Shown here: in pieces, positions 1-64,000 of the stretch
Layout of the letters: each line of letters opens with the position of its first letter
How positions within the stretch are numbered: the first letter of the stretch is position 1
Source: Halalkalicoccus subterraneus
Lineage (GTDB): Archaea; Halobacteriota; Halobacteria; Halobacteriales; Halalkalicoccaceae
Direction: 5' to 3'
Assembly (NCBI RefSeq): GCF_003697815.1
Contig: NZ_RDQG01000078.1
Coordinates: forward strand, 87,331-151,330
DNA length: 64,000 nt
Made by a program: the position numbers and the translations under genes
The notes under the pieces: generated by a model
Told to the model about the DNA's origin: nothing
Databases searched by the model: none
What the model saw: only the letters and a program-made list of their open reading frames with translations

Positions 1-270
1 CGGTGGTATTCTCGTCAAGCTGCTGCGGCGGTCAGTCTGATTTTCGCTATCGCTATCAGTAGTAGTTTGCTCGGTATCACGCTCGCTGGTGTTGTCAGTA
101 TTAGTATCCCCCTCAGGAGTCGCGTTCTCCCGCGACCCGGTATCAGTACCGCCAGTGGGACGTTTTTCGTCATCATCGTCTTCCCACCAGCGGGTTCCAA
201 TACAGCCAGAGAGGGAGACCAGCGTACTCGTACACCCGAGAAGTTTCGCAAACTGTCGTCGTGAGATCAT
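1..270 (-). CDS. Tat-exported lipoprotein, C-terminus cut off by window edge
   Basis: Read on the minus strand from the ATG at 270, the frame stays open to the left edge. It begins MISRRQFAKLLG, a twin-arginine (SRRQF) signal, followed by a hydrophobic stretch and the lipobox LSGC at about residues 20-23. This is the usual haloarchaeal arrangement for a Tat-secreted protein that is lipid-anchored on the cell surface. The rest of the visible part is an acidic Thr/Asp/Glu-rich linker typical of such proteins; the functional domain lies outside the window, so the role cannot be told. It is divergent from the secretion operon and could be an accessory surface component of it, which is inference only. 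Confidence 0.8.
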   Translation of the reverse strand, partial: MISRRQFAKLLGCTSTLVSLSGCIGTRWWEDDDDEKRPTGGTDTGSRENATPEGDTNTDNTSERDTEQTTTDSDSENQTDRRSSLTRIPP

Positions 271-320
271 CGTTTGTCGAGTTATCGGTAGTCTGCTATC
301 GAATTCCGCCCTATCCTCCG

Positions 321-569
321 CTAGTCGATCCCAACGCCAATTCCTAAGAGGAGGAATAGCCAGTAGAACACGAACAGACCGAAATTACGAATGCTGAATC
401 GAGGCAACTCATCGCCGGTACCCATGAACAGTACCCCGCCAGCGGTGGCCAAAAAGAGGGCTGCAAGGATCCCCCATTGACCGATAAGGAAGATAGCGAG
501 ACCGATCGTTCCAAGCCCGATCACTTTCGCGGCACCGGCATTCGTTGAACTCAGAAAGCCCATAACCAT
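321..569 (-). CDS. Small membrane protein
   Basis: An 82-residue protein, almost entirely hydrophobic, with three likely membrane segments (about residues 13-32, 33-50 and 62-80) and a short loop (GTGDELPRFSIRN) between the second and third. I do not recognise a family. It lies upstream of the lipoprotein gene on the same strand with about 50 nt between them, so the two may be co-transcribed. Its position next to the secretion operon fits small membrane proteins often found at the edges of archaeal conjugation loci. Confidence 0.6.
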   Translation of the reverse strand: MVMGFLSSTNAGAAKVIGLGTIGLAIFLIGQWGILAALFLATAGGVLFMGTGDELPRFSIRNFGLFVFYWLFLLLGIGVGID

Positions 570-653
570 TCTAATTCTAATAGTACTCTAATATTAATCT
601 TGGGTCGGACATACCCGAGAAATGAGGCTGCAAGACGAATCGATCTCGAGTTA

Positions 654-881
654 TCAATCAGACTCTTGTTCTCGTCGAAGACAGCGCTGGGCGTGGAGCA
701 ACATCCCGCGCCACGTAAACCCGTTTGTGTCTTTCGTTTCCGAGAGTTCTTCATACTGTTCGAGCGGAACTTCAATCAGGATGGATTTCATTTCGTCCTC
801 GTCAGGAGCGTCCGTTTGGCCGCCATCCGGGAGGAGAATCTCTGTCTCGTCGTCGGTGTGTGGTTGATATTTGTATTTCAT
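654..881 (-). CDS. Small acidic protein of unknown function
   Basis: A 75-residue soluble protein starting MKYKYQPH and ending in an Arg/Glu-rich helix (LLHAQRCLRREQ). I chose the ATG at 881 rather than the upstream in-frame codon at 929, because the extra 16 residues look like untranslated DNA and a TATA-like tract lies near 985-1005. The central segment (ILIEVPLEQYEEL) looks like a beta strand followed by a helix. No family is recognised. It is transcribed away from the secretion operon. Confidence 0.6.
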   Translation of the reverse strand: MKYKYQPHTDDETEILLPDGGQTDAPDEDEMKSILIEVPLEQYEELSETKDTNGFTWRGMLLHAQRCLRREQESD

Positions 882-1085
882 TGTATCGAGAGCGAATGGT
901 AGTCCGATACTAGAGCCCTGCAGAGCCATTCGCTCGTGTCCCTATTAGTCTTAGCAAAGATTTATCACCGCCGACTATTGTACTAGACTTATAGAAAACT
1001 AATACTAGTATAAGCAAGATCGACAACGAATAGCAATCACTGACCAGAGTACTTCCACACGACTCACATCCAATTTCGAAATTCC

Positions 1086-1544
1086 ATGTCATCGACAGAC
1101 GATACCCCTCCCGAAGGCGAGACGACAGATAGCCACAGACCGCTACAGTCACTCATCACACGCATAGCGAGGTTACTGCAGGGTTCGACGCGAGTTCCAA
1201 CAGCGTATCTTGCGGCAGGAACCGCTATTGGCCTCCTCGTGATTATTGTCAGCACACCCGCTGCAGCCCAAGAATTCTGTGATGATCCCGCCGGACAGCT
1301 GTTGATCTCGATTGAGACAATGCTGATCAACTACGGGACGATGCTGTTGTTCCTCGCCTTCCTGATCGGCGTTGCCATGTGGGCGCTGACACCCATCTTT
1401 GCCGGTCAGAGTGCGATCGGGCTCGGGATGATCCTGCTCTCGTTCGGTGCAGCGATTGCCTTTGTCGTCGGCACCCAGTTCTTTGGGATGACCTTCGAGA
1501 TCGCCGGCGCCGGCGGCCAGAGCTGCTCGACCGTTCTCAACTAA
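1086..1544 (+). CDS. VirB2-like small membrane protein of the secretion operon
   Basis: The protein has 152 residues. After a 40-residue polar start there is a hydrophobic segment ending in PAAAQ (about 40-61), which could be a signal peptide with an Ala-x-Ala-type cleavage site, then two further membrane segments (about 79-101 and 109-131). A mature product of two membrane helices matches the layout of VirB2/TrbC pilins, although sequence similarity cannot be judged by eye. Two cysteines flank the mature part (CDDP and SCSTVLN) and could form a disulphide. It is the first gene of the operon that leads to the VirB4 and VirD4 ATPases, which supports a pilus or channel subunit. Confidence 0.6.
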   Translation: MSSTDDTPPEGETTDSHRPLQSLITRIARLLQGSTRVPTAYLAAGTAIGLLVIIVSTPAAAQEFCDDPAGQLLISIETMLINYGTMLLFLAFLIGVAMWALTPIFAGQSAIGLGMILLSFGAAIAFVVGTQFFGMTFEIAGAGGQSCSTVLN

Positions 1545-1590
1545 CCTCACTCGATCGAACCTCGCGATTCGCTACCGGACCCGATCGCCT

Positions 1591-3189
1591 ATGAATATAC
1601 CACTGAACCCGCGTCGCCTCGTCATAATCGTACTCGTCATGGGTCTTGCCATGACCTCGATAGTTGGCCCTGTCGCTGCTGCTGCAGAGACTACGGACGC
1701 TCTCGATACTGGCGGGGTTGTTCTTCAGACCGACGCAGATGATCTAACCGATACCAACGAGGGTGACAGTGCAGCTTCCAACGGGAATAACGATGAGTCG
1801 AATGTCACTGCAGAGGACCTAGAAGAGCTCCCGATCGATATCGACGAAGACGACGTCGATCTCGAGGAGATCAACAACGAATCCGAAGCCAACGCGACCA
1901 ACATTACCAACGGAACCGACGGTGGCACACCGCAAATTGGCGGCGGTGGTGGGACCGGCAGTATCGGCCCAAGCCTTTCACCCGAAGAGAACGCCGAGGA
2001 TCTCGCTGAGTGGCTTCGCGGTCAACTCCGCGGAGCGACCGTCTATCTCGTTGATGAAGTGATCAACGAGATGCTCGGCACGCCCACGCCCGAGAATAAC
2101 GGCTGGCAAGGCATTCTTGGCCAGCCTGTTGGCGAGACGTACAGCGACCTCTACGAGGAGGTCTATATGCAGATGATCCTACCGCCGGCATTTCAGTTCA
2201 TGATCATCGGCTTCATCTTCTTCACCCTCTTCGTTGTGCCGTTTTCGCCGATGACCGGCCAGCGTGTCTGGTCAGTCCTGCTCGCGATGTTCGGCGCCGG
2301 GGCGTTGGTCATGCTCAGTTGGAACGTTGCATCGTTGCTCCATCACGTCTCGGATGCCGTGACGATGTGGTTTCTCCCACAGGGCGAAGAAATTCTCCCG
2401 AGTGGCGACCCGAACAATCCGTTCTCCGAGGAGCACATCAAGCTGAACGCCGGACCACTGGCAGTCGGTCTCGGGGTCTATCTCGCAAGCTGGAACGTCG
2501 GGCTAATGTTGGCGCTGATCCACGGGATCCGCCATGCGATCTTGTTTCTCATGCCGACGATCCTGCCGATTATTCTTGTCGGGATGTACTTCGGGCCTCG
2601 AACGTCGAAATCAGCGTTCTCGGTGCTGTTCTGGCAGTACATCGGTCTGCTCGTGATGAACTGGCCGACAGCACTCCTGCTCTCGATCGGCTATCATGTC
2701 GGCTTTGACTTCGGGATGGGCGCTGCAGGATCGCTCGCGAATATGGCGGTGACGATCGGAGTGATCATCCTCGCGGTCGTGCTCCCGTTGACAATCCAGA
2801 CGTCGTTTCTTGGCGGTTCGTTGGTCGCGATCATCACGAAGGGATCGGTGCTGTCAGCGGGTATGAATACGGCCCGGCGAGTTCTGCCGTCGCGCGGGGA
2901 TACCTCCCGATTGAAGCGCGGTGGGGGCTACATCAATCCTGTCTCACGATTCACTCACGATCGTGCCACCAATAGCAATCGTCAGCGACGACAGGACGTC
3001 GCGGCGACTGACGGCGGCTCATCCACTCAATCGCGACTGACGAGCTACTCACAGTCTCAGTCTCACTCTCGATCAACCTCCTCTCGACGATCGAGGCCGC
3101 CTCGCAGTCAACGAGACACTGGTAGTATCGATGCCCGACGGCGCGAACGCTATCGTCGCCTTCGCAGCAATAGTTCTGATTCACCATGA
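1591..3189 (+). CDS. Polytopic membrane protein, VirB6/TrbL-like position
   Basis: The 532-residue protein begins with a signal-like hydrophobic segment ending GPVAAAA, followed by an acidic Asp/Glu/Asn-rich extracellular stretch (about 35-130). A core with about six membrane helices (about 195-440) comes next, then a basic Ser/Arg/Gln-rich cytoplasmic tail. Its size, its topology and its place directly before virB4 match the polytopic inner-membrane channel component (VirB6/TrbL class) of type IV secretion systems; this is inferred from architecture, not a recognised motif. Its stop overlaps the start of the VirB4 gene by four bases (ATGA), so translation is likely coupled. Confidence 0.65.
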   Translation: MNIPLNPRRLVIIVLVMGLAMTSIVGPVAAAAETTDALDTGGVVLQTDADDLTDTNEGDSAASNGNNDESNVTAEDLEELPIDIDEDDVDLEEINNESEANATNITNGTDGGTPQIGGGGGTGSIGPSLSPEENAEDLAEWLRGQLRGATVYLVDEVINEMLGTPTPENNGWQGILGQPVGETYSDLYEEVYMQMILPPAFQFMIIGFIFFTLFVVPFSPMTGQRVWSVLLAMFGAGALVMLSWNVASLLHHVSDAVTMWFLPQGEEILPSGDPNNPFSEEHIKLNAGPLAVGLGVYLASWNVGLMLALIHGIRHAILFLMPTILPIILVGMYFGPRTSKSAFSVLFWQYIGLLVMNWPTALLLSIGYHVGFDFGMGAAGSLANMAVTIGVIILAVVLPLTIQTSFLGGSLVAIITKGSVLSAGMNTARRVLPSRGDTSRLKRGGGYINPVSRFTHDRATNSNRQRRQDVAATDGGSSTQSRLTSYSQSQSHSRSTSSRRSRPPRSQRDTGSIDARRRERYRRLRSNSSDSP

Positions 3190-6100
3190 GCACAGGAACT
3201 GATCAGCAACGCGCAGCGGACAGACGCAAAGTTCTCCCGAACCGACTGACTGGCCAGCGGATCGCCGGCGTTTCGAAAGTCGCGATTTACGCTGGCGGTG
3301 GTACAGCTGCGATGACATGGTTCGCCGCGGATATGTACGTCCCACCGGGCTACCGGAGTCCAATCTACGGACTTGCAGTGTGCATGTTCGTCGGTTCGAT
3401 CATCGCCTCGTTTCACACGCCGAACCACCTCTCGGTCCACGAACACCTGCGGCGGCGCATTACCCATTATACTCGACAACACACCATGCTGAGTGCACGA
3501 AACGGCAGTACGAAAGGACAGCCACAGAACAACACACTTCCCGGTCAGATTGTTCGGCTTCCGATTGTCCGAAACGTCCGGGGGATTGGCGTCGACGAGG
3601 AGGAACGCTCGCAGGACGCCGTGCAAGTCTCCCGTCCGTTCCATAATTCGCCGGCCATCGAGACAGCAGACGGCGGTGTGATCGGCGCGATTAAGATCCG
3701 CCCGGCGGCAATGGCCGTCGCCGACGAAGGCCACTGGACACGTCGTGTGGAACGGCTCGCGAACGTCATCGATTCGTCGGTCACCGCGAAGACGCAGTTC
3801 ACCTCGAAGATGCGCGCCGTCGATTACGGTGATCGGATGGGTACCTACGACGATCGCGAGCAGGAACTGTTGGATGAACTCGCCGCGAAACACGGCGATA
3901 TCGATACAGCCTATCGAAAGGCTCGTAACGGTGGGATCGATCGCGAAGATCTTGGCCTCTTGGTTGGGGCTGATCTCGCTGATGAGCGCCAGGGTGTGAT
4001 CGATCTGTACGATGTGACGACGCTCAAGCGCAACTACTACGTCACGATCAAGATCGAGCCCGCGGACGTTGTCACCGAAGACAACGTTGAGGAAGGCGGC
4101 GGAATGGCGAACGTTCCGCTACTAGGCCGGCTCTGGAAGCACAAGGAACTCCGTGATCTTCGTCAAGAGGGCGACCACACCCAAGTGATGGTCGAACGGC
4201 TTGAGAACAAACTGGAGACGCTTGAGTCGGACCTGCGGACGATCGAGGACATCAGCACACGAATTCTCTCTTCGACGGAACTCTCGCAGGTCTTTGCCGA
4301 TCACTATCAGGCGGCTAACGCCTACGCGAACGCTGACTTTGGGGACGTCGTCCGGCTCTCACCGAAGCCGACCTCAAGCGAGGGAACAGCGATGTACGGT
4401 GTCGATCACGATCACCTTCGTGATCTCCCTAATGGGCCGCTTGGCGAGTCCAACAGTAGGGTCGAACCCAAAACGCCCGGCGAGATATCCCGGATAGCCG
4501 GTCAGGGGGATGACAGTGATCGCCATACTGTCCCCGATCGTAGTGACCAATCCGACGAGGCCAGCGACGACATCGTTGATACAGCAAAGAACGCTGCCAA
4601 TTCCTTTGCCCAACGCGTTGCGAAGATCAACGACAACCCGATCGCCGACGTCATCCTCACCAAAGAACAGCTAGTCGACCATTATCAGACGGTCGTTGGC
4701 CCCAAGGACGGCATCTACCGGGGCAACGAGAACTGGATCACGATCGACAACGCCGTCTACAGTAAGACGCTCTCAATCCGTGAGTGGCCCGCAGTCCCGA
4801 AGATGGGCATTCTTGAGCCGATCCTTCGCGAGCACGAGCCCGGCGTCGCGGTCAACGTTGCAACTCACATCAACCCGATCGACCAGCAGCGCGCCGAGAT
4901 CGAACTTTCGGACACGGAAGACCAGCTGAAGGACAAAAAAGAGAAAGCCGAGGATTCGCGCCTCCCGATGTTCCTCCAGACCTATCGAAAACAGCACGAC
5001 GAGGCTCAAGAGATGGTCAAGGCGAACCAAGACTCCGAGTACGATCTCTTCGAGACGAACACCCACATCGAACTACGCAGCGATGACCCCGAAGCGCTCG
5101 GCCGCACGATCGACCACATCAACTCGATGATGAACGACGAAGGGGCCGAAGCGCGTCAAGAGACAGCTCATCATTTCGAGGGTTGGCAGTCAGTCGCGCC
5201 CGCATGTGATGACAAACTCGAGGAGCCGATCATGATGTTCGCCGATGGTGTGGCTCGTGAGTTCCCGTGGACCTCTCGGAATCTTCACGAACCGAACGGT
5301 GTCGAGTTCGGCATCAATATGCACACGAACGAGCCACTGTACCTCGACCTCTGGAATCGCAAGACTGGGTTCGATTTCGGGATCTTCACGAAAAAGGGCG
5401 GTGGGAAGACCACGACTGCAACGGAGATCCTCAGCCGACTGAACACGGTCTATCGCGACGATCTCATGACGATCATCATCGACCCACTCCAGGAATACGC
5501 CAACCTCGCGACCATCCACGACGGCGAGCGTCTTGTCGTCGGTGGGGATACGGGCATCAACCCGTTCCACATCGAGGCAACACCCGAGGAGAAGTTAGCG
5601 ACGATCGGGAAGGGCGCACCCTACAAGCACTGGCTTGAGGGCTGCATGGACTTCGTCGAGATGTACTATGCCGACGAGGGGCTGGACTTTGCCGAAAAGA
5701 AGGGCATCTGGCGCATGGCGATCCGAGAAGCCGCCGAGCGCTATGGAATCGAAGACGATCCACAGACTCACTCAGCGGAGTTTCGCCGTGAGCATGGCTA
5801 TTCGGGCGACTGTCCGACGCCGATGGACGCGATCGAGATAATTGATGAGATGACCGACAACCCCGAGGAGTGGGTCCGTTCGAAACCCAGGCAGGAACCC
5901 TCCGAGCGGAAAGTCGAGGAACGGGAGGTCACGGCCGTCGATATCATCAACAACGACATCCAGCCGTTCCTCCCTGGTGGTGAATACGAGCACTTCACCA
6001 AGCAGACTGATATCGACCTTGAGGATTCGACGTTCTTCTACGTCGATATGCAGCAACAGGAAGCCTCTACCTCAATCGGGCTGACGATGCAGGTCGTCTA

Positions 6101-6764
6101 CGACCTCTTCTACGAGATGGTCAAAACCATCGACATCCCGTCAGTCATTTTCATGGACGAGTTCCACTATATGCTACGGGATTCGCTCGCTCAGAAATCG
6201 CTGAATCAGAAGTTCCGCCACGGGCGTCACTGGAACCTCTCACTCGGCGTTGCGACCCAATCGTTCAAGGACTTCTTCGGTGAGGACGCCGACGGTAACA
6301 CCCATCTCACAGACAACGCCCAAGTCCTCTTCGAGAACATGCCCACGCAGATATTCCACCAGGAGGATATGAGCGATGAGTGGGCCGAAGAGATTGGGCT
6401 CACTTCGAACGAAGCTAGATTCATTCGAAATGCGGAGCCGGGTAATCGTGAACTCGGGTACTCGACAGCCCTGCTGCGCGTTTCAGACAAAGGCACCTAC
6501 CCACTGAAGGTGAAGATGGACTTCGAGGAGAATCCTCGTGAGGCGGTCGTGACGGAGTTCGATCCCTCGGAGCACGGCGAGGACTTCTATTCGTATCTTC
6601 TTGAGCACGATGACATCTGCGAGTGGCGGTTCGCTCCGACGACAGACGGCGAGATCGCTACCGATACGGAGATCACAGCAATGCGCACGAACACGGCTGG
6701 AGACTCCGACGAACAGAACCAGGGTCCACAACGGCCCGACGCTAGCGCCACGGGGGACGACTAA
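3186..6764 (+). CDS. VirB4/TraC-type conjugation ATPase
   Basis: An ATPase of 1192 residues that would power assembly of, or substrate transfer through, the type IV channel. Two membrane segments near residues 27-78 anchor it. A Walker A motif (KKGGGKTTT) lies at about 736-746 and is preceded by the FDFGIF strand. It is followed by the IIIDPLQEY strand and a Walker B motif (SVIFMDEFHYML) at about 985-997, then the VATQSFKDF sensor-like strand. The long N-terminal half with helical Glu/Lys-rich segments corresponds to the VirB4 partner-binding region. It is larger than typical bacterial VirB4 (about 800-900 residues), mostly through an acidic insert near 415-470. The start codon overlaps the upstream stop, and the next gene begins directly after its stop. 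Confidence 0.85.
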   Translation: MSTGTDQQRAADRRKVLPNRLTGQRIAGVSKVAIYAGGGTAAMTWFAADMYVPPGYRSPIYGLAVCMFVGSIIASFHTPNHLSVHEHLRRRITHYTRQHTMLSARNGSTKGQPQNNTLPGQIVRLPIVRNVRGIGVDEEERSQDAVQVSRPFHNSPAIETADGGVIGAIKIRPAAMAVADEGHWTRRVERLANVIDSSVTAKTQFTSKMRAVDYGDRMGTYDDREQELLDELAAKHGDIDTAYRKARNGGIDREDLGLLVGADLADERQGVIDLYDVTTLKRNYYVTIKIEPADVVTEDNVEEGGGMANVPLLGRLWKHKELRDLRQEGDHTQVMVERLENKLETLESDLRTIEDISTRILSSTELSQVFADHYQAANAYANADFGDVVRLSPKPTSSEGTAMYGVDHDHLRDLPNGPLGESNSRVEPKTPGEISRIAGQGDDSDRHTVPDRSDQSDEASDDIVDTAKNAANSFAQRVAKINDNPIADVILTKEQLVDHYQTVVGPKDGIYRGNENWITIDNAVYSKTLSIREWPAVPKMGILEPILREHEPGVAVNVATHINPIDQQRAEIELSDTEDQLKDKKEKAEDSRLPMFLQTYRKQHDEAQEMVKANQDSEYDLFETNTHIELRSDDPEALGRTIDHINSMMNDEGAEARQETAHHFEGWQSVAPACDDKLEEPIMMFADGVAREFPWTSRNLHEPNGVEFGINMHTNEPLYLDLWNRKTGFDFGIFTKKGGGKTTTATEILSRLNTVYRDDLMTIIIDPLQEYANLATIHDGERLVVGGDTGINPFHIEATPEEKLATIGKGAPYKHWLEGCMDFVEMYYADEGLDFAEKKGIWRMAIREAAERYGIEDDPQTHSAEFRREHGYSGDCPTPMDAIEIIDEMTDNPEEWVRSKPRQEPSERKVEEREVTAVDIINNDIQPFLPGGEYEHFTKQTDIDLEDSTFFYVDMQQQEASTSIGLTMQVVYDLFYEMVKTIDIPSVIFMDEFHYMLRDSLAQKSLNQKFRHGRHWNLSLGVATQSFKDFFGEDADGNTHLTDNAQVLFENMPTQIFHQEDMSDEWAEEIGLTSNEARFIRNAEPGNRELGYSTALLRVSDKGTYPLKVKMDFEENPREAVVTEFDPSEHGEDFYSYLLEHDDICEWRFAPTTDGEIATDTEITAMRTNTAGDSDEQNQGPQRPDASATGDD

Positions 6765-8141
6765 ATGGGTCGGATCGCCTCAGCGCTAGTTCGCGATGAG
6801 ATCCGCCGGTCGGTTGCTCGGAAAGTCCCGGTCCTTCGCGATGGTGGCTCGGACGCCTACGACACACTAAAACTGACCGACGATGTGATCAACGAGCTTG
6901 AAGAGGCCCGCGCCGAACGTCGCGCAGTTCACGTCCTTCCACACAAGGAGGGCGGTGGGATTCCGAAGGCAGTCGATCTACTAACGTCGGTCCATCCGAT
7001 GCGGACCGGGACTAGCACGGGCTCCCGTCCGGCACATTCCTTCGAGATACGGAACATCAACGAACAGATCGGTTTTCAGTGGGTGATGGGCGGCGAGAAG
7101 TATCAGAACCGACTGGCCCGTCAACTAGAGACGTTTTATCCCGACAGTCACATCGAGGTCGACGAACTGCCCGAGCCTGATCTATTACCGTTCCGCGAAG
7201 GCTGGCATCTAGCCGCCGCTCGCCTTGAACTGAAGCTGCAAGGCAAGAAGGAGCGCTACTATCCGATCAAACATATCGACGTCGAAGGCTTCGAGAACGA
7301 CCCCTACGGCTCGATTACCAGCGAAATGGTCGGCGAGCGCGAGGCCGAAACAGTAACGAACGTCGCAACGCAGGTGATCTTTCGCCCAGCACCCAACGAC
7401 TGGTACAAGGGTGGAGTCTTGGAACCGTCAATTCACGACGTCGCCGACGATCTCGAAGAGAACGTGCAGCCGGCCGATACGAAGGATATCGTCCGGGGTA
7501 TGTTCACAAAAGAGGGGCTGGATCTCTCAGAGGTTCGCACCCAGAAGCGCGGCAAGAACAAGAAGACGACAGCGGCCGCTGATGCCGTCCGTCGTCAAGC
7601 CGGGCAGAAGGGCTATGAAGTCGACATTCGGATCGTCGCAGTCGGCCAGAACCCAGAGACGGCAATCAGCCGGGTCGACGAGACGGCCGACATGTTCGAG
7701 GGATACTACGATTCAGACACCCAGCAGGGCTTTGATTGCGTTCCGATGAGCGGTGAGGACCTCTTGAAACTCGTGCAGTTGGCGATGCACCGCGAATACG
7801 TTGATCATGGCATGACGATGGGGGTTCGAACCGCGGCAGGCGTAGTTCACGTCCCGAACGAATCGATCAACACCCAGAACGTCAGCTGGACTCGGACTTC
7901 AAATGCTGGTGACGTCCCAGCTGATTCGCCTCGCTTTAGCGAGTGGGTGAGTCCAGCACTTGGCTGGGATACACCGAACCGGTCGGTGAAGCAAGATCCC
8001 AGTGAGTGGAGCTATGCGATCAATCAGTCTCAACCAACGAAAGAGGCACTCAGAGAGGCCGAGGAGGGTGATCAAGAAGCGCAGGCAGCTGACGAACAGC
8101 TCGACCAGACGCAACCAGACAGTACGGAGGCAGTATACTAA
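6765..8141 (+). CDS. Conjugation operon protein, possible N-terminal partner of the coupling ATPase
   Basis: A soluble 458-residue protein beginning immediately after the VirB4 stop. The central part (about 95-330) alternates strands and helices, with phrases such as FQWVMGGEKYQNRLARQLETFYPDS and VTNVATQVIFRPAPNDW. These resemble the non-ATPase N-terminal domains of large HerA/FtsK-like conjugation ATPases, here apparently encoded as a separate protein (inference). The last ~90 residues form an acidic tail whose block DSPRFSEWVSPALGW...RSVKQDPSEW is repeated in the next gene. No Walker motif is seen. The stop overlaps the next start in TAATG. Confidence 0.7.
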   Translation: MGRIASALVRDEIRRSVARKVPVLRDGGSDAYDTLKLTDDVINELEEARAERRAVHVLPHKEGGGIPKAVDLLTSVHPMRTGTSTGSRPAHSFEIRNINEQIGFQWVMGGEKYQNRLARQLETFYPDSHIEVDELPEPDLLPFREGWHLAAARLELKLQGKKERYYPIKHIDVEGFENDPYGSITSEMVGEREAETVTNVATQVIFRPAPNDWYKGGVLEPSIHDVADDLEENVQPADTKDIVRGMFTKEGLDLSEVRTQKRGKNKKTTAAADAVRRQAGQKGYEVDIRIVAVGQNPETAISRVDETADMFEGYYDSDTQQGFDCVPMSGEDLLKLVQLAMHREYVDHGMTMGVRTAAGVVHVPNESINTQNVSWTRTSNAGDVPADSPRFSEWVSPALGWDTPNRSVKQDPSEWSYAINQSQPTKEALREAEEGDQEAQAADEQLDQTQPDSTEAVY

Positions 8142-8407
8142 TGACACACCCCAATACTTCCAACGATGACGAATCGGACGCAGAAATCGACTCGCCTCGC
8201 TTCGACGAGTGGATCAAACCCGCGACCAACTGGAATGCGTCGGATCGCTCAGTGAAAACCGATCCGGAAGAGTGGGTATATGTGATCGATCAGCTCCCAC
8301 CGGATACACAAGAACCCACAGTAGCCATAGTACGCGAACAACACCAGCAGTCAACCGAGCAACCGGATGGAAGCAATCGATCAGCGTCAACGGAGGGAGG
8401 CAACTAA
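8141..8407 (+). CDS. Small tail-module protein, paralogous to the preceding C-terminus
   Basis: This 88-residue protein carries the same block as the C-terminus of the preceding protein: DSPRFDEWIKPATNW, then RSVKTDPEEW and Y.I.Q. It therefore looks like a free-standing copy of that tail. Both its start and its stop overlap neighbouring genes by one base (TAATG), so it is embedded in the operon and most likely translated by coupling. A plausible role is a docking or regulatory peptide between the VirB4 and VirD4 ATPases; the sequence shows only the shared module. Confidence 0.65.
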   Translation: MTHPNTSNDDESDAEIDSPRFDEWIKPATNWNASDRSVKTDPEEWVYVIDQLPPDTQEPTVAIVREQHQQSTEQPDGSNRSASTEGGN

Positions 8408-11400
8408 TGGGACTGTTTAATTCATTCACCAGCGACGACGAAAACGAGACTGAAGAGAACGACAACAACGAGACGACCCAAGTGGCGAGTGATGGGGAGT
8501 ACGACCCGACTCGACCAAAACGGATCAACGGCAAAGAATGGTGGATCGAACGCATCGACGAGGTCTCCAACGAGGCCGAAACCTATGCTGGCGAATGGCC
8601 CCGAGCAATGATCGAAAACGCCGCTAAAAAACCCTACCAGCCAGTCTGGGTCGGCTGCTCCGAACGCACGGGCCGAGAATTCGGCGTCGAATTCTCCCGG
8701 GCCTTCCGCCATATCGCCTACCTTGGCTCAACGGGAACGGGGAAGACAACTGCAATCTACAACAGCGTGACCCAGCTGATGATGGGCGGCCACGGTGTCG
8801 CAATCGTCGATCCGAAAGGCGACGATATCTATGATCTCCTACGACGAGTCCCGAAATGGCGTTGGAGTGACGTCGTCTACGTTGACCTCGGTGCGGACTA
8901 CTACTCACTGGAAGATGAAGAGACGGGCGAGGACGTTCCCTACCAGATCGGGTTCAATATCCTCGATACCTACCACGAGCCTGACGAACCTGGTTTCGAC
9001 GAGGAAATCGAGTGGATCGTTGCCGACTTGATTGAACTCCTCGCGGCTGGCGAATACTGGGGACCGCGCATGGACCGAATCGCGAAAAACATGATTCGAG
9101 GGATGGCCCGCCATGAAGAGGAGTTCACCATCATTGAGATCTACTATGCTTTGCTCGAAGAGGAGAATCGCCAGCAGTACGCGGACTTAATCGGCGATTC
9201 GATTGACGACGATGACATCATGTTTCTCGAGGGATTCACCCGACGAATTGCCGAAGAACTCAGTGACGATGAACTCGATCCCTTGCTTGGGCGACTCAAA
9301 GACTGGGTCGAAAATCCGATCACCAGGAAGATTATCGCGATGCGTGGCGCCGAGGTCACTCTTGGCCAGATCGTTAACGAGCAGAAGATCCTGATCGTCA
9401 ACAACGACCTGCCGAAGGAAGCGAAGATCATGACCGCCAACGCAGTCGTTAGCGGAATCTGGACGGCCGTCACCTCTCGGAAAGACCCCTCCGAACAGCA
9501 GATGATGGAACTGGCGGGCATGGACGACGTCGGCAGCGAGTATGCGCCCTTTTTCCTCGCGATCGACGAGTGTCATTCAGTTCTCACTGATGGCGACGAG
9601 ATCGAGACGATGCTGATGGAGGCTCGCTCGAAGAAACTTGGATTGATGCTCTCAACCCAAGTCCTCAGGTCACTTCCGGATGATGCCGCTGACGCAATTA
9701 TCTCCAATTGCAACACGATTCTCTCGCTCACGCCGAATCATCCCGAAGAGGCCCGTGAAATCGCGAATCGATTTGGTGGGATGGACACCGAGGACTTGCA
9801 GCGAACACCTGATTATCATGCACAGACCCAACTCAACAGCGAGGATGACCCGTTCTTGGCGAAGCTCATCCCGCCGTACCCACCACGGCACACGATCGAA
9901 GAAGCATACGAGCTGATCGTCACCTCGCTCGAGAACTACGGTTCACCGGTCCAGAGTGGCGAGGAGATTCTCGACGAGATGCACTTCGACGCTGGTGGAG
10001 CGATTTCGGCTGGAGAAACTGAAGCAGGTGCTAGCGACGGGAGCGAAGAACAGATCGACGTGACGAGTGATCCGGCCGAACAAGCGCTGTATGAAGCGGC
10101 CTATACGGTACAAATCAAACAGGATGCGAGCGGTGAGTTCGTTGCGAGCGAAGCAGTAAAAGACGACTGGCGACGTCGAGCTGGCGAACTCGGTTTCTCC
10201 TCGGAAGTCTCGAACGTCATCGAGCAAGCGCCCGATGAGTATCTCCAACGCCAGCGGCGGGATGGGAAGTCTGTGATGAAGGTGACACCAGAGGGCCTCG
10301 AATATGCAGGGTTAGCCCAAGACACTGGCAGCAGTGCAAGCGGTGGCGGCGACGAACACCGCTGGGTACTCACCGAGGCGTATCGAGCGTTCACGAAGCT
10401 CGGGATGTTCGTCGAACTGCCGACTCAAGAAGGAGAGGAGGATCCGGACGGAATTGCGGATCTTCCGATCGACCCGATGAATGCACAGAATCCACGCGAG
10501 ATGCATCAGCGGGAGGAGCGGCTCCAAGACGAGTATCCCCATCTCTACGAGCTTACCGACGGGTTGAACATCAGCATCGAGGCTGAAACCTCGACATTAG
10601 AAAAGCCGATGCAGACGCTGACAAACCTCCGAAAAGCGATCGACGAGCACAAACTGTGCGTCTTTGCGTGTAAGGACGGGACAGCCAAGCACGACCGGTT
10701 TGACTACTGGCCGCGGCGTGGTGAGGGAATTATCTACGACACCACAGGTCGGGGTGCGAATCGGACGATCAACTACGATCAGATGACGTTTGCTGCTGAC
10801 GTTGACCAGAACGACAATCGGACGTTCTACAACAAAGTCGAAACCCTCGCTGTCGCGCCAGACACGTACGCGCTGCGGCCACGAAGTGAGGCTAATCTCG
10901 TCTGGCGTGAAGAGGGCAAAGAGGTCGTGATGAGCGATGAAGATGGGACTGAGCACGCTCGTTTCGAGAACCTTGAGACAGCGGCAAATCCATCGAAATC
11001 GGACGTCCCCGCTTACTCTGTGTACGATGCTTCTGAGCGTGAGTACACGGTTCGAGCCAGCGGTGAGAAGCTGGTCTATGGGTCACGGGAGGAGTTGGAA
11101 GACGACTGGATGGTGGTTCGAGCACCGTTCATTCCGGAAAATGAGTTCGACCGGATGCCGACGCCGGAGGACTTCCTGTTCGTGGTCTTCCCCGACGACG
11201 ATACGGAGGAATACACCAAGCCGATGATCTGTGAACAGGGCGAGGTCCGACCGCTGCTACCAATGGATACCTCTTGGGACACGAAAGAGAAGGCGGACAC
11301 GAACGAACCAGCAGACGATTCTACCAATGAGGGACCGGTGTCGAAGGATACTGACGAGCAATCTCGTGTGCCATCACAGGAACCATCCGACGAAGAGGAC

Positions 11401-11439
11401 GAAGACAATGGAGTGAGCTTTGCCAGGTCAGGTCGCTAA
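8407..11439 (+). CDS. VirD4/TraD-like coupling ATPase
   Basis: This gene encodes 1010 residues from the ATG at 8407, which overlaps the upstream stop; an in-frame extension to 8209 would run through the previous gene and is rejected. A Walker A motif (GSTGTGKTTA) lies at about 106-116, a strand with VDPKGDD follows, and a Walker B motif (FFLAIDECHSVL) lies at about 380-391. This is the TraG/TraD/VirD4 pattern for a hexameric DNA pump that brings DNA to the channel. No N-terminal membrane anchor is visible, unlike bacterial VirD4. The C-terminal 500 residues contain a winged-helix-like region (about 560-640) and an acidic Ser/Asp tail. It is the last gene of the operon and ends 14 bases from a convergent gene. 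Confidence 0.85.
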   Translation: MGLFNSFTSDDENETEENDNNETTQVASDGEYDPTRPKRINGKEWWIERIDEVSNEAETYAGEWPRAMIENAAKKPYQPVWVGCSERTGREFGVEFSRAFRHIAYLGSTGTGKTTAIYNSVTQLMMGGHGVAIVDPKGDDIYDLLRRVPKWRWSDVVYVDLGADYYSLEDEETGEDVPYQIGFNILDTYHEPDEPGFDEEIEWIVADLIELLAAGEYWGPRMDRIAKNMIRGMARHEEEFTIIEIYYALLEEENRQQYADLIGDSIDDDDIMFLEGFTRRIAEELSDDELDPLLGRLKDWVENPITRKIIAMRGAEVTLGQIVNEQKILIVNNDLPKEAKIMTANAVVSGIWTAVTSRKDPSEQQMMELAGMDDVGSEYAPFFLAIDECHSVLTDGDEIETMLMEARSKKLGLMLSTQVLRSLPDDAADAIISNCNTILSLTPNHPEEAREIANRFGGMDTEDLQRTPDYHAQTQLNSEDDPFLAKLIPPYPPRHTIEEAYELIVTSLENYGSPVQSGEEILDEMHFDAGGAISAGETEAGASDGSEEQIDVTSDPAEQALYEAAYTVQIKQDASGEFVASEAVKDDWRRRAGELGFSSEVSNVIEQAPDEYLQRQRRDGKSVMKVTPEGLEYAGLAQDTGSSASGGGDEHRWVLTEAYRAFTKLGMFVELPTQEGEEDPDGIADLPIDPMNAQNPREMHQREERLQDEYPHLYELTDGLNISIEAETSTLEKPMQTLTNLRKAIDEHKLCVFACKDGTAKHDRFDYWPRRGEGIIYDTTGRGANRTINYDQMTFAADVDQNDNRTFYNKVETLAVAPDTYALRPRSEANLVWREEGKEVVMSDEDGTEHARFENLETAANPSKSDVPAYSVYDASEREYTVRASGEKLVYGSREELEDDWMVVRAPFIPENEFDRMPTPEDFLFVVFPDDDTEEYTKPMICEQGEVRPLLPMDTSWDTKEKADTNEPADDSTNEGPVSKDTDEQSRVPSQEPSDEEDEDNGVSFARSGR

Positions 11440-11452
11440 TATCAGTACTTCA

Positions 11453-12085
11453 TCATGCTTGACTGATCGTCACATCATCGAGATACTCCTCAAGACGCTC
11501 TGGGTCGAGGTCTGTTTCATCGAAGAGGTAGTCTCGCAGTGCATACATCCCAAGTCTGAGTCGGTGAAACTCTTCTTGCTGATCTTCACTCCACGCCCCA
11601 TGTGGTTCCACATCGATAGTGGCGACGGTCTGAGCGAGTTGGGCTAACTGTTCCTGTTGGTCTTCGATCTGTTCACTCAGCTCTTCGAGAGTGGCCTCAT
11701 CGGTGGATTGGTCTTGTGACTGAAGCCGGTCGATCTCCGCCTGAGTCGTATCGACTCGTTCAGATAGTTGGTGTACTTTTTCTGGGAGATCGGATAATGT
11801 TAGTCCGGTCTCGTCTGCTGTATTAAGATCAGTCGTGAGCTCTTGTCCAGACTCTGTGAGCGAGATCTCCTTAGCAGGAACGACCGTCCCAGTGGCCTCG
11901 GGTTGATGGGTTGAGACAAGCCCCTGTGGCTCCAAATACTCAGAAATTCGATACAGGATAATCCGATTCTCGCTAAGGTCGGTTGTCTCCCGCACCTCCG
12001 TCGTGGTGAGTGCTGTCTCGGCGTCGGCAAGCGCGCGAATGATCTCAATTGATTTCCAGTCAAGCGAGTCAGCGGCAGTGCTCAT
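11453..12085 (-). CDS. Winged-helix regulator with coiled coil
   Basis: The 210-residue product has an N-terminal winged helix (about 5-75; LDWKSIEIIRALADAETALTTTEVRETT then the recognition region LSENRIILYRISEYLEPQGLV). A Gln/Glu-rich heptad region (about 95-150) is likely to form a coiled-coil dimer, and a helical C-terminus (LRLGMYALRDYLFDE) follows. This architecture is common among haloarchaeal plasmid regulators. It is convergent with the secretion operon, and its promoter faces the large segment without genes at 12.1-13.5 kb. It could regulate either; the operator is not evident, although 12109-12195 has repeated TCTTC/GAAGA motifs (ATATTCTCGAAGAAGAG, TTCTTCGAATATTTC). Confidence 0.75.
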   Translation of the reverse strand: MSTAADSLDWKSIEIIRALADAETALTTTEVRETTDLSENRIILYRISEYLEPQGLVSTHQPEATGTVVPAKEISLTESGQELTTDLNTADETGLTLSDLPEKVHQLSERVDTTQAEIDRLQSQDQSTDEATLEELSEQIEDQQEQLAQLAQTVATIDVEPHGAWSEDQQEEFHRLRLGMYALRDYLFDETDLDPERLEEYLDDVTISQA

Positions 12086-12108
12086 GTCAAACCTTACTAG
12101 AACCGGAC

Positions 12109-12200
12109 AGATATATCTTCTCCAAGAATATTCTCGAAGAAGAGTTCTCTAAGAAGAGTCTCGTAGGGATATTTCTTCGAATATTTCTCGGCGTTTCTCG
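12109..12200. promoter_or_regulatory. Repeated TTCT/AGAA-rich regulatory stretch upstream of the winged-helix gene
   Basis: Within about 90 bp directly upstream of the gene starting at 12085 the words AATATTCTCGAAGAAGAG, TCTAAGAAGAG and TTTCTTCGAATATTTCTC occur, several of them mutually inverted (AATATTC/GAATATT). This is the pattern of multiple operator half-sites and may be the autoregulatory site. Inference from repeats only. Confidence 0.4.
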
Positions 12201-12334
12201 GATAGGAAGGCGACGCGTTAGCTAAGAGTCGGGAAAGGTACCCAGTAGGTCGAAACAAAGGATACCCCCAAGGGCGGGTGCACAAGCGAGCTAACAAACC
12301 CTCAGGAAAAGTGAGTAAATCACCAAATAGGGCT

Positions 12335-12351
12335 CACTGGAAGTCCACCTC
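12335..12351 (+). repeat. Left arm of ~1.05 kb-spaced inverted repeat
   Basis: CACTGGAAGTCCACCTC; its reverse complement matches 13388-13404 at 15 of 17 positions. Confidence 0.6.
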
Positions 12352-13387
12352 GAGACAGCAAAGCTGGGAGTCAGACTAAGCTCAAACAAGGGGGAGTCCC
12401 AAGAGCGAACTCATCGAAACAAGAGCAGACCTCACAGCATTGAACTAAACAACGAAAGAAGACACCTACTCAGTCCGAGAGAAGATAAGTGGCTCTAAAA
12501 AGGCGATGAGAGAGGGCCGATTCAGCATCGATGACATGGAAGGCGATATAGCAGCAATGGGGAGTCGATCAGTGCACGACAAAGGGATCTTCATCTCGGG
12601 AGAGGCCTGCCTCAAAGATTGTCGGAATAGAGAGCTGTTCATCGGAAGCGCCGTGTCTAAAAGAACAGTAGCAAGCCTCGTTCACTACTCTGGATAGTCG
12701 GTATTCCCGCTGGTACAGAAGCTTCTAGAATAGATAACGAGGAGACACACGAGTTTCACACTGGTAGTAGGTGAGCGAGCACTGGTAGGGGGTCCAGGGA
12801 GAGCGAAGCAAGTGTGGGGTCCCCACGAGTGAGACAGAAGAACAGTGGAGGTGCCTCGACGCACGATTTCCAAGTCGGTTTCAGCATAGCCTGGGTATCC
12901 ATCTGTCTTCGAAGAGGGGTTACCTCACCACCGGGACAGGATACAAGCAATCACCGGCAGACAGCAGTGTCAGTGAGACCAGGGACACTACTAACCAGAT
13001 TGTTGGCTCCGCAGTCAACTAAGCTGCGCAGAAGAAAGGCAGTACTGAGAGATCCGTCGCTTCGACAGTACCAGCACCGCAAGAAGAGCGACATTACTAC
13101 TAGAAGTAGCAACACCGTCATAGGACAGCTATCCGACTCCCGGGGGAACTAGCGTCATTAACTGAGAAACTCGAGGAGAGTGGTAGTATCATCAGAGTCT
13201 GGGAGAGTAGTCTATCAGTGTAAATCGATCTATGACGTAAGACTCCCAGCAAGCGAGAGCTCATTGACTCCCCAGTCGAGCTATGTACTCTGGTATCCTC
13301 TTTGACTATCGACAATAGCGAGCCCAGCGAATCGAGAAAAGTGGATCCCATGCGAGTTATAGTAAGGGACCCCTGTCTACTCTGAGT

Positions 13388-13404
13388 GAGGTGGACCTCC
13401 ACTG
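13388..13404 (+). repeat. Right arm of ~1.05 kb-spaced inverted repeat
   Basis: GAGGTGGACCTCCACTG; pairs with 12335-12351. It also folds locally (GAGGT-GG-ACCTC), so local and long-range helices could compete. Confidence 0.6.
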
Positions 13405-13489
13405 CTATCGAAACACGATCGCTCGTGGTTTGATCTCAAGGTGATCATATTCAGTTATTTGATGAAGAAGCGGATGGTAAGGATCACTT

Positions 13490-15079
13490 ATGCGCGAATC
13501 CCGTTTGGAAGAGATATTACTTCGGATGAGAGATGGCCAGGGTTCAGAATCCCATATTCAATTAGAGATGAACCGAATAAAGCAGCAAGTCAGAGACGAC
13601 AAAGAATCTACTTCTTCGACTCACGAGGTATTTGAGGACCTGAATGATATTGATATCAATCATCCTATTGTACCTGCACTAGAGGGCCTAGTCCGATGGG
13701 AAGCCAACCAAGACTATCACAATGGTGCTGTCCCTGCCTTAGATGCATATCGTGATGCAGTTGATGAGGCTGTTAGTGATAGATGGCCTAATGTTGCCGT
13801 GCATGCAGCCCAACAGGCCGCATTAGTAGCAGCAGACATCAACGACGACAAAGAACTTGATTTCTGGATACCACGAATTGTAGAGTTGTTTGACCAGCAC
13901 TGGGAGGAGCTCACTCCAAACACACAAGGGAACCTCATAGACGCATTCCCACGATTACAGTACTTTGCAGACGGGAAAATACTTGATGAATTTGAAAACG
14001 TCCTTGAGTCGGCAGCAACAGCTTCACATGAAAAAGAGGAGTATGGCGTTGAACGACGGTTTCTCAATGCCCTCTTAGATATTCGGCGGAAACGGGATCA
14101 AGATGTCACTGTACAGGAGCAACTGCTTATTGAATCGTACAATGCTGAGGCAGAGGCTACTGAGAACCGTGGACAGATGCACCGGGCAATAGTGTTTCAA
14201 CGAGCACTGGATAACTGCACTGAGTTTGCTGACGAAGAGCAAGTAGTCGAGTGGAAACGAGAGCTGCGCTCAGCAAACCGGACGGCGATCGACGAAGAGA
14301 TGGCGTCCATTGAACACAAGCCCAACAAGGAGGAAATCGAGGAACTAGAACAGTTCATTGATGAGATCGTTGACCAAGCCCGTCAAGCCTCGCAGAATGA
14401 TTTTGGCGGTGCTGCATTGATGTTTCTGCTCTCACGGAACGATTTCGTGCCACGATTAGAGGAGTTACGCACAATGGACGAAAGAGTATCCATCATGGAT
14501 TTAGTGGGCCGTCGTAACATGACGAAAGAGGGTGATGCAATCCCCGACCCCGAGGACCGAACGCGGCCCCACGGTTACCAAGCTTCTGTACAGCTACGAG
14601 ACGCCATTGTAACTAGTATTCTCTTTCGAGTGTTCGATGAGAATATTATAACCGAAGGCGATCTGTATCTGTATCTCTGGGCGATCGATGAACTCACGGT
14701 TCATGACGTCGCCTACCTGACTGATTTCATTGTCGCTGTTTTCGATAATCGATATGCTGATGCGCTGCATATTGGTGTCCCACGCCTAGAAGGAGCTATA
14801 GCGTCGATACTGAAGGACCGTGGATTTGAAACAGCTAGCCTACAGGATGGATACACTACACCGGTCCCGTTACCTGGACTTCTAAACATGCTTGATGGGA
14901 AGGTTGATGAAAATCTCGTAGAGTATTTACGGTTCAGATATTCCGATATTTCGGGCCAGCGCGTCCGAAATCAGGTAGCTCACGGGCGCGCCGAATACAA
15001 ATTGGCGGCTCCTCAAATGTGCCTAATACTCCTATACGATATCTTCCGCTCGATCAGTTGGATTGAACACAATCTATGA
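13490..15079 (+). CDS. Large helical protein with C-terminal HEPN-type RNxxxH motif (DUF4209-like)
   Basis: A 529-residue, mostly helical soluble protein. Near the C-terminus it carries SGQRVRNQVAHGRA, with Arg493 and His498 in the R-(polar)-x3-H spacing that defines the active site of HEPN ribonucleases. It is followed by a helix (LILLYDIFRSISWIE), as in HEPN folds. The overall layout (long helical repeat region, then a C-terminal RN..AHG block) resembles the DUF4209 group; I cannot confirm the family without a profile search. HEPN proteins are frequent in defence and toxin systems and cleave RNA. The gene lies just downstream of the long purine-rich segment without genes on the same strand. 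The ATG at 13490 has no clear ribosome-binding site, so the message may be leaderless. Confidence 0.65.
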   Translation: MRESRLEEILLRMRDGQGSESHIQLEMNRIKQQVRDDKESTSSTHEVFEDLNDIDINHPIVPALEGLVRWEANQDYHNGAVPALDAYRDAVDEAVSDRWPNVAVHAAQQAALVAADINDDKELDFWIPRIVELFDQHWEELTPNTQGNLIDAFPRLQYFADGKILDEFENVLESAATASHEKEEYGVERRFLNALLDIRRKRDQDVTVQEQLLIESYNAEAEATENRGQMHRAIVFQRALDNCTEFADEEQVVEWKRELRSANRTAIDEEMASIEHKPNKEEIEELEQFIDEIVDQARQASQNDFGGAALMFLLSRNDFVPRLEELRTMDERVSIMDLVGRRNMTKEGDAIPDPEDRTRPHGYQASVQLRDAIVTSILFRVFDENIITEGDLYLYLWAIDELTVHDVAYLTDFIVAVFDNRYADALHIGVPRLEGAIASILKDRGFETASLQDGYTTPVPLPGLLNMLDGKVDENLVEYLRFRYSDISGQRVRNQVAHGRAEYKLAAPQMCLILLYDIFRSISWIEHNL

Positions 15080-15148
15080 GCATGCTTCCTGTACCCAATA
15101 AAGACGTCTTCTGGGTAGCGAAGTCCAATCGAAGATGAAGAGATCGGT

Positions 15149-15379
15149 ATGAACAACACCGAAGTCGATGCGGATTCCATCGAGGACCACTCCTCGACAA
15201 TGCGGATCACGTTCGACTTCAAAGAGACACACTGCCAAGATACGCTCGATCAGATCGATCGCTGGAAAGCCAGCGAGGAGATCTCGACCGTCCTCAACTT
15301 TCAGAACCCGAGAAGCGCACAGTTACGATACCAATCCCTCAGACTCATCGGTATCGGACGGAAGAAACCAGACGAGTGA
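15149..15379 (+). CDS. Possible small protein, unknown
   Basis: An open frame of 76 residues beginning MNNTEVDADSIEDHSS, acidic at the start and basic at the end (RLIGIGRKKPDE). Its last 57 bases overlap the 3' end of the convergent HTH gene, so at most one of the two is fully expected at this junction. Its amino-acid composition is haloarchaeal-like, with a beta-strand-like MRITFDF segment. No family recognised. Confidence 0.35.
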   Translation: MNNTEVDADSIEDHSSTMRITFDFKETHCQDTLDQIDRWKASEEISTVLNFQNPRSAQLRYQSLRLIGIGRKKPDE

Positions 15380-15574
15380 TGCTCCGATCTTTTTGCGATT
15401 GACTCGTCCGGCCTCATCGAGCTTTCGCAGTCGTTGATCCGCGTTCTGCCGTGTGACACCAAGTTCATCTGCAACCTCGCTTGTCGCCGCTGGCTCGTGC
15501 GTGCGGACCGCAGCCACGAACTCATCGTCGCTGTTGGATGGAGAAAACTGCCCGCCCGGCGTTCGATTACTCAT
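15323..15574 (-). CDS. Small MarR/winged-helix DNA-binding protein
   Basis: An 83-residue single-domain helix-turn-helix protein. After a Gly/Ser-rich start (MSNRTPGGQFSPSNSDDEF) come helix ATSEVADELGV and recognition helix TRQNADQRLRKLDEAG, then a wing with VNRKKIGASLVWFLP. This is a common haloarchaeal plasmid and virus regulator type. The start lies five bases from the first of three similar operator-like repeats, and the next gene is divergent, so it probably regulates itself and the SWIM protein gene. Confidence 0.8.
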   Translation of the reverse strand: MSNRTPGGQFSPSNSDDEFVAAVRTHEPAATSEVADELGVTRQNADQRLRKLDEAGRVNRKKIGASLVWFLPSDTDESEGLVS

Positions 15575-15578
15575 ACCG

Positions 15579-15658
15579 ATTGCTATGAGAGTACCCTACT
15601 TCAACCTATGGCTACCAAAGCAATCCGGTGGTTTTATACTGGTTGCTACCATAGCAAT
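15579..15658. promoter_or_regulatory. Triple operator and promoters between divergent HTH and SWIM genes
   Basis: Three related words lie in 80 bp: ATTGCTATGAGAGTA (15579-15593), CTATGGCTACCAAAGCAAT (15606-15624) and GGTTGCTACCATAGCAAT (15641-15658). The third contains an inverted repeat TTGCTA-CCA-TAGCAA. A TATA-like TTTATA lies near 15633 for the rightward gene. The set is best read as the operator of the adjacent HTH protein. Confidence 0.55.
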
Positions 15659-15754
15659 AGGTAGAGACAGACCCGCTCCTTGGGGCACTTCGACGTTAGA
15701 AGGAATGCCCGCCTGTTGGTGCAGGCGAGCTGGTCTGTTTCAGCAACACAGACC

Positions 15755-16240
15755 ATGTGCACGAACACGATCGACGCACTTGAGTTCGACGCATCGACCA
15801 GCAAACGCGCTCAGTACGAAGCCTTCGACTTTGAGCTTGAAGCGCCCGGTCTCGTAACGGTTCGCAACGAAAGCCACGAGAACGCCGATATGCACAGCTA
15901 TCGCGTGAACGTTGAGGACGGGCTTCCGGTCGCCTGTGAATGCCCATCTGATACCTATCATGATGGAGCCTGCAAGCACCGGGTCGCAGTGGCGATTCGT
16001 GAGCCTGTTCTTGAGGCTGCAAGCGACTACGAGAGTGGCGAGGAGCGGGAGGTCGCGACCGACGGCGGGACGACTGTCGAACGTTCAGCAGCCAGTGCAC
16101 CCGATCCGGAACAGCGTTATAATGAACGACCAGCGAACTGCGACTGTCTACCGACGTTTGAGGGTCTTCCGTGCTGGCCCTGTTATCGTGACGGGTTCCG
16201 AACACCAAACCCACATGCGGAGGCTGATACTGAGGACTGA
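15755..16240 (+). CDS. SWIM zinc-finger protein
   Basis: The product has 161 residues from the ATG at 15755; an upstream in-frame codon at 15680 would add 25 residues that overlap the likely transcription start. The motif CECPSDTYHDGACKH places Cys61, Cys63, Cys73 and His75 in the CxCx(n)CxH arrangement of SWIM domains, which bind DNA or proteins. A variable acidic linker follows, then a second Cys cluster (CDCLPTFEGLPCWPCY) that may bind another zinc. This two-part layout is common in haloarchaeal mobile regions. The role is unknown. Confidence 0.8.
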   Translation: MCTNTIDALEFDASTSKRAQYEAFDFELEAPGLVTVRNESHENADMHSYRVNVEDGLPVACECPSDTYHDGACKHRVAVAIREPVLEAASDYESGEEREVATDGGTTVERSAASAPDPEQRYNERPANCDCLPTFEGLPCWPCYRDGFRTPNPHAEADTED

Positions 16241-16293
16241 AGCGGATCCCAGTGATTGAATCGCTCGTTAGCAAACATGACTACCGGTTTTGA

Positions 16294-16881
16294 TTGATGA
16301 AACAAGCGCGATTAACGGATGGCGACTGGACTACCTCGGCGACTGAGAGCCACTCATCGCCCGCTCAGAGTGATGAGAACGAAGCGAGTGGCGAGAGTTA
16401 TCCAGAGACGAAGGCGGCGCTGTGCAAGCGAGCAGTGGCCCATGCTAGGAAGATTGCAGCCGAACACTTTCCAGAGTTGCCTGTTGAGGTAATCGACTGG
16501 GAGACCTCAACGCGGATGCAGCGCTCGGCTGGCATCGCGATCTACGAGCAACAGAGTGAGCAGATCACGATCCGTCTCTCGTGGGATGCCTACGAGGCGT
16601 ATGGCTGGGAGCAGTTTTCCCGAGTCGTTCGTCACGAGTTGATCCACGCCTGGCAGTATCATGAGTACAGTGAGGCCAGTCATGGACCGACGTTTCGCCA
16701 GTGGGTTAAGCCGCTGGAGACAGATCGTCATTGCGAGCAGTACGCTGAGCCGAAGTACTGGGTTATCTGTGAGGAGTGTGAAAGTCGTGATCCGCGGTAT
16801 CGCCGGTCGAAAGTCGTGAAGCAACCAGAGCAGTATTTGTGTGGGCGATGTGGTGGTGAGATTTCGATTGAAGAAGCATAG
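16294..16881 (+). CDS. SprT-like zinc metalloprotease
   Basis: A 195-residue protein with the zinc-protease helix HELIHAWQYHE (residues 114-124; HExxH with His114, Glu115 and His118) followed by HGPTFRQWV, the usual third-ligand region of SprT/Spartan domains. A C-terminal zinc ribbon (CEECESRD, then CGRCGG) follows. SprT-like proteases cut proteins bound to DNA, including cross-linked adducts. The N-terminal 40 residues are acidic and low in structure. A hairpin element of the dispersed family begins 16 bases after the stop codon. Confidence 0.85.
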   Translation: MMKQARLTDGDWTTSATESHSSPAQSDENEASGESYPETKAALCKRAVAHARKIAAEHFPELPVEVIDWETSTRMQRSAGIAIYEQQSEQITIRLSWDAYEAYGWEQFSRVVRHELIHAWQYHEYSEASHGPTFRQWVKPLETDRHCEQYAEPKYWVICEECESRDPRYRRSKVVKQPEQYLCGRCGGEISIEEA

Positions 16882-16896
16882 TATAGGTTTGTTTAG

Positions 16897-16942
16897 CCTT
16901 GTGCAACACCGTAATCCGCCGTAGCCGGTATGTTGCACAAGG
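16897..16942. repeat. Dispersed hairpin element, copy A
   Basis: CCTTGTGCAACA (16897-16908) and TGTTGCACAAGG (16931-16942), perfect 12-bp arms with a 22-bp spacer. It lies 16 bp after the protease stop. Confidence 0.85.
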
Positions 16943-17048
16943 TTCAACTGACCGAAGCTGTTGTTTCACCACCGCGCGGAGAATACACTCGTCTCGTTGA
17001 GTATAGAGCACGGAAAGACCTATTCAGCGGTCGGTTGTTTCGGCGGTC

Positions 17049-17447
17049 GTGCCACATCTTCAGTTCGAAACGACGATCGATCTCGACAGGGCTGCAAAAC
17101 ACGACTTTGCGGACACGGTAACCGAGCTGTATGCCGATCATATGGCGACCGGGACAGGCCACGTTGCAGTCACGATCCACACACTTGCGGATGGATTTTT
17201 CTCACTCGGACGGCTTGAGCCCGATGCTGATGCAGTAATGCTCAACGCCGACATCCGGGAGGGACGAGAGTTCGAACAGCAACGGGCATTCGTTCGTGCG
17301 GCCTTCGAGACTGCTCACGAGCAGTGGGCCATTCCAACGGCGAATATGTACGCAGTTGTAACCGAACATTCGGGAGAGCAGTTTCACGAGTACGACCGCG
17401 TCCTGTCCTCTTGGGACGCCGACGAAACGGAGACTGGCGCTGATTGA
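17049..17447 (+). CDS. Tautomerase/CHMI-like protein
   Basis: The gene encodes 132 residues from a GTG start, giving (M)PHLQFE. After Met removal Pro becomes the N-terminal residue, as needed for catalysis in the tautomerase superfamily. The length and two-repeat beta-alpha-beta layout fit 5-carboxymethyl-2-hydroxymuconate isomerase-like proteins better than the short 4-oxalocrotonate tautomerases. Family assignment rests on the PHL start, the length and strand pattern (HVAVTIHTL, AVMLNADIREG), so it is moderate. Together with the oxopentenoate hydratase at 28.8 kb it hints at a scattered aromatic meta-cleavage pathway. Confidence 0.5.
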   Translation: MPHLQFETTIDLDRAAKHDFADTVTELYADHMATGTGHVAVTIHTLADGFFSLGRLEPDADAVMLNADIREGREFEQQRAFVRAAFETAHEQWAIPTANMYAVVTEHSGEQFHEYDRVLSSWDADETETGAD

Positions 17448-17503
17448 ACGCTCTTGGGTTCGATCGCTTGAAGCGGATTGATGCGTGATTATACTTGAGT
17501 GAG

Positions 17504-17668
17504 ATGAGTGATCCATTTATCGTCCAGTCGAGAGACAACCCACATCAGGACCAGCCCCTCGAGACTGCAGGTGCGCCACCGGAAGCGGCAGATGCAGTTG
17601 TCGTAGCGGCGCGATGGGCGGGATCGCGACCCGCCGCAGCGGTCCCCACTACCGAGTTTCCGGTGTAG
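17504..17668 (+). CDS. Possible short ORF of unknown function
   Basis: A 54-codon frame starting MSDPFIVQSRDN with haloarchaeal-like codon use in its first half and an Ala-rich end. It overlaps the 3' end of a short opposite-strand frame by 20 bases. It may be only the start of a gene truncated by rearrangement. Confidence 0.25.
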   Translation: MSDPFIVQSRDNPHQDQPLETAGAPPEAADAVVVAARWAGSRPAAAVPTTEFPV

Positions 17669-17768
17669 AGAGGTGCTCGCCGTATTGCAGGCGAGCGACG
17701 ATGAGCGCCGCGATCGCGAGGGCGACTAGGAGACCCGCGAGGTCGGCGTTGGTGAGCGTGTCGATCAT
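17649..17768 (-). CDS. Single-span membrane peptide
   Basis: A 39-residue frame, MIDTLTNADLAGLLVALAIA..., with one strong membrane helix and a short charged C-terminus. It lies 13 bases downstream of the zinc-finger fragment on the same strand. Small single-span proteins of this kind are typical of haloarchaeal pleomorphic viruses and their integrated remnants; the assignment is inference from size and neighbours. Confidence 0.45.
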   Translation of the reverse strand: MIDTLTNADLAGLLVALAIAALIVARLQYGEHLSTPETR

Positions 17769-17781
17769 GGAACGGGGGTGG

Positions 17782-18288
17782 TCAGCGGTCGTAGATTCGA
17801 AGCCGGTCGATCGGGTCCTTCTCGATGTTCTCGCCACTGGCGAACGCCGCGTTGTAGACCTCGAGAATCCGGTCGTAGATCTCGATCGAGCGATCTGCCG
17901 AGTCGACACCACACTTGACACCGCAGCCGATCTCAGGATAGCCCACTGCGGGCTCGACGCGCACTCGCGAGGAGCAGCGCGGACACCGTCGATCGGCAAA
18001 GGCGAACATCCACTCGCTGTCGATGTTCTTGCGGGCGAGGCGCTCGGGGGTGGCGTACCAGATCCACTCATCCCATGCATCCGACGTCGATTTGAGTCGG
18101 CGGATCGCGAGCGCTGCCTTTCCATCAATCTCGGTGGGGGCGCCGACCTGCTCGCGGCAGCGTCGGAAGTAGGCGATCAGTGCTGAGCACCCGGAAACGA
18201 GCTCACCGCTCGTGAGTGCGCCCTCGCAGGTCCATGAATTGTCGACGCTGTCGTCGATCGGGACGTGGAGTTTGATGCCTGGACCGAC
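17782..18288 (-). pseudogene. 5'-truncated zinc-ribbon protein, probable provirus remnant
   Basis: On the minus strand a frame without stops runs from 18288, just after an in-frame TAG, to the stop at 17782, but no usable start codon occurs before the ATG at 18009. The open part reads as a real protein: IKLHVPIDDSVDNSWTCEG, then LIAYFRRCREQVGAP, WDEWIWYATPERL, and a zinc ribbon CPRCSSRV...GCGVKCG. The reading looks like the body of a viral or plasmid protein that lost its N-terminus at a junction near 18290. The section 17.5-18.5 kb is also visibly richer in G+C than its surroundings, consistent with foreign origin. Confidence 0.6.
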
Positions 18289-18471
18289 CTAGTGGGCCTT
18301 TTCGAAGAGAGCAGCGCCGCTGACTGGATCGAACGCGAAGTTGCCTTCATATGTTGTACGGAAAACGGACCGCCCACTGACGACCTCGAGGTCATCCCGC
18401 GCGCGTACGGTCCGCCGAGGGGGGCGATTCTGGGGAGGGGGGGGGGGAAGTGGAATCGTGTATCCGAATGA
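18265..18471 (+). CDS. Short frame spanning a G-tract, doubtful
   Basis: A 68-residue frame from a GTG codon, FDAWTDLVGLFEESS... to RGGGKWNRVSE. The first part is protein-like, but the frame crosses a run of 11 G at 18437-18447 where slippage or a base-count error would change the reading. It may be a fragment of another gene at the rearrangement junction. Confidence 0.25.
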   Translation: MEFDAWTDLVGLFEESSAADWIEREVAFICCTENGPPTDDLEVIPRAYGPPRGAILGRGGGKWNRVSE

Positions 18472-18586
18472 CTGGAGGGCTAGACTCGACTCGGTGTTGG
18501 CCCACCGGGAACTTATTCAGACTGATACGTGTCCGAAAGAATATATTTCTAATAAGATTTGCTGAAATGAAGTAACCTTCGGGCGA

Positions 18587-18916
18587 TCACGCTTTCCGGA
18601 CGTACTCCGAGGTGATTGCCCCGTCCTTCCTGGAGTATCGATACAGGTACGAAGCATGCCCATTCCCGTCGTTGCAGGTACAGTCGCTCCCGCATTTGAC
18701 GCGCTCTTTGGTGAGCATCCCCTTCCCCCCAGAATCCTCATTGACGTTAACGGGCTCGGCGTCGTCGGGATCGACCGGCCGGCGCTGATAGGCGAGCAGC
18801 TCGTCAATATACTCGCGGACGTTCGCAAGCGTCTCGCTATCCTGTTTGAGCAGGCCGTCGGCGAGGTAATTCGGGAGCGATCCGGGGGCAATAGGGGCGT
18901 CGGTCGAGTCGGTCAT
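18587..18916 (-). CDS. Cys-rich small protein, DUF6788-like; paralogue of the 55.2 kb gene
   Basis: The 109-residue protein starts MTDSTDAPIAPGSLPNYLADGL and is clearly paralogous to the product at 55241: both share GSLPNYLA.GL.KQD...EYIDELLA, then a Cys cluster (here CGSDCTCNDGNG) and Y.YR...Y..KA. The later half matches the pattern of DUF6788-type proteins (CG...C.C..G..H.P..Y). The start at 18916 was chosen because the paralogue begins at the equivalent place and an AAGG ribosome-binding sequence lies two bases upstream, within the arm of a hairpin. Function unknown; Cys spacing suggests metal binding. Confidence 0.8.
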   Translation of the reverse strand: MTDSTDAPIAPGSLPNYLADGLLKQDSETLANVREYIDELLAYQRRPVDPDDAEPVNVNEDSGGKGMLTKERVKCGSDCTCNDGNGHASYLYRYSRKDGAITSEYVRKA

Positions 18917-18918
18917 AA

Positions 18919-18954
18919 CCTTATGTAACACATAGAGCCATTATTACATAACTG
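18919..18954. promoter_or_regulatory. Diverged hairpin covering the ribosome-binding site (copy K)
   Basis: Plus strand CCTTATGTAACA (18919-18930) and TTACATAA (18944-18951) form an inverted repeat. Compared with the common element, the G and C of GTGCAA are replaced by A and T on both arms, so pairing is kept. On the transcribed (minus) strand the AAGG in the 3' arm is two bases from the start codon. Confidence 0.65.
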
Positions 18955-18975
18955 TTTGTGTAAGATTAGGCTCGA

Positions 18976-19206
18976 ACAAGAGCGTACTACCCGGAGTCCG
19001 ACGGTGAGGACGAACTCTCGCTGAACGTCGGTGAACTCTTTGTTCCATATCTCCCAGAGCCGCGACTGGCTCAGCGCACCGCTCAGGTCGTGGTCGTGCG
19101 CGACGGGGAACCCGAAGTCGCGGCAGACGTTAGGGAAGAATTTGAGGAATCGGTGGAGGTGCTTTTCGCGGCAGTCCCACGCAAGCCGGAGTATATGGGC
19201 CTTCAC
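18976..19206 (-). pseudogene. Transposase N-terminal fragment
   Basis: Reads KAHILRLAWDCREKHLHRFLKFFP... then DLSGALSQSRLWEIWNKEFTDVQREFV. The pattern 'helical start, then S-x-LW-x-W-x-x-x-F-x-x-x-x-R' is shared with the intact transposase at 46.7 kb (QSTLWRSWHNRFTTDLRE), pointing to a haloarchaeal insertion-sequence transposase of which only the first ~75 residues remain. The frame continues into unrelated sequence after about 18976. Confidence 0.5.
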
Positions 19207-19367
19207 CTACGAATAAAAAGACTGACACTACTCGATAGCACGAAAAACTCCATATAAAAAGTATGTATCTTGGTTGAGGCTGAGCGTGAATTGTGAGATG
19301 GCGGGTGCGAACTTATCGGAGTTCACCGACCGCAAATGCTATACGGTATAGAAGTTATTGTCCTGAT

Positions 19368-19583
19368 ATGTATGGAACAGTTCGGGGTTCGCTTGAAGAC
19401 TGGTATAATCCGAGTGTTCAGTCTGCGGTGATTCTGTTGATGGGGTCAAGTTTTAGTCTCTTTCTGCTCCTCAACAGTCCCGATTTTACGAACCCGTACT
19501 ACGTTTTCGGAGTCGGAGTAATGGGCTTCACAATCGTCTTTGCGGCGGTTATGCTCATTTCTGTGCTACTGAAGCGCCGATAG
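19368..19583 (+). CDS. Small two-span membrane protein
   Basis: A 71-residue product from the ATG at 19368 (MYGTVRGSLEDWYNP); an in-frame codon at 19293 adds only basic non-conserved-looking residues. Two membrane helices (SAVILLMGSSFSLFLLL and VFGVGVMGFTIVFAAVMLISVLL) and a basic C-terminus. No family recognised. Confidence 0.6.
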   Translation: MYGTVRGSLEDWYNPSVQSAVILLMGSSFSLFLLLNSPDFTNPYYVFGVGVMGFTIVFAAVMLISVLLKRR

Positions 19584-19729
19584 ACTACTACTCTGTATTG
19601 AACGGCCTGTCCGTGAGAAGTAGTTGCGAAATTAAGTTCGCTGAACGAGAAACCCAAGCGATTATTTTTGACGTGCCTGCCTTCAGGTAGTTTCGTAACG
19701 TGTTCCAAAAATAGGATTTATCAATCACT

Positions 19730-20098
19730 TCAGACTTCGTCAGGTTTGGTGGTCTCGTGTGCGCCAGATGGTCCTTGATCCTCCGGTGAGCGTGCCGGGG
19801 CAATCAAACACAACGTCTTCGATGGTTCGCCCCCGACAACCTCGAACTTGTGCTCAGTGTTAGCTGGAGTAACGATAGTATCGCCAGGTGAGGCATGGAA
19901 CTCTTCCCCGTCGACCTCCCAACGCATCTCCCCAGTACGCATGAAAATGATATGGGTTTCAGTGTGCGAGTGAGGTTCACTGGCTTTGTCCGAATCGTGA
20001 GTCCGTGCGTCGATTTCACAGTCCTTGAGGATGATGTGTTCGTCGTCTCCTTCTGTCGCCATAAACGGGTGGTACGGTGTTGTGTTGGGGTCTGTCAT
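19730..20098 (-). CDS. Cupin-domain protein
   Basis: A 122-residue single cupin from the ATG at 20098; a longer in-frame start at 20194 is unlikely. Motif 1 has HSHTETHIIFMRTGEMRWEVDGEE and motif 2 has PGDTIVTPANTEHKFEV, giving the His/Glu metal ligands of small cupins. An acidic C-terminal tail follows. The substrate cannot be inferred; small cupins include isomerases, dioxygenases and sensors. It stands alone between small genes. Confidence 0.75.
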   Translation of the reverse strand: MTDPNTTPYHPFMATEGDDEHIILKDCEIDARTHDSDKASEPHSHTETHIIFMRTGEMRWEVDGEEFHASPGDTIVTPANTEHKFEVVGGEPSKTLCLIAPARSPEDQGPSGAHETTKPDEV

Positions 20099-20395
20099 TG
20101 TGTTCCTCCCATTTTGTGGACCGCCCGGTAACGTTCGTGCTGTATCGCGATATTCCTTGTGACGGACTGGGTTGATGAGGAGCAGCGAAACCACCCCTTC
20201 GAAACTACTCTAACGATGGACTGAGTCTTGCGTCGACTATCTACTGCGAGCTCGCCCTTCGAAGTAAAACACGCGTGGGTGTCTAGACTCAATGCCGGGT
20301 TTTGAAGCCCCTACGTCACACAGACGGGGTGGTTGGTTCGAACTATGCGTCTTCGTATTGTCCCGTTGTTAGGACATCACGCTCTCTGCGGGGGG

Positions 20396-20898
20396 TTACT
20401 CGAGGTTCCGATCACAACGATGGTGATAGCGGGCGGCTGCCTCAAGCTCGATAACGACGAGCTCCTTCTCGCGACGTTTTGTCTGTTCGACCTCGTCTTT
20501 TCCAAGCTTCTCGAGGAAGGCCATGACTCAGGCCACAGTCTGTGTGTGAGGGTTCGTCCCTTCGACGGCGGTATGACCTTCGCAATCGTCCGACTGTTCA
20601 ACACGAGCCCAGCAGGTGCCTTCTCGGCGTAATCGCGAACGTCGCGTACAATGCTCGTCTCAGTCAATGCCAACTTCGTCTCGTGGAAGGTCGTTTGGTT
20701 GGCTTCCTGCTTCGTCGCACCGAACCTACTCACCTCAAAGAGAGAGCCAACACCAACGAAGATTGCCCCGCATCCGCCGAGGAACGCCACCAGAAGCCAT
20801 CCACTCAGTCCCTCGTGTAGGAGCTGCACACCTGTGGTTCCGGCGATTCAGAGACCGCTCACCAGCGGAGCGACTCCGGTCACATTCCTACTTGACAT
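20396..20898 (-). pseudogene. Decayed membrane-anchored protein (paralogue of the 25.6 kb fragment)
   Basis: On the minus strand it starts MSSRNVTGVAPLVSGL, meets a TGA, and resumes IAGTTGVQLLHEGLSGWLLVAFLGG (membrane helix). It continues through KLALTETSIVRDVRDYAEKAPAGLVLNSRTIAKVI, then shifts frame, with another TGA, to MAFLEKLGKDEVEQTKRREKELVVIELEAAARYHHRCDRNLE. The second half is the same protein as at 25565-25801, where it is uninterrupted. At least two stops and one frameshift make this copy inactive. About 80 bp beyond its 3' end are also shared with the other copy, so the duplication was at DNA level. Confidence 0.7.
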
Positions 20899-21070
20899 GA
20901 ATAGCTCGTCGGAACCCACGGTGAAAAGTCTCTAGGAACACTCTTCTTCTCCATATCGTCCACTAACACATACGCACATCAACCTAACAGCTGCTTCATT
21001 TTCCTTAATTGGGAACTGAAGTTAGTACCAACCGCTACATACAGGCAAAGATGATCACATCAGCTACTCG

Positions 21071-21286
21071 TTATCTGTCACTGAACCATCCTGCATGTTC
21101 TGGGTTGCCAAGCACATCTGACCACCAGTAGGAAAGCAAGATCACAACCGCCATCAGAAGCCCTGATAGAACTCCAAATATGACGGTATCGCCGAAGAGA
21201 TAAGAGACAACCCCGATTGCTGCTGGCATCGTCAATAAAAGAGCAACTGACTGTCGGAGCGCAAGTGACGTATCCATCTCAGCCAC
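21071..21286 (-). CDS. Small two-span membrane protein
   Basis: A 71-residue product, MAEMDTSLALRQS, then two hydrophobic helices (VALLLTMPAAIGVVSYLF and VIFGVLSGLLMAVVILLSYWW) and a polar tail GNPEHAGWFSDR. No family recognised; similar small membrane proteins fill the gaps in this region. Confidence 0.6.
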   Translation of the reverse strand: MAEMDTSLALRQSVALLLTMPAAIGVVSYLFGDTVIFGVLSGLLMAVVILLSYWWSDVLGNPEHAGWFSDR

Positions 21287-21592
21287 AATATGATTATATC
21301 ATCGGTGTTACATGTATGCTCTTCGACAATGGATAAGTACGAACTACCTACCAGTTGCTTCACTTGCCTGCCTAAGAAATCGAGAGAGGCTGATAGATAC
21401 AGGCGAAGTAGATAACGGAGCAGCAATCAATCATACGATACCTGTCAAGAACAGTGCGCTGAATACAGAGGGAGAGTTCAGCACGGCGAGTCTATTTACT
21501 TTACACTAGTAAAGCGTCCATTAGAAAGGCTGTGCGAACCAAACGCCGACCCCTGGCACAGTTTTTTATTCATCCGATAGCAGACTCCAAGT

Positions 21593-21796
21593 ATGAACGA
21601 CCAACTCAAGTGGGGAATTGGAACCCTCATTCTTGGCGGAGTCGGGTTTGTTCTTCTCGGAATTACTGGTGCATTTCAGAACCCATTTGGGCCAAATATA
21701 CAAAATAGACCAGTCAACTTGATTGCGATTGGGGGCAGTCTCCTTCTCGTTGTCTCTGGAGTCGCAACAGTCGTACAATCTCGCCGCCCTGATTAG
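21593..21796 (+). CDS. Small two-span membrane protein
   Basis: A 67-residue product, MNDQLKWGIGTLILGGVGFVLLGITGAF, a short loop, then LIAIGGSLLLVVSGVATVV and QSRRPD. Two clear membrane helices; the arrangement is common among haloarchaeal small proteins of unknown function. Confidence 0.6.
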   Translation: MNDQLKWGIGTLILGGVGFVLLGITGAFQNPFGPNIQNRPVNLIAIGGSLLLVVSGVATVVQSRRPD

Positions 21797-22311
21797 TGCA
21801 CAACCTGAATCAAACGGTTCAGTTCTTTATCAATTGCTGAAGTCAGTCTGACCGACTCGCGCTCTGTATTCAGCACGGATCTATCAACACCTCTCTCATT
21901 TGATGGAACAGTCACGTTAGATTCGCACGTTCTACGTATCAGTGGCGTCACCGAAGTTTGACGTGAAATCAAGTCAGTCAGATCATTCTATGCTATCTTT
22001 CCTTGTGCAACAATCGCCTTTGTGAGGAAGAGAAATGTTGCACAAGGAAAGACGGACGGAGAAATATTAGATATAGAGACATATTTGGTATGCCCACGTT
22101 CTTAGACAGGCCAGGTATGCCTACGTCTTGATGGGGTCGGATGATCCCCAAATACTAGAAATAGGACCATTATAGTGTATCCATGCATATAATAGTCAAA
22201 ACCGCATGACGAGAGTTAATCGACCACTATTCTATAGTACTATACCAACTTGCAACCAGTCTCTCACTCCACACAATTGACAAGATTCTTTGAGCGTTAT
22301 ATATAGGGATT
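21797..22311. other. Intergenic stretch with one hairpin element
   Basis: No gene is recognised here. The only structured feature is hairpin copy B; the rest is A+T-rich (near 22050-22300), with several TATA-like tracts such as ATATTAGATATAGAG. Confidence 0.5.
21997..22051. repeat. Dispersed hairpin element, copy B
   Basis: Extended arms: CTTTCCTTGTGCAACA (21997-22012) and TGTTGCACAAGGAAAG (22036-22051), a perfect 16-bp inverted repeat with a 23-bp spacer; the longest arms of the family in this window. Confidence 0.85.
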
Positions 22312-22524
22312 TCACTCTCCACTATGATATAGATTGAAAAGCCAATAGGCGATTACACTTACAACTATGACTCCGAAGATGCCAGCCAGCCAGTTTCCAT
22401 CAACAACAAACTCACGTATACCTCCTGTAGCGCCTCTAAAGGCAAATAGGACGAGTAAAACAAGTGCTAAGCGGCGAAAAGAAAAGCCGAGTTTCTTTCC
22501 GGAGCCCGGCTGATCTGTTTTCAT
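22312..22524 (-). CDS. Small membrane protein
   Basis: A 70-residue product from MKTDQPGSGKKLGFSFRR, with two membrane helices (LALVLLVLFAFRG and WLAGIFGVIVVSVIAYWLFNL). The start at 22524 is preferred to one three codons upstream because it begins a normal basic cytoplasmic N-terminus. Unknown function. Confidence 0.55.
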   Translation of the reverse strand: MKTDQPGSGKKLGFSFRRLALVLLVLFAFRGATGGIREFVVDGNWLAGIFGVIVVSVIAYWLFNLYHSGE

Positions 22525-22899
22525 GTTATACAATATTTATCTCTATCTGAATAGTTCTTTTCCTGTTCAGTTTGCACACCTACCGAACGACTGTTCCAGC
22601 GGGGACGTTGTCGAGACAATAGGATTTCAACAGAGTCCATGAAAAAGGTGTCAGTCGACCCGCTCTGCAGGACGTGTCGAGTTACTGTCTTTGAGACCCG
22701 GGCTGACTAGATCGGGTATCTCATTGGTGAAGCCTGTGAAGTACTTCTCACGGGTTCAGCCTCAACGGCAAACTAGGCTGCTCTGTTTCGATTGTGATAC
22801 CCTGATCACTACATCCTTACGAACGAAAACTATCGACACCAATCCATCCAGGGTATGTTAGCCAAAATCACGTAAAACACGGATCCACTTGGACCAACC
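22525..22899. other. Intergenic stretch without recognised gene
   Basis: Contains no convincing frame on either strand. The section 22660-22800 is more G+C-rich than its flanks and may be a short remnant, but nothing in it is recognisable. Confidence 0.4.
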
Positions 22900-24231
22900 A
22901 TGGAGAGAAACGAATACGCAATCCTCGTGGTCATCGCCCTTGCGACGATTGTACTCGGTACCCTCACGACATCAAGGCCCTTGTGGCCGTTCTTCGTCGA
23001 AAGTACGCGCCAGTTCGTGACGACAACCGCGGCAATGGCGTGGATCACATGGTGGGCGCTCGTCGTCGGGTTCGCTATCGCTGGCGGCGTCGAGGCCTGG
23101 ACGTCCGATGAAAAAGTCTCGGACCTGCTTGATGGCCACGGGCTCCGTGAGATCGGCTACGGGTCGCTGTTCGGGTTCGTCTCCTCATCGTGCTCCTATA
23201 GTGCTATCGCTACAGCGAAAAACCTCTTCAAGAAGGGGGGATCAGCGGCCGCGACCATTGGCGCGTTCATGTTCGCGTCGACGAATCTCGTTATCGAGAT
23301 CGGCATCGTGATCTATCTCCTGCTGGGTTGGCAGTTCCTAGTGGCGGACCTCCTTGGTGGGTTCATGCTGATCGGACTGATGGCGTTCGGCTTTGTCTAT
23401 CTCACGCCCAACGAGATCATCGAACAGGCTCGAGAGAACATCCAAGACGAGAACGGCTCGACAGTTCAAGACCCAGTCTGTGGGATGGAAATCGATCCAG
23501 AGGAGGCTGACTACTCGATTGAACACGACGGCCAGACCTACTACTTCTGCTCACAATCCTGTAAGGACAGTTTCGATCCTGAGGAAGCCAGCACGACCAT
23601 CCGGGAGCAGGCAACCTCCCTCTCTGGCTGGAAAGCGCTCGCGGACAAGCAATGGTCCGAGTGGGGGATGCTTTGGGACGAAATCGCCATTGGCTTCATC
23701 TTTGCCGGCTTGATCGCCGGCTTCATCCCCGAGAGCGTCTGGACCTCGGTATTCTCAGGACCGACGTTCGGCCTGCCAGTGTACGTCTTCTGGACAGCGA
23801 TCCTCGGTGCAGTCATCGGCGTCGCGACGTTTGTCTGCTCGGTTGGGAATGTCCCATTTGGCGCGGTCCTCTACGCGAACGGCCTGCCGTTCGGATCCGT
23901 GCTCTCGTACATTTATGCGGACCTCATTGTCCCGCCAATCATGGACGCCTATCGCGAGTACTACGGAACGAAGTTCGCGGCCATCCTTTCGGGGATGATC
24001 TTTTTCTCGGCTGTGCTCACGGGGTTTGTTATCCACTTCATTTTCCTCGGAGCAGGCGTCATCCCGGATCCCTCTAGTGTTCGGATCGCCGAGGTCGGCA
24101 TCGAGATGAACTACAAGTTGGTCCTGAATGTACTCGCGACGATCTTCTTCCTCTTTCTCTACTGGCTCCACCGTTCGGAATCAGTCGGCGAGGAAGGCAG
24201 CCACGGTGAACACACCCATACTGCGGACTGA
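22900..24231 (+). CDS. Metal-efflux-type permease with internal YHS domain
   Basis: A 443-residue permease of the ArsP/DUF318 (SO_0444-like) group: two blocks of membrane helices, with the conserved FVSSSCSYSAIATAKNLFKKGGSAAATIGAFMFASTNL region in the first half and TFVCSVGNVPFGAVLYANGLPFG in the second. Between them (about 190-226) lies a YHS domain, DPVCGMEIDPE...YYFCSQSCKDSF, which binds metals such as copper and is usually found in metal sensors or transporters. The C-terminal tail is His-rich (GEHTHTAD). It would move metal ions or a metalloid across the membrane; the exact substrate is open. Confidence 0.85.
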   Translation: MERNEYAILVVIALATIVLGTLTTSRPLWPFFVESTRQFVTTTAAMAWITWWALVVGFAIAGGVEAWTSDEKVSDLLDGHGLREIGYGSLFGFVSSSCSYSAIATAKNLFKKGGSAAATIGAFMFASTNLVIEIGIVIYLLLGWQFLVADLLGGFMLIGLMAFGFVYLTPNEIIEQARENIQDENGSTVQDPVCGMEIDPEEADYSIEHDGQTYYFCSQSCKDSFDPEEASTTIREQATSLSGWKALADKQWSEWGMLWDEIAIGFIFAGLIAGFIPESVWTSVFSGPTFGLPVYVFWTAILGAVIGVATFVCSVGNVPFGAVLYANGLPFGSVLSYIYADLIVPPIMDAYREYYGTKFAAILSGMIFFSAVLTGFVIHFIFLGAGVIPDPSSVRIAEVGIEMNYKLVLNVLATIFFLFLYWLHRSESVGEEGSHGEHTHTAD

Positions 24232-24412
24232 CTGCCAGTCTCATCTCTGATCGTCTTCTATATCGGCTACTGTATCCTACGAGCGATTAACTAGTGACTG
24301 TTTCTCCGGAGCGGATACCAGCGGGAGTCCACGTGAAGACGGCTTGGGAGAATCTAGTATTACAATTATAATATATATCATTATCAGAGTATAGTAGAGA
24401 AGTTGCGAATAG

Positions 24413-24718
24413 ATGATCGAAGCAGATCGCATGAACGAGTTAACGAGTTTCCAGCGAGACAGCCTGTGGATAATCGCCGGCCTGAGCGACCCGAATGGAG
24501 TGACAATCAGAGACGAACTCGAAGCGTATTATGACACAGCGATTCAGGCTGGGCGACTCTATCCGAATCTCGATACGCTTGTGAACAAAGGGCTAGCCCA
24601 CAAGGACGAAGTAGACGGACGAACGAACGCATATACTCTGACCGATCACGGTCATCAAGTACTTGACGCCCGTTGTGAGTGGATCGGGACGTATCTCAAC
24701 GGGATTGCAGACGAATGA
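24413..24718 (+). CDS. PadR-like transcriptional regulator
   Basis: The product has 101 residues with the PadR pattern: FQRDSLWIIAGLSDPNG, then IRDELEAYYDTAIQAGRLYPNLDTLVNKGLAHKDEVDGRTNAYTLTDHGHQVL, a winged helix with the typical 'G.LY..L..L...G' block. These small regulators usually repress a neighbouring gene. It lies 180 bp after the permease gene on the same strand. An A+T-rich promoter (ATTATAATATATATCATTAT) precedes it. An internal ATG at 24431 is an alternative start. Confidence 0.75.
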   Translation: MIEADRMNELTSFQRDSLWIIAGLSDPNGVTIRDELEAYYDTAIQAGRLYPNLDTLVNKGLAHKDEVDGRTNAYTLTDHGHQVLDARCEWIGTYLNGIADE

Positions 24719-24733
24719 ACTGACACCGGTTGA

Positions 24734-25015
24734 TTACCTCACGATGAGTGCCTCGGTGGTGTCATCACCGTTCAAGAGATAGTGGCGAGTGAGCACAATC
24801 TCCTTGTCGAGCTGATCGCGACGAATTCACAGGATCTGACCGAGATCACGAATGAACTCGAGGATCTGAACCTCGCTATTCACACCTCCCAGATCGTCAC
24901 GAGTACGTTCAATCAGCCGTTCAATTATTTCGAGCACAGCCGGTCTCGAGCTGCCGTCTCCGACGCCTCCGAAGATGCTACGATTGAGCACGCTCCACCT
25001 GCTAATCAGGAGTGA
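24734..25015 (+). pseudogene. C-terminal fragment of an Lrp/AsnC regulator
   Basis: Just after a stop codon the frame reads CLGGVITVQEIVASEHNLLVELIATNSQDLTEITNELEDLNLAIHTSQIVTSTF, which is the ligand-binding (RAM) half of haloarchaeal AsnC/Lrp proteins ('V..GV..V.EI.. GE.NLLVE.VA...DL'). The DNA-binding N-terminus is missing. A GTG at 24782 could still start a 77-residue product, but a full regulator cannot be made. Confidence 0.6.
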
Positions 25016-25097
25016 ATTTCCTTACAGCCACTGTGATTTTCGCACTAATAGTAGTAATAAGCAGAACACTAATGAAGACTAAGCACGATGCTCTTGT

Positions 25098-25185
25098 GCG
25101 GGAAGGGTTAGCGAGAAACCCGAAGGAAGGGTGCCTCTGACACGCCTCGCTTCCCCTCTCGCTCTGGAGAAGGGGGACGAAGCAA
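25098..25185 (+). ncRNA. Candidate small structured RNA
   Basis: GGGAAG (25100-25105) pairs with CTTCCC (25150-25155). Inside lie GGGTT/AACCC and AGG-GTG/CAC-CCT hairpins, giving a compact three-way junction. GCTTC with CCCC (about 25149-25156) can instead pair with GGGG and GAAGC further on (to about 25182), an alternative fold. No gene overlaps. The family is not recognised; the fold was found by eye. Confidence 0.35.
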
Positions 25186-25346
25186 TAGCTACTACGGGAG
25201 AGTATTACTTAAATGTCACTGGAACGGCTTCAAATTGCACTTTTCCCAGAAGAGACGTGGGAGCGTCAGTAGCGGGATCGACACGAATGTTCGACCTGGA
25301 GTACTGCTGACTCTGAAGGCGTTGATAGCGACTGAATGGTAGACAA

Positions 25347-25390
25347 CCTTGTGCAACTCTGGCCGTGTCAAGAGGATTCGTTGCACAAGG
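25347..25390. repeat. Dispersed hairpin element, copy C
   Basis: CCTTGTGCAAC (25347-25357) and GTTGCACAAGG (25380-25390), perfect 11-bp arms with a 22-bp spacer, in DNA without a gene. Confidence 0.85.
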
Positions 25391-25564
25391 CTGTATCTGA
25401 TCACACCGTGGTGTGATATGCTCGCGAAGCCAGAATCAGAGAACCCGTTTCTACTCCCTCTACTACTACTTATTCAGGAGGAGGCTGCTCGGAGTTGCAA
25501 CTAGGAACGGAGGGCGTACCCGGGATGGTTGTCGAAAGCTATGCGTCGTCTTCTTGGCTCGTTG

Positions 25565-25816
25565 TTAGGACATCACGTTTCCTGCAGGGGGTTGCTCGAG
25601 ATCCCGATCACAACGATCGTGATAGCGGTCGGCCGCATTCTCGTCGACCACAACGAGCTTCTTGCCACGCCGTTTCGTCTGCTCGACGTCGTCTTTGCCC
25701 AGTTTCTCGAGGAAGTTCATGACACGGGCCACAGTTTGGGTGTGGGGCTTCGAGCCTTCAGCGGCGGTGATGACCTTCTTGATCGTCTGGCTATCGAGCA
25801 CGAGTCCAGCCTTTCA
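25565..25816 (-). pseudogene. C-terminal fragment of the protein also decayed at 20.4 kb, cut by the CRISPR array
   Basis: Reads GLVLDSQTIKKVITAAEGSKPHTQTVARVMNFLEKLGKDDVEQTKRRGKKLVVVDENAADRYHDR on the minus strand. The other copy shows that a membrane-anchored N-terminal half (ending EKAPAGLVL) should precede it. Here the match stops at AGLVL, where the first CRISPR repeat begins. A GTG or CTG near 25801 could start a soluble fragment. It seems the gene was severed when array and gene were joined. Confidence 0.65.
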
Positions 25817-26172
25817 GACGAACCCCTTGTGGGGTTGAAGCACGGTGTGTGTTGCACGAGCGTTAACCGACCGCCGGGCTTTCAGACGAACCCCTTGTGG
25901 GGTTGAAGCTTTTCCGCCGGGCGTTCATGGGCCACGACGCAACTCTTTCAGACGAACCCCTTGTGGGGTTGAAGCCCCGTGCTCATGGGGGTTCGACACC
26001 GACGACCTAGCTTTCAGACGAACCCCTTGTGGGGTTGAAGCACGGACGGAGAGAGCACCAACACCGACGCGCCGACTTTCAGACGAACCCTAGTTGGGTT
26101 GAAGCAGGCTCTCCAATTTCCGGGCCGGAAACGTACTCATGCTTTCAGACGAACCCTTTGTGGGGTTGAAGC
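25811..26172 (+). CRISPR. Orphan CRISPR array, 6 repeats and 5 spacers
   Basis: Repeats at 25811-25841, 25879-25909, 25945-25975, 26011-26041, 26076-26105 and 26142-26172. Each begins CTTTCAGACGAACCC and ends TGGGGTTGAAGC (31 nt; the fifth is 30 nt with changes around TAGTTGGG, the sixth has TTTGTGG). Spacers are 34-37 nt and unlike one another. The repeat is of the haloarchaeal type I-B kind (TTTCAGACGAACC...GTTGAAGC). The last two repeats are degenerate, suggesting that end is the old, distal one. No cas gene is in the window. The expected leader side is occupied by a gene fragment, so the array is probably no longer growing but could still be used by Cas proteins encoded elsewhere. Confidence 0.95.
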
Positions 26173-26308
26173 GATGTCACAGACGGGGGAGAGATACTAC
26201 GGATCCGATCACGATACGTCGAGCCACGAATCGTATTGACTACAGTATCGACGCCGGCATCACTAATAGCATAGCGACTATAGACCGTGAGCCTCCACAG
26301 AGATATCA

Positions 26309-26632
26309 TCAGTACCGGCGTGGCTGCATCGCGGTAATAGGGGCGAGTACGAGTTCATGAGCCATGTACTGATGGGCGAGGAATTCGGCAATTTCCCGCG
26401 ATGTTGGTCCAGCAGTTAGACTAAGGTCAACCTCTTTGCCATCGATAAGTGCCGGTTTTGCTCTGGTCGTCCATGCATTCTCATACTGCTGAGTGCAGAC
26501 GACAAGCTGACGAGTCGTATCGTTGCACCACACTGTCTGAGTAGGGGTGCGCTCAACGCGCTGCCACTCGCCTAATTCTTCGTCCTTGGATTCGTCGCGG
26601 TGCGGAAGAATCCATCCGAGTACACGACTCAT
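26309..26632 (-). CDS. Hypothetical protein
   Basis: A 107-residue product from MSRVLGWILPHRDESKDEELGEWQ (ATG at 26632; a start 19 codons upstream is possible but adds an unlikely leader). Pattern: beta-rich core RTPTQTVWCNDTTRQLVVCTQQYENAWTT and a C-terminal helix SREIAEFLAHQYMAHEL. No family recognised. Transcribed towards the CRISPR array. Confidence 0.5.
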   Translation of the reverse strand: MSRVLGWILPHRDESKDEELGEWQRVERTPTQTVWCNDTTRQLVVCTQQYENAWTTRAKPALIDGKEVDLSLTAGPTSREIAEFLAHQYMAHELVLAPITAMQPRRY

Positions 26633-26861
26633 CACATCCTGGCCAGGAATTGGTATAGAGTTGAGTAAGGCCATAGTGGCCATTAGCACGGATTTGAACC
26701 CCTTGATAGTATCGGGGCCATTCTACTGAACAGAATTAATCAGAATTGGACGACTATTTGGAGCCGTGAGATCCTCCCCGCGGTAAACGATGGGTCCTCT
26801 CGCTATTGGGAGATAGTTGCGCAGCACAAATAGACTCCGTGTACTCTGTACAGAGAGTTTA

Positions 26862-26873
26862 CCTTGTGCAACA
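26862..26873 (+). repeat. Solitary half of the dispersed hairpin element, copy D
   Basis: CCTTGTGCAACA without a nearby inverted partner; the next complete copy starts 158 bp later. Likely a copy that lost its second arm by deletion. Confidence 0.6.
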
Positions 26874-27030
26874 TTCGGCTTCCTCATCGTAGAAGGCCAT
26901 CAATGAGGTTTTGGACATTCGTGGTGGGCAGGCGTGTGGGTTTCGTTTAGTAGTATTCGTGCCGCCAGTTGTGTACGCGCTCGCCTGTCGAATATTCGTC
27001 TCAAGGACGCGAATATCATACGATCAAGGG

Positions 27031-27076
27031 CCTTGTGCAACGAGTATTACTTGGACACTATAGCTGTTGCACAAGG
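27031..27076. repeat. Dispersed hairpin element, copy E
   Basis: CCTTGTGCAAC (27031-27041) and GTTGCACAAGG (27066-27076), perfect arms with a 24-bp spacer, upstream of the toxin-antitoxin-like operon. Confidence 0.85.
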
Positions 27077-27180
27077 TTGCAGAGCATCCTCTTAGAGACA
27101 GTCGACACGGTCAATATTCCACGGGAAAGGAAACTATTCCGTAGAGCAAGAACTATATCTCTCACTGTATAAGACTAAGT

Positions 27181-27714
27181 ATGTCCAATACAGAAGCGCC
27201 AGATTCTCCACCGTCGTTCGAAGATCCATTTCGCGGTGATGACGTCGAACAACGTATCTACGGGACGATCCTGCAGACACGGAAGCCGACGACAGCAAGT
27301 GATATCGCCACACGAGTCGAGTGCGATCCAAAAACTGCCCGGAAATACTTGGGCTGGTTTGCCGATCTCGGAATCGTCACGCAGTATGACGGTCATCCGA
27401 CCACATACGAGCGCAACAATGCATACTTTGAGTGGCGACGTATCAACCAGCTTGCTGCCGAACACTCCGTCGAATCACTCCAAGAGCACGTCCACCAACT
27501 AACGACGCGAATCGCTACATACGAAGAGACATACGACGCCACGACGCCGGCAACCGTCGACGCTCTCAGAGTCGCGGAGGAGAACGACGACAGGACGATC
27601 GACGATGTCTACAGCGACCTCAGTGACTGGGCGACCGCTCACGAGGAGCGAAAGCGCTACGAACGTGCTCGCCAGCAACGAGCTAGTACCGAGACCGAGC
27701 AGGCATCTGGGTAG
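27181..27714 (+). CDS. Winged-helix DNA-binding protein, probable antitoxin
   Basis: A 177-residue protein with an N-terminal winged helix (about 20-80; VEQRIYGTILQTRKPTTASDIATRVECDPKTARKYLGWFADLGIVTQYDGHPTTYERN) and a helical C-terminus with many Glu/Arg residues that may form a dimer. It is followed nine bases after its stop by a TumE-like gene. In haloarchaea similar DNA-binding proteins sit directly before TumE/DUF6516-type genes and act as their antitoxin or repressor; that role is inferred from context. Confidence 0.7.
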   Translation: MSNTEAPDSPPSFEDPFRGDDVEQRIYGTILQTRKPTTASDIATRVECDPKTARKYLGWFADLGIVTQYDGHPTTYERNNAYFEWRRINQLAAEHSVESLQEHVHQLTTRIATYEETYDATTPATVDALRVAEENDDRTIDDVYSDLSDWATAHEERKRYERARQQRASTETEQASG

Positions 27715-27722
27715 CCATATCC

Positions 27723-28157
27723 ATGGTTCCGCCGACAAGTGATGGAGGGAGCCCCGCCCCCATCGATCGCCCGATTCTCGAATTTCTACAGATACGTCTC
27801 CAAGCTACAAGTCAAGTTGCCCGAACAACGATTACGAGCACAAGCGGCCATCTTGAACTCCGAGTCGTATTCACACCAACCTACTATCCCGTCACCGTCG
27901 ACGAAGCACAGCTGACAGTTCGTTGGTATACAAACGGCGACTTCAAACTCCACTATCGAGAGGTGCATTCAGAGCACACCTGGGAGTGCCGATGGGACCG
28001 ACATCCGAACCCTCACAATACGCGGGACCATTTTCATCCCCCTCCCACTGCCGCAACACCCGGCAACGATGAATCCTGGCCGGCCGATCATCGCGACGTA
28101 CTGGCGCTCGTCCTTGAGGAGATTGAAGACCGAATCGCGGTCTTGTGGGACACGTGA
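27723..28157 (+). CDS. TumE/DUF6516-like protein, candidate toxin
   Basis: A 144-residue protein whose centre reads FKLHYREVHSEHTWECRWDRHPNPHNTRDHFHPPP, close to the 'WRYDNAPHHPH...FPHHKH' pattern of the TumE (DUF6516) group. It has a C-terminal helix DVLALVLEEIEDRIAVLW like the 'L.DVL..I' end of that family. The His-rich core may bind a metal or form the active site; the mechanism of TumE toxins is not established. Its 3' end overlaps the next gene by 13 bases. Confidence 0.55.
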   Translation: MVPPTSDGGSPAPIDRPILEFLQIRLQATSQVARTTITSTSGHLELRVVFTPTYYPVTVDEAQLTVRWYTNGDFKLHYREVHSEHTWECRWDRHPNPHNTRDHFHPPPTAATPGNDESWPADHRDVLALVLEEIEDRIAVLWDT

Positions 28158-28465
28158 GGGATTATGAACGGATAACAAAAGGCCGGCAAGCCCCGACATT
28201 CGATGTTGAGTGGCAGTTTGTCGAAAATGAATCGTATTACCGCATCCACTACGCCGACTCGAACACCGGATTCAATTGTGGCTGGCATCGCGACGACGAC
28301 CATCCTGAACTAGGACCAATTCATTTCCAATATCACGACCCACTGAGAGATGGACAACACTACGAATGTACCCGGTTCAAAAAGACGGTCCCAACCGAGA
28401 TCCTCTGGGCCGCTCTTGACGAACTCTTTGAACGCCGGATTCCGACTCTTACAGAGGAACGCTAA
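28145..28465 (+). CDS. Second TumE-like protein in the same operon
   Basis: The product has 106 residues with the sequence YYRIHYADSNTGFNCGWHRDDDHPELGPIHFQYHD, again the strand-then-'W-R-D-HPEL...H' pattern seen in the preceding gene, and a C-terminal helix WAALDELFERRIP. It starts before the preceding gene ends, so the two are co-translated. Two related proteins under one antitoxin-like regulator suggest either a heteromeric toxin or duplicated toxin and immunity roles. Confidence 0.55.
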   Translation: MGHVRDYERITKGRQAPTFDVEWQFVENESYYRIHYADSNTGFNCGWHRDDDHPELGPIHFQYHDPLRDGQHYECTRFKKTVPTEILWAALDELFERRIPTLTEER

Positions 28466-28535
28466 CGACAGCACGTGCCGTTCTCTTAGAGTTGCTGTTC
28501 AAAGAATTCGGTCGGCTTGTCCGCAGCTTGATCGA

Positions 28536-28688
28536 CGCACTCGTACCGCTTCGACCGTGTTCTGTGTCCTCACTGTAGTGGAGCGTGGCTGTCTCGGTGC
28601 CAGCGATCATCAGCAGGAGTCGTGGAGCGATCTTGTCGACGTCGACATAGGAGGCGAACTGCTCGAATAGGCCGGCGCTGTAGACCAC
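28536..28688 (-). pseudogene. Fragment of an alpha/beta hydrolase
   Basis: Directly after a stop codon the minus strand reads VYSAGLFEQFASYVDVDKIAPRLLLMIAGTETATLHYSEDTEHG. The segment 'D.I.PR.LLMIAG....T..YSE' is the strand before the catalytic acid in dienelactone-hydrolase/acetyl-esterase proteins. The nucleophile elbow and the His are missing. Confidence 0.5.
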
Positions 28689-28726
28689 TCAACCCAGCGA
28701 TGACAGAGATTTCCCAGTCCCCAATA

Positions 28727-28741
28727 TAGTAAACCATACTA
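28727..28741. promoter_or_regulatory. Inverted repeat in the hydratase promoter
   Basis: TAGTA-AACCA-TACTA, 14 bases before the ATG at 28756; position and symmetry suit a repressor or activator site overlapping the transcription start. Confidence 0.45.
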
Positions 28742-28755
28742 ATCGAACTACACTC

Positions 28756-29523
28756 ATGTCTGGAGATCCCGACGCGTTGGGCACGCAGCTCTATCGAGCC
28801 TACCGAGATGCCGAGCCAATCAACTTGACAGCACTTCCATCAAAACTAACGATTGAGGAGGGATACGCGGCCCAAGACGCGTTTCTAGACCACCGAATCT
28901 CTGCCGAGGGGGAACCGGTTGGATACAAGATCGGCTTCACGAGCGAGGCTGTTCGGACTGGTCTCGGCGTCGATGCTCCGGCATTCGGGCGTCTCCTTGC
29001 CGATACCGTGCGAGACGATCGGCGCTTCGAGACAGAACTACGAATCGAACCGAGAATCGAGCCGGAGATTGCCTTTCTGATAGGAGATGATCTATCGCCG
29101 CCGGTGAGTCGCCTCGACGTTCTCAGTGCGACTGAGCTACTCGTGCCAGCTATTGAGATCGTCGACAGCCGAATCCACAACTGGGACCTTACAGGACCAA
29201 CGGCAATTGCCGACAATGCGCTCGCAGCCCGACTCCTGATTGGCGATCGAATAGCGGCCAGTGATGTCGATCTCGTCCGTGAAGGGGTAGACGTGCTGAT
29301 CGACGGTGTTCGTCGGGCAACGGGGACCGGCGCAGCAGTGCTCGGCCATCCAGCTGATGCCGTCGCCTGGCTCGCAGAGACGCTCTCCGAACATAATGAG
29401 ACGCTCAAAGCAGGAGATATCGTCACAACGGGTTCGATTACCGAACCGATCCCTATCGAAGCTGGTCAAACAGCTGTTGTCCGCTTCTCGTCGCTCGGCT
29501 CCGTCGTCGCACACGCCGAATAA
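28756..29523 (+). CDS. 2-oxopent-4-enoate hydratase family (FAH-like) protein
   Basis: A 255-residue protein. It has the layout of 2-keto-4-pentenoate hydratases: helical start (LGTQLYRAYRDAEPI), GYKIGFTSEAVRTGLGVDAPAFGRLLADTV, then RIEPRIEPEIAFLIG with the metal-binding Glu residues, ELLVPAIEIVDSRIHNWDLTGPTAIADNA, and the end LKAGDIVTTGSITEPIPIEAGQTAVVRFSSLGSV. These enzymes add water to dienols in aromatic meta-cleavage pathways; the FAH relatives include decarboxylases, so the substrate is open. No other complete pathway gene is adjacent. Confidence 0.85.
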   Translation: MSGDPDALGTQLYRAYRDAEPINLTALPSKLTIEEGYAAQDAFLDHRISAEGEPVGYKIGFTSEAVRTGLGVDAPAFGRLLADTVRDDRRFETELRIEPRIEPEIAFLIGDDLSPPVSRLDVLSATELLVPAIEIVDSRIHNWDLTGPTAIADNALAARLLIGDRIAASDVDLVREGVDVLIDGVRRATGTGAAVLGHPADAVAWLAETLSEHNETLKAGDIVTTGSITEPIPIEAGQTAVVRFSSLGSVVAHAE

Positions 29524-29679
29524 CCCATGATATAGAAATCGAGACGCAGGACTGAACCAGCCGTTGTAACTCCGCATACTCTCCGGTGAGTTGCGTGTCT
29601 CGCCTTTCACGAGCCGATGAACTACGTAGTCGGTGATCGATACATGGTTGCAGCCCTCTTCGATGAAGACCGAGCACTA

Positions 29680-29863
29680 CGGTTCTCTAACTACCCGCGA
29701 ATCTCACTGAACGCCGTAAACGGAACTCAGGCGAGTTCGATCTTTCAACTGTCGAGCCGGCGTCCTACCAGTAGTATCGAGAGACGTACGATGTCGGCCT
29801 GTAATAAGGAGCGTATCCGTTGAGTAGAACCAACAAAGGGGAGTCGATCCGCAAAGAGAGTCT
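29680..29863 (+). pseudogene. Unidentified decayed sequence, paralogous to 33.36-33.54 kb
   Basis: Shares a series of words in order with 33355-33535: CTACCCGCGA, TCACTGA, TGTCGAG, CTACCAG, AGTATCG, GATGTCGGCC, GAG.GTATCC, TTGA.TAGAACCA, CAAAGAGAGTCT; each copy then ends in a hairpin element. The better-kept copy encodes FDLQTVEKAYYQQYRDTNDVGRW, so both look like the 3' end of a lost gene. I cannot name it. Confidence 0.4.
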
Positions 29864-29910
29864 ACCTTGTTCAACGGTCCATGCTCAGGAAGCAATTTGT
29901 TGCACAAGGT
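29864..29910. repeat. Dispersed hairpin element, copy F
   Basis: CCTTGTTCAAC (29865-29875; one change from the consensus) and GTTGCACAAGG (29899-29909), 23-bp spacer, flanked by A/T that extends the pairing by one base. Confidence 0.8.
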
Positions 29911-29969
29911 AATCTCAGGTGAAAGGTTACATTTGCTAGTGCAGCAACGAAGCTACGAAGAAACACTAC

Positions 29970-29991
29970 ATACAATAAGTTTAAGTTGTAT
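29970..29991. promoter_or_regulatory. Promoter with inverted repeat for the hydantoinase gene
   Basis: ATACAA-TAAGTTTAAG-TTGTAT; the TTTAAG in the centre is a TATA-like element, 18 bp from the ATG at 30009, so a regulator bound to the repeat would cover the promoter. Confidence 0.5.
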
Positions 29992-30008
29992 TGTGATTCG
30001 TCTGTCGT

Positions 30009-31391
30009 ATGGCGATAGATTTGGTCATATCGGGTGGAACATTAGCAACTCCGAGACGATTGATAGATTGTGATATCGCGGTCAACGACAGCAAAATCGC
30101 TGCGATTGGTGACAAGCAAACATTTCCTGAAGCCAAGGAAAGGGTAGATGCGTCAGGATTGCTTGTAATGCCCGGTGTCGTTGATCCACACGTCCATATC
30201 GATGGATACCTTTCACGCGAAACATACGAAGCTGGGACAAGCGCGGCCGCACTAGGTGGCATTACATCCTGCATTAATTTCGCGTGGGAAGCATGGGTCG
30301 GCGATCTCAGTATTTGGGAGGAAGAAGGCACCCTATTAGAGGCAGTCCAGCGACAAAAAAAGAAAGGCAAAGAGTCGGTAATCGACTTTGGGCTCCATGG
30401 AGCAATTACCCGCGAGGATCCTGCAGTCTTCGACGAATTAGAGGACGTGATCGATGAAGGCGTCACCTCGGTAAAGATGTTCACAGCCTATGAGATCGGT
30501 CTCTCGAATGGGTTTATTAATCGCGTTTTCGAGCATGTAGCTGACCATGATATTGTCGGCGTTCTCCATACGGAAGATGCCTCAGTTCGTGAGCAGCTGA
30601 CTCAAGAGTTACAGGCTGAAGGGAAACACCAGCCCCAGTACTATCCACAGGCACGACCGGATTATGCCGAAGCGATGGCTGCTGAGAGTGCGGTGCGAAT
30701 GGCACAAGAAGCCGGCGCGAAATACTATGGTATCCACACGACCAGCCAGAAAGCTGCCGACATACTTGCCTCCTACCAGACTGACGGCAGCGAAGTCCGT
30801 GGTGAAACCTGTACCCAGTATACCACACTGGACGAATCAGCATACGAAGAGCAAGGAACGCTTCCAATTATGGCTCCACCACTGCGGACACCGGCCGATC
30901 GAGACGCCCTCTTCGAGCATCTCGCTACTGGTGCGTTAAGTGTAGTTTCGACCGACCACAACGCGTTCAAGCGTTCAGAGAAGACCGTTGAGAACTGGTG
31001 GGATAGCTCCTTCGGGGCGAACGGATTACAGACGAGTTTACCAGTGTTCCATGACGAAGCAGTGAACAAACGCGGGTACTCATATCCATTCTTGGTGCAG
31101 GTAATGTGTACGAACCCAGCTCAAACATTCGGCCTTTCTGAGAAAGGAACACTCGAACCAGGTACAGACGCTGATATCGTCCTATTTGATCCGAACGAAT
31201 CGTACACGATTTCTGCAGCCGATAACGCCTCCATTGCCGATTACTCAATTTATGAAGGCAAGGAAGTCACTGGCAGGGTGAAGAAAACCTATCTTAGGGG
31301 AGAACTGATCGCTGACGAAGGCACAGTCGTTGGCGAGCCTGGCTATGGCGAATTCATCGACCGAGACCGACCGGACTGGCAGGCCAACTAA
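30009..31391 (+). CDS. Hydantoinase/dihydropyrimidinase
   Basis: A 460-residue amidohydrolase: start VISGGTLATPRRLIDCDIAVNDSKIAAIGD, metal ligands in VVDPHVHIDGYLSRETYEAG (HxH at about 60-62), the lysine that becomes carbamylated in TSVKMFTAYE (about 155), further His ligands in VLHTEDA and GIHTT, the metal Asp in STDHN, and the C-terminal ADIVLFDP..SYTISA. It would open cyclic amides such as 5,6-dihydropyrimidines, hydantoins or allantoin. It is convergent with an NCS1 transporter, which would supply the substrate. The gene appears intact. Confidence 0.9.
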   Translation: MAIDLVISGGTLATPRRLIDCDIAVNDSKIAAIGDKQTFPEAKERVDASGLLVMPGVVDPHVHIDGYLSRETYEAGTSAAALGGITSCINFAWEAWVGDLSIWEEEGTLLEAVQRQKKKGKESVIDFGLHGAITREDPAVFDELEDVIDEGVTSVKMFTAYEIGLSNGFINRVFEHVADHDIVGVLHTEDASVREQLTQELQAEGKHQPQYYPQARPDYAEAMAAESAVRMAQEAGAKYYGIHTTSQKAADILASYQTDGSEVRGETCTQYTTLDESAYEEQGTLPIMAPPLRTPADRDALFEHLATGALSVVSTDHNAFKRSEKTVENWWDSSFGANGLQTSLPVFHDEAVNKRGYSYPFLVQVMCTNPAQTFGLSEKGTLEPGTDADIVLFDPNESYTISAADNASIADYSIYEGKEVTGRVKKTYLRGELIADEGTVVGEPGYGEFIDRDRPDWQAN

Positions 31392-31557
31392 CCACGTATC
31401 TCGGTGAGATGGTTAGTTCATCTATCTTCATTAACTCAACCCAGTGCTACTAGTGAATCAGTTCGATAAGCTGGGCGTGCAAATTCTTTGTGGATTTGGT
31501 CTACGGAAGCACCGAAAATCGGCTCACAATCGTATAGAGTTCTCAATTCCGGTGCAT

Positions 31558-32919
31558 TCAATTACTCTTCAGTGGTTCTGTACCGTCCTCTAATACAGAT
31601 TCGGTAACGTAGCTGTTGAGTTCTGCTTTTGAGAGGATAGCATAGGTGACGAAAGCAGTTGGTAGGCCAATAACCCATGAGAGATCCAAAACCGGGAGGC
31701 TCACTGCCACACCAGCAAGCAGGCTAACGATACCAGTTACGGAAAATCCCCGAACGAACCAGAACTTCGAGGAGGCGGTTCTATCGTACAACGACTCGAT
31801 ATCGGTGTCACGATTTCTGGTAATCCAGTAATCAGCGAGGAGAATACCAACGATCGGACCGAGGAAGGCCGAGTAGAACTGGATAAAGGTAGAGAAGAGA
31901 GCACTACTGAAAAGCAACCATGGGAATGAAATAAAGGACAATACAGTGGTGATTACGAGTCCTTGCTTCCACGTTACACCGAGCGAATCCTGGAATACGT
32001 GTGTGGGCGGGAGGAGGTTATTTACGAGATTTGTCGATATTTGAGCTAAGATCGCGAATAGCAGCATTGCAGCCCCCAGAGCAGCATTGAGAGCAACCGC
32101 CATTATCGCTTCAACAGGATTCGTAATCCCTGTTGTGACGCTGAACAAGAGCCCAACAAGCAGCATAAACAGGTACGCAGGAACGAGACCAAGTATGTTG
32201 CCGACTGCGAGATTCACTGTGCCCCGGCTCGTATCCAAATGTCGAGTGATATCGGAGATATTCAGAGCAGCAGTGATAAGCTGACCGCCAACTGCTGCAA
32301 TGAATCCAACAAATGGCAACCCCCACGAGCCTTCGTAGGCAACTGGTTCTGTCGGAATCGATTGTGTGGTTAGGACGACGTAGGCGGTGTAGGCTAGCAA
32401 AACAACGATAACGAGCGCAGATAAGGTGTCGAACCAAGCAATCGAATCAATGCCAGACCACGCAAGTGCGACGTTCAGCAGTGCAAACAGGACGAAATAA
32501 ACGCGCACATCACCGAAATTCCAGAGAGTCGTAGTGATTGTATTGATGGCTAACGCTCCGATCCAGTTACCAATGCCAAGATAGACAATGGCAGGTACTG
32601 CTCTGAGATAATTCGGAATTATCGAACCTCGGACTCCGAATGCAGAGCGTGTTTGAACAGCAAATGGAATCCCCTCTTCGAATCCAGGGAAGCCGTTTAG
32701 ACAGAACAGAATTCCTAGTATGACCGATCCAATCAATGACGCAACAATCACCTGTAAGAGGTTGAGTTGTCCCTGTGGATATATAGCAAAGAATGCAACG
32801 GCCATTGATTGGACAACAATGACAGCCGCCCACCAAAGTGGAATATATTGGAAGAGATTCATCGTCCGGTTATCGGGTGAAACCGGAGTCAGATCCTCTG
32901 CTGCCGATTCTTGACTCAT
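31558..32919 (-). CDS. NCS1-family nucleobase/hydantoin transporter
   Basis: The protein has 453 residues with about 12 membrane helices. Family features include the N-terminal SPDNRTMNLFQYIPLWWAAVIVVQSMAVAFFAIYPQG, IIPNYLRAVPAIVYLGIGNWIGALA, and the DISRH-like NISDITRHLDTSRGT before helix 6. NCS1 proteins import cytosine, uracil, allantoin, hydantoins or thiamine with sodium or protons. The gene is convergent with the hydantoinase, so the pair makes a compact uptake-and-opening module, though they have separate promoters. Confidence 0.9.
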   Translation of the reverse strand: MSQESAAEDLTPVSPDNRTMNLFQYIPLWWAAVIVVQSMAVAFFAIYPQGQLNLLQVIVASLIGSVILGILFCLNGFPGFEEGIPFAVQTRSAFGVRGSIIPNYLRAVPAIVYLGIGNWIGALAINTITTTLWNFGDVRVYFVLFALLNVALAWSGIDSIAWFDTLSALVIVVLLAYTAYVVLTTQSIPTEPVAYEGSWGLPFVGFIAAVGGQLITAALNISDITRHLDTSRGTVNLAVGNILGLVPAYLFMLLVGLLFSVTTGITNPVEAIMAVALNAALGAAMLLFAILAQISTNLVNNLLPPTHVFQDSLGVTWKQGLVITTVLSFISFPWLLFSSALFSTFIQFYSAFLGPIVGILLADYWITRNRDTDIESLYDRTASSKFWFVRGFSVTGIVSLLAGVAVSLPVLDLSWVIGLPTAFVTYAILSKAELNSYVTESVLEDGTEPLKSN

Positions 32920-33354
32920 GGTATCCCTACGATTGACGTTAGTATCATATCTTCATCCGAGTGGGAATACAGATAGTTTTAAAATTCTTTGTTTGAGGAG
33001 TCTATAGGATGATGAAGATCTGCTAATTGTGGTATATTTCTTACAAACAATCGGTAGAAATCGGCTAGAAACTCAGACGTTAGGTTCTGCTTAGATAGTA
33101 TCTCACTAATTCTCTGACTGTCATAACTACGTCGTACTCACTTTTATCCCTAACTTCATAGTCGTCTTTTTTCTCGAATATCTATGCTATCACAAGACTT
33201 TCTACTATATTCTTCCTCATCACACGTGTATATCCGATAGAAGTGAATGTATAGTCTTTTTTCTAAATCGGAAGGTGATTATCATATTCACACCCATGAA
33301 TATTACCCACTAGAAGATTGCAGCTCTCTATAGTGGCAGCTGAGTACTGCAACC

Positions 33355-33535
33355 TTTTGACTACCCGCGACTCCTCACTGAGCTCCATGACCGGAATCCG
33401 GGTGCATTTGATCTCCAGACTGTCGAGAAAGCCTACTACCAGCAGTATCGGGATACAAATGATGTCGGCCGCTGGTGAGGAGTGTATCCATTGACTAGAA
33501 CCAGTAAAAGATAGTCACTGCTCAAAGAGAGTCTG
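33355..33535 (+). pseudogene. Decayed sequence, paralogue of 29.68-29.86 kb
   Basis: The frame with HLISRLSRKPTTSSIG and the alternative FDLQTVEKAYYQQYRDTNDVGRW followed by a stop are visible. The second looks like a genuine protein end. See the partner copy for the shared words. Confidence 0.4.
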
Positions 33536-33536
33536 A

Positions 33537-33580
33537 CTTGTGCAATATCTCGCATCTAAAGGACGTTTTGTTGCACAAGG
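33537..33580. repeat. Dispersed hairpin element, copy G
   Basis: CTTGTGCAATA (33537-33547; two changes at the ends) and GTTGCACAAGG (33570-33580). Confidence 0.75.
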
Positions 33581-34151
33581 AAGAGCCGGCGCAAGCCGCG
33601 CGTCTGACCATCATCGTTACCGATGAACAGGCCGCCCTTCTTGAGGGAAAAAGAGGGAGACGATAGTGAGTATGAATCAAAGAGTGAAGCGGTGAGGATA
33701 TAGAACCAGACAAACACGAAGTGGGAATCCGATCGTCGTGCTCCGAAATCGTAGATTGCTGATTCTCGCATGGAGCCACGTGGCGTCAACAATGGCCGTG
33801 TTCTTCGAGCGATCGAACGGTCAGCAGTAGACAAAACTCGAGACAGAGTCCGTCCACGCATTCAAGGTGACTGGCCTTGAGCGACTCTGCAAGACTAATG
33901 AGTGGAAGAGAGGGCGAACTAATGGGGAACTCGGTCATGACCGTCATGAGAAAGGAGTACACGCCGTGTACAGTTAACGTTCTAAATTCTTAAGGGAGAT
34001 AACAACCGTAATAACCGGAATAGGGACGGTTCTGTGGTTATTTCTCGGCAGTCTGTCAGTTCATCTCGGATTCAGTCAGAAGTGGAAGTTCCACTACCCG
34101 TTTTCACTACAAACATCCCTTGAGAAGACTCATCAATAGGTTTACCACGGC

Positions 34152-35144
34152 ATGGAAGCTATGTGTTGTATGACCCAGTTCGGTCATAATGTGGACTCTG
34201 AACCAGTAGCAGACTTGAAAGCTGGGATAGATCCTCAGTCCCCACCAGAGCAGGAGTCTGTGAAAAAAAACACCAAAGAGCGAATGCTTCCCGCAGACGC
34301 ATTCGCACTCCTAGGGAATGATACTCGTATCGATATTTTGCAGGCATTGCTGGACGCAAACGCCGATAAAACCCCTGTTGGATTTACAGAATTATTTGAG
34401 CGAGTCGACATAGCAGATAGTGCTAATTTCAACTATCATCTGCAAAAGCTTACAGACCATTTTATTAAACGAACTGAGGACGGCTACGAGTTCCGTCACC
34501 CCGGTCGAAAAGTCGTTAGCTCAATATTTGCGGGAACGCTTACGGACCGTGCCGAGCTTGGGTTCTTCTCAGTTAATGGCTCTTGCCATACATGTGAGGG
34601 AAACCTACATGGTTGGTATGTCGATGAAGTTCTCACGGTCGCTTGCGTTGATTGCTCAACAGTTCTCGTAAGCTATCCATTTCCTCCAGGGGGACTTGAG
34701 GAGCGAACATCTGAGGAGCTACTTCAAGCGTTCCACCACTATGTCCGTCATCATTACTGTATGGCCGCTGATGGCGTTTGTCCTGAATGCACAGGAACTG
34801 TAGAAACAGAACTTGTCAACGAATCAGATGAGAACAGTAACTTTGACCTAATAGTCGAACACTCATGTCAAAGGTGTGGATATAGCCTTCAATCAAGTGT
34901 GGGTGTCAATCTTCTTGATAATGCTGAAGTACTCCTATTTCATTCTCAACGTGGGATCGATCTGAGCACAGAACCATTCTGGCATTTTGAGTGGTGCGTG
35001 AGTAATACCCGAACGACGATTCTGTCCGACGATCCGCTACAAATACGTGTTGACATTCCGTGCGCGGGAGACGAACTACGGGTTGTGCTCGATGAAACTC
35101 TTTCAGTAACTGAAACAGCAATACAAGAACAACTGTCGTCTTGA
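34152..35144 (+). CDS. ArsR-type winged-helix regulator with zinc-ribbon domains
   Basis: The gene encodes 330 residues; the true start may be an internal Met (MTQFGHN or MLPADAFALLGN). The winged helix covers about 45-115 (PADAFALLGNDTRIDILQALLDA, then ANFNYHLQKLTDHFIKRTEDGYEF). Two Cys clusters follow: CHTCEG...CVDC and CPECTG...CQRCG. The rest is beta-rich. This architecture (HTH plus ribbon plus sensor half) is widespread in haloarchaea as stand-alone transcription factors. No operon partner is close; the target is unknown. Confidence 0.75.
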   Translation: MEAMCCMTQFGHNVDSEPVADLKAGIDPQSPPEQESVKKNTKERMLPADAFALLGNDTRIDILQALLDANADKTPVGFTELFERVDIADSANFNYHLQKLTDHFIKRTEDGYEFRHPGRKVVSSIFAGTLTDRAELGFFSVNGSCHTCEGNLHGWYVDEVLTVACVDCSTVLVSYPFPPGGLEERTSEELLQAFHHYVRHHYCMAADGVCPECTGTVETELVNESDENSNFDLIVEHSCQRCGYSLQSSVGVNLLDNAEVLLFHSQRGIDLSTEPFWHFEWCVSNTRTTILSDDPLQIRVDIPCAGDELRVVLDETLSVTETAIQEQLSS

Positions 35145-35389
35145 AACAAAGAGTTCTTTATTTGGAATTGACTGTCTCCCTACATTGTGGAGATCCAATA
35201 TGTATTTCTACTATAATTACTTTTACTCGTGGATGGGCGTTAACTAACACGATACAACTTAAAAGGGGTCCAGATCACCGAGCCGGTGAGACAGCCTACT
35301 CACCACAGCGAGGACATTGGTCTGAGTGCGGATTAGTGCCGTTCTTGTTTTCGTAATCACGATTGTAACAGGGGATTGAACTCTTTGAT

Positions 35390-36901
35390 CTATATGTTTG
35401 TAGTTTCACTTTCCTCACTGGTCATATTACTGTGAGGAACGTTATCAGATGCATTATTGACAACGCCTTCCTTCCAAGTACCTCGTAAGAAGTAGAGGCT
35501 TGTAGCGAGTAACATAAGCACGTTCGCTGCTGCTTCCCCATACCAGACACCTGTCGCCCCGAGCGCGAGTGGTTCTACGAAGATATATGACAACGAACCA
35601 CGGAGTACAATGAACCCAAGGATAGCGAACATCATTGCGATTCGAGTACTACCACTCCCTCGAAATCCACCTTGAATAACGTAGAATGCGCCTAGAAACG
35701 CGTAGGTGACGCCGACTATCTGGAGGTATTCAGCGCCGAATTCGATTACAGTTGCAGAGCTTGCTCCAGTAATGAACACACCGACGATCGAGTCTGCAGA
35801 AACGAAGATGATCGCGCTCAAGACGATCAGACAGACGATAATTATACCTACAGCAGCAAACACGCCTCGTTCTGCCCGGTCTGCTTGATTCGCACCCAAA
35901 TTCTGCCCGACAGCAGCCTCAACTCCTCGCTGTAACCCAATTGCAGGGAGCACGACCAGCGATGTGATCCGGGTTCCGATCCCGTATGCAGCGACGGCTT
36001 CTGCCCCAGCGATAGCAATTAATGCAGTCAGAATCGTCGTACTAAGGGCGATAGTACTCTGTTCAATGCTCGCGGGTGTTCCAATCTTGATTATCTTCCG
36101 AACAGTCTTAGAGCGGAGTTTGAAATCAGCGAGTGAGAGAGAGATTCCTACGCGTCCAGATAACAAGAGCCAAACACCGAGAACAGCTCCAATCCCCCGT
36201 GAACTGATTGTCGCCAGCGCAGCCCCCTGAACTCCCCAGCCAGCGAAACCAGTCGCTGCATACAGCGATGCTTCCAGCGATTCCAGGCCGAGTACGGTGA
36301 AGAGCATGTTATTTTGGAAACCGAGAATGAAGAATGGGTCGGCGAGTACGTTGAGGATGACACCGAACAACATGAGATACAGGGGCGTCTGCGAATCTCC
36401 CCACCCCTGCAGCAACGACTGAAATATGAAGAACACGAAGACGAACGGAATACCGAGGAACATCGTCCGAGTGTACTCTAGTGACAGGACGAACTCTTCC
36501 GTTCTTGGAAGAGCGCCGACTAACTGAAGCATATTTGGGGCGAAGAGGTACCCACCGGCCGACAGAATCACGGATAGCAAGACGATAAACGAGATCGTCT
36601 GACCTGCAACGTGACCGACCCTATCTTCGTTCCCGGCTCCTTTGTACTGTGCAACCAGTACGGTCCCCGCAACGGTGAAGCCAGCGGCGAGGCTGATGAT
36701 GAGAAAGACGATCGCCCACGAGAACGAAATCGCAGATACCGCCGCCTGGCCGAGCCGCCCGACCCAAAAGGTGTCTGCGAGATTGTAGCCAACTTGCAGG
36801 AGATTCGTAAGGACGATCGGGACCGAGAGGATGATGAGCGGTTTGACCAATGCACCGTCGACAAGGTTGACTGATCGATCACCGCCTGGTCCTCGACTCA
36901 T
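35390..36901 (-). CDS. MATE-family efflux transporter
   Basis: A 503-residue protein with 12 predicted membrane helices in two similar halves. Family signatures: LVKPLIILSVPIVLTNLLQVGYNLADTFWVGRLG in the first helix pair, and KTVRKIIKIGTPASIEQSTIALSTTI with AYGIGTRITSLVVLPAIGLQRGVEAAVGQNLGA in the second half. MATE pumps export organic cations or drugs using sodium or proton gradients. The ATG at 36901 gives a normal N-terminus (MSRGPGGDRSVNLVDGALVKPL). Its promoter lies in the short gap next to the truncated LUD fragment. Confidence 0.9.
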   Translation of the reverse strand: MSRGPGGDRSVNLVDGALVKPLIILSVPIVLTNLLQVGYNLADTFWVGRLGQAAVSAISFSWAIVFLIISLAAGFTVAGTVLVAQYKGAGNEDRVGHVAGQTISFIVLLSVILSAGGYLFAPNMLQLVGALPRTEEFVLSLEYTRTMFLGIPFVFVFFIFQSLLQGWGDSQTPLYLMLFGVILNVLADPFFILGFQNNMLFTVLGLESLEASLYAATGFAGWGVQGAALATISSRGIGAVLGVWLLLSGRVGISLSLADFKLRSKTVRKIIKIGTPASIEQSTIALSTTILTALIAIAGAEAVAAYGIGTRITSLVVLPAIGLQRGVEAAVGQNLGANQADRAERGVFAAVGIIIVCLIVLSAIIFVSADSIVGVFITGASSATVIEFGAEYLQIVGVTYAFLGAFYVIQGGFRGSGSTRIAMMFAILGFIVLRGSLSYIFVEPLALGATGVWYGEAAANVLMLLATSLYFLRGTWKEGVVNNASDNVPHSNMTSEESETTNI

Positions 36902-36976
36902 CGTTTCCCCCCGGAACGTCGTCTCAATTCGAGTAACTGCTGAATACTAACTGTCATGTATACCAGAGATTTATGA

Positions 36977-37210
36977 TCAGAATCCGATCTCTTTGAGTGT
37001 GTTCGAATTACTTGTCAGTGCAGACGCGTTGGCGATGATTCGTGATCGGATCGATTCGAATGTCTCGCTAGCGGAGTCAGTGACAAGAACTGTGAACCCG
37101 TGTTCCTCGAGGGTTTTCACAGTCTCATTACTTGCAGTACTAGATGGAATTTCGTCCAGCGACTTGCTATATGATGTAGCGTCTTTGTGGTCAGTGTTCG
37201 AATTGGGCAT
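36977..37210 (-). pseudogene. N-terminal fragment of a LUD-domain (lactate-utilisation-like) protein
   Basis: MPNSNTDHKDATSYSKSLDEIPSSTASNETVKTLEEHGFTVLVTDSASETFESI...NASALTSNSNTLKEIGF and then a stop. The block 'TLE..GF.V.V.D....A...I.. I....S.L.. S.TL.EIGF' is the start of LUD domains; the remaining ~100 residues are absent. The start at 37210 is preferred over 37228 because the latter lies inside the palindromic operator. Confidence 0.65.
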
Positions 37211-37221
37211 TCGTAGTGTGC

Positions 37222-37235
37222 TTTCCATATGGAAA
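37222..37235. promoter_or_regulatory. Palindromic operator, site 1
   Basis: TTTCCATATGGAAA, a perfect palindrome between a TATA-like TATTTAAG (read on the minus strand, about 37243-37250) and the start codon of the LUD fragment, at the expected transcription start. It is related to sites at 38623 and 40967. Confidence 0.7.
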
Positions 37236-37446
37236 ATCTACTTAAATAGATGTCGAGACGACATCGCACTAACCAGGGATAAATACTATACGTGCTTTTA
37301 TCACGATTTAATATTATTTTTCCTAAAGTACGCCCGATTCGGTAGAATCTCACAGCAATATACTTCTTCAATCACCCTGCCCCCAAAATCGTCTTTTGCG
37401 ACGAACTGGATAGAACTCAAGTGGTGACGTATGTGCGAATTCCAAG

Positions 37447-37770
37447 CGCTGGAACCTGAAGATCGTCCACAACCTGTTCGTCCTTGTCGTCTCGCTCGTT
37501 CAGCCAATCATCCCTCTACTGTTGTTCGCGGACGTATTCGAATGAATTATTGGCGGGACAATTAACCGCGGTGGCGGCGTCGGCATCAACTACAACATAT
37601 TTCGTTTCTCTGCTACCGTAACTAGGGTATTGTTCGTGGCGGCTATTACGTCCAATATCGGTCTTATCAATAACATCGACAACGGAATGTTTGGGAAGAT
37701 TCTGGCGACGCCAATGAACCGGACCACAGTGTTCGTCGCCAAGCTGCTGCCGATGTGCTTCGCATCGTGA
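37447..37770 (+). pseudogene. Decayed ABC-2 type transporter permease fragment
   Basis: One frame reads RWNLKIVHNLFVLVVSLVQPIIPLLLFADVFE, a stop, then IIGGTINRGGGVGINYNIF...NIGLINNIDNGMFGKILATPMNRTTVFVAKLL, and a stop. This is the conserved core of drug-export ABC-2 permeases (DrrB-like: 'I..GMFEK.L.TPM.R...FL.K'). Both ends are missing and an in-frame TGA is present. Confidence 0.75.
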
Positions 37771-37888
37771 TCTAGGTCGGAGACATTCTCAGCCTCAAGA
37801 CTGCTCGGTGCGGAAGTTACGGGCATTCGGGAAAATCACTTCTTTCCACACGTGGAACATCGCACTTCCTGCTGTTCATACCTCTCGA

Positions 37889-38524
37889 TTATACGTTCAC
37901 GACTGCAACACCCTCTCGCACGAACTGATTGGACTCAAGTTCATCAACAATAAATTCAGCCAGGTCGTCCCGTGTCGTGGTATTACTCTCTAGAATACTA
38001 TAGCCGACTTTTGTCCGGTACTCTCCGGTCCCTTCCTCGTCACTCAGTCCAGACGGCCGAACGATTGTCCAGTCCAAGTCAGTCTCCATGATAAGATTCT
38101 CCATGCGCCTCATGTCAGCGTACTCTCCTCTCAGAAGAATTCGTTTGATGCAAAGCTCGTAGAAAATCGAATTCTTTCTGTCCCAGCCAGGGTACGTGCC
38201 TCCACTCGTAATGGCAACAAGGCGTGAGAGGCCGTACTCCTCCATCGCGCTGATAACATTCTTGATGCCTTCCGAATATAGTTCTACACTGCCGAACCGC
38301 TCTCCCTTGCCTACGGTGGAGACAACCGCATCCTGCCCTTGTAGTACGTTGGCGAACGAATCGTAGTCCAATATATCGCCCTGTACCAGAGTAAGTCGTT
38401 TGTGGGTCATCTCCATTTTTGATGGCGTTCGAGCGATTCCTGTTACCTCATGGCCCTGATTGAGTGCTCGCTCAACTACCCTCCATCCTGATCGTCCCGT
38501 AGCTCCGAAGACTACTACTTTCAT
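37889..38524 (-). CDS. NAD(P)-binding atypical SDR / NmrA-like reductase
   Basis: The product has 211 residues. The N-terminal MKVVVFGATGRSGWRVVERAL gives the GxTGxxG dinucleotide site. It is followed by VTGIARTPSKM, LVQGDILDYDSF, QDAVVSTVGKG, and LVAITSGGTYPG. The fold belongs to the NAD(P)H-binding 'atypical SDR' group whose members act as flavin/quinone reductases or redox sensors. It is preceded by a palindromic operator and a 29-codon upstream frame ending three bases before its start. Confidence 0.8.
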   Translation of the reverse strand: MKVVVFGATGRSGWRVVERALNQGHEVTGIARTPSKMEMTHKRLTLVQGDILDYDSFANVLQGQDAVVSTVGKGERFGSVELYSEGIKNVISAMEEYGLSRLVAITSGGTYPGWDRKNSIFYELCIKRILLRGEYADMRRMENLIMETDLDWTIVRPSGLSDEEGTGEYRTKVGYSILESNTTTRDDLAEFIVDELESNQFVREGVAVVNV

Positions 38525-38527
38525 TAT

Positions 38528-38617
38528 TCAATTTATTTCGCTCGTAGTTACGGACTTGCTTTCAACATCCCTATCTTTTCGGTGGTGTCTCTGCTGGTGG
38601 AACCGCTGTCTGGTCAT
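38528..38617 (-). CDS. Short upstream reading frame in the leader of the reductase gene
   Basis: ATG right after the operator begins a 29-residue basic frame (MTRQRFHQQRHHRKDRDVES...) that ends TGA-ATA-ATG before the reductase start. It could be a leader peptide affecting translation, or just the untranslated leader; the distance to the TATA box suggests that the transcript includes it. Confidence 0.3.
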   Translation of the reverse strand: MTRQRFHQQRHHRKDRDVESKSVTTSEIN

Positions 38618-38622
38618 AGTGT

Positions 38623-38640
38623 GTTTTCCATTCGGAAAAC
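38623..38640. promoter_or_regulatory. Palindromic operator, site 2
   Basis: GTTTTCCATTCGGAAAAC, near-perfect palindrome; read on the minus strand it follows TACATAAG (TATA-like) and is followed by CACACTATG, closely matching the promoter at site 1 (..GGAAAGCACACTACGAATG). Confidence 0.7.
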
Positions 38641-38999
38641 GCGCTTATGTACCTTGTATATGTTGCCACGGATATCCACTTCGATGCGCTAACTTCTGGG
38701 TGAAAACTACGTAGACTCCGTTGCCTACGGTAATGGCATGGCACAACAAATCTATGCTACAGTTTCTGATCAAGTCGTAATGGCTAGGTGGGAGATGACC
38801 AGTGGGCGATAGAGACAGCCCTACATGGCAAATTTCCACGTACTGTAACAGTTAACCTCGAAGATTCAGATTTCGCCTTCTGTGCGACTATGGGACGCAA
38901 TATCAGGTAAAGTGTAAGCGGCCGCTGCATAGATCCATTTAATGATGGTACTGAATATCCCATATCGTTATCAGGGGCAACCTCCTCACGCTAAAGTAA

Positions 39000-39623
39000 T
39001 TGTATATGACGAAGAGTAGTAGACCACAGATACCCGAAGACACCTACGAAGACTTGATGCAAGCGACCGCTCGTGCTCTTTGTGAACTCGGATATAGTCG
39101 CCTCCGGGTACGAGATATTGATGAATATTTCGGGAAGAGTCGTCAGCTCATCAACCACTACTACGACGGAAAAGACGACCTCATCGAAGCCGTCCTCACA
39201 TATCTATTGGCAGAATATGAACGTGGTATTGCGGTCGGAGACGATGTTAGCCCCGAACAGCAACTCCATAGCTACATTCAGCAATTTTTCTATGGGCCAG
39301 ACATCGAAGATTTCGACCATTGGGCATTTGTCACGGCACTCATTGAACTTCGCTCACAGGCACAACACTACCCACGTCATCAAAAGCTACTTTCGGAGAA
39401 CTACTTCCATCTCAGAGGAATTCTCATCGCCATCATCGAGACTGGCATTGAACAAGGGGATTTTCAAGATGTTGATGCAGACATCTTTGCAACTGCGATC
39501 ATCCATATTATTTCTACTTCTCGAATGAGAAAAGTATGTCTTGGAGATGGCGAAGCAATCGAAGATGGACGTAAAATCCTCGACACTATCATTTTCCCTC
39601 AACTCATCAATGTTTCAGACTAG
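39000..39623 (+). CDS. TetR/AcrR-family regulator
   Basis: The gene encodes 207 residues (true start perhaps the second Met, MTKSS, at 39006). The DNA-binding domain covers about 12-60: TYEDLMQATARALCELGYSRLRVRDIDEYFGKSRQLINHYYDGKDDLIEAVLTYLL. The rest is the helical ligand-binding domain typical of TetR proteins (HWAFVTALIELRSQAQHYPRH). It lies between the operator sites at 38623 and 40967 and is the best candidate for the protein that binds them. That link is inference. Confidence 0.85.
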   Translation: MYMTKSSRPQIPEDTYEDLMQATARALCELGYSRLRVRDIDEYFGKSRQLINHYYDGKDDLIEAVLTYLLAEYERGIAVGDDVSPEQQLHSYIQQFFYGPDIEDFDHWAFVTALIELRSQAQHYPRHQKLLSENYFHLRGILIAIIETGIEQGDFQDVDADIFATAIIHIISTSRMRKVCLGDGEAIEDGRKILDTIIFPQLINVSD

Positions 39624-39934
39624 AACTAACTTATTACCGGTCGGTAGCCCCAAGGATGATTGGAATCTCCATTAGGAGTAGACGGGCGATATCTTCGGGA
39701 TGATCGCCGCGCGATTTCCACTCTGACCGGTCGTTGCGGTGGCCGGTGTCGGCCTCACTACCGTTACTATCATGTCCGGTCCATTAGCTCGTGTACCGGT
39801 GTCGTCACTATCGTTGGAGTCGCACTCTTCCATTGGGGAACCGTCCCATGAGTCACTGCAGCTATTTAAAGATGCTTATCAGATAGCACTAACCCTAAGA
39901 CGAATAGCACCTTACTCAAGATTGGCTATCATAT

Positions 39935-40333
39935 ATGGAGATCACGACTGACCCCTCGCGACCGTCCGTTGAAGGGCCCGATGACTACTTCAGCGGTGAT
40001 GTTCGCATCGACCCGCTGTTCAACCCGGAAGGCGACGCGCGCGCTGCCGCGGCGAGCGTGACATTCGAACCTGGCTCACGCACTGCGTGGCACACGCACC
40101 CACTGGGCCAGCGGCTCATCATCACGAGCGGGTGTGGATTCGTCCAGCGTGAAGACGGCCCGATCGAGGAGGTCCGTGCGGGTGACATCGTCTGGTTCCC
40201 GGCGGGCGAGAAACACTGGCACGGTGCACGACCAGAAAAGGCCATGACGCACATCGCCATTCAAGAGGAACTCGATGGAGAGGCCGTCACTTGGTTAGAA
40301 CATGTCACCGACGAGGAGTACGATCAGGAGTAA
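39935..40333 (+). CDS. Cupin-domain protein
   Basis: The 132-residue product has motif 1 [30 protein letters not shown] and motif 2 [18 protein letters not shown], with the metal-binding His/Gln/His set, and a C-terminal [22 protein letters not shown]. This is the small-cupin type often named after (R)-mandelonitrile lyase or found fused to carboxymuconolactone decarboxylase. It is separated by 15 bp from the DUF2255-like gene on the same strand. G+C content rises relative to the flanks, consistent with separate acquisition of this pair. Confidence 0.85.
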
Positions 40334-40348
40334 GAGAACTGATCCACC

Positions 40349-40789
40349 ATGACAACAGTTGAGCTGACACTCCAAACGAATGCCACTAACTTCGAGAGAT
40401 TATTAATGACAGTGTGGACAGGAAACGAATTGAGCGCGATTGCAGAATCAGACGACCTGCACATCGCACCATTCCGTGAGGACGGCGAAACGTACGGCAC
40501 GCCAACATGGATCTGGTCTGTCCAAGTTGACGACGCCCTCTACGTGCGTGCCTATAACGGCCAAGATTCTAGCTGGTACCAGGCCGCGGTCCGAGAAAAT
40601 GCAGGGCGAATCGAGGCCGCCGGCATGACGAAGGAAGTCATCTTCGAGCCAGTCGACGGACCGATCAATAATCGCATCGACGATGCCTACCGAGAGAAAT
40701 ACGTGGGGAGTTCATATCTGAGTGCGATGATTAGTGACCGCGCACGCTCGGCAACGGTCAAAGTCATACCCCGCAACACTCGTACCTAA
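40349..40789 (+). CDS. DUF2255-like protein
   Basis: 146 residues with ...WTGNELSAIAESDDLHIAPFREDGETYGTPTWIWSVQVDDALYVRAYNGQDSSWYQAAVRENAGRIEAAGMTKEVIFEPV. The 'YGTPTWIW.V.V.D.LYVR...G..S.WY.A' block is that of DUF2255/nitroreductase-like deazaflavin or split-barrel proteins. Function unknown. Forms a two-gene unit with the cupin. Confidence 0.8.
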   Translation: MTTVELTLQTNATNFERLLMTVWTGNELSAIAESDDLHIAPFREDGETYGTPTWIWSVQVDDALYVRAYNGQDSSWYQAAVRENAGRIEAAGMTKEVIFEPVDGPINNRIDDAYREKYVGSSYLSAMISDRARSATVKVIPRNTRT

Positions 40790-40966
40790 TTCTCTAATGG
40801 AACAAGTCAACGGAGCTTCTGGGAGATCTCACTTAGCCCTTTTGTTCGCGTTCATTACCGATCAGGCACTCATCGCTTAGATCATAATATCGTGACGAAA
40901 TTTGTTCTATCAATCGATTCAATAGAAACCATTTTGTGATTTGAATGTCGATGAACTTATAGTCCC

Positions 40967-40984
40967 GTTTGCCATATGGTAAAC
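40967..40984. promoter_or_regulatory. Palindromic operator, site 3
   Basis: GTTTGCCATATGGTAAAC, after a TATA-like AACTTATAG on the + strand. Same CCATATGG core as site 1. The gene it once controlled appears decayed. Confidence 0.6.
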
Positions 40985-41121
40985 TGCATCCTAGTAGTGG
41001 GATGTGCGGCCACCGAACCTCGGTGGTTGGAGTATTTCGTAGTTGAGGGCAACCGTGGCTGGCATCACCACTGGATGCCTCTTCGAATCTTTTGTAGGAT
41101 CCAATTGCTCTCTGCGTGTAA

Positions 41122-41292
41122 CTGCTGGAAATCTCATCAGAGAGACCATACAATAAATCGGAAAATGCAGACAGCGTTCGTCTGCTCGCCGATCGAAATC
41201 TCTCGTTCGAAATTGCTGCAATGGGCCACGGCACACCAATTCTCGAGAACGGGGCTGAAGCTCTTGATGAACTCGCACGACAGTTCAATTGA
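41122..41292 (+). pseudogene. C-terminal fragment, possibly of a metallo-beta-lactamase-fold hydrolase
   Basis: After a TAA the frame reads SERPYNKSENADSVRLLADRNLSFEIAAMGHGTPILENGAEALDELARQFN and stops. The pattern '...F.IAAMGHG.PI...A...L..LA...' is the end of MBL-fold hydrolases in haloarchaea. The catalytic half is missing. Confidence 0.5.
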
Positions 41293-41496
41293 CCGCAGAG
41301 TGAACGATATTCGCAGCCGGTCTGTCGTACCGTAATTTGACTTCGGGAGTCAATCTACTGTCACAGGCCACGATTCCCAACCTCGCTGGGACCAACTATC
41401 TCCTCGACTTGCGTGTAGACGAGTATCAACCCGATAGTTGCGAGAGCCGTCCCGAACGCGAACGGCACGACGACCGCTTATTGGGGGGTCTTCTGT

Positions 41497-42495
41497 TCAT
41501 TGTGCGAAAGTGAGTGAGTGGATACCGGCGGGAACACTCCCCACTTGCTGCCACTCGCCGTCTGTAGTTCGTTGCAAGACACTCCCGCTTGATCCAGCAG
41601 CTGTACTCATATTGATTGACCGATCAGCTTTTTCCGAACTGAACACCGTGCCTGCGACCACCTGTCCATCAATAATGGCCCATGCGTCGATTACTTCCTC
41701 CGGCCCACCGGGGTATGTCATCTCTGTAAGTGATTCCTTGTCGGCCGATTCGTACAGCGCTGCATCCGCACCACCACCCCAGGAAGGTGGTGCATCACGT
41801 GCTGCAGAAGCGTATAGGTAGCCGTTGTGAGTGATCGTTTTCCGGAAATACGGTCGGTCACCCGTATCGAGACGTGACCATTCCTCACCCCAACTTTCTG
41901 TATGATAGAGGCCACCTGATTGCATTCCGTCTAGACCCAAATACCCAGTAGAGACGACGAACTCCTCCGGAGATATCATGTGCACATGATGGACGTCATC
42001 TGGAACTGGGTCATCCTTCTCAGCCCAACTGTCACCACCATCTTTAGATAGATGAAGTTTGCCAGCCTCGATGCCGACCACGAGCCTCTCGGGGGCAGTC
42101 GGGTGAATGCCGAGCGCACGGAGTCGCGGGGGGATATCGCCGGGGGCAGTCCACTTCGACCGTGACGGTTGTTCTTGGAGCGATTTCACTTCGAACCACG
42201 TTTGTCCACGGTCGGAGGATCGATATAGGTGAGCCGGTGCTGTCCCTGCATACACTTCTGTTTCCGTTTCGTACACAGACCAGACGGAATCAGTCGGCAC
42301 TTCGAGATCAGTCCAAGATTCACCGTTGTCTGGAGAGTGGTACAGCCCCGACATCGTCGCCGCAAATACACCGTCAGCGGTATCGGAGGTCCGTAGATCG
42401 GTCACAAAGCCCGCGTCAAGAACCTGCTCTGCATTCTTGAACGGCAAAGTATTAGCCCGATAGACACCATCTGATGTGCCGATTAATACTGTCAT
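41497..42495 (-). CDS. BNR-repeat beta-propeller protein A
   Basis: The product has 332 residues from MTVLIGTSDGVYRAN. It contains several S/T-x-D-x-G-x-x-W 'Asp-box' (BNR) repeats: HSPDNGESWTDL, RSSDRGQTWFEV, LSKDGGDSWAEK, which mark sialidase/photosystem-stability-factor-like propellers. No secretion signal is visible, so it may act in the cytoplasm. It is followed upstream by a second protein of the same kind on the same strand. The catalytic residues of sialidases are not evident, so an enzymatic role is doubtful; a scaffold or lectin role is possible. Confidence 0.8.
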   Translation of the reverse strand: MTVLIGTSDGVYRANTLPFKNAEQVLDAGFVTDLRTSDTADGVFAATMSGLYHSPDNGESWTDLEVPTDSVWSVYETETEVYAGTAPAHLYRSSDRGQTWFEVKSLQEQPSRSKWTAPGDIPPRLRALGIHPTAPERLVVGIEAGKLHLSKDGGDSWAEKDDPVPDDVHHVHMISPEEFVVSTGYLGLDGMQSGGLYHTESWGEEWSRLDTGDRPYFRKTITHNGYLYASAARDAPPSWGGGADAALYESADKESLTEMTYPGGPEEVIDAWAIIDGQVVAGTVFSSEKADRSINMSTAAGSSGSVLQRTTDGEWQQVGSVPAGIHSLTFAQ

Positions 42496-42570
42496 GCTAC
42501 TAGTGAGTGGTCGCAATTTATTGGGTATTCGACAATACCGTTCTCCTTGAAACGATGTTTTTCGAATTGC

Positions 42571-43659
42571 TCACTCATCTCGAATACTGGTTGCTGCAAC
42601 GGACCGTGGCTGTTGTTCACGGTACTTGTCGTTCCAAGTTAGGTGGACTTCGTTCCATGTTTCCCCAGAATCCGTCGATCGATAGAGCCCACGGTTCGTC
42701 AGGGCGTAGAACGTCCCTGGTTCATCGGCTACTGTCCCAAGAACTGGCACGAAGAGCCCAGCAGGATCTGGAAGACCATCTGTACATTGTTGCCAGGGTT
42801 CCTCACCCTGTCGTCGATAGATCACTGAATATGGGTCGTTAGGTTCATCGTGCGTTCGAATCGCTTGGTCTTCAACGTCATGTGCTCGGCCCGCGTGCGG
42901 TGAAGTTGTCAGAACGCGGGTGTCTGGGTCGCTAGGATCGACAGCAACGGCCCATCCATAGTGGTGTTCGATGCCTTCCGAGGAATAGATCCATGACTCA
43001 CTCCCATCGGTACTCTCCCCGTATTCATGACTCTCCAACTTCTCCACCAAACCATCTCCCGCAGCGGCATAGACTCGACCCGGTGCATCCGGGTGAGTTG
43101 CGAGCGTGTGTGCATCAAATGGACCATTAGGTACACGATCAACCCACGTCTCACCCCGGTCGCTAGTCGTTACGACCGCGCCGGCTTCGATACTGACATA
43201 GAGTCGCTCTGGGTCGTTTGGGTCTGGTTCGATCCACCGAACATGGTGGGTATCAGGACGACCGGGGAATGACCATTCAGTCGCTGAATCGAGGTCGGTA
43301 AGACCGTGACACTTACTCCACGTGTCGCCACCGTCATCTGATCGGTATACCGCACTCGGTTCCGTTCCTGCATAGACCGTCCCGTACTCCTGTGGGCGGT
43401 CCTCTGCAGCGACGGCGACCGCCATAACTCGTGATGACATGAAATCGGAGCCGATCCGTGACCAGGAATTTCCACCATCGACTGTTCGCCACAATCCATC
43501 GTTGAATGTCCCAAGGTACGCACGCTCGGGAGCAGATGGATCGACTGCAACAGCGTACGGGCGCTCGTTGTCATCGAAGTATTGGCTGACGTCCCAATTC
43601 TCATTTCGTTTTTCGATTACGAGTAATGCGTAGTCCAATGCGGCGTAAATTCGGGTCAT
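42571..43659 (-). CDS. BNR-repeat beta-propeller protein B
   Basis: A 362-residue protein with the same plan as the adjacent protein: RTVDGGNSWSRI, RSDDGGDTWSKC, TTSDRGETWVDR, RSTDSGETWNEV. The block HHVRWIEPDPNDPERLYVSIEAGAVVTTSDRGETW has a clear counterpart in protein A (ALGIHPTAPERLVVGIEAGKLHLSKDGGDSW), so they are paralogues. B ends 75 bp before A starts; they likely form an operon. Confidence 0.8.
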   Translation of the reverse strand: MTRIYAALDYALLVIEKRNENWDVSQYFDDNERPYAVAVDPSAPERAYLGTFNDGLWRTVDGGNSWSRIGSDFMSSRVMAVAVAAEDRPQEYGTVYAGTEPSAVYRSDDGGDTWSKCHGLTDLDSATEWSFPGRPDTHHVRWIEPDPNDPERLYVSIEAGAVVTTSDRGETWVDRVPNGPFDAHTLATHPDAPGRVYAAAGDGLVEKLESHEYGESTDGSESWIYSSEGIEHHYGWAVAVDPSDPDTRVLTTSPHAGRAHDVEDQAIRTHDEPNDPYSVIYRRQGEEPWQQCTDGLPDPAGLFVPVLGTVADEPGTFYALTNRGLYRSTDSGETWNEVHLTWNDKYREQQPRSVAATSIRDE

Positions 43660-43825
43660 GTGATTATAGGTGTCTTATTTACAGGGCTTGGTTTACTTTA
43701 GTCTACCTCGCCGAATTCACTGGTACCTTCTGTGGCTACAGTGGGGCGAAGTCAAGGAAGTGAACTCGTCGTCATTGAGTGGATAGTGTACGAGCGATAC
43801 TCAACTGAGATGGCTCGTGGACCCG

Positions 43826-44428
43826 CTATTCGAATAGTTCGACAGCTTGTTCGTATCGCTCCGTAGGTTCCTCCCAGTCAACGACTTCGAAGAACGCATC
43901 AATAAAGTCGCCTCGTGCGGGTCCATAGTCGTAGTAGTAGGAATGTTCCCACACGTCAAGTGCAAGGATCGGATGGCTACCCCATAGCGCTCCTTGGTCG
44001 TGTTTGTCGACGACAACGTTGTGGAGCTCTTCAGAGAAGCTGTCGTAGACCAAGAGCGCCCACCCGCTCGCATTGGATGCGGCAGCCTCGAATTCGCCCT
44101 TCCAGGCCTCATAGGAGCCGAAGCCTTCCTCAATACGGTCAGCGAGCGTTCCAGTTGGTTCGCTGCCTCCCTCTGGACTCATATTCTTCCAGAAGAGGTC
44201 GTGGAGCATGTGGCCCGACCCATTGTGTGTGACGTTCCGCAGTGCTGATCCAGAGGAACTGAAGTCACCACTTTCACGATTCGCCTCAAGCGTCTCTTCA
44301 GCACTGTTCCAGCCATTGACGTAGCCCTGGTGATGGGTATCGTGGTGCCACGTCAGTACTTGTTCACTGATGTGCGGTTCGAGTGCATCGTAGTCGTATG
44401 GTAGCGATGGAAGTTCGTAATTTGCCAT
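43826..44428 (-). CDS. sod: Superoxide dismutase [Mn/Fe]
   Basis: 200 residues: start MANYELPSLPYDYDALEPHISEQVLTWHHDTHHQGYV (metal His within), GSGHMLHDLFWKNM (second His), and the signature LALDVWEHSYYYDYGP with the metal Asp and His. Haloarchaeal SODs use manganese. The enzyme converts superoxide to peroxide and oxygen. Full length and apparently intact; likely monocistronic. Confidence 0.95.
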   Translation of the reverse strand: MANYELPSLPYDYDALEPHISEQVLTWHHDTHHQGYVNGWNSAEETLEANRESGDFSSSGSALRNVTHNGSGHMLHDLFWKNMSPEGGSEPTGTLADRIEEGFGSYEAWKGEFEAAASNASGWALLVYDSFSEELHNVVVDKHDQGALWGSHPILALDVWEHSYYYDYGPARGDFIDAFFEVVDWEEPTERYEQAVELFE

Positions 44429-44678
44429 TTGTATCGACGGGAGTGACTACAAGCGGGAGTAGTATGAACGTTCTCTGTAATCTATTTTGGTAGCATAGTC
44501 ATCACAATGCCGTATACAAAGCCAGTAGAGATAAGATAAAAACAAGAATTCTGACGAAGGAGATTCAGGTCGCTTTTTCAAGTCTTAAGTGGCTGTAACT
44601 GGCTCTAATTGTAGAATTTTCGAAAACAAGTTGCAGGAAGCGACAAGTACATAGTCAAAAACACCAAGACCACTAAAT

Positions 44679-45431
44679 GTGAATGAGTTTAGTGGCCACA
44701 TTGCTCTAGTGACTGGTAGCAGTCGCGGAATTGGCGCCGCAACTGCCAAACGTCTCGCTGCTGCCGGGGCAAAGGTGGTTGTGAACTTCCGTTCGAGTAG
44801 TGATGAGGCGGAGTCGGTTGCCGAATCAATCCGTGAAAACGGAGGAGAAGCGCTTATCCAGCAAGCCGATGTGACCGACCCACAAGCCGTCGATCGGATG
44901 GTCGCTACCGTTGAGGATGAGTGGGGTAGTGTCGATATTCTCGTGAACAATGCGAATATGCCATTCGAGCAGGCACCGTTTGCCGAGATGTCATGGGAAA
45001 GTTTCAGATCAAAATTGGACGCTGAATTGAAGTCAGCGTTCATCGTCTCGAAGGCCGTTCTTCCAGGAATGACCGAACAGGGATATGGCCGCGCTGTCTA
45101 CGTATCAAGTAGCCTCGGTAAGCAGCCTCAACCTGGATTCATTGCACATGGTACTGCCAAGAGTGGCCTCAACTCATTTGTGAAGTATCTGGCGCAGGAG
45201 TACGGTGAGGAGGGCATCACGGCAAATGTGGTTGCCCCGGGTCTGGTCGAGACCGAGGGTACTAAAGAGCGTGTTGAGCACACTCGTGAGTACGTTGTTG
45301 AGTCAACACCACTCAACCGAATTACCCAACCAGAGGACGTAGCAGGTACCATCACTGCCCTTGTGAACGCTAATACTGAATTCGTCACAGGTACCTACAC
45401 GCCTGTGAACGGTGGTAGTACAATGGAATAG
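44679..45431 (+). CDS. Short-chain dehydrogenase/reductase, FabG-like
   Basis: A 250-residue classical SDR: nucleotide site VTGSSRGIGAATAKRLA (TGxxxGIG), VDILVNNANMPF (NNxG-like but with Ala in place of Gly), catalytic YVSSSLGK...FIAHGTAKSGL. The usual YxxxK Tyr aligns with the His of FIAHGTAKSG, so the expected catalytic Tyr is replaced while the Lys is kept. The rest (NVVAPGLVETEGT, GGSTME end) matches 3-oxoacyl reductases. The change raises the possibility that this protein has lost or altered reductase activity. Confidence 0.8.
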   Translation: MNEFSGHIALVTGSSRGIGAATAKRLAAAGAKVVVNFRSSSDEAESVAESIRENGGEALIQQADVTDPQAVDRMVATVEDEWGSVDILVNNANMPFEQAPFAEMSWESFRSKLDAELKSAFIVSKAVLPGMTEQGYGRAVYVSSSLGKQPQPGFIAHGTAKSGLNSFVKYLAQEYGEEGITANVVAPGLVETEGTKERVEHTREYVVESTPLNRITQPEDVAGTITALVNANTEFVTGTYTPVNGGSTME

Positions 45432-45647
45432 ACGGAGTGTTCTCTGGACACTGTTTATCTGAGCGTGTTTGAGAACAGGGTACTGCCCGGAAGCTTGCTC
45501 AGCCCAGAAATAAGGAAAGAGTGCGCCGGCTCTATTGAGGACACTCCGGTCGTTCTCGGGTGCAGCAGCGACGATCGTATGTCGCCGCCGCCCGTATTCG
45601 CGAGACAGCACGCGTGTTCGAACAACTCGATGCAAATGTGGCCTGAC

Positions 45648-45836
45648 GAGCGTGCTGGTGCTCGTGAACTGTGCCGCGTCGTAAAGACCGATGGGACGAT
45701 CGCGATTGCGTTCACAAAGCAAGCCCGAGCAGAGCAACTCGTGGCTGACCTCCCTGATGTACTCGGAGAATTAGGCGTTAGTCGAGTTCGTAGCGAAACC
45801 CGAAATTCGGATACCTGTGTAATTGCCACAGTGTAG
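45648..45836 (+). pseudogene. C-terminal fragment of a SAM methyltransferase
   Basis: Reads RAGARELCRVVKTDGTIAIAFTKQARAEQLVADLPDVLGELGVSRVRSETRNSDTCVIATV, matching the region after motif II of class I methyltransferases ('REL.RVLK.GG..AI.F.K'). The SAM-binding N-terminal part is not present; the preceding ~60 codons in the same frame are unrelated. Confidence 0.5.
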
Positions 45837-45974
45837 TCTCAACTTCCAAGACTGGGAGTAGTTGAGGCCGGTCGTCTCAATGCATAGAGTTCCGCCACAG
45901 TCTCGGCGGATGGTTTTGTTGTGTGCCTTGATTACACTCTATCCTATCTTACAACGTCAGTTAGGTAGGTGTGC

Positions 45975-46175
45975 TTATTCATCGAAACCAGCTCGCTGCC
46001 CGGCCCAAAACCCAGACAAAATCATAGCAACTCCGGCAATCACCGCAATTTAGAACCCAGCATCAGAAACCATCGACCCTAAAAATGCCTCCGGCGAAAA
46101 AATCGCGATCCAAAGAGGAATTCCGACAACTAAACACGCCAACGCAACCAAAATCATCTTCGTGTATTCAACCAT
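45975..46175 (-). pseudogene. Small membrane protein gene interrupted by TAA
   Basis: From the ATG at 46175 the minus strand encodes MVEYTKMILVALACLVVGIPLWIAIFSPEAFLGSMVSDAGF, then TAA (46050-46052), and the same frame continues IAVIAGVAMILSGFWAGQRAGFDE to a stop. A two-helix protein is cut in the loop. Its start overlaps the upstream gene's end in ATGGTTGA, so the two form an operon. Either the first 41 residues are the product or the gene was recently broken by one base change. Confidence 0.55.
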
Positions 46176-46473
46176 GCGTGAAGAATCCCATTAGAAGGAA
46201 AATAACGATCATAACAAGCGCACTCCCTCCAAGCACTTGACCGATCCGCTGATATCGTTGAGTATTCTGATATAGTTTCCCAGTGATAACACCAAAAGAG
46301 ATGATGAGAACACCTAAACAAACTGCAGTCACTAAACTAACCCACATCATGATCTGTATATCTTGGAAATTAGTTCCCAAGAACCAATGAATATACAATG
46401 TATAAATAGCCCAGACTGCAGCAAAGATTCCCGCTGCCATTTCCCATCCTGAACGAGGATTGATCCAATTCAT
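46168..46473 (-). CDS. Three-span membrane protein
   Basis: The gene encodes 101 residues from MNWINPRSGWEMAAGIFAAVWAIY; an in-frame start 14 codons upstream would cover the promoter. Helices at about 10-30, 37-60 and 78-98 with a His-containing short end (FFTHG). It overlaps the next small membrane gene by eight bases. No family recognised. Confidence 0.65.
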   Translation of the reverse strand: MNWINPRSGWEMAAGIFAAVWAIYTLYIHWFLGTNFQDIQIMMWVSLVTAVCLGVLIISFGVITGKLYQNTQRYQRIGQVLGGSALVMIVIFLLMGFFTHG

Positions 46474-46729
46474 ACGCAGACATATATTGTACTGGTAAAA
46501 ATATATTTCGTACAAAACAGTAGTGTGTCTCTTTCAAGAGTCTAGAACCGGAGAGCCAGCGAAAACACCAACGTGACTAGTAGTCTCCCCCATTTTTGTT
46601 ACGATCCGCAGTATATCTAGTTATTTCGATCGTTATCTAGAGCGGTGTATCAGTTACATCGCTCACCAGTACCTACCGAATTACCGAATCGTCGGTGGGT
46701 GAATCACTCGAAGTCAAACAAAATCATGA

Positions 46730-48430
46730 GTGTGTCGTGTCCAAGTTCTCGTAGTGACTACGACTCGTGAGTCTCGCCAAGCAGTCTTCCGACATATCGT
46801 ATGCCGGTCACGTACTGACTGGCCAACATACGATTCAACAGGCCTGTACGACCGGACCTCCCTTGGCGGGCTAGCATCGGACGTTCGCACCGTCTCGACA
46901 CACTGGTTCACACACGACGCTCACAACTCAGTTGAGCAATTCGTTTGCTCGCTCCCGCTGGCGTACTTCAGGTTCGAGGCCCACAACCAGTACACGAGGT
47001 TGACCCGCTATGAGATGGACACCCTCTTTCGGCTCTTCGTATTGAAGGAACTGCACGGCTGGGAACACGAGACAGCACTCGTAGAGTATCTCGATACCTC
47101 TCCAAATCTTCGAGAGTGCCTCGGACTCGAGTCAGTTCCTGACCAGTCAACACTGTGGCGGAGCTGGCACAACCGCTTTACTACGGATCTCCGCGAGACG
47201 GTTGCGACAGCCGCTCGGACGATCCTCATCAAAGCACAGAACGCAGGTGTTTCAGTTCCGCGTAATCCAGATCGGAAGCTTCCTCAGCGAGACACCGATA
47301 CTGAAGAGCTAGTCCCAGATGAGCAGACCGTACTGGAACAGGCAGAACCGGTCACAGACCACATTAATCGGATCGTTTTCCCTGCGTTCTCGTTAGACCG
47401 TGGCGACGGCTGTGAGATTCATGAGAACGCCTACTGGGACTTGCAGACGTATCTCGGGCTTCGTGAGCGACTGGCTGCGAACGAAGGTGCTCGCAGTTTC
47501 GTCTACGAGTCGACGCGAGACCGGACACCGCTGGGGCACGCCCATCGTGACCATATTCGTGATCTGTCGATTGAACAAATTCGCGAGATGTACCGGCAGG
47601 CAGTGAATCGACTGTTGGATGAAGTCGCAGAGACAGAGCAGTTCGTCCGAGCCGGGATCGTCGCGATTGACATCACCGAAAATGATCCCTTCACTGGCAA
47701 CAGAACGGGCCACGAGAACGAAATCATCGGTACGAAGGAGAATACCGACGAGTACGCCTATCAGTGGGCAACTATCCAGTTAGTCGGCAATGCGGTTCCA
47801 ATTGTGCTGGACGCACGACCAGTCCGAAAGGGTGAGACTCGAAAAGAAATCGTTGAGGATCTCTTGGACACTGCAGAGGAGTTAGTTCACGTCAATAACG
47901 TGCTGATGGACCGGGAATTCGATAGTCAGTATATCCTGGAGATGATCAGCCAGCGCGGACTCTCGTACGTCGTGCCCAAGCGGATGCAGACCAGCGAGAA
48001 AGCTCAGGCCAAGCGATTGCTTCGACGAAATCAAGATCGATATGAGACCGACCGAGAACTGCATCTCGGGAACAACGAGTGGCACCAAACGACGCTCATT
48101 TACCGCCGAAAAGGGAACACCGATCACGACGACCACCGGCAGTATTCGGTGTTTATGTCGAATCGCGGCGGTGGCTTTCTCAGCGAATATGGGTACCGAT
48201 GGGAGATTGAAAGCGGCTATAAATCGATCAAGCGGTTCATGGCCGCGACGACATCGAAAGACTTCGTACTGCGGTTTTTCTACTTCGCGTTCGCGTGTTT
48301 GTTGTACTCAATCTGGCGTGCGATCGATTTGCTCGTGCAGGTCGAACTGACCGGAGAGTACGAGCATGCACCGATCGTGACGGCGGACAACACGCTGACG
48401 CTGTTGAAAAAGGAGACAGGAATCGGGTAG
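46730..48430 (+). mobile_element. Insertion sequence with intact DDE transposase gene (IS4-superfamily-like)
   Basis: A 566-residue transposase. N-terminal helical region (LFRLFVLKELHGWEHETALVEYLDTSPNLRECLGL, then STLWRSWHNRFTTDL) is followed by the catalytic core: D in IVAIDITENDPF (about 313), D in VLMDREFDSQYI (about 394) and E in YRWEIESGYKSIKRF (about 492), i.e. the Y-(2)-R-(3)-E-(6)-K pattern of IS4-related elements. The reading frame looks complete, though the GTG at 46730 may not be the real start (a later Met is MDTLF). I could not find confident terminal inverted repeats. A fragment of a related transposase lies at 19.0-19.2 kb. Confidence 0.8.
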
Positions 48431-48584
48431 CACGTCGCTCAGTCCAAGCGAACGCCGCGGTCTGGAGTGGCGACACTCTCCTGAGTACTGGAAGATTACC
48501 GAATTAGTTGTTCGTGCGACAAGGATTCGCCTTCGGGACGTGCTATGAGCCAGATCGAAGATGCCGAGTCGGCCGAAAGCACGC

Positions 48585-48612
48585 ACTACAGCCCCACTAT
48601 AGGCGCTGTAGT
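48585..48612. terminator. Hairpin ACTACAGC...GCTGTAGT
   Basis: Perfect 8-bp arms (48585-48592 and 48605-48612) around a 12-base loop in an intergenic region after the transposase; could be a terminator or an insertion-sequence end. Confidence 0.4.
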
Positions 48613-48868
48613 CTCATCTTCCAAAGACTGGATTTCTATGTACCATTATGGAGTTTATGAGATGCTATTACTGGGATAGCAGCCTCGTATCTACGGATTA
48701 CAGCCGATTTGGTGATGCGACAATCCACTTTTGATTAAGTGAATAATCACAAGTAGATAGATGCACCATCGAGCCCTCCACTCATCCAACTCTATGCCAG
48801 ACCCCAATCCCAGGGTTCAACCACTACATCGGGTCCTCCAACACTCCAAGAAGGGCTGACGCAGTTTC

Positions 48869-49303
48869 TTGAGGCGAATCTTTCCTACCAGACACGCGCC
48901 ATCGCTGTATGAGTGTGCTCGTACGCATCTTCGCGAAGTTAAACACGAGGATGAAGAGCCGATAGAAGCGATTCTCGACGAGAACCCAATCGAAGAGGTG
49001 CTACGGGAGTATCAGATCGCCCCACCCGCAATCACGATAACGGGCGTTCGAAGCGTAATGAAATAGTTGTGTGAGGCCGCAGACCTCGAGATCTCGACTC
49101 CACCGGAAGATCCCGGCTATCTTCAACTACATGGGGCTCGCCGTGGGATTAGCGATACGTTCTATCGAATGGATAGTGGGACTGCGCGGGATTTGATGCG
49201 CCACCAGAGTCTCGAAACGACAAAAGACCACTATTCGCATATCGATGCGACTGAGGGGGCTAAACGCGCGAGTGAAATGCTCCACCAGTCTGAAGACGGT
49301 TAG
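48869..49303 (+). pseudogene. Broken tyrosine recombinase (integrase)
   Basis: One frame reads ECARTHLREVKHEDEEPIEAILDENPIEEVLREYQIAPPAITITGVRSVMK, TAG (49064-49066), LCEAADLEISTPPEDPGYLQLHGARRGISDTFYRMDSGTARDLMRHQSLETTKDHYSHID. The H-x-x-R (HGARR), H (RHQSLETT) and Y (DHYSH) residues of the catalytic end are present; the N-terminal half is missing. Integrases of this type are typical of haloarchaeal integrated elements. Confidence 0.7.
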
Positions 49304-49410
49304 GCGGGTTCAGTCCAAAAACGAGTGAGCGAGATGCCGTGGCTTCGTCGTAACCCTTGTCAGTGCCAACGAGAAGTAGTCCCTCGCCATACATCGCGGC
49401 TTCCAATATT

Positions 49411-49447
49411 TGGAATAGTATGCTATTTGGAAATAGAATACTATTTA
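49411..49447. repeat. AATAG/CTATT array 1, 9-bp phased
   Basis: GAATAGTAT-GCTATTTGG-AAATAGAAT-ACTATTTAT: consecutive 9-bp units with the core alternating in orientation. Same core and phase as the arrays around parA. Confidence 0.6.
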
Positions 49448-49460
49448 TCAATAGAGAGTG

Positions 49461-50009
49461 TTAAGGAAGTTTCTCGGCGGCTTCGACAAGTTCTGCATCA
49501 GTTTGCCAGTAGTAGAGCCGCCCTTCCTGCTTGAATAGTTCAAAGACTCCATCCTGCATCCACCCAAACGGGTGCTCTTCATCTTCGTACGCCCGCTGGA
49601 GGACATAGCTCTTTGAAAAGTATTCTACTGTACCAACAAGGAGGCCTTGCTCAACGAGAAAGTCGCTAGGATCTTTCTCAGCAACACCAACGATGTACGT
49701 GACGAGATCGGCAATGAGACAGAACTTTTGGATGCTGTTGTCCCACTCACCACGGATATCCACCATTCGAAACGCATAGCTGTTTTCGCGTCGATTGAGG
49801 CGATCAACAACGAGATTGAGCCGTCGAATCGGCTCTCGATCATAATTTCCGAGAACGAAATACGACTGTTCATTCTCGTAGACGGGCGTAAGCTCACTTA
49901 ATGCTTGAATGATTTCTTCGTTATCCGCGAGAGAAATCTCTGCCTCGTCAAGTTGCTCTTTCGCCCTCGTAGTGATTTCGTCTGGAAGGGATGACTCCGT
50001 ATCCGGCAT
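49461..50009 (-). CDS. Hypothetical protein next to the partition locus
   Basis: A 182-residue soluble protein, MPDTESSLPDEITTRAKEQLDEAEISLADNEEIIQALSEL, then a beta-rich part (YFVLGNYDREPIRRLNLVVDRLNRRENSYAFRMVDI) and a C-terminus FGWMQDGVFELFKQEGRLYYWQTDAELVEAAEKLP. No family recognised. It is divergent from a winged-helix gene with a repeated TACTCCAGAGT operator between them, so the two are probably co-regulated. Confidence 0.65.
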   Translation of the reverse strand: MPDTESSLPDEITTRAKEQLDEAEISLADNEEIIQALSELTPVYENEQSYFVLGNYDREPIRRLNLVVDRLNRRENSYAFRMVDIRGEWDNSIQKFCLIADLVTYIVGVAEKDPSDFLVEQGLLVGTVEYFSKSYVLQRAYEDEEHPFGWMQDGVFELFKQEGRLYYWQTDAELVEAAEKLP

Positions 50010-50078
50010 TAGTACGTGTCCTCTATTCAGGAGTATCTCACTTGGTGATTTACGTCGTTATCTCGGATATCTACTCCA

Positions 50079-50100
50079 GAGTGTATTACTCCAGAGTAAA
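50079..50100. promoter_or_regulatory. Repeated TACTCCAGAGT operator between divergent genes
   Basis: CTACTCCAGAGTG followed by TTACTCCAGAGTAA: two copies of TACTCCAGAGT in tandem, 15-16 bp apart start to start, in the intergenic region of 49461 (-) and 50132 (+). Likely the operator of the winged-helix product. Confidence 0.5.
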
Positions 50101-50131
50101 CTACAAGAGTAAGTGGGTTCTAGAGGGGAGT

Positions 50132-50545
50132 ATGAGTACTGGTTTAGAAGACAAAGCAGACATCGAGACCCCAGAACTCGTCCATTTTGTTACCCAGCAG
50201 ACGCGATTTAAGCTTCTCACCAATATACTCCAGCATCCAAAGCAGCTACCCTCAATGTACGAGCTTGAGCAGCTCAATCCAAGTCTAAGCGAAGCCACGG
50301 TCTATAAGCACGTTCAGAAATTGATCGAAGCAGGAATCGTTGAGGAGGCCTCGCTTGCTGACGGAAAGCGTCGCCAGGGCTATCCATGGAAGTTTTACGG
50401 GCTAACTGAGGATGGACGAGCGTTCCTCGAAGATCACAATCTCTTGGCTGCTGAAGAGACGCTACAGCAGATCTACGAGACTATCTCTGACAAGCCAGAA
50501 AAGATGGTGAAATATGAGAATGCGCCACGACCAAACGATACATGA
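50132..50545 (+). CDS. Winged-helix regulator (PhiH1-repressor-like)
   Basis: A 137-residue product from the ATG at 50132; an in-frame extension to 49991 would read through the operators. Winged helix: PELVHFVTQQTRFKLLTNILQHPKQLPSMYELEQLNPSLSEATVYKHVQKLIEAGIVEEASL...YPWKFYGLTEDGRAFLEDH. A small C-terminal helix follows. This type regulates genes in haloarchaeal plasmids and viruses. Placement between the array blocks and next to parA suggests plasmid-maintenance control. Confidence 0.75.
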   Translation: MSTGLEDKADIETPELVHFVTQQTRFKLLTNILQHPKQLPSMYELEQLNPSLSEATVYKHVQKLIEAGIVEEASLADGKRRQGYPWKFYGLTEDGRAFLEDHNLLAAEETLQQIYETISDKPEKMVKYENAPRPNDT

Positions 50546-50551
50546 CCATCT

Positions 50552-50578
50552 CAAATAGCATACTATTCTAGCTATTCA
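50552..50578. repeat. AATAG/CTATT array 2, 9-bp phased
   Basis: AAATAGCAT-ACTATTCTA-GCTATTCAC, three 9-bp units just after the winged-helix gene. Confidence 0.6.
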
Positions 50579-50720
50579 CTAGATGCAATCGACTCTAAGG
50601 TAGATTCTCCGTGTGCCAGAGGAAATGACGGGGTAGTCTATTCAGCTGTGAGCATTTCATCTGGCACACGGGGTGGTGGATGAGATGAGGATCGTATGGA
50701 TTGCGGCTATTGTACTTCTA

Positions 50721-50756
50721 GAATAGCTAGCTATTCGATCTATTCATACTATCTGT
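50721..50756. repeat. AATAG/CTATT array 3, with 16-bp palindrome
   Basis: GAATAGCTAGCTATTC (50721-50736) is a perfect palindrome; the unit continues as TCTATTCAT-ACTATCTGT in 9-bp phase. It lies 50-85 bp upstream of parA, a fitting place for a centromere and an autoregulatory site. Confidence 0.65.
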
Positions 50757-50806
50757 GCTTTGTATACTATATCTATAAGTATCCCCTTCTACAAAACCTG
50801 AATACT

Positions 50807-51736
50807 ATGGCTAGCAAGAATAGCCAAAATATCGTGAATAGCCCAAATAGCCCATATCAATCAGCGGACGTAGATAGTGCTCCGCGTGCTGTTTCAGTTA
50901 GCATGCTAAAGGGTGGTGTCGGGAAGTCGACTATCGCAGTTAATGTTGCTCGTCAATTGGCTGCACACGGTCATAGAACTCTTCTAATTGATCTCGATCC
51001 GAACGGACATGCGTCAGTCGGGCTTGGATTCAGTGTTCAGTATCACGACACCAGTGAGGATATTGGTGATGTTTTCTTTGGTGAGGCGAACCCATCCTCC
51101 GTAATCTATAATACTGACTATGAGTTCGATCTTCTCCCCTCTAGTGAGGAACTTGAGCAAATTGAGAGAGAAATCGTCATTGGAGATGTGTTCCAGCCGT
51201 CTGCACTCTTGAAACGGGAAGTGGTCACACCGTTGCTCGGGGATGGGTATGACTATATCGTCACTGACTCTCCGGCATATCGGTCTCGACTTACTGATAA
51301 TGCGCTTGTAGCGACGACGAACCTTCTCCTTCCTCTTGCGCCAGGCAATGAAGCGATATCCGGGCTCGAACGCACGATCGAACGCCAAATTGCGCCACTA
51401 CGTAAGCATCTCGATGTTGATGTACTCGCTCTTGTTCCGAATATTCTGAGTGGCCGGATCGACCAACAAACCCAAGACAGACAGCTCCTTGAGCGATTGA
51501 ACTCCCACGATAACTTGCAGGACCGTATCCCAAACTTCGCTCGAATCACTGACTGGGAGGCTGTTGACTCAGGTGAGCAAAAGCCCGTCCCGGGTATTCG
51601 AGATCGAACAAGCATTACGAAAGCATACGGTGAGAACAAACCACTCTTGGATTATGATCCGGAGTGTGATCAGCTTGCCTGCTTCGAGGAGCTTGCTCAT
51701 ATCGTCGAAACTGGGAGAGTGATTCGCCATGACTGA
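50807..51736 (+). CDS. parA: ParA/Soj-type partition ATPase
   Basis: The product has 309 residues from the ATG at 50807; a start at 50696 would translate the upstream array. The deviant Walker A motif KGGVGKST lies at 35-42, followed by LLIDLDPNGHASVGLG and the Walker B region YDYIVTDSPAYRS. ParA drives separation of plasmid copies by an ATP-dependent gradient on the nucleoid. Its first codons themselves contain the 9-bp motif (GAATAGCCA, GAATAGCCC, AAATAGCCC), giving the Asn-Ser-Pro repeats NSPNSP. The stop overlaps the next gene by eight bases. Confidence 0.9.
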   Translation: MASKNSQNIVNSPNSPYQSADVDSAPRAVSVSMLKGGVGKSTIAVNVARQLAAHGHRTLLIDLDPNGHASVGLGFSVQYHDTSEDIGDVFFGEANPSSVIYNTDYEFDLLPSSEELEQIEREIVIGDVFQPSALLKREVVTPLLGDGYDYIVTDSPAYRSRLTDNALVATTNLLLPLAPGNEAISGLERTIERQIAPLRKHLDVDVLALVPNILSGRIDQQTQDRQLLERLNSHDNLQDRIPNFARITDWEAVDSGEQKPVPGIRDRTSITKAYGENKPLLDYDPECDQLACFEELAHIVETGRVIRHD

Positions 51737-52118
51737 CAACGATCCGTTCGCTGATCTGGGAGAGACGCTAGAAGACCCAGATGAAGAGTCTCCATCAGCG
51801 GACTCAACTACTGGCGAATCTCAAACCTCCACATCGGAGACTGACCAACCAACGGATCCGATGACGGATACTGCCTTCTCGTATGAAGCTGCTCAGCAGC
51901 GTCCGTTCTATGCACGAGCTTCAACGATCGATGACTTCGATTCCTGGCTAAATTACGAGCTGGAGCGAGAGCTCAACGAGAGAGGCTATCAGAATATCGT
52001 TGTTCGTGAAATGACGGATGCACTCCTCCGTACGATCGTCGAAGAAGATCTCGTAGAGGACGTCGCCCAGCGCTTTGAATCTGCCCGAAGCGATACTAGT
52101 GAGACGGGTTCTGAATAA
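51729..52118 (+). CDS. Small centromere-binding partner of ParA (putative)
   Basis: The 129-residue product starts inside the end of parA, a classic partition-operon overlap. The first half is acidic and disordered (ETLEDPDEESPSADSTTGES). The second half looks folded: YEAAQQRPFYARASTIDDFDSWLNYELERELNERGYQNIVVREMTDALLRTIVEED, with helical segments of the size of a ribbon-helix-helix or helix-turn-helix DNA-binding unit. A 9-bp-phased array begins at its stop codon. It is not similar to standard ParB. Confidence 0.7.
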   Translation: MTDNDPFADLGETLEDPDEESPSADSTTGESQTSTSETDQPTDPMTDTAFSYEAAQQRPFYARASTIDDFDSWLNYELERELNERGYQNIVVREMTDALLRTIVEEDLVEDVAQRFESARSDTSETGSE

Positions 52119-52157
52119 CCTGAATAGCTAGAATAGTTTGAATAGTATAAATAATAT
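52113..52157. repeat. AATAG array 4, five 9-bp units, candidate centromere
   Basis: GAATAACCT-GAATAGCTA-GAATAGTTT-GAATAGTAT-AAATAATAT: five exact 9-bp steps in direct orientation right after the partner gene. Confidence 0.7.
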
Positions 52158-52447
52158 CCTACAAACCACGATAACGGCACTTTCTGAGTGATGGCGGACA
52201 ATTCCACTGTCAGAGGGGTGACTACAACGTGGTCGCCATTATATCAGTGTCTGTTCTTTCAATGTACAAGTACTGAAACCGGATCGTATTAGATAGAGAT
52301 AGTGTAGAATCGAATGGACCAGTGGTGTCTCTCTGGTATTACTTTGGAATTGATTATTTTTCTGTGACGATCTACCGGTGATAGAATGCGTGACTACTCC
52401 TATTTGTCACAACGCTCTATACCCGTGACTTCTGATTACTCAGTATA

Positions 52448-52759
52448 ATGGGGAGCGGCAAGTGGCCAGCAATCACGTATCAGTTTGACGGATCTACTGA
52501 TCTATTCACAGCGTTCGAACAGGCGAGAATTGAACATTTCGAGATCTTAGACGAGCGGACAATTGTGATCTATAGTCGCACTATTTTCGATCTCGAAGTC
52601 AATGACGGGAGCTTAGCGGACGCACAGATTGTTACTGTCGAAATCTTTGATGCCGCACCGGATCGCACTGCTACTGGTGACCCCGATCCAGTAGCTCTCA
52701 CTGAATCACTGATCGACGAACTCGCGGTCACTGTAGATGGAGACTGGGAGCGCCGCTGA
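52448..52759 (+). CDS. Paralogous small protein, copy 1
   Basis: A 103-residue product beginning MGSGKWPAITYQFDGSTDLFTAFEQA. It matches the 55745 product almost throughout: the identical runs RTIVIYS, TIFDLEV, GSLADAQ, DPDPVALTES and IDEL occur in the same order. The pair flanks the origin and orc1. Mixed beta/alpha, no signal peptide and no recognised domain. A hairpin element lies 40 bp after its stop. Confidence 0.7.
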   Translation: MGSGKWPAITYQFDGSTDLFTAFEQARIEHFEILDERTIVIYSRTIFDLEVNDGSLADAQIVTVEIFDAAPDRTATGDPDPVALTESLIDELAVTVDGDWERR

Positions 52760-52798
52760 GCGCTCACAGGATAATCTTGTATTCTTGGACCAGGGTAG

Positions 52799-52846
52799 CC
52801 TTGTGCAACAGTATTGATAGGATGAACTAATTATTGTTGCACAAGG
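52799..52846. repeat. Dispersed hairpin element, copy H
   Basis: CCTTGTGCAACA (52799-52810) and TGTTGCACAAGG (52835-52846), perfect 12-bp arms with a 24-bp spacer, between a small gene and the origin. Confidence 0.85.
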
Positions 52847-52895
52847 TGAGTAAAAGTACTCCTAGCAACAGAGATAACATTTGACGACACTCCCT

Positions 52896-52915
52896 CCCCG
52901 GATTTCAAATGAATT
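52896..52915 (-). repeat. Origin box 1 (inverted)
   Basis: CCCCGGATTTCAAATGAATT; its reverse complement matches box 2. Confidence 0.8.
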
Positions 52916-53042
52916 CCGTTCCAGACGAAGGAGACGGTCGCAGAGCATCTTTGAGGTAAAGATACAACAGAAGTGCTATTCCACAGGGAGAAGACTCAAA
53001 TTGCTTGTTTTGCCGAACTATGGCTTCAAGTAGAACTCGCCT

Positions 53043-53075
53043 CTTTTTGATTTCTATTATATATATTACTATACC
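53043..53075. other. A+T-rich probable DNA-unwinding element
   Basis: The longest uninterrupted A+T tract of the origin (CTATTATATATATTACTATA), placed between the inverted and direct boxes. Confidence 0.6.
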
Positions 53076-53362
53076 GGTAAGCTAGTAGTAGTAGTAGTAG
53101 TACGAATCCTTCTCTTTGAGCCCCTAGACCCAGTTTCAGCGTATCACGCCTCCGATTTTTTCTTTGTTTTATAACTGATCTTGTGCTTGGTCTTGGTCTA
53201 TGACGTCACGGTTCTATGCTATCGGAACAGTTACAGCGCACCTCTTGGAAGACCGAATTTCAGATGATATCTGCTGTATAGGCTCTTTACTCTATGGTTT
53301 GGACCATTTCACAGGTCTTTGCCCTGCTCTTGAACACTCAGCAGTACGTCTATCTTTGTAGG

Positions 53363-53383
53363 AATTCATTTGAAATCCGGGGT
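53363..53383 (+). repeat. Origin box 2
   Basis: ATTCATTTGAAATCCGGGGT. Confidence 0.8.
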
Positions 53384-53423
53384 GGGTGTCTATCTATTCC
53401 TGACCACTGTGATCTTGTAGCAC

Positions 53424-53445
53424 TATTTCATTTGAAATCCGGTGT
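53424..53445 (+). repeat. Origin box 3
   Basis: TTTCATTTGAAATCCGGTGT, same as box 5. Confidence 0.85.
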
Positions 53446-53479
53446 GAGATAGACACTACGAAGCTGACTGCTCGTCAGA

Positions 53480-53497
53480 TCATCTGAAATTCGGTGT
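53480..53497 (+). repeat. Origin box 4 (diverged)
   Basis: TCATCTGAAATTCGGTGT, two changes from boxes 3 and 5. Confidence 0.7.
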
Positions 53498-53623
53498 TGT
53501 CACAAGTATCTACTTTGACCGTTCTGATCTCTTTGTCGTAGCAGTAAATATTCGTAGTAGGTCTGTAGCGCTGTTTCTCGGCTTTTGTCAGATGCGTATC
53601 GATGGCGGGGAAAGAACTAAGTC

Positions 53624-53645
53624 GATTTCATTTGAAATCCGGTGT
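53624..53645 (+). repeat. Origin box 5, touching the orc1 start codon
   Basis: TTTCATTTGAAATCCGGTGT directly followed by the ATG of orc1. Bound protein here would block the transcription start or leader, which suggests autoregulation. Confidence 0.8.
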
Positions 53646-55022
53646 ATGGCTTCGAGTACGGAAACAGTTCAAACACTTGGTGAGTACGCAGCCAGTAAAG
53701 GGGCTGTTGCCTACTCTCGGTCTGTTTCTCGTGATGACCCTCTCTCTGTTCTTGATGAAGAAGATCCGATCTTCGCTAACGAGGATCTCCTTCGTATCGA
53801 TCATATTCCGAATCACGACAAGATTGTCGGCCGCAATGATCAGATTGAGACCGTTGCGCGACGACTCAAACCAACGATTACTGGCGGTTCCGGAAAAGGA
53901 ACGCTCCTCCTAGGGAAATCCGGATCCGGAAAGACACTTGTTACTCGATATGTCAGTCGGGAGGTTGAGCAGCGCGGAGCCAATAACAACAGTCGTGTCG
54001 GACGGGCAATTATCGACTGTGCTCAGCGCCGCTCAGAGGTTCAGACAGTCATACACCTCGCGAAAAGCTTGAACGATCCACAAGAGACAGGGGTTACGAT
54101 TCCCCATTCGGGAATCGCGACAGGCGCCTACTATGATCGACTCTGGACGGTCATCGACGAGCTCTATGACGCTGTGATCGTCGTTCTCGACGAGATTGAC
54201 CGTCTTGCCCCACCTGATGACGCTCAAAACGTTCCACCGGAGGAGGCAGACGACAGTAAACTCCTCATGCAGCTCTCTCGAGCGGGCGAAGAGAATGACG
54301 TTGATGCCAGCATTACAGTCATTGGTATCAGCAATGATCTCAAATACGGTGACCGTCTCGACACCCGTGTCGAGAGCTCATTTGCACCGGACGAAATCGT
54401 CTTCCCGGCATACGATGCAAACCAGCTCGGCGATATTCTCGAACGTCGCCGTGATGCTTACAACGAAGGTGTTCTCACTGATGACGTCATTCCTCTGTGC
54501 TCGGCGTTTTCCGCTCAGGAACATGGTGATGCACGCCGTGCGATCGATCTCTTTCGACTCGCCGGAGAAGTCGCTCGTGATAGTGATGCTGACCAAGTTT
54601 ATGAAGAACATGTTCGTGCTGCGAATGACGATGCTGAGGTTACTCGAATTCAGGACTTAATTCGTGGCTGTCCGACACAGGCGAAGATTGCGATTGCTGC
54701 CCTTGCCGCAATGGATGAATTCACCGGCCATTCCCATTTCAAGGCAACTGAAATGTACCGTGTCTACCGGGGATTTGCGGAAGCGATCAATGTCAACGTA
54801 CTCGGTCAAAAGCGAATTACAGATCAGCTTCGTGAGTACGAGACATTGAAAATCATCGATATGAAGCGAACTAGTGACGGCTACAGAGAAGGGACGTATC
54901 TTGAGGTATCATTGTTGGATGAGGCAGGGCTCCTTCTTCAATCGATTGGGTTAGACGAGCGCTGCTCGGACATCCCGATTGATGCGGGTACACGCCAGCG
55001 CCTGATTAAAATCGTCGAATAA
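53646..55022 (+). CDS. orc1: Orc1/Cdc6 replication initiator
   Basis: The 458-residue AAA+ initiator starts at 53646 (MASSTETVQT). The in-frame upstream ATG at 53592 is rejected because that stretch contains origin box 5. Walker A LLGKSGSGKTL (88-98), Walker B AVIVVLDEIDRL (176-187), sensor region ITVIGISNDLKYGDRLDTRVESS, then a winged helix (AKIAIAALAAMDEFTGHSHFKATEMYRVY...NVLGQKRITDQLREYE) that binds the origin boxes. It would recognise and melt the adjacent origin and load the MCM helicase. Single copy in the window; it defines this as an autonomous replicon or an integrated one. Confidence 0.95.
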   Translation: MASSTETVQTLGEYAASKGAVAYSRSVSRDDPLSVLDEEDPIFANEDLLRIDHIPNHDKIVGRNDQIETVARRLKPTITGGSGKGTLLLGKSGSGKTLVTRYVSREVEQRGANNNSRVGRAIIDCAQRRSEVQTVIHLAKSLNDPQETGVTIPHSGIATGAYYDRLWTVIDELYDAVIVVLDEIDRLAPPDDAQNVPPEEADDSKLLMQLSRAGEENDVDASITVIGISNDLKYGDRLDTRVESSFAPDEIVFPAYDANQLGDILERRRDAYNEGVLTDDVIPLCSAFSAQEHGDARRAIDLFRLAGEVARDSDADQVYEEHVRAANDDAEVTRIQDLIRGCPTQAKIAIAALAAMDEFTGHSHFKATEMYRVYRGFAEAINVNVLGQKRITDQLREYETLKIIDMKRTSDGYREGTYLEVSLLDEAGLLLQSIGLDERCSDIPIDAGTRQRLIKIVE

Positions 55023-55121
55023 TAGCCCGATCTGGGAGCAACGCGTTCCCCGAAGCCTACGACTGACGCCATCAAGAGTCGATGAGGGAATTTCTTGAAA
55101 AGAGTTTTGTCACAAGGTTCA

Positions 55122-55135
55122 ACCCCTTTTGGGGT
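55122..55135 (+). terminator. Hairpin after orc1
   Basis: ACCCC-TTTT-GGGGT, 100 bp after the orc1 stop; a perfect short stem suited to transcription ending. Confidence 0.5.
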
Positions 55136-55190
55136 CGCTGGCTGCTGGTCCGTTTACGATCGACTCTAAGTCTCTCGTTGCTTGAGCCTA

Positions 55191-55237
55191 CCTTGTGCAA
55201 CAATCTTAATTGACCGGGGCACGAATGTTGCACAAGG
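55191..55237 (+). promoter_or_regulatory. Dispersed hairpin element, copy I, covering a ribosome-binding site
   Basis: CCTTGTGCAACA (55191-55202) and TGTTGCACAAGG (55226-55237). The AAGG of the right arm is three bases before the ATG at 55241, so folding of the transcript would hide the ribosome-binding site. Confidence 0.8.
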
Positions 55238-55240
55238 AAA

Positions 55241-55591
55241 ATGCCACCGACTGCACCTCCCTCGCTTCCGAATTACCTTGCTAAAGGGCTCCCCAAACAA
55301 GACGACGAGGCCCTTGAGGATACACGTAAGTATATCGATGAGTTGCTTGCCGCTCGTGAACAGCGTCGAAGCGAGCCAGTCACCGAAAGCGAACTGCCCG
55401 AGGATGTCAATGTTCTCGAGAGTGAATCAAGTGGCGCGGTGTATCTCGAGTACCGAACCTGCGGTGATGAGAGTTGCTCGTGTATGAGCGGCGGCGAGAA
55501 ACATGGTCCATACAAGTATCGGGCTTATCGTGACGGCGATACCGTCCGACGCGAGTACCTCGGCAAAGCAACCGAGACAAGTACCGAGTAA
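55241..55591 (+). CDS. Cys-rich small protein, DUF6788-like
   Basis: A 116-residue product: PPSLPNYLAKGLPKQDDEALEDTRKYIDELLAAREQRR (helical start), then LEYRTCGDESCSCMSGGEKHGPYKYRAYRDGDTVRREYLGKA, the CG..C.C..G.KHGPY.Y..YR.G...R.YLGK pattern of DUF6788-type proteins. Clear paralogue of 18587-18916. The Cys cluster (CGDESCSC) could bind zinc. Both genes are preceded by the same kind of hairpin, which links this gene family to the dispersed repeats. The function is unknown. Confidence 0.8.
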   Translation: MPPTAPPSLPNYLAKGLPKQDDEALEDTRKYIDELLAAREQRRSEPVTESELPEDVNVLESESSGAVYLEYRTCGDESCSCMSGGEKHGPYKYRAYRDGDTVRREYLGKATETSTE

Positions 55592-55744
55592 TCCCACCCA
55601 GTTTTCACAGTACTGGAGAACAAGCCGCAAGTAGACTACTAGTGATTCTTTGACTGAGAGAGTTCCCGTTCGTACTTCTCTAGGTGGTGGGGGATATCGA
55701 AGTCATAATACTTGATATTCGTGGGGTGCTGATCTTTCAGTAGT

Positions 55745-56056
55745 ATGAACGATGAGGAGTGGTCAGCAGTCCAGTATCAGTTTGATGAATCAGTTGATCT
55801 TCTTGATGCATTCGAGCAGGCAGCGATCGAACACTTGGAAGTATCGAACGAACGCACCATCGTCATCTACAGTCACACGATCTTCGATCTCGAAGTTGAT
55901 ACCGGGAGCTTAGCCGACGCTCAATCCGTTTCTGTTGAGGTCTTTGATGTCTCCTCAGACCACTCTGCTCCCAATGATCCCGATCCAGTAGCGCTCACCG
56001 AATCGGTGATCGATGAACTCACAGCCACAGTTCGTGTCGGCTGGGTGCGCTGCTGA
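55745..56056 (+). CDS. Paralogous small protein, copy 2
   Basis: 103 residues, MNDEEWSAVQYQFDESVDLLDAFEQAAIEHLEVSNERTIVIYSHTIFDLEV..., near-identical layout to the product at 52448. The ATG follows a TATA-like region and lies in the same orientation as orc1. The duplication flanks the origin region at 52.4 and 55.7 kb. Unknown function. Confidence 0.7.
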   Translation: MNDEEWSAVQYQFDESVDLLDAFEQAAIEHLEVSNERTIVIYSHTIFDLEVDTGSLADAQSVSVEVFDVSSDHSAPNDPDPVALTESVIDELTATVRVGWVRC

Positions 56057-56110
56057 ACACTCTCCAGATCAGTTGTCTCCTCTTGGAGAGTAGTGCTTGA
56101 CGCTCTGGCT

Positions 56111-56240
56111 CTACTCTCGTCGCTCTCGAATGCTGGCAAAGGCGACGTTCGACTGGACAGTATCGATCTCGATTGTTACCTCTTCATCGGGTTTAGCATT
56201 CGCGACGATCACAACGAATCCTCGTTCGACAACTGGGAAC
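56111..56240 (-). pseudogene. TRAM-domain-like fragment
   Basis: Reads VERGFVVIVANAKPDEEVTIEIDTVQSNVAFASIRERRE, the C-terminal half of a TRAM domain ('GFVV.V..A.P.E.V.I.I..V....A.A...'), an RNA-binding fold common as free-standing small proteins in haloarchaea. The upstream part of this frame is Ser-rich and does not look like the N-terminal TRAM strands, so the gene appears damaged. Confidence 0.45.
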
Positions 56241-56450
56241 GCCAGCAGTGCCGATACTGATGAGGACGACGACAACCAAGACGAGAATCTGTTCGGAGAG
56301 TGCGAGAGGCTGTCCAACCACGTTTGCGGCAAACACGACGGCCCGTCTTCATGTCCATAGAGAGCAGATATCTAAGAGTCGCTATAATCACCTGTCTGTA
56401 ACTACACAGTCGATAATGATACATTCCTGTAGGTAGTGATTGTCTCTATC

Positions 56451-56912
56451 ATGGATATCGAATTGCCCGCGGTTCGGTCGAATGCCGAGACAGTTGTCGA
56501 GGAGGATCTGCCACCGTCAACGGTAGAGTATCTAAACTACCGTGCTATCGAGCACAATGACTGGGATCTCGACGATGCGGATCTTTTCGAGAAAGCCGCT
56601 GCTGCAGACTTAGACGAGCGTGATTACGGCATCATCGAAGTCGAACGCGATGAGCCCCTGTTGCGTGCCGCCCAACGAGCGGGGCTCAAATGGCCGTTTC
56701 AATGCCGGTCTGCAACATGTGCAATGTGCGTTGGAATTCTGAAAAGCGGAGAGGCCGATATGGATATGAATCTATTTCTTGAAGACGAGGAAATCGAGGA
56801 GCGGAATATGCGTTTGACTTGTGTTTGTGCGCCCGTCAGTGATGATCTCCAAATCGTAGTTAATGCTATTCAGATGCCGTATGCTCGAGAAATCGCACAG
56901 AATAGAGGTTAA
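56451..56912 (+). CDS. Halobacterial-type [2Fe-2S] ferredoxin
   Basis: A 153-residue product from MDIELPAVRSN (ATG at 56451). An N-terminal helical extension (TVEYLNYRAIEHNDWDLDDADLFEKAAAADLDERDYG), which is a hallmark of haloarchaeal ferredoxins, precedes the cluster region LKWPFQCRSATCAMCVGILKSGEADMDMN...LTCVC. Four cysteine ligands are visible (CRSATC.MC and the later C). It transfers electrons between oxidoreductases, for example 2-oxoacid oxidoreductases. It is not in an operon with the PQQ enzyme but could serve it. Confidence 0.9.
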   Translation: MDIELPAVRSNAETVVEEDLPPSTVEYLNYRAIEHNDWDLDDADLFEKAAAADLDERDYGIIEVERDEPLLRAAQRAGLKWPFQCRSATCAMCVGILKSGEADMDMNLFLEDEEIEERNMRLTCVCAPVSDDLQIVVNAIQMPYAREIAQNRG

Positions 56913-57088
56913 CCAGACTCTTAGTTCGGTTCGGGGGAGTCAGTATTGATACAGTTGCGAGCGCGTACCCCCGTTTTCAGGCGGGGGAGGAGCTCAAGTA
57001 AGTCGTGAACTCGCTTGGCTCGTCTTTCATAATTGCTTCGAGCGAGTCGTGGTTGGACATCAATTAGAAAGAACAGTACGTTGTTTGA

Positions 57089-58807
57089 CTACGCTGACAG
57101 CGAGAACACGACGAGTTGATCTCCTCGTGGTCCGCGCCCAACGAACCCGCTGCCGCCGACCTGAATCGCGATGTACTGCTTTTCGGTGCCCGGGTCATAC
57201 CAGCTAACTGGGTCGCCACTGACTGCCTTATCGCTGACGTCGTACTCCCAGAGTCGTTCGCCGTTTTCCGCGTCGTAGGCGATCATATCGCCGTTCTGTG
57301 TGCCGGCAAAGAGCAGGCCCGTCGCGGTCGACATCGTCCCACCCCACAGATATCGATCGCTGTCGATCCAGTCACGCCACTCGACTTTACCAGTCGCCGG
57401 ATCAACGGCAACGATCGCGCTGATATGCCCGTTATAGTCGTCGGGAATCAGTTCCTCGTCGGGTTCGACTTCGACGATTCCACCCCAGAACTTCTCGCCC
57501 GGGTTGTACTCCTCATTGCGCCAGTAGATCTCGTGAGGGGTGTTCAGAACTTTGTGATAGCATAGACCTGTCTCGTGAGAGTACGTTGGGGGCTGCCAGT
57601 CATGGCCGCCGAGCAGGCCCGGTAGCATCACGTAGTCACGTTCTTCCTCAACGTGGGGCACCATCGTCATCATGTTGATTTGCTGGGTCATCGGTTGGCC
57701 CCGAACGAGTAGTTTCCCGGTTTCAGGGTGCATCGTGTAGGTCCACGACGTTTTACCGCCGTTATAGACGACGTCGCCACTGTAATCGAGATGGTCGATA
57801 TCGAGGTCGCGGATGATCATCCGTTGGTGGGCCGAGTCGTAGTCCCAGATGTCGTGGGCTGACTCCTGGTGTGCCCATTGGATCTCGCCACTATGAGGAT
57901 CGACACACAACGTTGAACACGTGTTCTTGTTCGGACCCGGACGAACGGTACCGTTGAAGTCCGGACTCGGGTTGCCGACGTTGTAGTACAGTAGTTCACG
58001 TTCGGGATCGAACGTCGCGGTCATCCAGTTGGTGCCGCCAGACTGCTCGATACTATCACCGACGTATTCCTCCTCGGGGCAGTTCTTGAGCCGCCAAAGC
58101 TCCTCACCAGTCTCGGCATTGTACGCACAGTGGAATCCACGGACACCAAACTCGCCGCCGGCGCTCCCAGTAAAGAGCATCCCCTTCCAAATGATCGGGG
58201 CCCACGTCGCCGAGTAGCCCTCCTTGTGGTCGGCGGTGCTCGCGTACCATTCCTCCTCGCCGGTGTAGCGGTTCAGTGCTTGGACCCCTGAATCGAGGGT
58301 CGTCAGGTAGATCTTGTCCTTCCAGACAGCGACCCCACGATTGTTATCGTCACAGCAGAGAACAGCATCGTCGGGCGCAGCGAACGTATAGCTCCAGAGG
58401 ACCTCACCTTCACGTGGGTCGATTGCTTTCACGTGGCTCGGGCCGTTGGTCTGGTACATCACGGGCGGATCGCCCGGGACGATTACGGGCGACCCTTCCA
58501 TGCTGGAGTTCGCGCCGACCTCCATGGTGTACTCGAGTTCGAGCTCGCCGACGTTCTCTTTCGTGATAGTATCACAGGGGGTATAGCGATGAGCCTCGTA
58601 ATTCTTCGAGAACATTAGCCAGCTCTCGGGATCCTCGCCCGATTTGTCGAGCATCTCCTGTGTAACGTCGTACTGGGGGATACGCTCAATGTCCGTTTGA
58701 TGTAATACGGACTCGTCAGGTGCATTGAACACCTGATAGCCTAGTTCCGTTTCTTCGACGACCGTGTCGCTCGCTGCTCGAATTGCCTTATCGTCTTCTA
58801 TTGCCAT
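57089..58807 (-). CDS. PQQ-dependent dehydrogenase (quinoprotein)
   Basis: This 572-residue beta-propeller enzyme contains the pyrroloquinoline-quinone features: adjacent Cys151-Cys152 (VLCCDDNNRG), which form the disulphide ring over PQQ in methanol/ethanol dehydrogenases; W-motifs such as GEILWAHQESAHDIWDYDSAHQ (catalytic Asp region); and GSGGSGFVGRGP near the end. It oxidises alcohols or aldoses and passes electrons to a quinone or cytochrome. There is no Tat or Sec signal at the start (MAIEDDKAIRAA), so it is either cytoplasmic or exported through its partner. The ATG overlaps the upstream gene's last codons. Confidence 0.85.
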   Translation of the reverse strand: MAIEDDKAIRAASDTVVEETELGYQVFNAPDESVLHQTDIERIPQYDVTQEMLDKSGEDPESWLMFSKNYEAHRYTPCDTITKENVGELELEYTMEVGANSSMEGSPVIVPGDPPVMYQTNGPSHVKAIDPREGEVLWSYTFAAPDDAVLCCDDNNRGVAVWKDKIYLTTLDSGVQALNRYTGEEEWYASTADHKEGYSATWAPIIWKGMLFTGSAGGEFGVRGFHCAYNAETGEELWRLKNCPEEEYVGDSIEQSGGTNWMTATFDPERELLYYNVGNPSPDFNGTVRPGPNKNTCSTLCVDPHSGEIQWAHQESAHDIWDYDSAHQRMIIRDLDIDHLDYSGDVVYNGGKTSWTYTMHPETGKLLVRGQPMTQQINMMTMVPHVEEERDYVMLPGLLGGHDWQPPTYSHETGLCYHKVLNTPHEIYWRNEEYNPGEKFWGGIVEVEPDEELIPDDYNGHISAIVAVDPATGKVEWRDWIDSDRYLWGGTMSTATGLLFAGTQNGDMIAYDAENGERLWEYDVSDKAVSGDPVSWYDPGTEKQYIAIQVGGSGFVGRGPRGDQLVVFSLSA

Positions 58808-59742
58808 GGTAGTTCCTCCTCTCGGCCGCTTGCTTTGCTCGGTTTGCGTTTCTCCTCGGTGATCCAGAAGGCATCCTGCATGAGCTCTTCTTGGTTAACG
58901 ATCATTACTGCCGTACTTGCAGTTAGGGTCGCCGTCAACTGGGCGTCGGTGAGCGACTTCCCCGTTTCTGTTGCGATATCGTGGGCAGCGATCGCCATTA
59001 GATAGAGCCCACCTAACATGGCTTTCGTATCCCAGCGGACATCGTCGAGAATCGTCTCGGTGATCAGAATCTCTTTTCGCCACAGGTGGTCGTCAAGCGC
59101 TTGAATCCACAGGAGTGCCCCGCCCATTGCTCGCTGGTGAAGCGGTGGAACGTAATCAACATTGAATTCGACACCCTGTGGAATTTTCCGTGTTGGGGTC
59201 CACCGCGATAGACGGGTGTCATTGTTCGCGACGTTCATCATGAGGACCATCTGCTCGCGATCATCAAATCCACAGTCTGCCAATGCACCGATCAAGGGTT
59301 CGGCACTAATTAGTTCACGAGCCGTTGTTTCGATATGGCCGGGCGTAAACCCTGGCAGATTGGCCTCCACGCTCTCGAAAAACCCGATGGCTTCGAGGTG
59401 ATGATACACCTGCCAGGCTGGTTCGACAAGCTCTCGATACACGTTTTCTGGACCCGATGACCCGTCTGGAATTCCAGTTTCGCGCACTTCAGAGAGCCGA
59501 GAAAGCTGTCTCACTATCTTTGGGAGGCTCTCTTCTAATAGCGTTGTATCGAGTTGACTTGAGAGATCGCTCCTGATCGCGTCGCCCATCGAAACGAACT
59601 CCTCATCGGTGGAACCATTGATCTGCTGTTGCAGTCGACCAATTGTTAACTCTTGATCGTTTGCTGGCCGACTCACTCCGAGAGTGGTCGCCAACTCCTG
59701 TTGTTGATCAATGGGTATCTGTGTAACGTCACCATTTACCAT
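58798..59742 (-). CDS. Unknown helical protein coupled to the PQQ dehydrogenase
   Basis: The product has 314 residues from MVNGDVTQIPIDQQQELATTLG (ATG at 59742; an in-frame start 20 codons earlier is possible). Predominantly helical, no cysteine cluster, no membrane segment and no recognised motif (LPKIVRQLSRLSEV, YVPPLHQRAMGGALLWIQALDDHLW, DTKAMLGGLYLMAIAAHDI). Its stop and the dehydrogenase ATG overlap (EELPWQ / MAIED), so both are made in fixed ratio. It may be a chaperone, an assembly factor, or an electron-transfer or export partner of the quinoprotein. Confidence 0.7.
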   Translation of the reverse strand: MVNGDVTQIPIDQQQELATTLGVSRPANDQELTIGRLQQQINGSTDEEFVSMGDAIRSDLSSQLDTTLLEESLPKIVRQLSRLSEVRETGIPDGSSGPENVYRELVEPAWQVYHHLEAIGFFESVEANLPGFTPGHIETTARELISAEPLIGALADCGFDDREQMVLMMNVANNDTRLSRWTPTRKIPQGVEFNVDYVPPLHQRAMGGALLWIQALDDHLWRKEILITETILDDVRWDTKAMLGGLYLMAIAAHDIATETGKSLTDAQLTATLTASTAVMIVNQEELMQDAFWITEEKRKPSKASGREEELPWQ

Positions 59743-59844
59743 TGCTTCTGTCTCATAGGATTGGTTCCTGATAAGTATACCGAATAGTGCATATTTTATC
59801 ATTCAGTATTGGTTCGAACAAGTACTAAATATAACTGGACAATC

Positions 59845-60042
59845 ATGAGCAACAGAACGAGCGAGATGAACGCGGTGATCTCCTTTCCGCTTCCGACTCC
59901 CGCCGTCGAACCAATTCTCACGCAGCTCAGAGACGTTAAGACCGACGTGGACTCCTACACCGTCGTCACGCAGGCTGAAACCGTCCTTTCCCGGCAATTC
60001 TCTTGCCGAGTACGTGTGGCTTGCGACGACGAGCTCTGTTAG
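59845..60042 (+). pseudogene. Fragment of a DUF389 (TIGR00341-like) membrane protein
   Basis: Reads NAVISFPLPTPAVEPILTQLRDVKTDVDSYTVVTQAETVLSRQF and soon stops. The 'FPLPT.AVEP.L..LR.......YTVV..AE.V.SR.F' block is the N-terminal cytoplasmic domain of haloarchaeal DUF389 proteins; the membrane part is gone. A hairpin element follows three bases after the stop. Confidence 0.6.
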
Positions 60043-60044
60043 AA

Positions 60045-60090
60045 CATTGTGCAACACCAGCAATTGGAATCGGGTTAGTGTTGCACAAGG
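60045..60090. repeat. Dispersed hairpin element, copy J
   Basis: CATTGTGCAACAC (60045-60057) and GTGTTGCACAAGG (60078-60090); one change near the outer end, 20-bp spacer. Confidence 0.8.
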
Positions 60091-60191
60091 ACTTAGCCAT
60101 CTTATGCTTCGAGCAATTTGCGAGCGTGACTCAGATTATATCAGATGGTAGTTATACCTGAATAGGGACATCTCGACTGGCGTATATTGAA

Positions 60192-61082
60192 TCACGGATC
60201 AAGCACTGTCACGATTGGAAGGTGATCCGACCGGAACTCGCCGACCCGTATCGGAAGCGTTCGGAAGCTCCGGACGTCGGCGTCTCGTGAGACCAAAATG
60301 TAATCGATTCGTCTCCTAAGTTCGTCACTGAATTCATGGTAGGTTTCTCGCGGACCGTCGACCGAGTCGGCATAGTGGATCGTGTCGACCAGCGGACTCG
60401 ATATACCGTTGAGGACGTTCTTGAGTAATAGACAGTACGGTTCCGAGTACGGATTGGCGTTCAGGTCACCCGTGACGACCACGGTTGCGCCAGCATTCTC
60501 CTCGGCGGCAGCGCGCTCACGGAGCATCCCTGCAGACTCAAGGCGCGCTCGCTCACCGATGTGGTCAAAGTGAACGTTAATGTGCCAGAACAGACGGTCG
60601 GTCTCGCGGTCGCGCAGTCTCGCCCAGACCGCCACTCGAGGTAAATCGGCATCCCACCCGACGCTGCCAGGTTCGTTGGGCGTCTCGGAGAACCAGAACT
60701 CCCCAGTTTCGAGCATTTCGAAACGGTCTGGACGCCAGGCGAGTGGCGCGAACTCGCCTTCTCGCTCACCGTCGTCACGACCAACGCCGTGCCACTCAAA
60801 CTCGTCAAGTTCCTCTCGAAGATCATCCCACTGATTGGGCTGGGCTTCCTGTAGACCCAATAGATCCGGATTAAGGTCCCGAATCGTTCCGGTAACGCGG
60901 TCTATTCGTTCCTCCCAAGGGTATTCATCCTCCGGATTTGAATAGCGGATGTTAAACGTAACTGTCCGCACAGATCTATCGCGTGAGGAGGCAGCACCAA
61001 GTCCTGGTGTAACGAGACTACCAAGAGCTGCTGTACTGCCGAGTATGAAGCGACGTCGCGAGATCGATGGAACTGGATTCAT
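60192..61082 (-). CDS. Tat-exported endonuclease/exonuclease/phosphatase-family protein
   Basis: A 296-residue protein. The start MNPVPSISRRRFILGSTAALG is a twin-arginine signal, so the protein is exported folded. The domain shows VRTVTFNIRYSN, DLLGLQEAQPNQW (metal Glu), HINVHFDHIGERAR (the conserved H-x-x-x-x-D), VVVTGDLNANPYS (catalytic D-x-N) and SDHLPIV (final D-H). This is the DNase I/phosphodiesterase fold; substrates include nucleic acids and phosphate esters. Its start is divergent from the PhoX-like gene with about 320 bp between, so both may belong to a phosphate or nucleotide scavenging set. Confidence 0.9.
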   Translation of the reverse strand: MNPVPSISRRRFILGSTAALGSLVTPGLGAASSRDRSVRTVTFNIRYSNPEDEYPWEERIDRVTGTIRDLNPDLLGLQEAQPNQWDDLREELDEFEWHGVGRDDGEREGEFAPLAWRPDRFEMLETGEFWFSETPNEPGSVGWDADLPRVAVWARLRDRETDRLFWHINVHFDHIGERARLESAGMLRERAAAEENAGATVVVTGDLNANPYSEPYCLLLKNVLNGISSPLVDTIHYADSVDGPRETYHEFSDELRRRIDYILVSRDADVRSFRTLPIRVGEFRSDHLPIVTVLDP

Positions 61083-61399
61083 AGAAATACCGTATATCCC
61101 TAATTATAAAGCAATTTGTATACCGAGAACATATTTAGAATGGTTCATATATAGTACGTCTGCCTATCCAAATATAGTACGAAGCCATGCAGCCTGGTGA
61201 GCTGGCCGTCAATAGTCTTTGTCTACACTACTCTTCTCTTCAAGAAGTTCTGGCTTACTCAGCTGCTTTTCTATAATAGTAACCGTCTCTCGACACCTTC
61301 TTATATATAATTTTACAAAATATTATTTACATATAGAATATTACTATAATATACTTCAATTAAATTTATATTAAACAATGTAGATGTCTATATTACATT
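61083..61399. promoter_or_regulatory. A+T-rich divergent promoter region
   Basis: The gap between the two exported-protein genes is strongly A+T-rich (61300-61400: TATATATAATTTTACAAAATATTATTTACATATAG), with TATA-like elements towards both genes. No gene or repeat recognised. Confidence 0.5.
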
Positions 61400-64000
61400 A
61401 TGGAATTTACTAGGCGAAATTTGATGAAAACATCGATCGCAGCCACACTCGGTGCCAGCGTAACCGGTGTAGCAAGCGCAAAACATTTGGAGGAAGTTGA
61501 GGAGTCAGACACTACCGGCGCGCCGAGTGTCAAGGGGAACCTCAAGCGATTCTCGACAACGGCGTATGGAGCTGAGGTGACCGGCCCATTCGTCTTCGAA
61601 GACGGAGGACTACTCTACAGTCTCCAGCATCCAAGCGAGGAGAATCCTGAGCCGTTCAACCGTGCCGGCGTAGGCTACTTCAGTGGTTTTCAGTTTGACC
61701 TAAGCGGTGACAATAACGACTTCACCGAAGTATCGACACCGCAGACGAGGGACGAACAGGGTATCGTTCGCTCGGGCAATGGCGAATACATACTGCTCGC
61801 GCAGGCAAGAGAGTCGATAAACGGTGGGACAGAGCGCCTCGGTGTCACCCAGACACCTGACGGGACCGCCATCACGATGGACGAGTTTTCGGGTACCCAA
61901 TATGGTGCCGCCGCGACCAATCCCGACTGTAATCAGTTTGTCGCAACGAACGATGAGGGCACCGAAGGATACCTCTTTACGAACTGGGAGAACAGTCCCG
62001 GCAATGTTTCGCGGGTCCCGATCAGTCAATCCGATGACGGCGAGTGGGAAGCCGACTTAGAAAACGCGATCAACCTCGCGAACACCGAGCCGCTTCGCGA
62101 CCTCGGCGGCACGCGAATCAACTGCTACGGCAACCTCACGCCGTGGAACACGATGGTTTCCTCGGAAGAGAATTATGCGCATCCACGCGTTTCGCTGACA
62201 CACACGGTGAGCGACATCATCGACACCGGTTCCGGCAAGGGGATTATTGGTGCCGGTCAATTCTGGAATCGGCCGAATCCGAGCGAGATCGTCGACGCGA
62301 TCGAAGAATACTATGATGAGTCGTTTATCCCCCAGGGAGACTGGGCACTGACGGGTGTCGAGTTCCTCGCGTACTACCTCGGCGCCGAGCCAGTCGATCA
62401 AGCAGACAACGAGACGAATGACACGACTCCGATTGGCGATGTCTATCCGAACCCGTATCGCTATGGCTACCACGTCGACTACCGCAAGCCGACAGCGGCT
62501 GTGCCTGAACCGATCAAGTACTACGTGATGGGCCGCGCATCCTGGGAAGCACCGGATTTCTTGGGCGATGAGCGGACCGTCTATGGCTGTTCGGACGGCG
62601 ACAGCAAGGGCATCTACAAATTCGTCGCCGACGAGCCGATCCCGAGCTATGAGGACCCAATGGATCTCGAGGGAACCCTCTATGCCCCCAAGATTACTAA
62701 TGACAAGGCGTCTGTCGCCGACTCGGATGAGCGAAACTCCCCTGCGGATGTGAACCTCGAGATCAAGTGGATGGAACTCGGTCACGCGAGAAACGCCGAG
62801 ATCGAGCAATGGATCGCTACCTACGACGACGTCACTCAGCTACACTACCTCGAAACCCACGCCGAGACCGACTGGCGAGATGATCTCGACACGGCGCTCG
62901 AAGAGGCCGACTGCGAGGTTATCGAAAACGGCAACCAGAACTATATTACCAACGAGGAGATCGTCGAGTGGGCCGATCAGTGGAACGAAAATGGGCCACG
63001 GGGTGTCGACGAGGGCCTCCGCAAAGTGCCGTTCCTTGAGACCCGTGCAGCCGCGAAAGAGATCGGCGCGTCGATTGAGTTCAACAAGGCCGAGGGCGTC
63101 GACAGTATCGACGGTTCCGGCCCGGGCGACTTCGTCTATTTCGGTATCTCTGAGTTCAATGACGACATGGCCGATGACACGGGTGACCTCCAGATGGATC
63201 GTGTCGATGGGGGTGTCGTCTACCGCGGAGAAATCGAACTCGACTACAATGTCTCGACGCTCGAACCGGTTATCGTCGGCCCTGATTTCACTGATCCACC
63301 CGCTGATGCCGACGATGCGCTTCGCAACGTCGACAACGTCTACGTGATGGATGACGGCCGCGTCCTCTGCTGTGAGGACGGCTTTGGCGGTCCTGCCCGA
63401 TCTTACCCCAACGATGGGCTGTACGTCTACCAGCCGAACGTCTTGGTCGACGTAGAGTCAATAAACGTGAATCTCGACGACACCGCGAGAGCGGATCTGA
63501 CAGCATCGTTCCTACCGGCTGGCGTTTCTGGCGGTCGAGTTACCGTTTCCGTCTCTGACCCGGCAGTAGTGTCGATCGCAGATGTTTCGTTCCCAGATGA
63601 ACTAACGGATACGGCGAGTTCGATCTCCAAGGATATGTCGACGGTAACGGTCCGGTTTGCCGATGTAGGACAGAACTTCCAACCTGGCGCAATGAACGTC
63701 GTTCTCGCGTCGCTTGACCTAGAGGCCGAGAGTACGGGAACGACCGAACTTACAGTTGAGGTCAACCGACTAGACGACGATGACGGCGACGTAATCGACG
63801 CTGAGGCCCGGTCGGGAACGATTCTGACTGGTCCGTTGGCGGTCGAGGGAGATGACGCGCCTACCGATCCTGACGACGACGGTCGCTACGAGGATGTCAA
63901 CGGTGACGGTGAAGTGGACGATGAAGACGTCGACACGCTGTTTGATAACTTCTGTACAGAGAGCGTCCGCGAGAATGAGGAAGCGTACGACTTCAACGAG
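61400..64000 (+). CDS. PhoX/DUF839-like phosphatase with dockerin-like C-terminus, cut by window edge
   Basis: The frame starts at 61400 (MEFTRRNLMKTSIAATLG, a twin-arginine signal with cleavage near ASA) and stays open to the right edge, giving 867 visible residues. The catalytic part has the PhoX pattern: TRINCYGNLTPWNTMVSSEENYAHP, TALEEADCEVIENG, and DDGRVLCCEDG. PhoX enzymes are calcium/iron alkaline phosphatases that free phosphate from esters. After about residue 680 come a beta-sandwich module (VDVESINVNLDDTARADLTASFLPAGVSGG) and then DPDDDGRYEDVNGDGEVDDEDVDTLFDNF, an EF-hand-like dockerin/calcium repeat. Confidence 0.85.
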   Translation, partial: MEFTRRNLMKTSIAATLGASVTGVASAKHLEEVEESDTTGAPSVKGNLKRFSTTAYGAEVTGPFVFEDGGLLYSLQHPSEENPEPFNRAGVGYFSGFQFDLSGDNNDFTEVSTPQTRDEQGIVRSGNGEYILLAQARESINGGTERLGVTQTPDGTAITMDEFSGTQYGAAATNPDCNQFVATNDEGTEGYLFTNWENSPGNVSRVPISQSDDGEWEADLENAINLANTEPLRDLGGTRINCYGNLTPWNTMVSSEENYAHPRVSLTHTVSDIIDTGSGKGIIGAGQFWNRPNPSEIVDAIEEYYDESFIPQGDWALTGVEFLAYYLGAEPVDQADNETNDTTPIGDVYPNPYRYGYHVDYRKPTAAVPEPIKYYVMGRASWEAPDFLGDERTVYGCSDGDSKGIYKFVADEPIPSYEDPMDLEGTLYAPKITNDKASVADSDERNSPADVNLEIKWMELGHARNAEIEQWIATYDDVTQLHYLETHAETDWRDDLDTALEEADCEVIENGNQNYITNEEIVEWADQWNENGPRGVDEGLRKVPFLETRAAAKEIGASIEFNKAEGVDSIDGSGPGDFVYFGISEFNDDMADDTGDLQMDRVDGGVVYRGEIELDYNVSTLEPVIVGPDFTDPPADADDALRNVDNVYVMDDGRVLCCEDGFGGPARSYPNDGLYVYQPNVLVDVESINVNLDDTARADLTASFLPAGVSGGRVTVSVSDPAVVSIADVSFPDELTDTASSISKDMSTVTVRFADVGQNFQPGAMNVVLASLDLEAESTGTTELTVEVNRLDDDDGDVIDAEARSGTILTGPLAVEGDDAPTDPDDDGRYEDVNGDGEVDDEDVDTLFDNFCTESVRENEEAYDFNE

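Follow-up and report, generated by a model that had tools for sequence, protein, structure and literature searches.

The window, a 64-kb stretch of contig 78 of the Halalkalicoccus genome G000 whose nearest plasmid relative is H. jeotgali B3 plasmid 2, carries an operon for a type IV secretion system (T4SS) on its plus strand. The operon encodes a VirB4/HerA-like ATPase (3186-6764; Pfam DUF87, 1e-6), a VirD4/TraG-D-like coupling ATPase with a TraM recognition domain (8392-11439; TraG-D_C, 3e-8; TrwB_AAD_bind, 5e-8) and a protein without a Pfam match. Beyond it lie a divergent minus-strand gene for a winged-helix (wHTH) and coiled-coil protein (11453-12085), tandem operator-like repeats of the form TTCTCnAAGAA (12118-12157) and a non-coding element on the plus strand (12203-13440), which begins just past the repeats and ends past the last of its motif cores. 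The structural model of the wHTH protein is of modest confidence (pLDDT 70.7) and finds its best PDB match in PadR-operator structures; such a fold, together with the operator-like repeats, would fit control by this protein. On the right, the element is followed by an unrelated open reading frame of 529 aa (13490-15079), whose C-terminal part contains the HEPN-like motif RNQVAHG and which matches DUF4209 below threshold. The first-pass annotation had pointed out this frame as starting 50 bp downstream on the same strand. It is missing beside the other copies of the element, hence does not belong to the unit and is probably cargo.

That annotation had also seen no credible gene in the segment, which comparison with its homologs bears out. 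When homologs of 78-82% identity from the same genus were projected onto 12203-13440, the candidate reading frames were interrupted by stops and frame-shifting (non-triplet) indels, and no frame was kept. No tRNA was found in the element, and a search against Rfam 15 returned no family at gathering score and just two chance-level matches at E ≤ 10. The purine richness described earlier holds as well, with 53-67% purines per 100 bases across most of the length. The AT skew is 0.25; of 210 sampled segments of 1.2 kb from the 64-kb stretch, just 3 reach this absolute value.

Word counting revealed GGGAGTC, GGGGTCC and their reverse complements, recurring about every 26 nt with the two orientations segregated. 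To describe the arrangement we use a code in which P stands for GGTACC or GGATACC, Q for GGGAGTC and R for GGGGTCC, with lower-case letters for the reverse complements. The window copy reads PP QQQ RR pp qqq rrr; its first half thus consists of P, Q and R blocks and its second half of their complements in the same, crossing order, all as GC-rich cores of 6-9 nt that are mostly about 25 nt apart. On the plus strand, the P block (12237-12266), complementary to the p block, holds GGTACC (12237) and GGATACC (12260). The Q block (12340-12398) consists of the degenerate GGAAGTCC (12340) and of GGGAGTC at 12366 and 12392, spaced by 26-27 nt, with an extra GGGAGTC outside the block at 12560-12566, and the R block (12789-12822) of GGGGTCC at 12789 and 12816. 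In the second half, GGGTATC (12893) and GGGGTTACC (12916) form the p block (12893-12924), GACTCCC at 13135, 13241 and 13266 the q block (13135-13272), and GGATCCC (13343), GGACCCC (13367) and GGACCTC (13393) the r block (13343-13399), where the first and last cores each carry one change relative to the exact reverse complement of R. The GAGTC and GACTC words already noticed in both orientations are therefore not only present, they are ordered.

Between the two halves of the window copy there are 44 complementary 7-mers against 22.6 expected, a number that none of 100 shuffles reached, and in 42 elements taken together there are 3328 against 1051. Such counts alone do not single out the segment, as the putative replication origin, the CRISPR region and a region at 21.0 kb of the same window score equally high or higher. 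Predicted energies of the duplexes between cores and their complements range from about -11 to -19 kcal/mol.

Within the genus, blastn identified relatives that span the full length with 78-82% identity. G000 itself has two more of them, G001 two, G004 three and H. jeotgali one, which lies at about 347.6-349.0 kb of the B3 plasmid NC_014299; in G002 there is a short fragment. The order PP QQQ RR pp qqq rrr was seen in 10 of 10 Halalkalicoccus copies with few stray matches. One copy in the same genome (L020) shares only the first 300 bases and is unalignable beyond them, yet keeps the motif code. Identity is 96.2% at core positions, 88% of which are invariant, and 74.8% at the remaining positions (37% invariant), a contrast matched by just 1 of 1071 circular shifts of the core mask. 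About 170 bases present in most other copies are missing from the window copy after 13287. The Halalkalicoccus copies adjoin the divergent HTH/coiled-coil gene and mostly have an intact transfer operon upstream; at three loci (L022, L024 and L025) the operon is decayed and the element is still present.

Elements outside the genus were gathered from the sequences that follow coupling-protein homologs in other Halobacteriales. An nhmmer search of other genera with the genus alignment gave no significant match, so that homology between the families rests on position, flanking genes and architecture. In G165, which belongs to the same genus cluster as named Haladaptatus, loci L071 and L077 read PP QQQ RR pp qqqqq rrr(r), the order found in Halalkalicoccus, with other sequences (GGGATTC/GAATCCC and GGGGTTC/GAACCCC). 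Their outer P/p pair differs in concert, being GGAACACC/GGTGTTCC in L071 and GGAATACC/GGTATTCC in L077, a compensatory change. L074 and L076 carry Q, R, q and r. A third motif family, a two-motif version, uses the words GGCACCC, GGACAGTC, GGGTGCC and GACTGTCC. It showed the order c'c'-A-C-a' in all 13 loci first sampled, with almost no interspersion and with 74 copies of ACAGTC and 79 of GACTGT; further copies were found later. A pattern search independent of the coupling gene located numerous members of this family in the Haladaptatus-type genus g27 and also in g77, which is Haloterrigena by plasmid match, with 0-4 chance-like matches in other genomes and almost none for a reversed control pattern. 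In the majority of 20 loci taken from its matches, the element is flanked by a divergent wHTH gene, recognizable as such or as a remnant, and several of the loci have no transfer operon nearby. This identifies the wHTH/coiled-coil gene plus the element as the constant unit, which T4SS genes usually, though not always, accompany. In most copies and in all motif families, a gene of this same type and orientation borders the element. Motif type tracks plasmid type and not host, given that two motif families occur within G165, and motif blocks and their partners differ together between clades.

Several further features were seen in these comparisons. A block conserved between the middle and last motif blocks of L071, L077, L081 and L084 (TTACARnGGAAGTCYGGTGT) spans two motif families and is a possible functional site. 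An Actinarchaeum-type element (L083, 1236-2432) has an extra complementary block at its right end and reads cc A C a c c d c c. The wHTH proteins at L090 and L184 score 24.7 and 24.2 bits, below the cut-off of 25.3 bits, against Pfam Replic_Relax (PF13814; E ~3e-5 to 4e-5), whose name suggests a family of plasmid replication or relaxation. A conserved 5' hairpin considered for Haladaptatus-type leaders was dropped, as its stem is absent from some copies.

The composition of the element is strand-specific. On the operon (plus) strand, A exceeds T in all 42 elements, and it does so in 39 of 42 right halves despite the inversion of the motifs there; the mean contents of A and T are 0.32 and 0.12 in left halves, 0.26 and 0.18 in right ones. 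The flanks of the a' sites in the third family fit a model of the A-site flanks in direct orientation with a log-likelihood of -1510, compared to -1689 for the reverse complement. Both the A and the a' core are nearly palindromic and are told apart by their central base, so that shared descent of the units could account for part of this direct similarity. Since the motifs invert between the halves and neither the A/T asymmetry nor the flanks do, the function appears to be one of a single strand. On the choice between an RNA and a transfer origin that the first-pass annotation had left, the strand-specific base composition, like the flank code, speaks for a molecule that is single-stranded.

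Conventional folding analyses gave little signal. Minimum free energies compared with dinucleotide shuffles on both strands yielded z-scores mostly near 0 (0.3 for the window copy), the only outliers being L084 (-2.4) and L076 (-3.3), and sliding windows in RNAalifold revealed a modest local signal, strongest on the minus strand at about 13.1-13.3 kb. The check for covariation that had been proposed, here an R-scape-like test against simulations on a tree, run for 9 Halalkalicoccus and 21 Haladaptatus-type sequences, found nothing above the null within clades, where the cores are invariant. For the same reason the comparison of G-U with A-C variants (6 versus 10), which does not favour RNA, is uninformative. 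Moreover, the crossing order of P-Q-R and p-q-r means that a nested hairpin cannot satisfy all cores, and pairing of this kind would escape nested folding programs. With no covariation above the null within clades and ordinary folding energy, the argument for pairing draws on the concerted change between clades and on the strand asymmetry. From these sequence patterns, pairing of the cores between the halves is likely, either as RNA or as single-stranded DNA. Inverted sites for a DNA-binding protein could likewise change in concert.

The first-pass annotation had pictured a large RNA with short hairpins, of the GOLLD, ROOL and OLE sort, closed by a helix between 12335-12351 and 13388-13404. 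In the window copy this helix forms 15 of 17 pairs, which exceeds 60 shuffles (maximum 13), and that part of the claim stands. Conservation of the helix in relatives does not, as the corresponding columns of eight homologs contain 12, 5, 3, 11, 9, 6, 6 and 7 Watson-Crick pairs of 17. The most plausible view is that a Q-type core here meets an r-type core, the 3' side of the helix being formed by the last r core (GGACCTC, 13393). A single RNA held together by this helix is thus very unlikely, the more so as neither excess folding stability nor covariation nor an Rfam match was found. GOLLD, ROOL and OLE RNAs often reside on mobile elements, and they share with the element a large size and the absence of coding capacity. 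These bacterial RNAs form homo-oligomers via multiple short base-paired contacts (PMC12286853). Such contacts resemble the short pairings proposed here. However, the element is archaeal, lacks an Rfam match, a stable nested fold and covarying hairpins, and its identical complementary motifs form regular arrays that follow a crossing order.

That the element is functional and non-coding is strongly supported, as judged from sequence, by its strict architecture and its conservation across many copies and genera. It belongs to a widespread family that is apparently undescribed, neither Rfam nor the open-access papers searched having yielded a description. Our preferred explanation, to which we give an even chance, is that the segment is the Halalkalicoccus version of a noncoding RNA of haloarchaeal T4SS plasmids that carries multivalent arrays of complementary stickers. 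We infer that the element acts as a single-stranded molecule read from the plus strand, probably an RNA of 1.2-1.5 kb, which would be made divergently from the repressor-like wHTH/coiled-coil gene at its left and be controlled by that gene. The P, Q and R stickers of 6-9 nt on T-poor spacers and their complements p, q and r, in the same order in the second half, would pair either in a pseudoknotted, laddered fold or between molecules and so build a multivalent complex. This complex may serve the T4SS-encoding replicon as a substrate, scaffold or regulator of transfer. RNA is favoured as the acting molecule. The fuller proposition, a natural and widespread archaeal RNA whose ordered complementary stickers and T-poor spacers produce a laddered or multimeric complex dedicated to T4SS/DNA-transfer replicons, is put forward tentatively and we hold it to be rather doubtful.

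The main rival, less probable and nonetheless a serious contender, takes the element for a DNA locus (oriT- or clt-like) that acts in cis in transfer by the haloarchaeal T4SS and at which the wHTH/coiled-coil protein and the VirD4-like ATPase would act on double- or single-stranded DNA and the arrays would be protein sites or folds of the transferred strand. Such a locus is suited by the position of the element, directly after the coupling-protein gene, beside a gene for a DNA-binding protein and in constant orientation, and its motifs behave accordingly, following the plasmid type in G165 and being invariant within a clade as protein sites are. Complete elements persist with their wHTH gene where the transfer operon is decayed or absent nearby, which counts against the RNA reading and recalls mobilizable plasmids that keep their oriT; together with the wHTH gene and the link to T4SS genes, this retention keeps the transfer locus alive as an explanation. 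Conjugative oriT regions with accessory proteins, of the F-plasmid TraM/TraY type, are likewise non-coding and adjoin genes for a coupling protein and a small DNA-binding protein. The element is far longer, however, and differs from them in its paired motif blocks and strand-asymmetric composition, the T-poor spacers and flanks keeping their direction while the motifs invert. Streptomyces clt/TraB 8-bp repeats and FtsK KOPS are short, repeated, polar motifs beside the gene of a VirD4/FtsK-like ATPase, as are the motifs here. Unlike those sites, which have one polar motif in one orientation, and unlike iterons, each element has 2-3 motif types, each also as its complement in a separate block and in non-mirror order. 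MOB-suite typing may weigh against the transfer locus too: of 77 PLSDB plasmids with this coupling protein, only H. jeotgali plasmid 2 (MOBP) was typed conjugative, and the other 76 were called non-mobilizable with no relaxase typed. Archaeal conjugative plasmids are, however, reported to have no recognizable relaxases (PMC9905601).

Two other DNA-based explanations carry little weight. A site for partition (centromere) or plasmid stability, recognized by the wHTH/coiled-coil protein, would agree with an HTH and coiled-coil protein next to a repeat-rich region and with the persistence of this pair without a T4SS. We consider it improbable, since no partition NTPase is adjacent (the ParA-like frame of the window lies at 50696-51736), the operator-like repeats differ in sequence from the arrays and the strand-specific composition would be left unexplained. 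Being repeat-rich and intergenic, the element might also be taken for a plasmid replication origin, the explanation that we credit least of all, because elsewhere on the replicon inverted repeats around ATTTCATTTGAAATCCGGTGT (52889-53645) lie just ahead of an AAA+ Orc1/Cdc6-like gene (53592-55022). The inverted repeats beside an orc1/cdc6 gene that mark such origins thus occur at 52.9-55.0 kb and not at the element, and 52889-55022 is the likely origin.

Returning to the sticker-array RNA, its closest counterparts in design are the designed or disease-related multivalent 'sticker-and-spacer' RNAs, in which complementary stickers are repeated on poorly structured spacers in a manner suited to multivalent pairing. 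In contrast to those, the element is natural and conserved and has an ordered P-Q-R/p-q-r arrangement instead of one simple repeat. We know of no family in which ordered blocks of short motifs precede equally ordered blocks of their complements, and therefore regard the design, as distinct from a proven mechanism, as new; each known kind (large RNA, oriT, clt, origin) either lacks one or more of the defining features examined or is still a candidate. If the element is an RNA, its crossing-order complementary arrays, with partners that change together between clades, are to our knowledge unlike any RNA class and would represent a natural case of programmed multivalent RNA pairing. Either way, as a conserved non-coding companion of the gene for the coupling protein in numerous haloarchaeal plasmids, it is a concrete candidate, open to deletion, for the transfer locus or for an RNA dedicated to the system.

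Some other features of the window were recorded alongside. The region at 20900-22300, with unusually many complementary 7-mers between its halves, includes a 20-nt inverted repeat (21458/21855) and a perfect one of 17 nt (21996/22036). A short CRISPR-like array (25811-26172) has six 30-nt repeats about 66 nt apart (Rfam CRISPR-DR24). At 15680-16881, a SWIM zinc-finger frame is followed by a SprT-like metalloprotease frame, and relatives of these occur near several other copies of the element.
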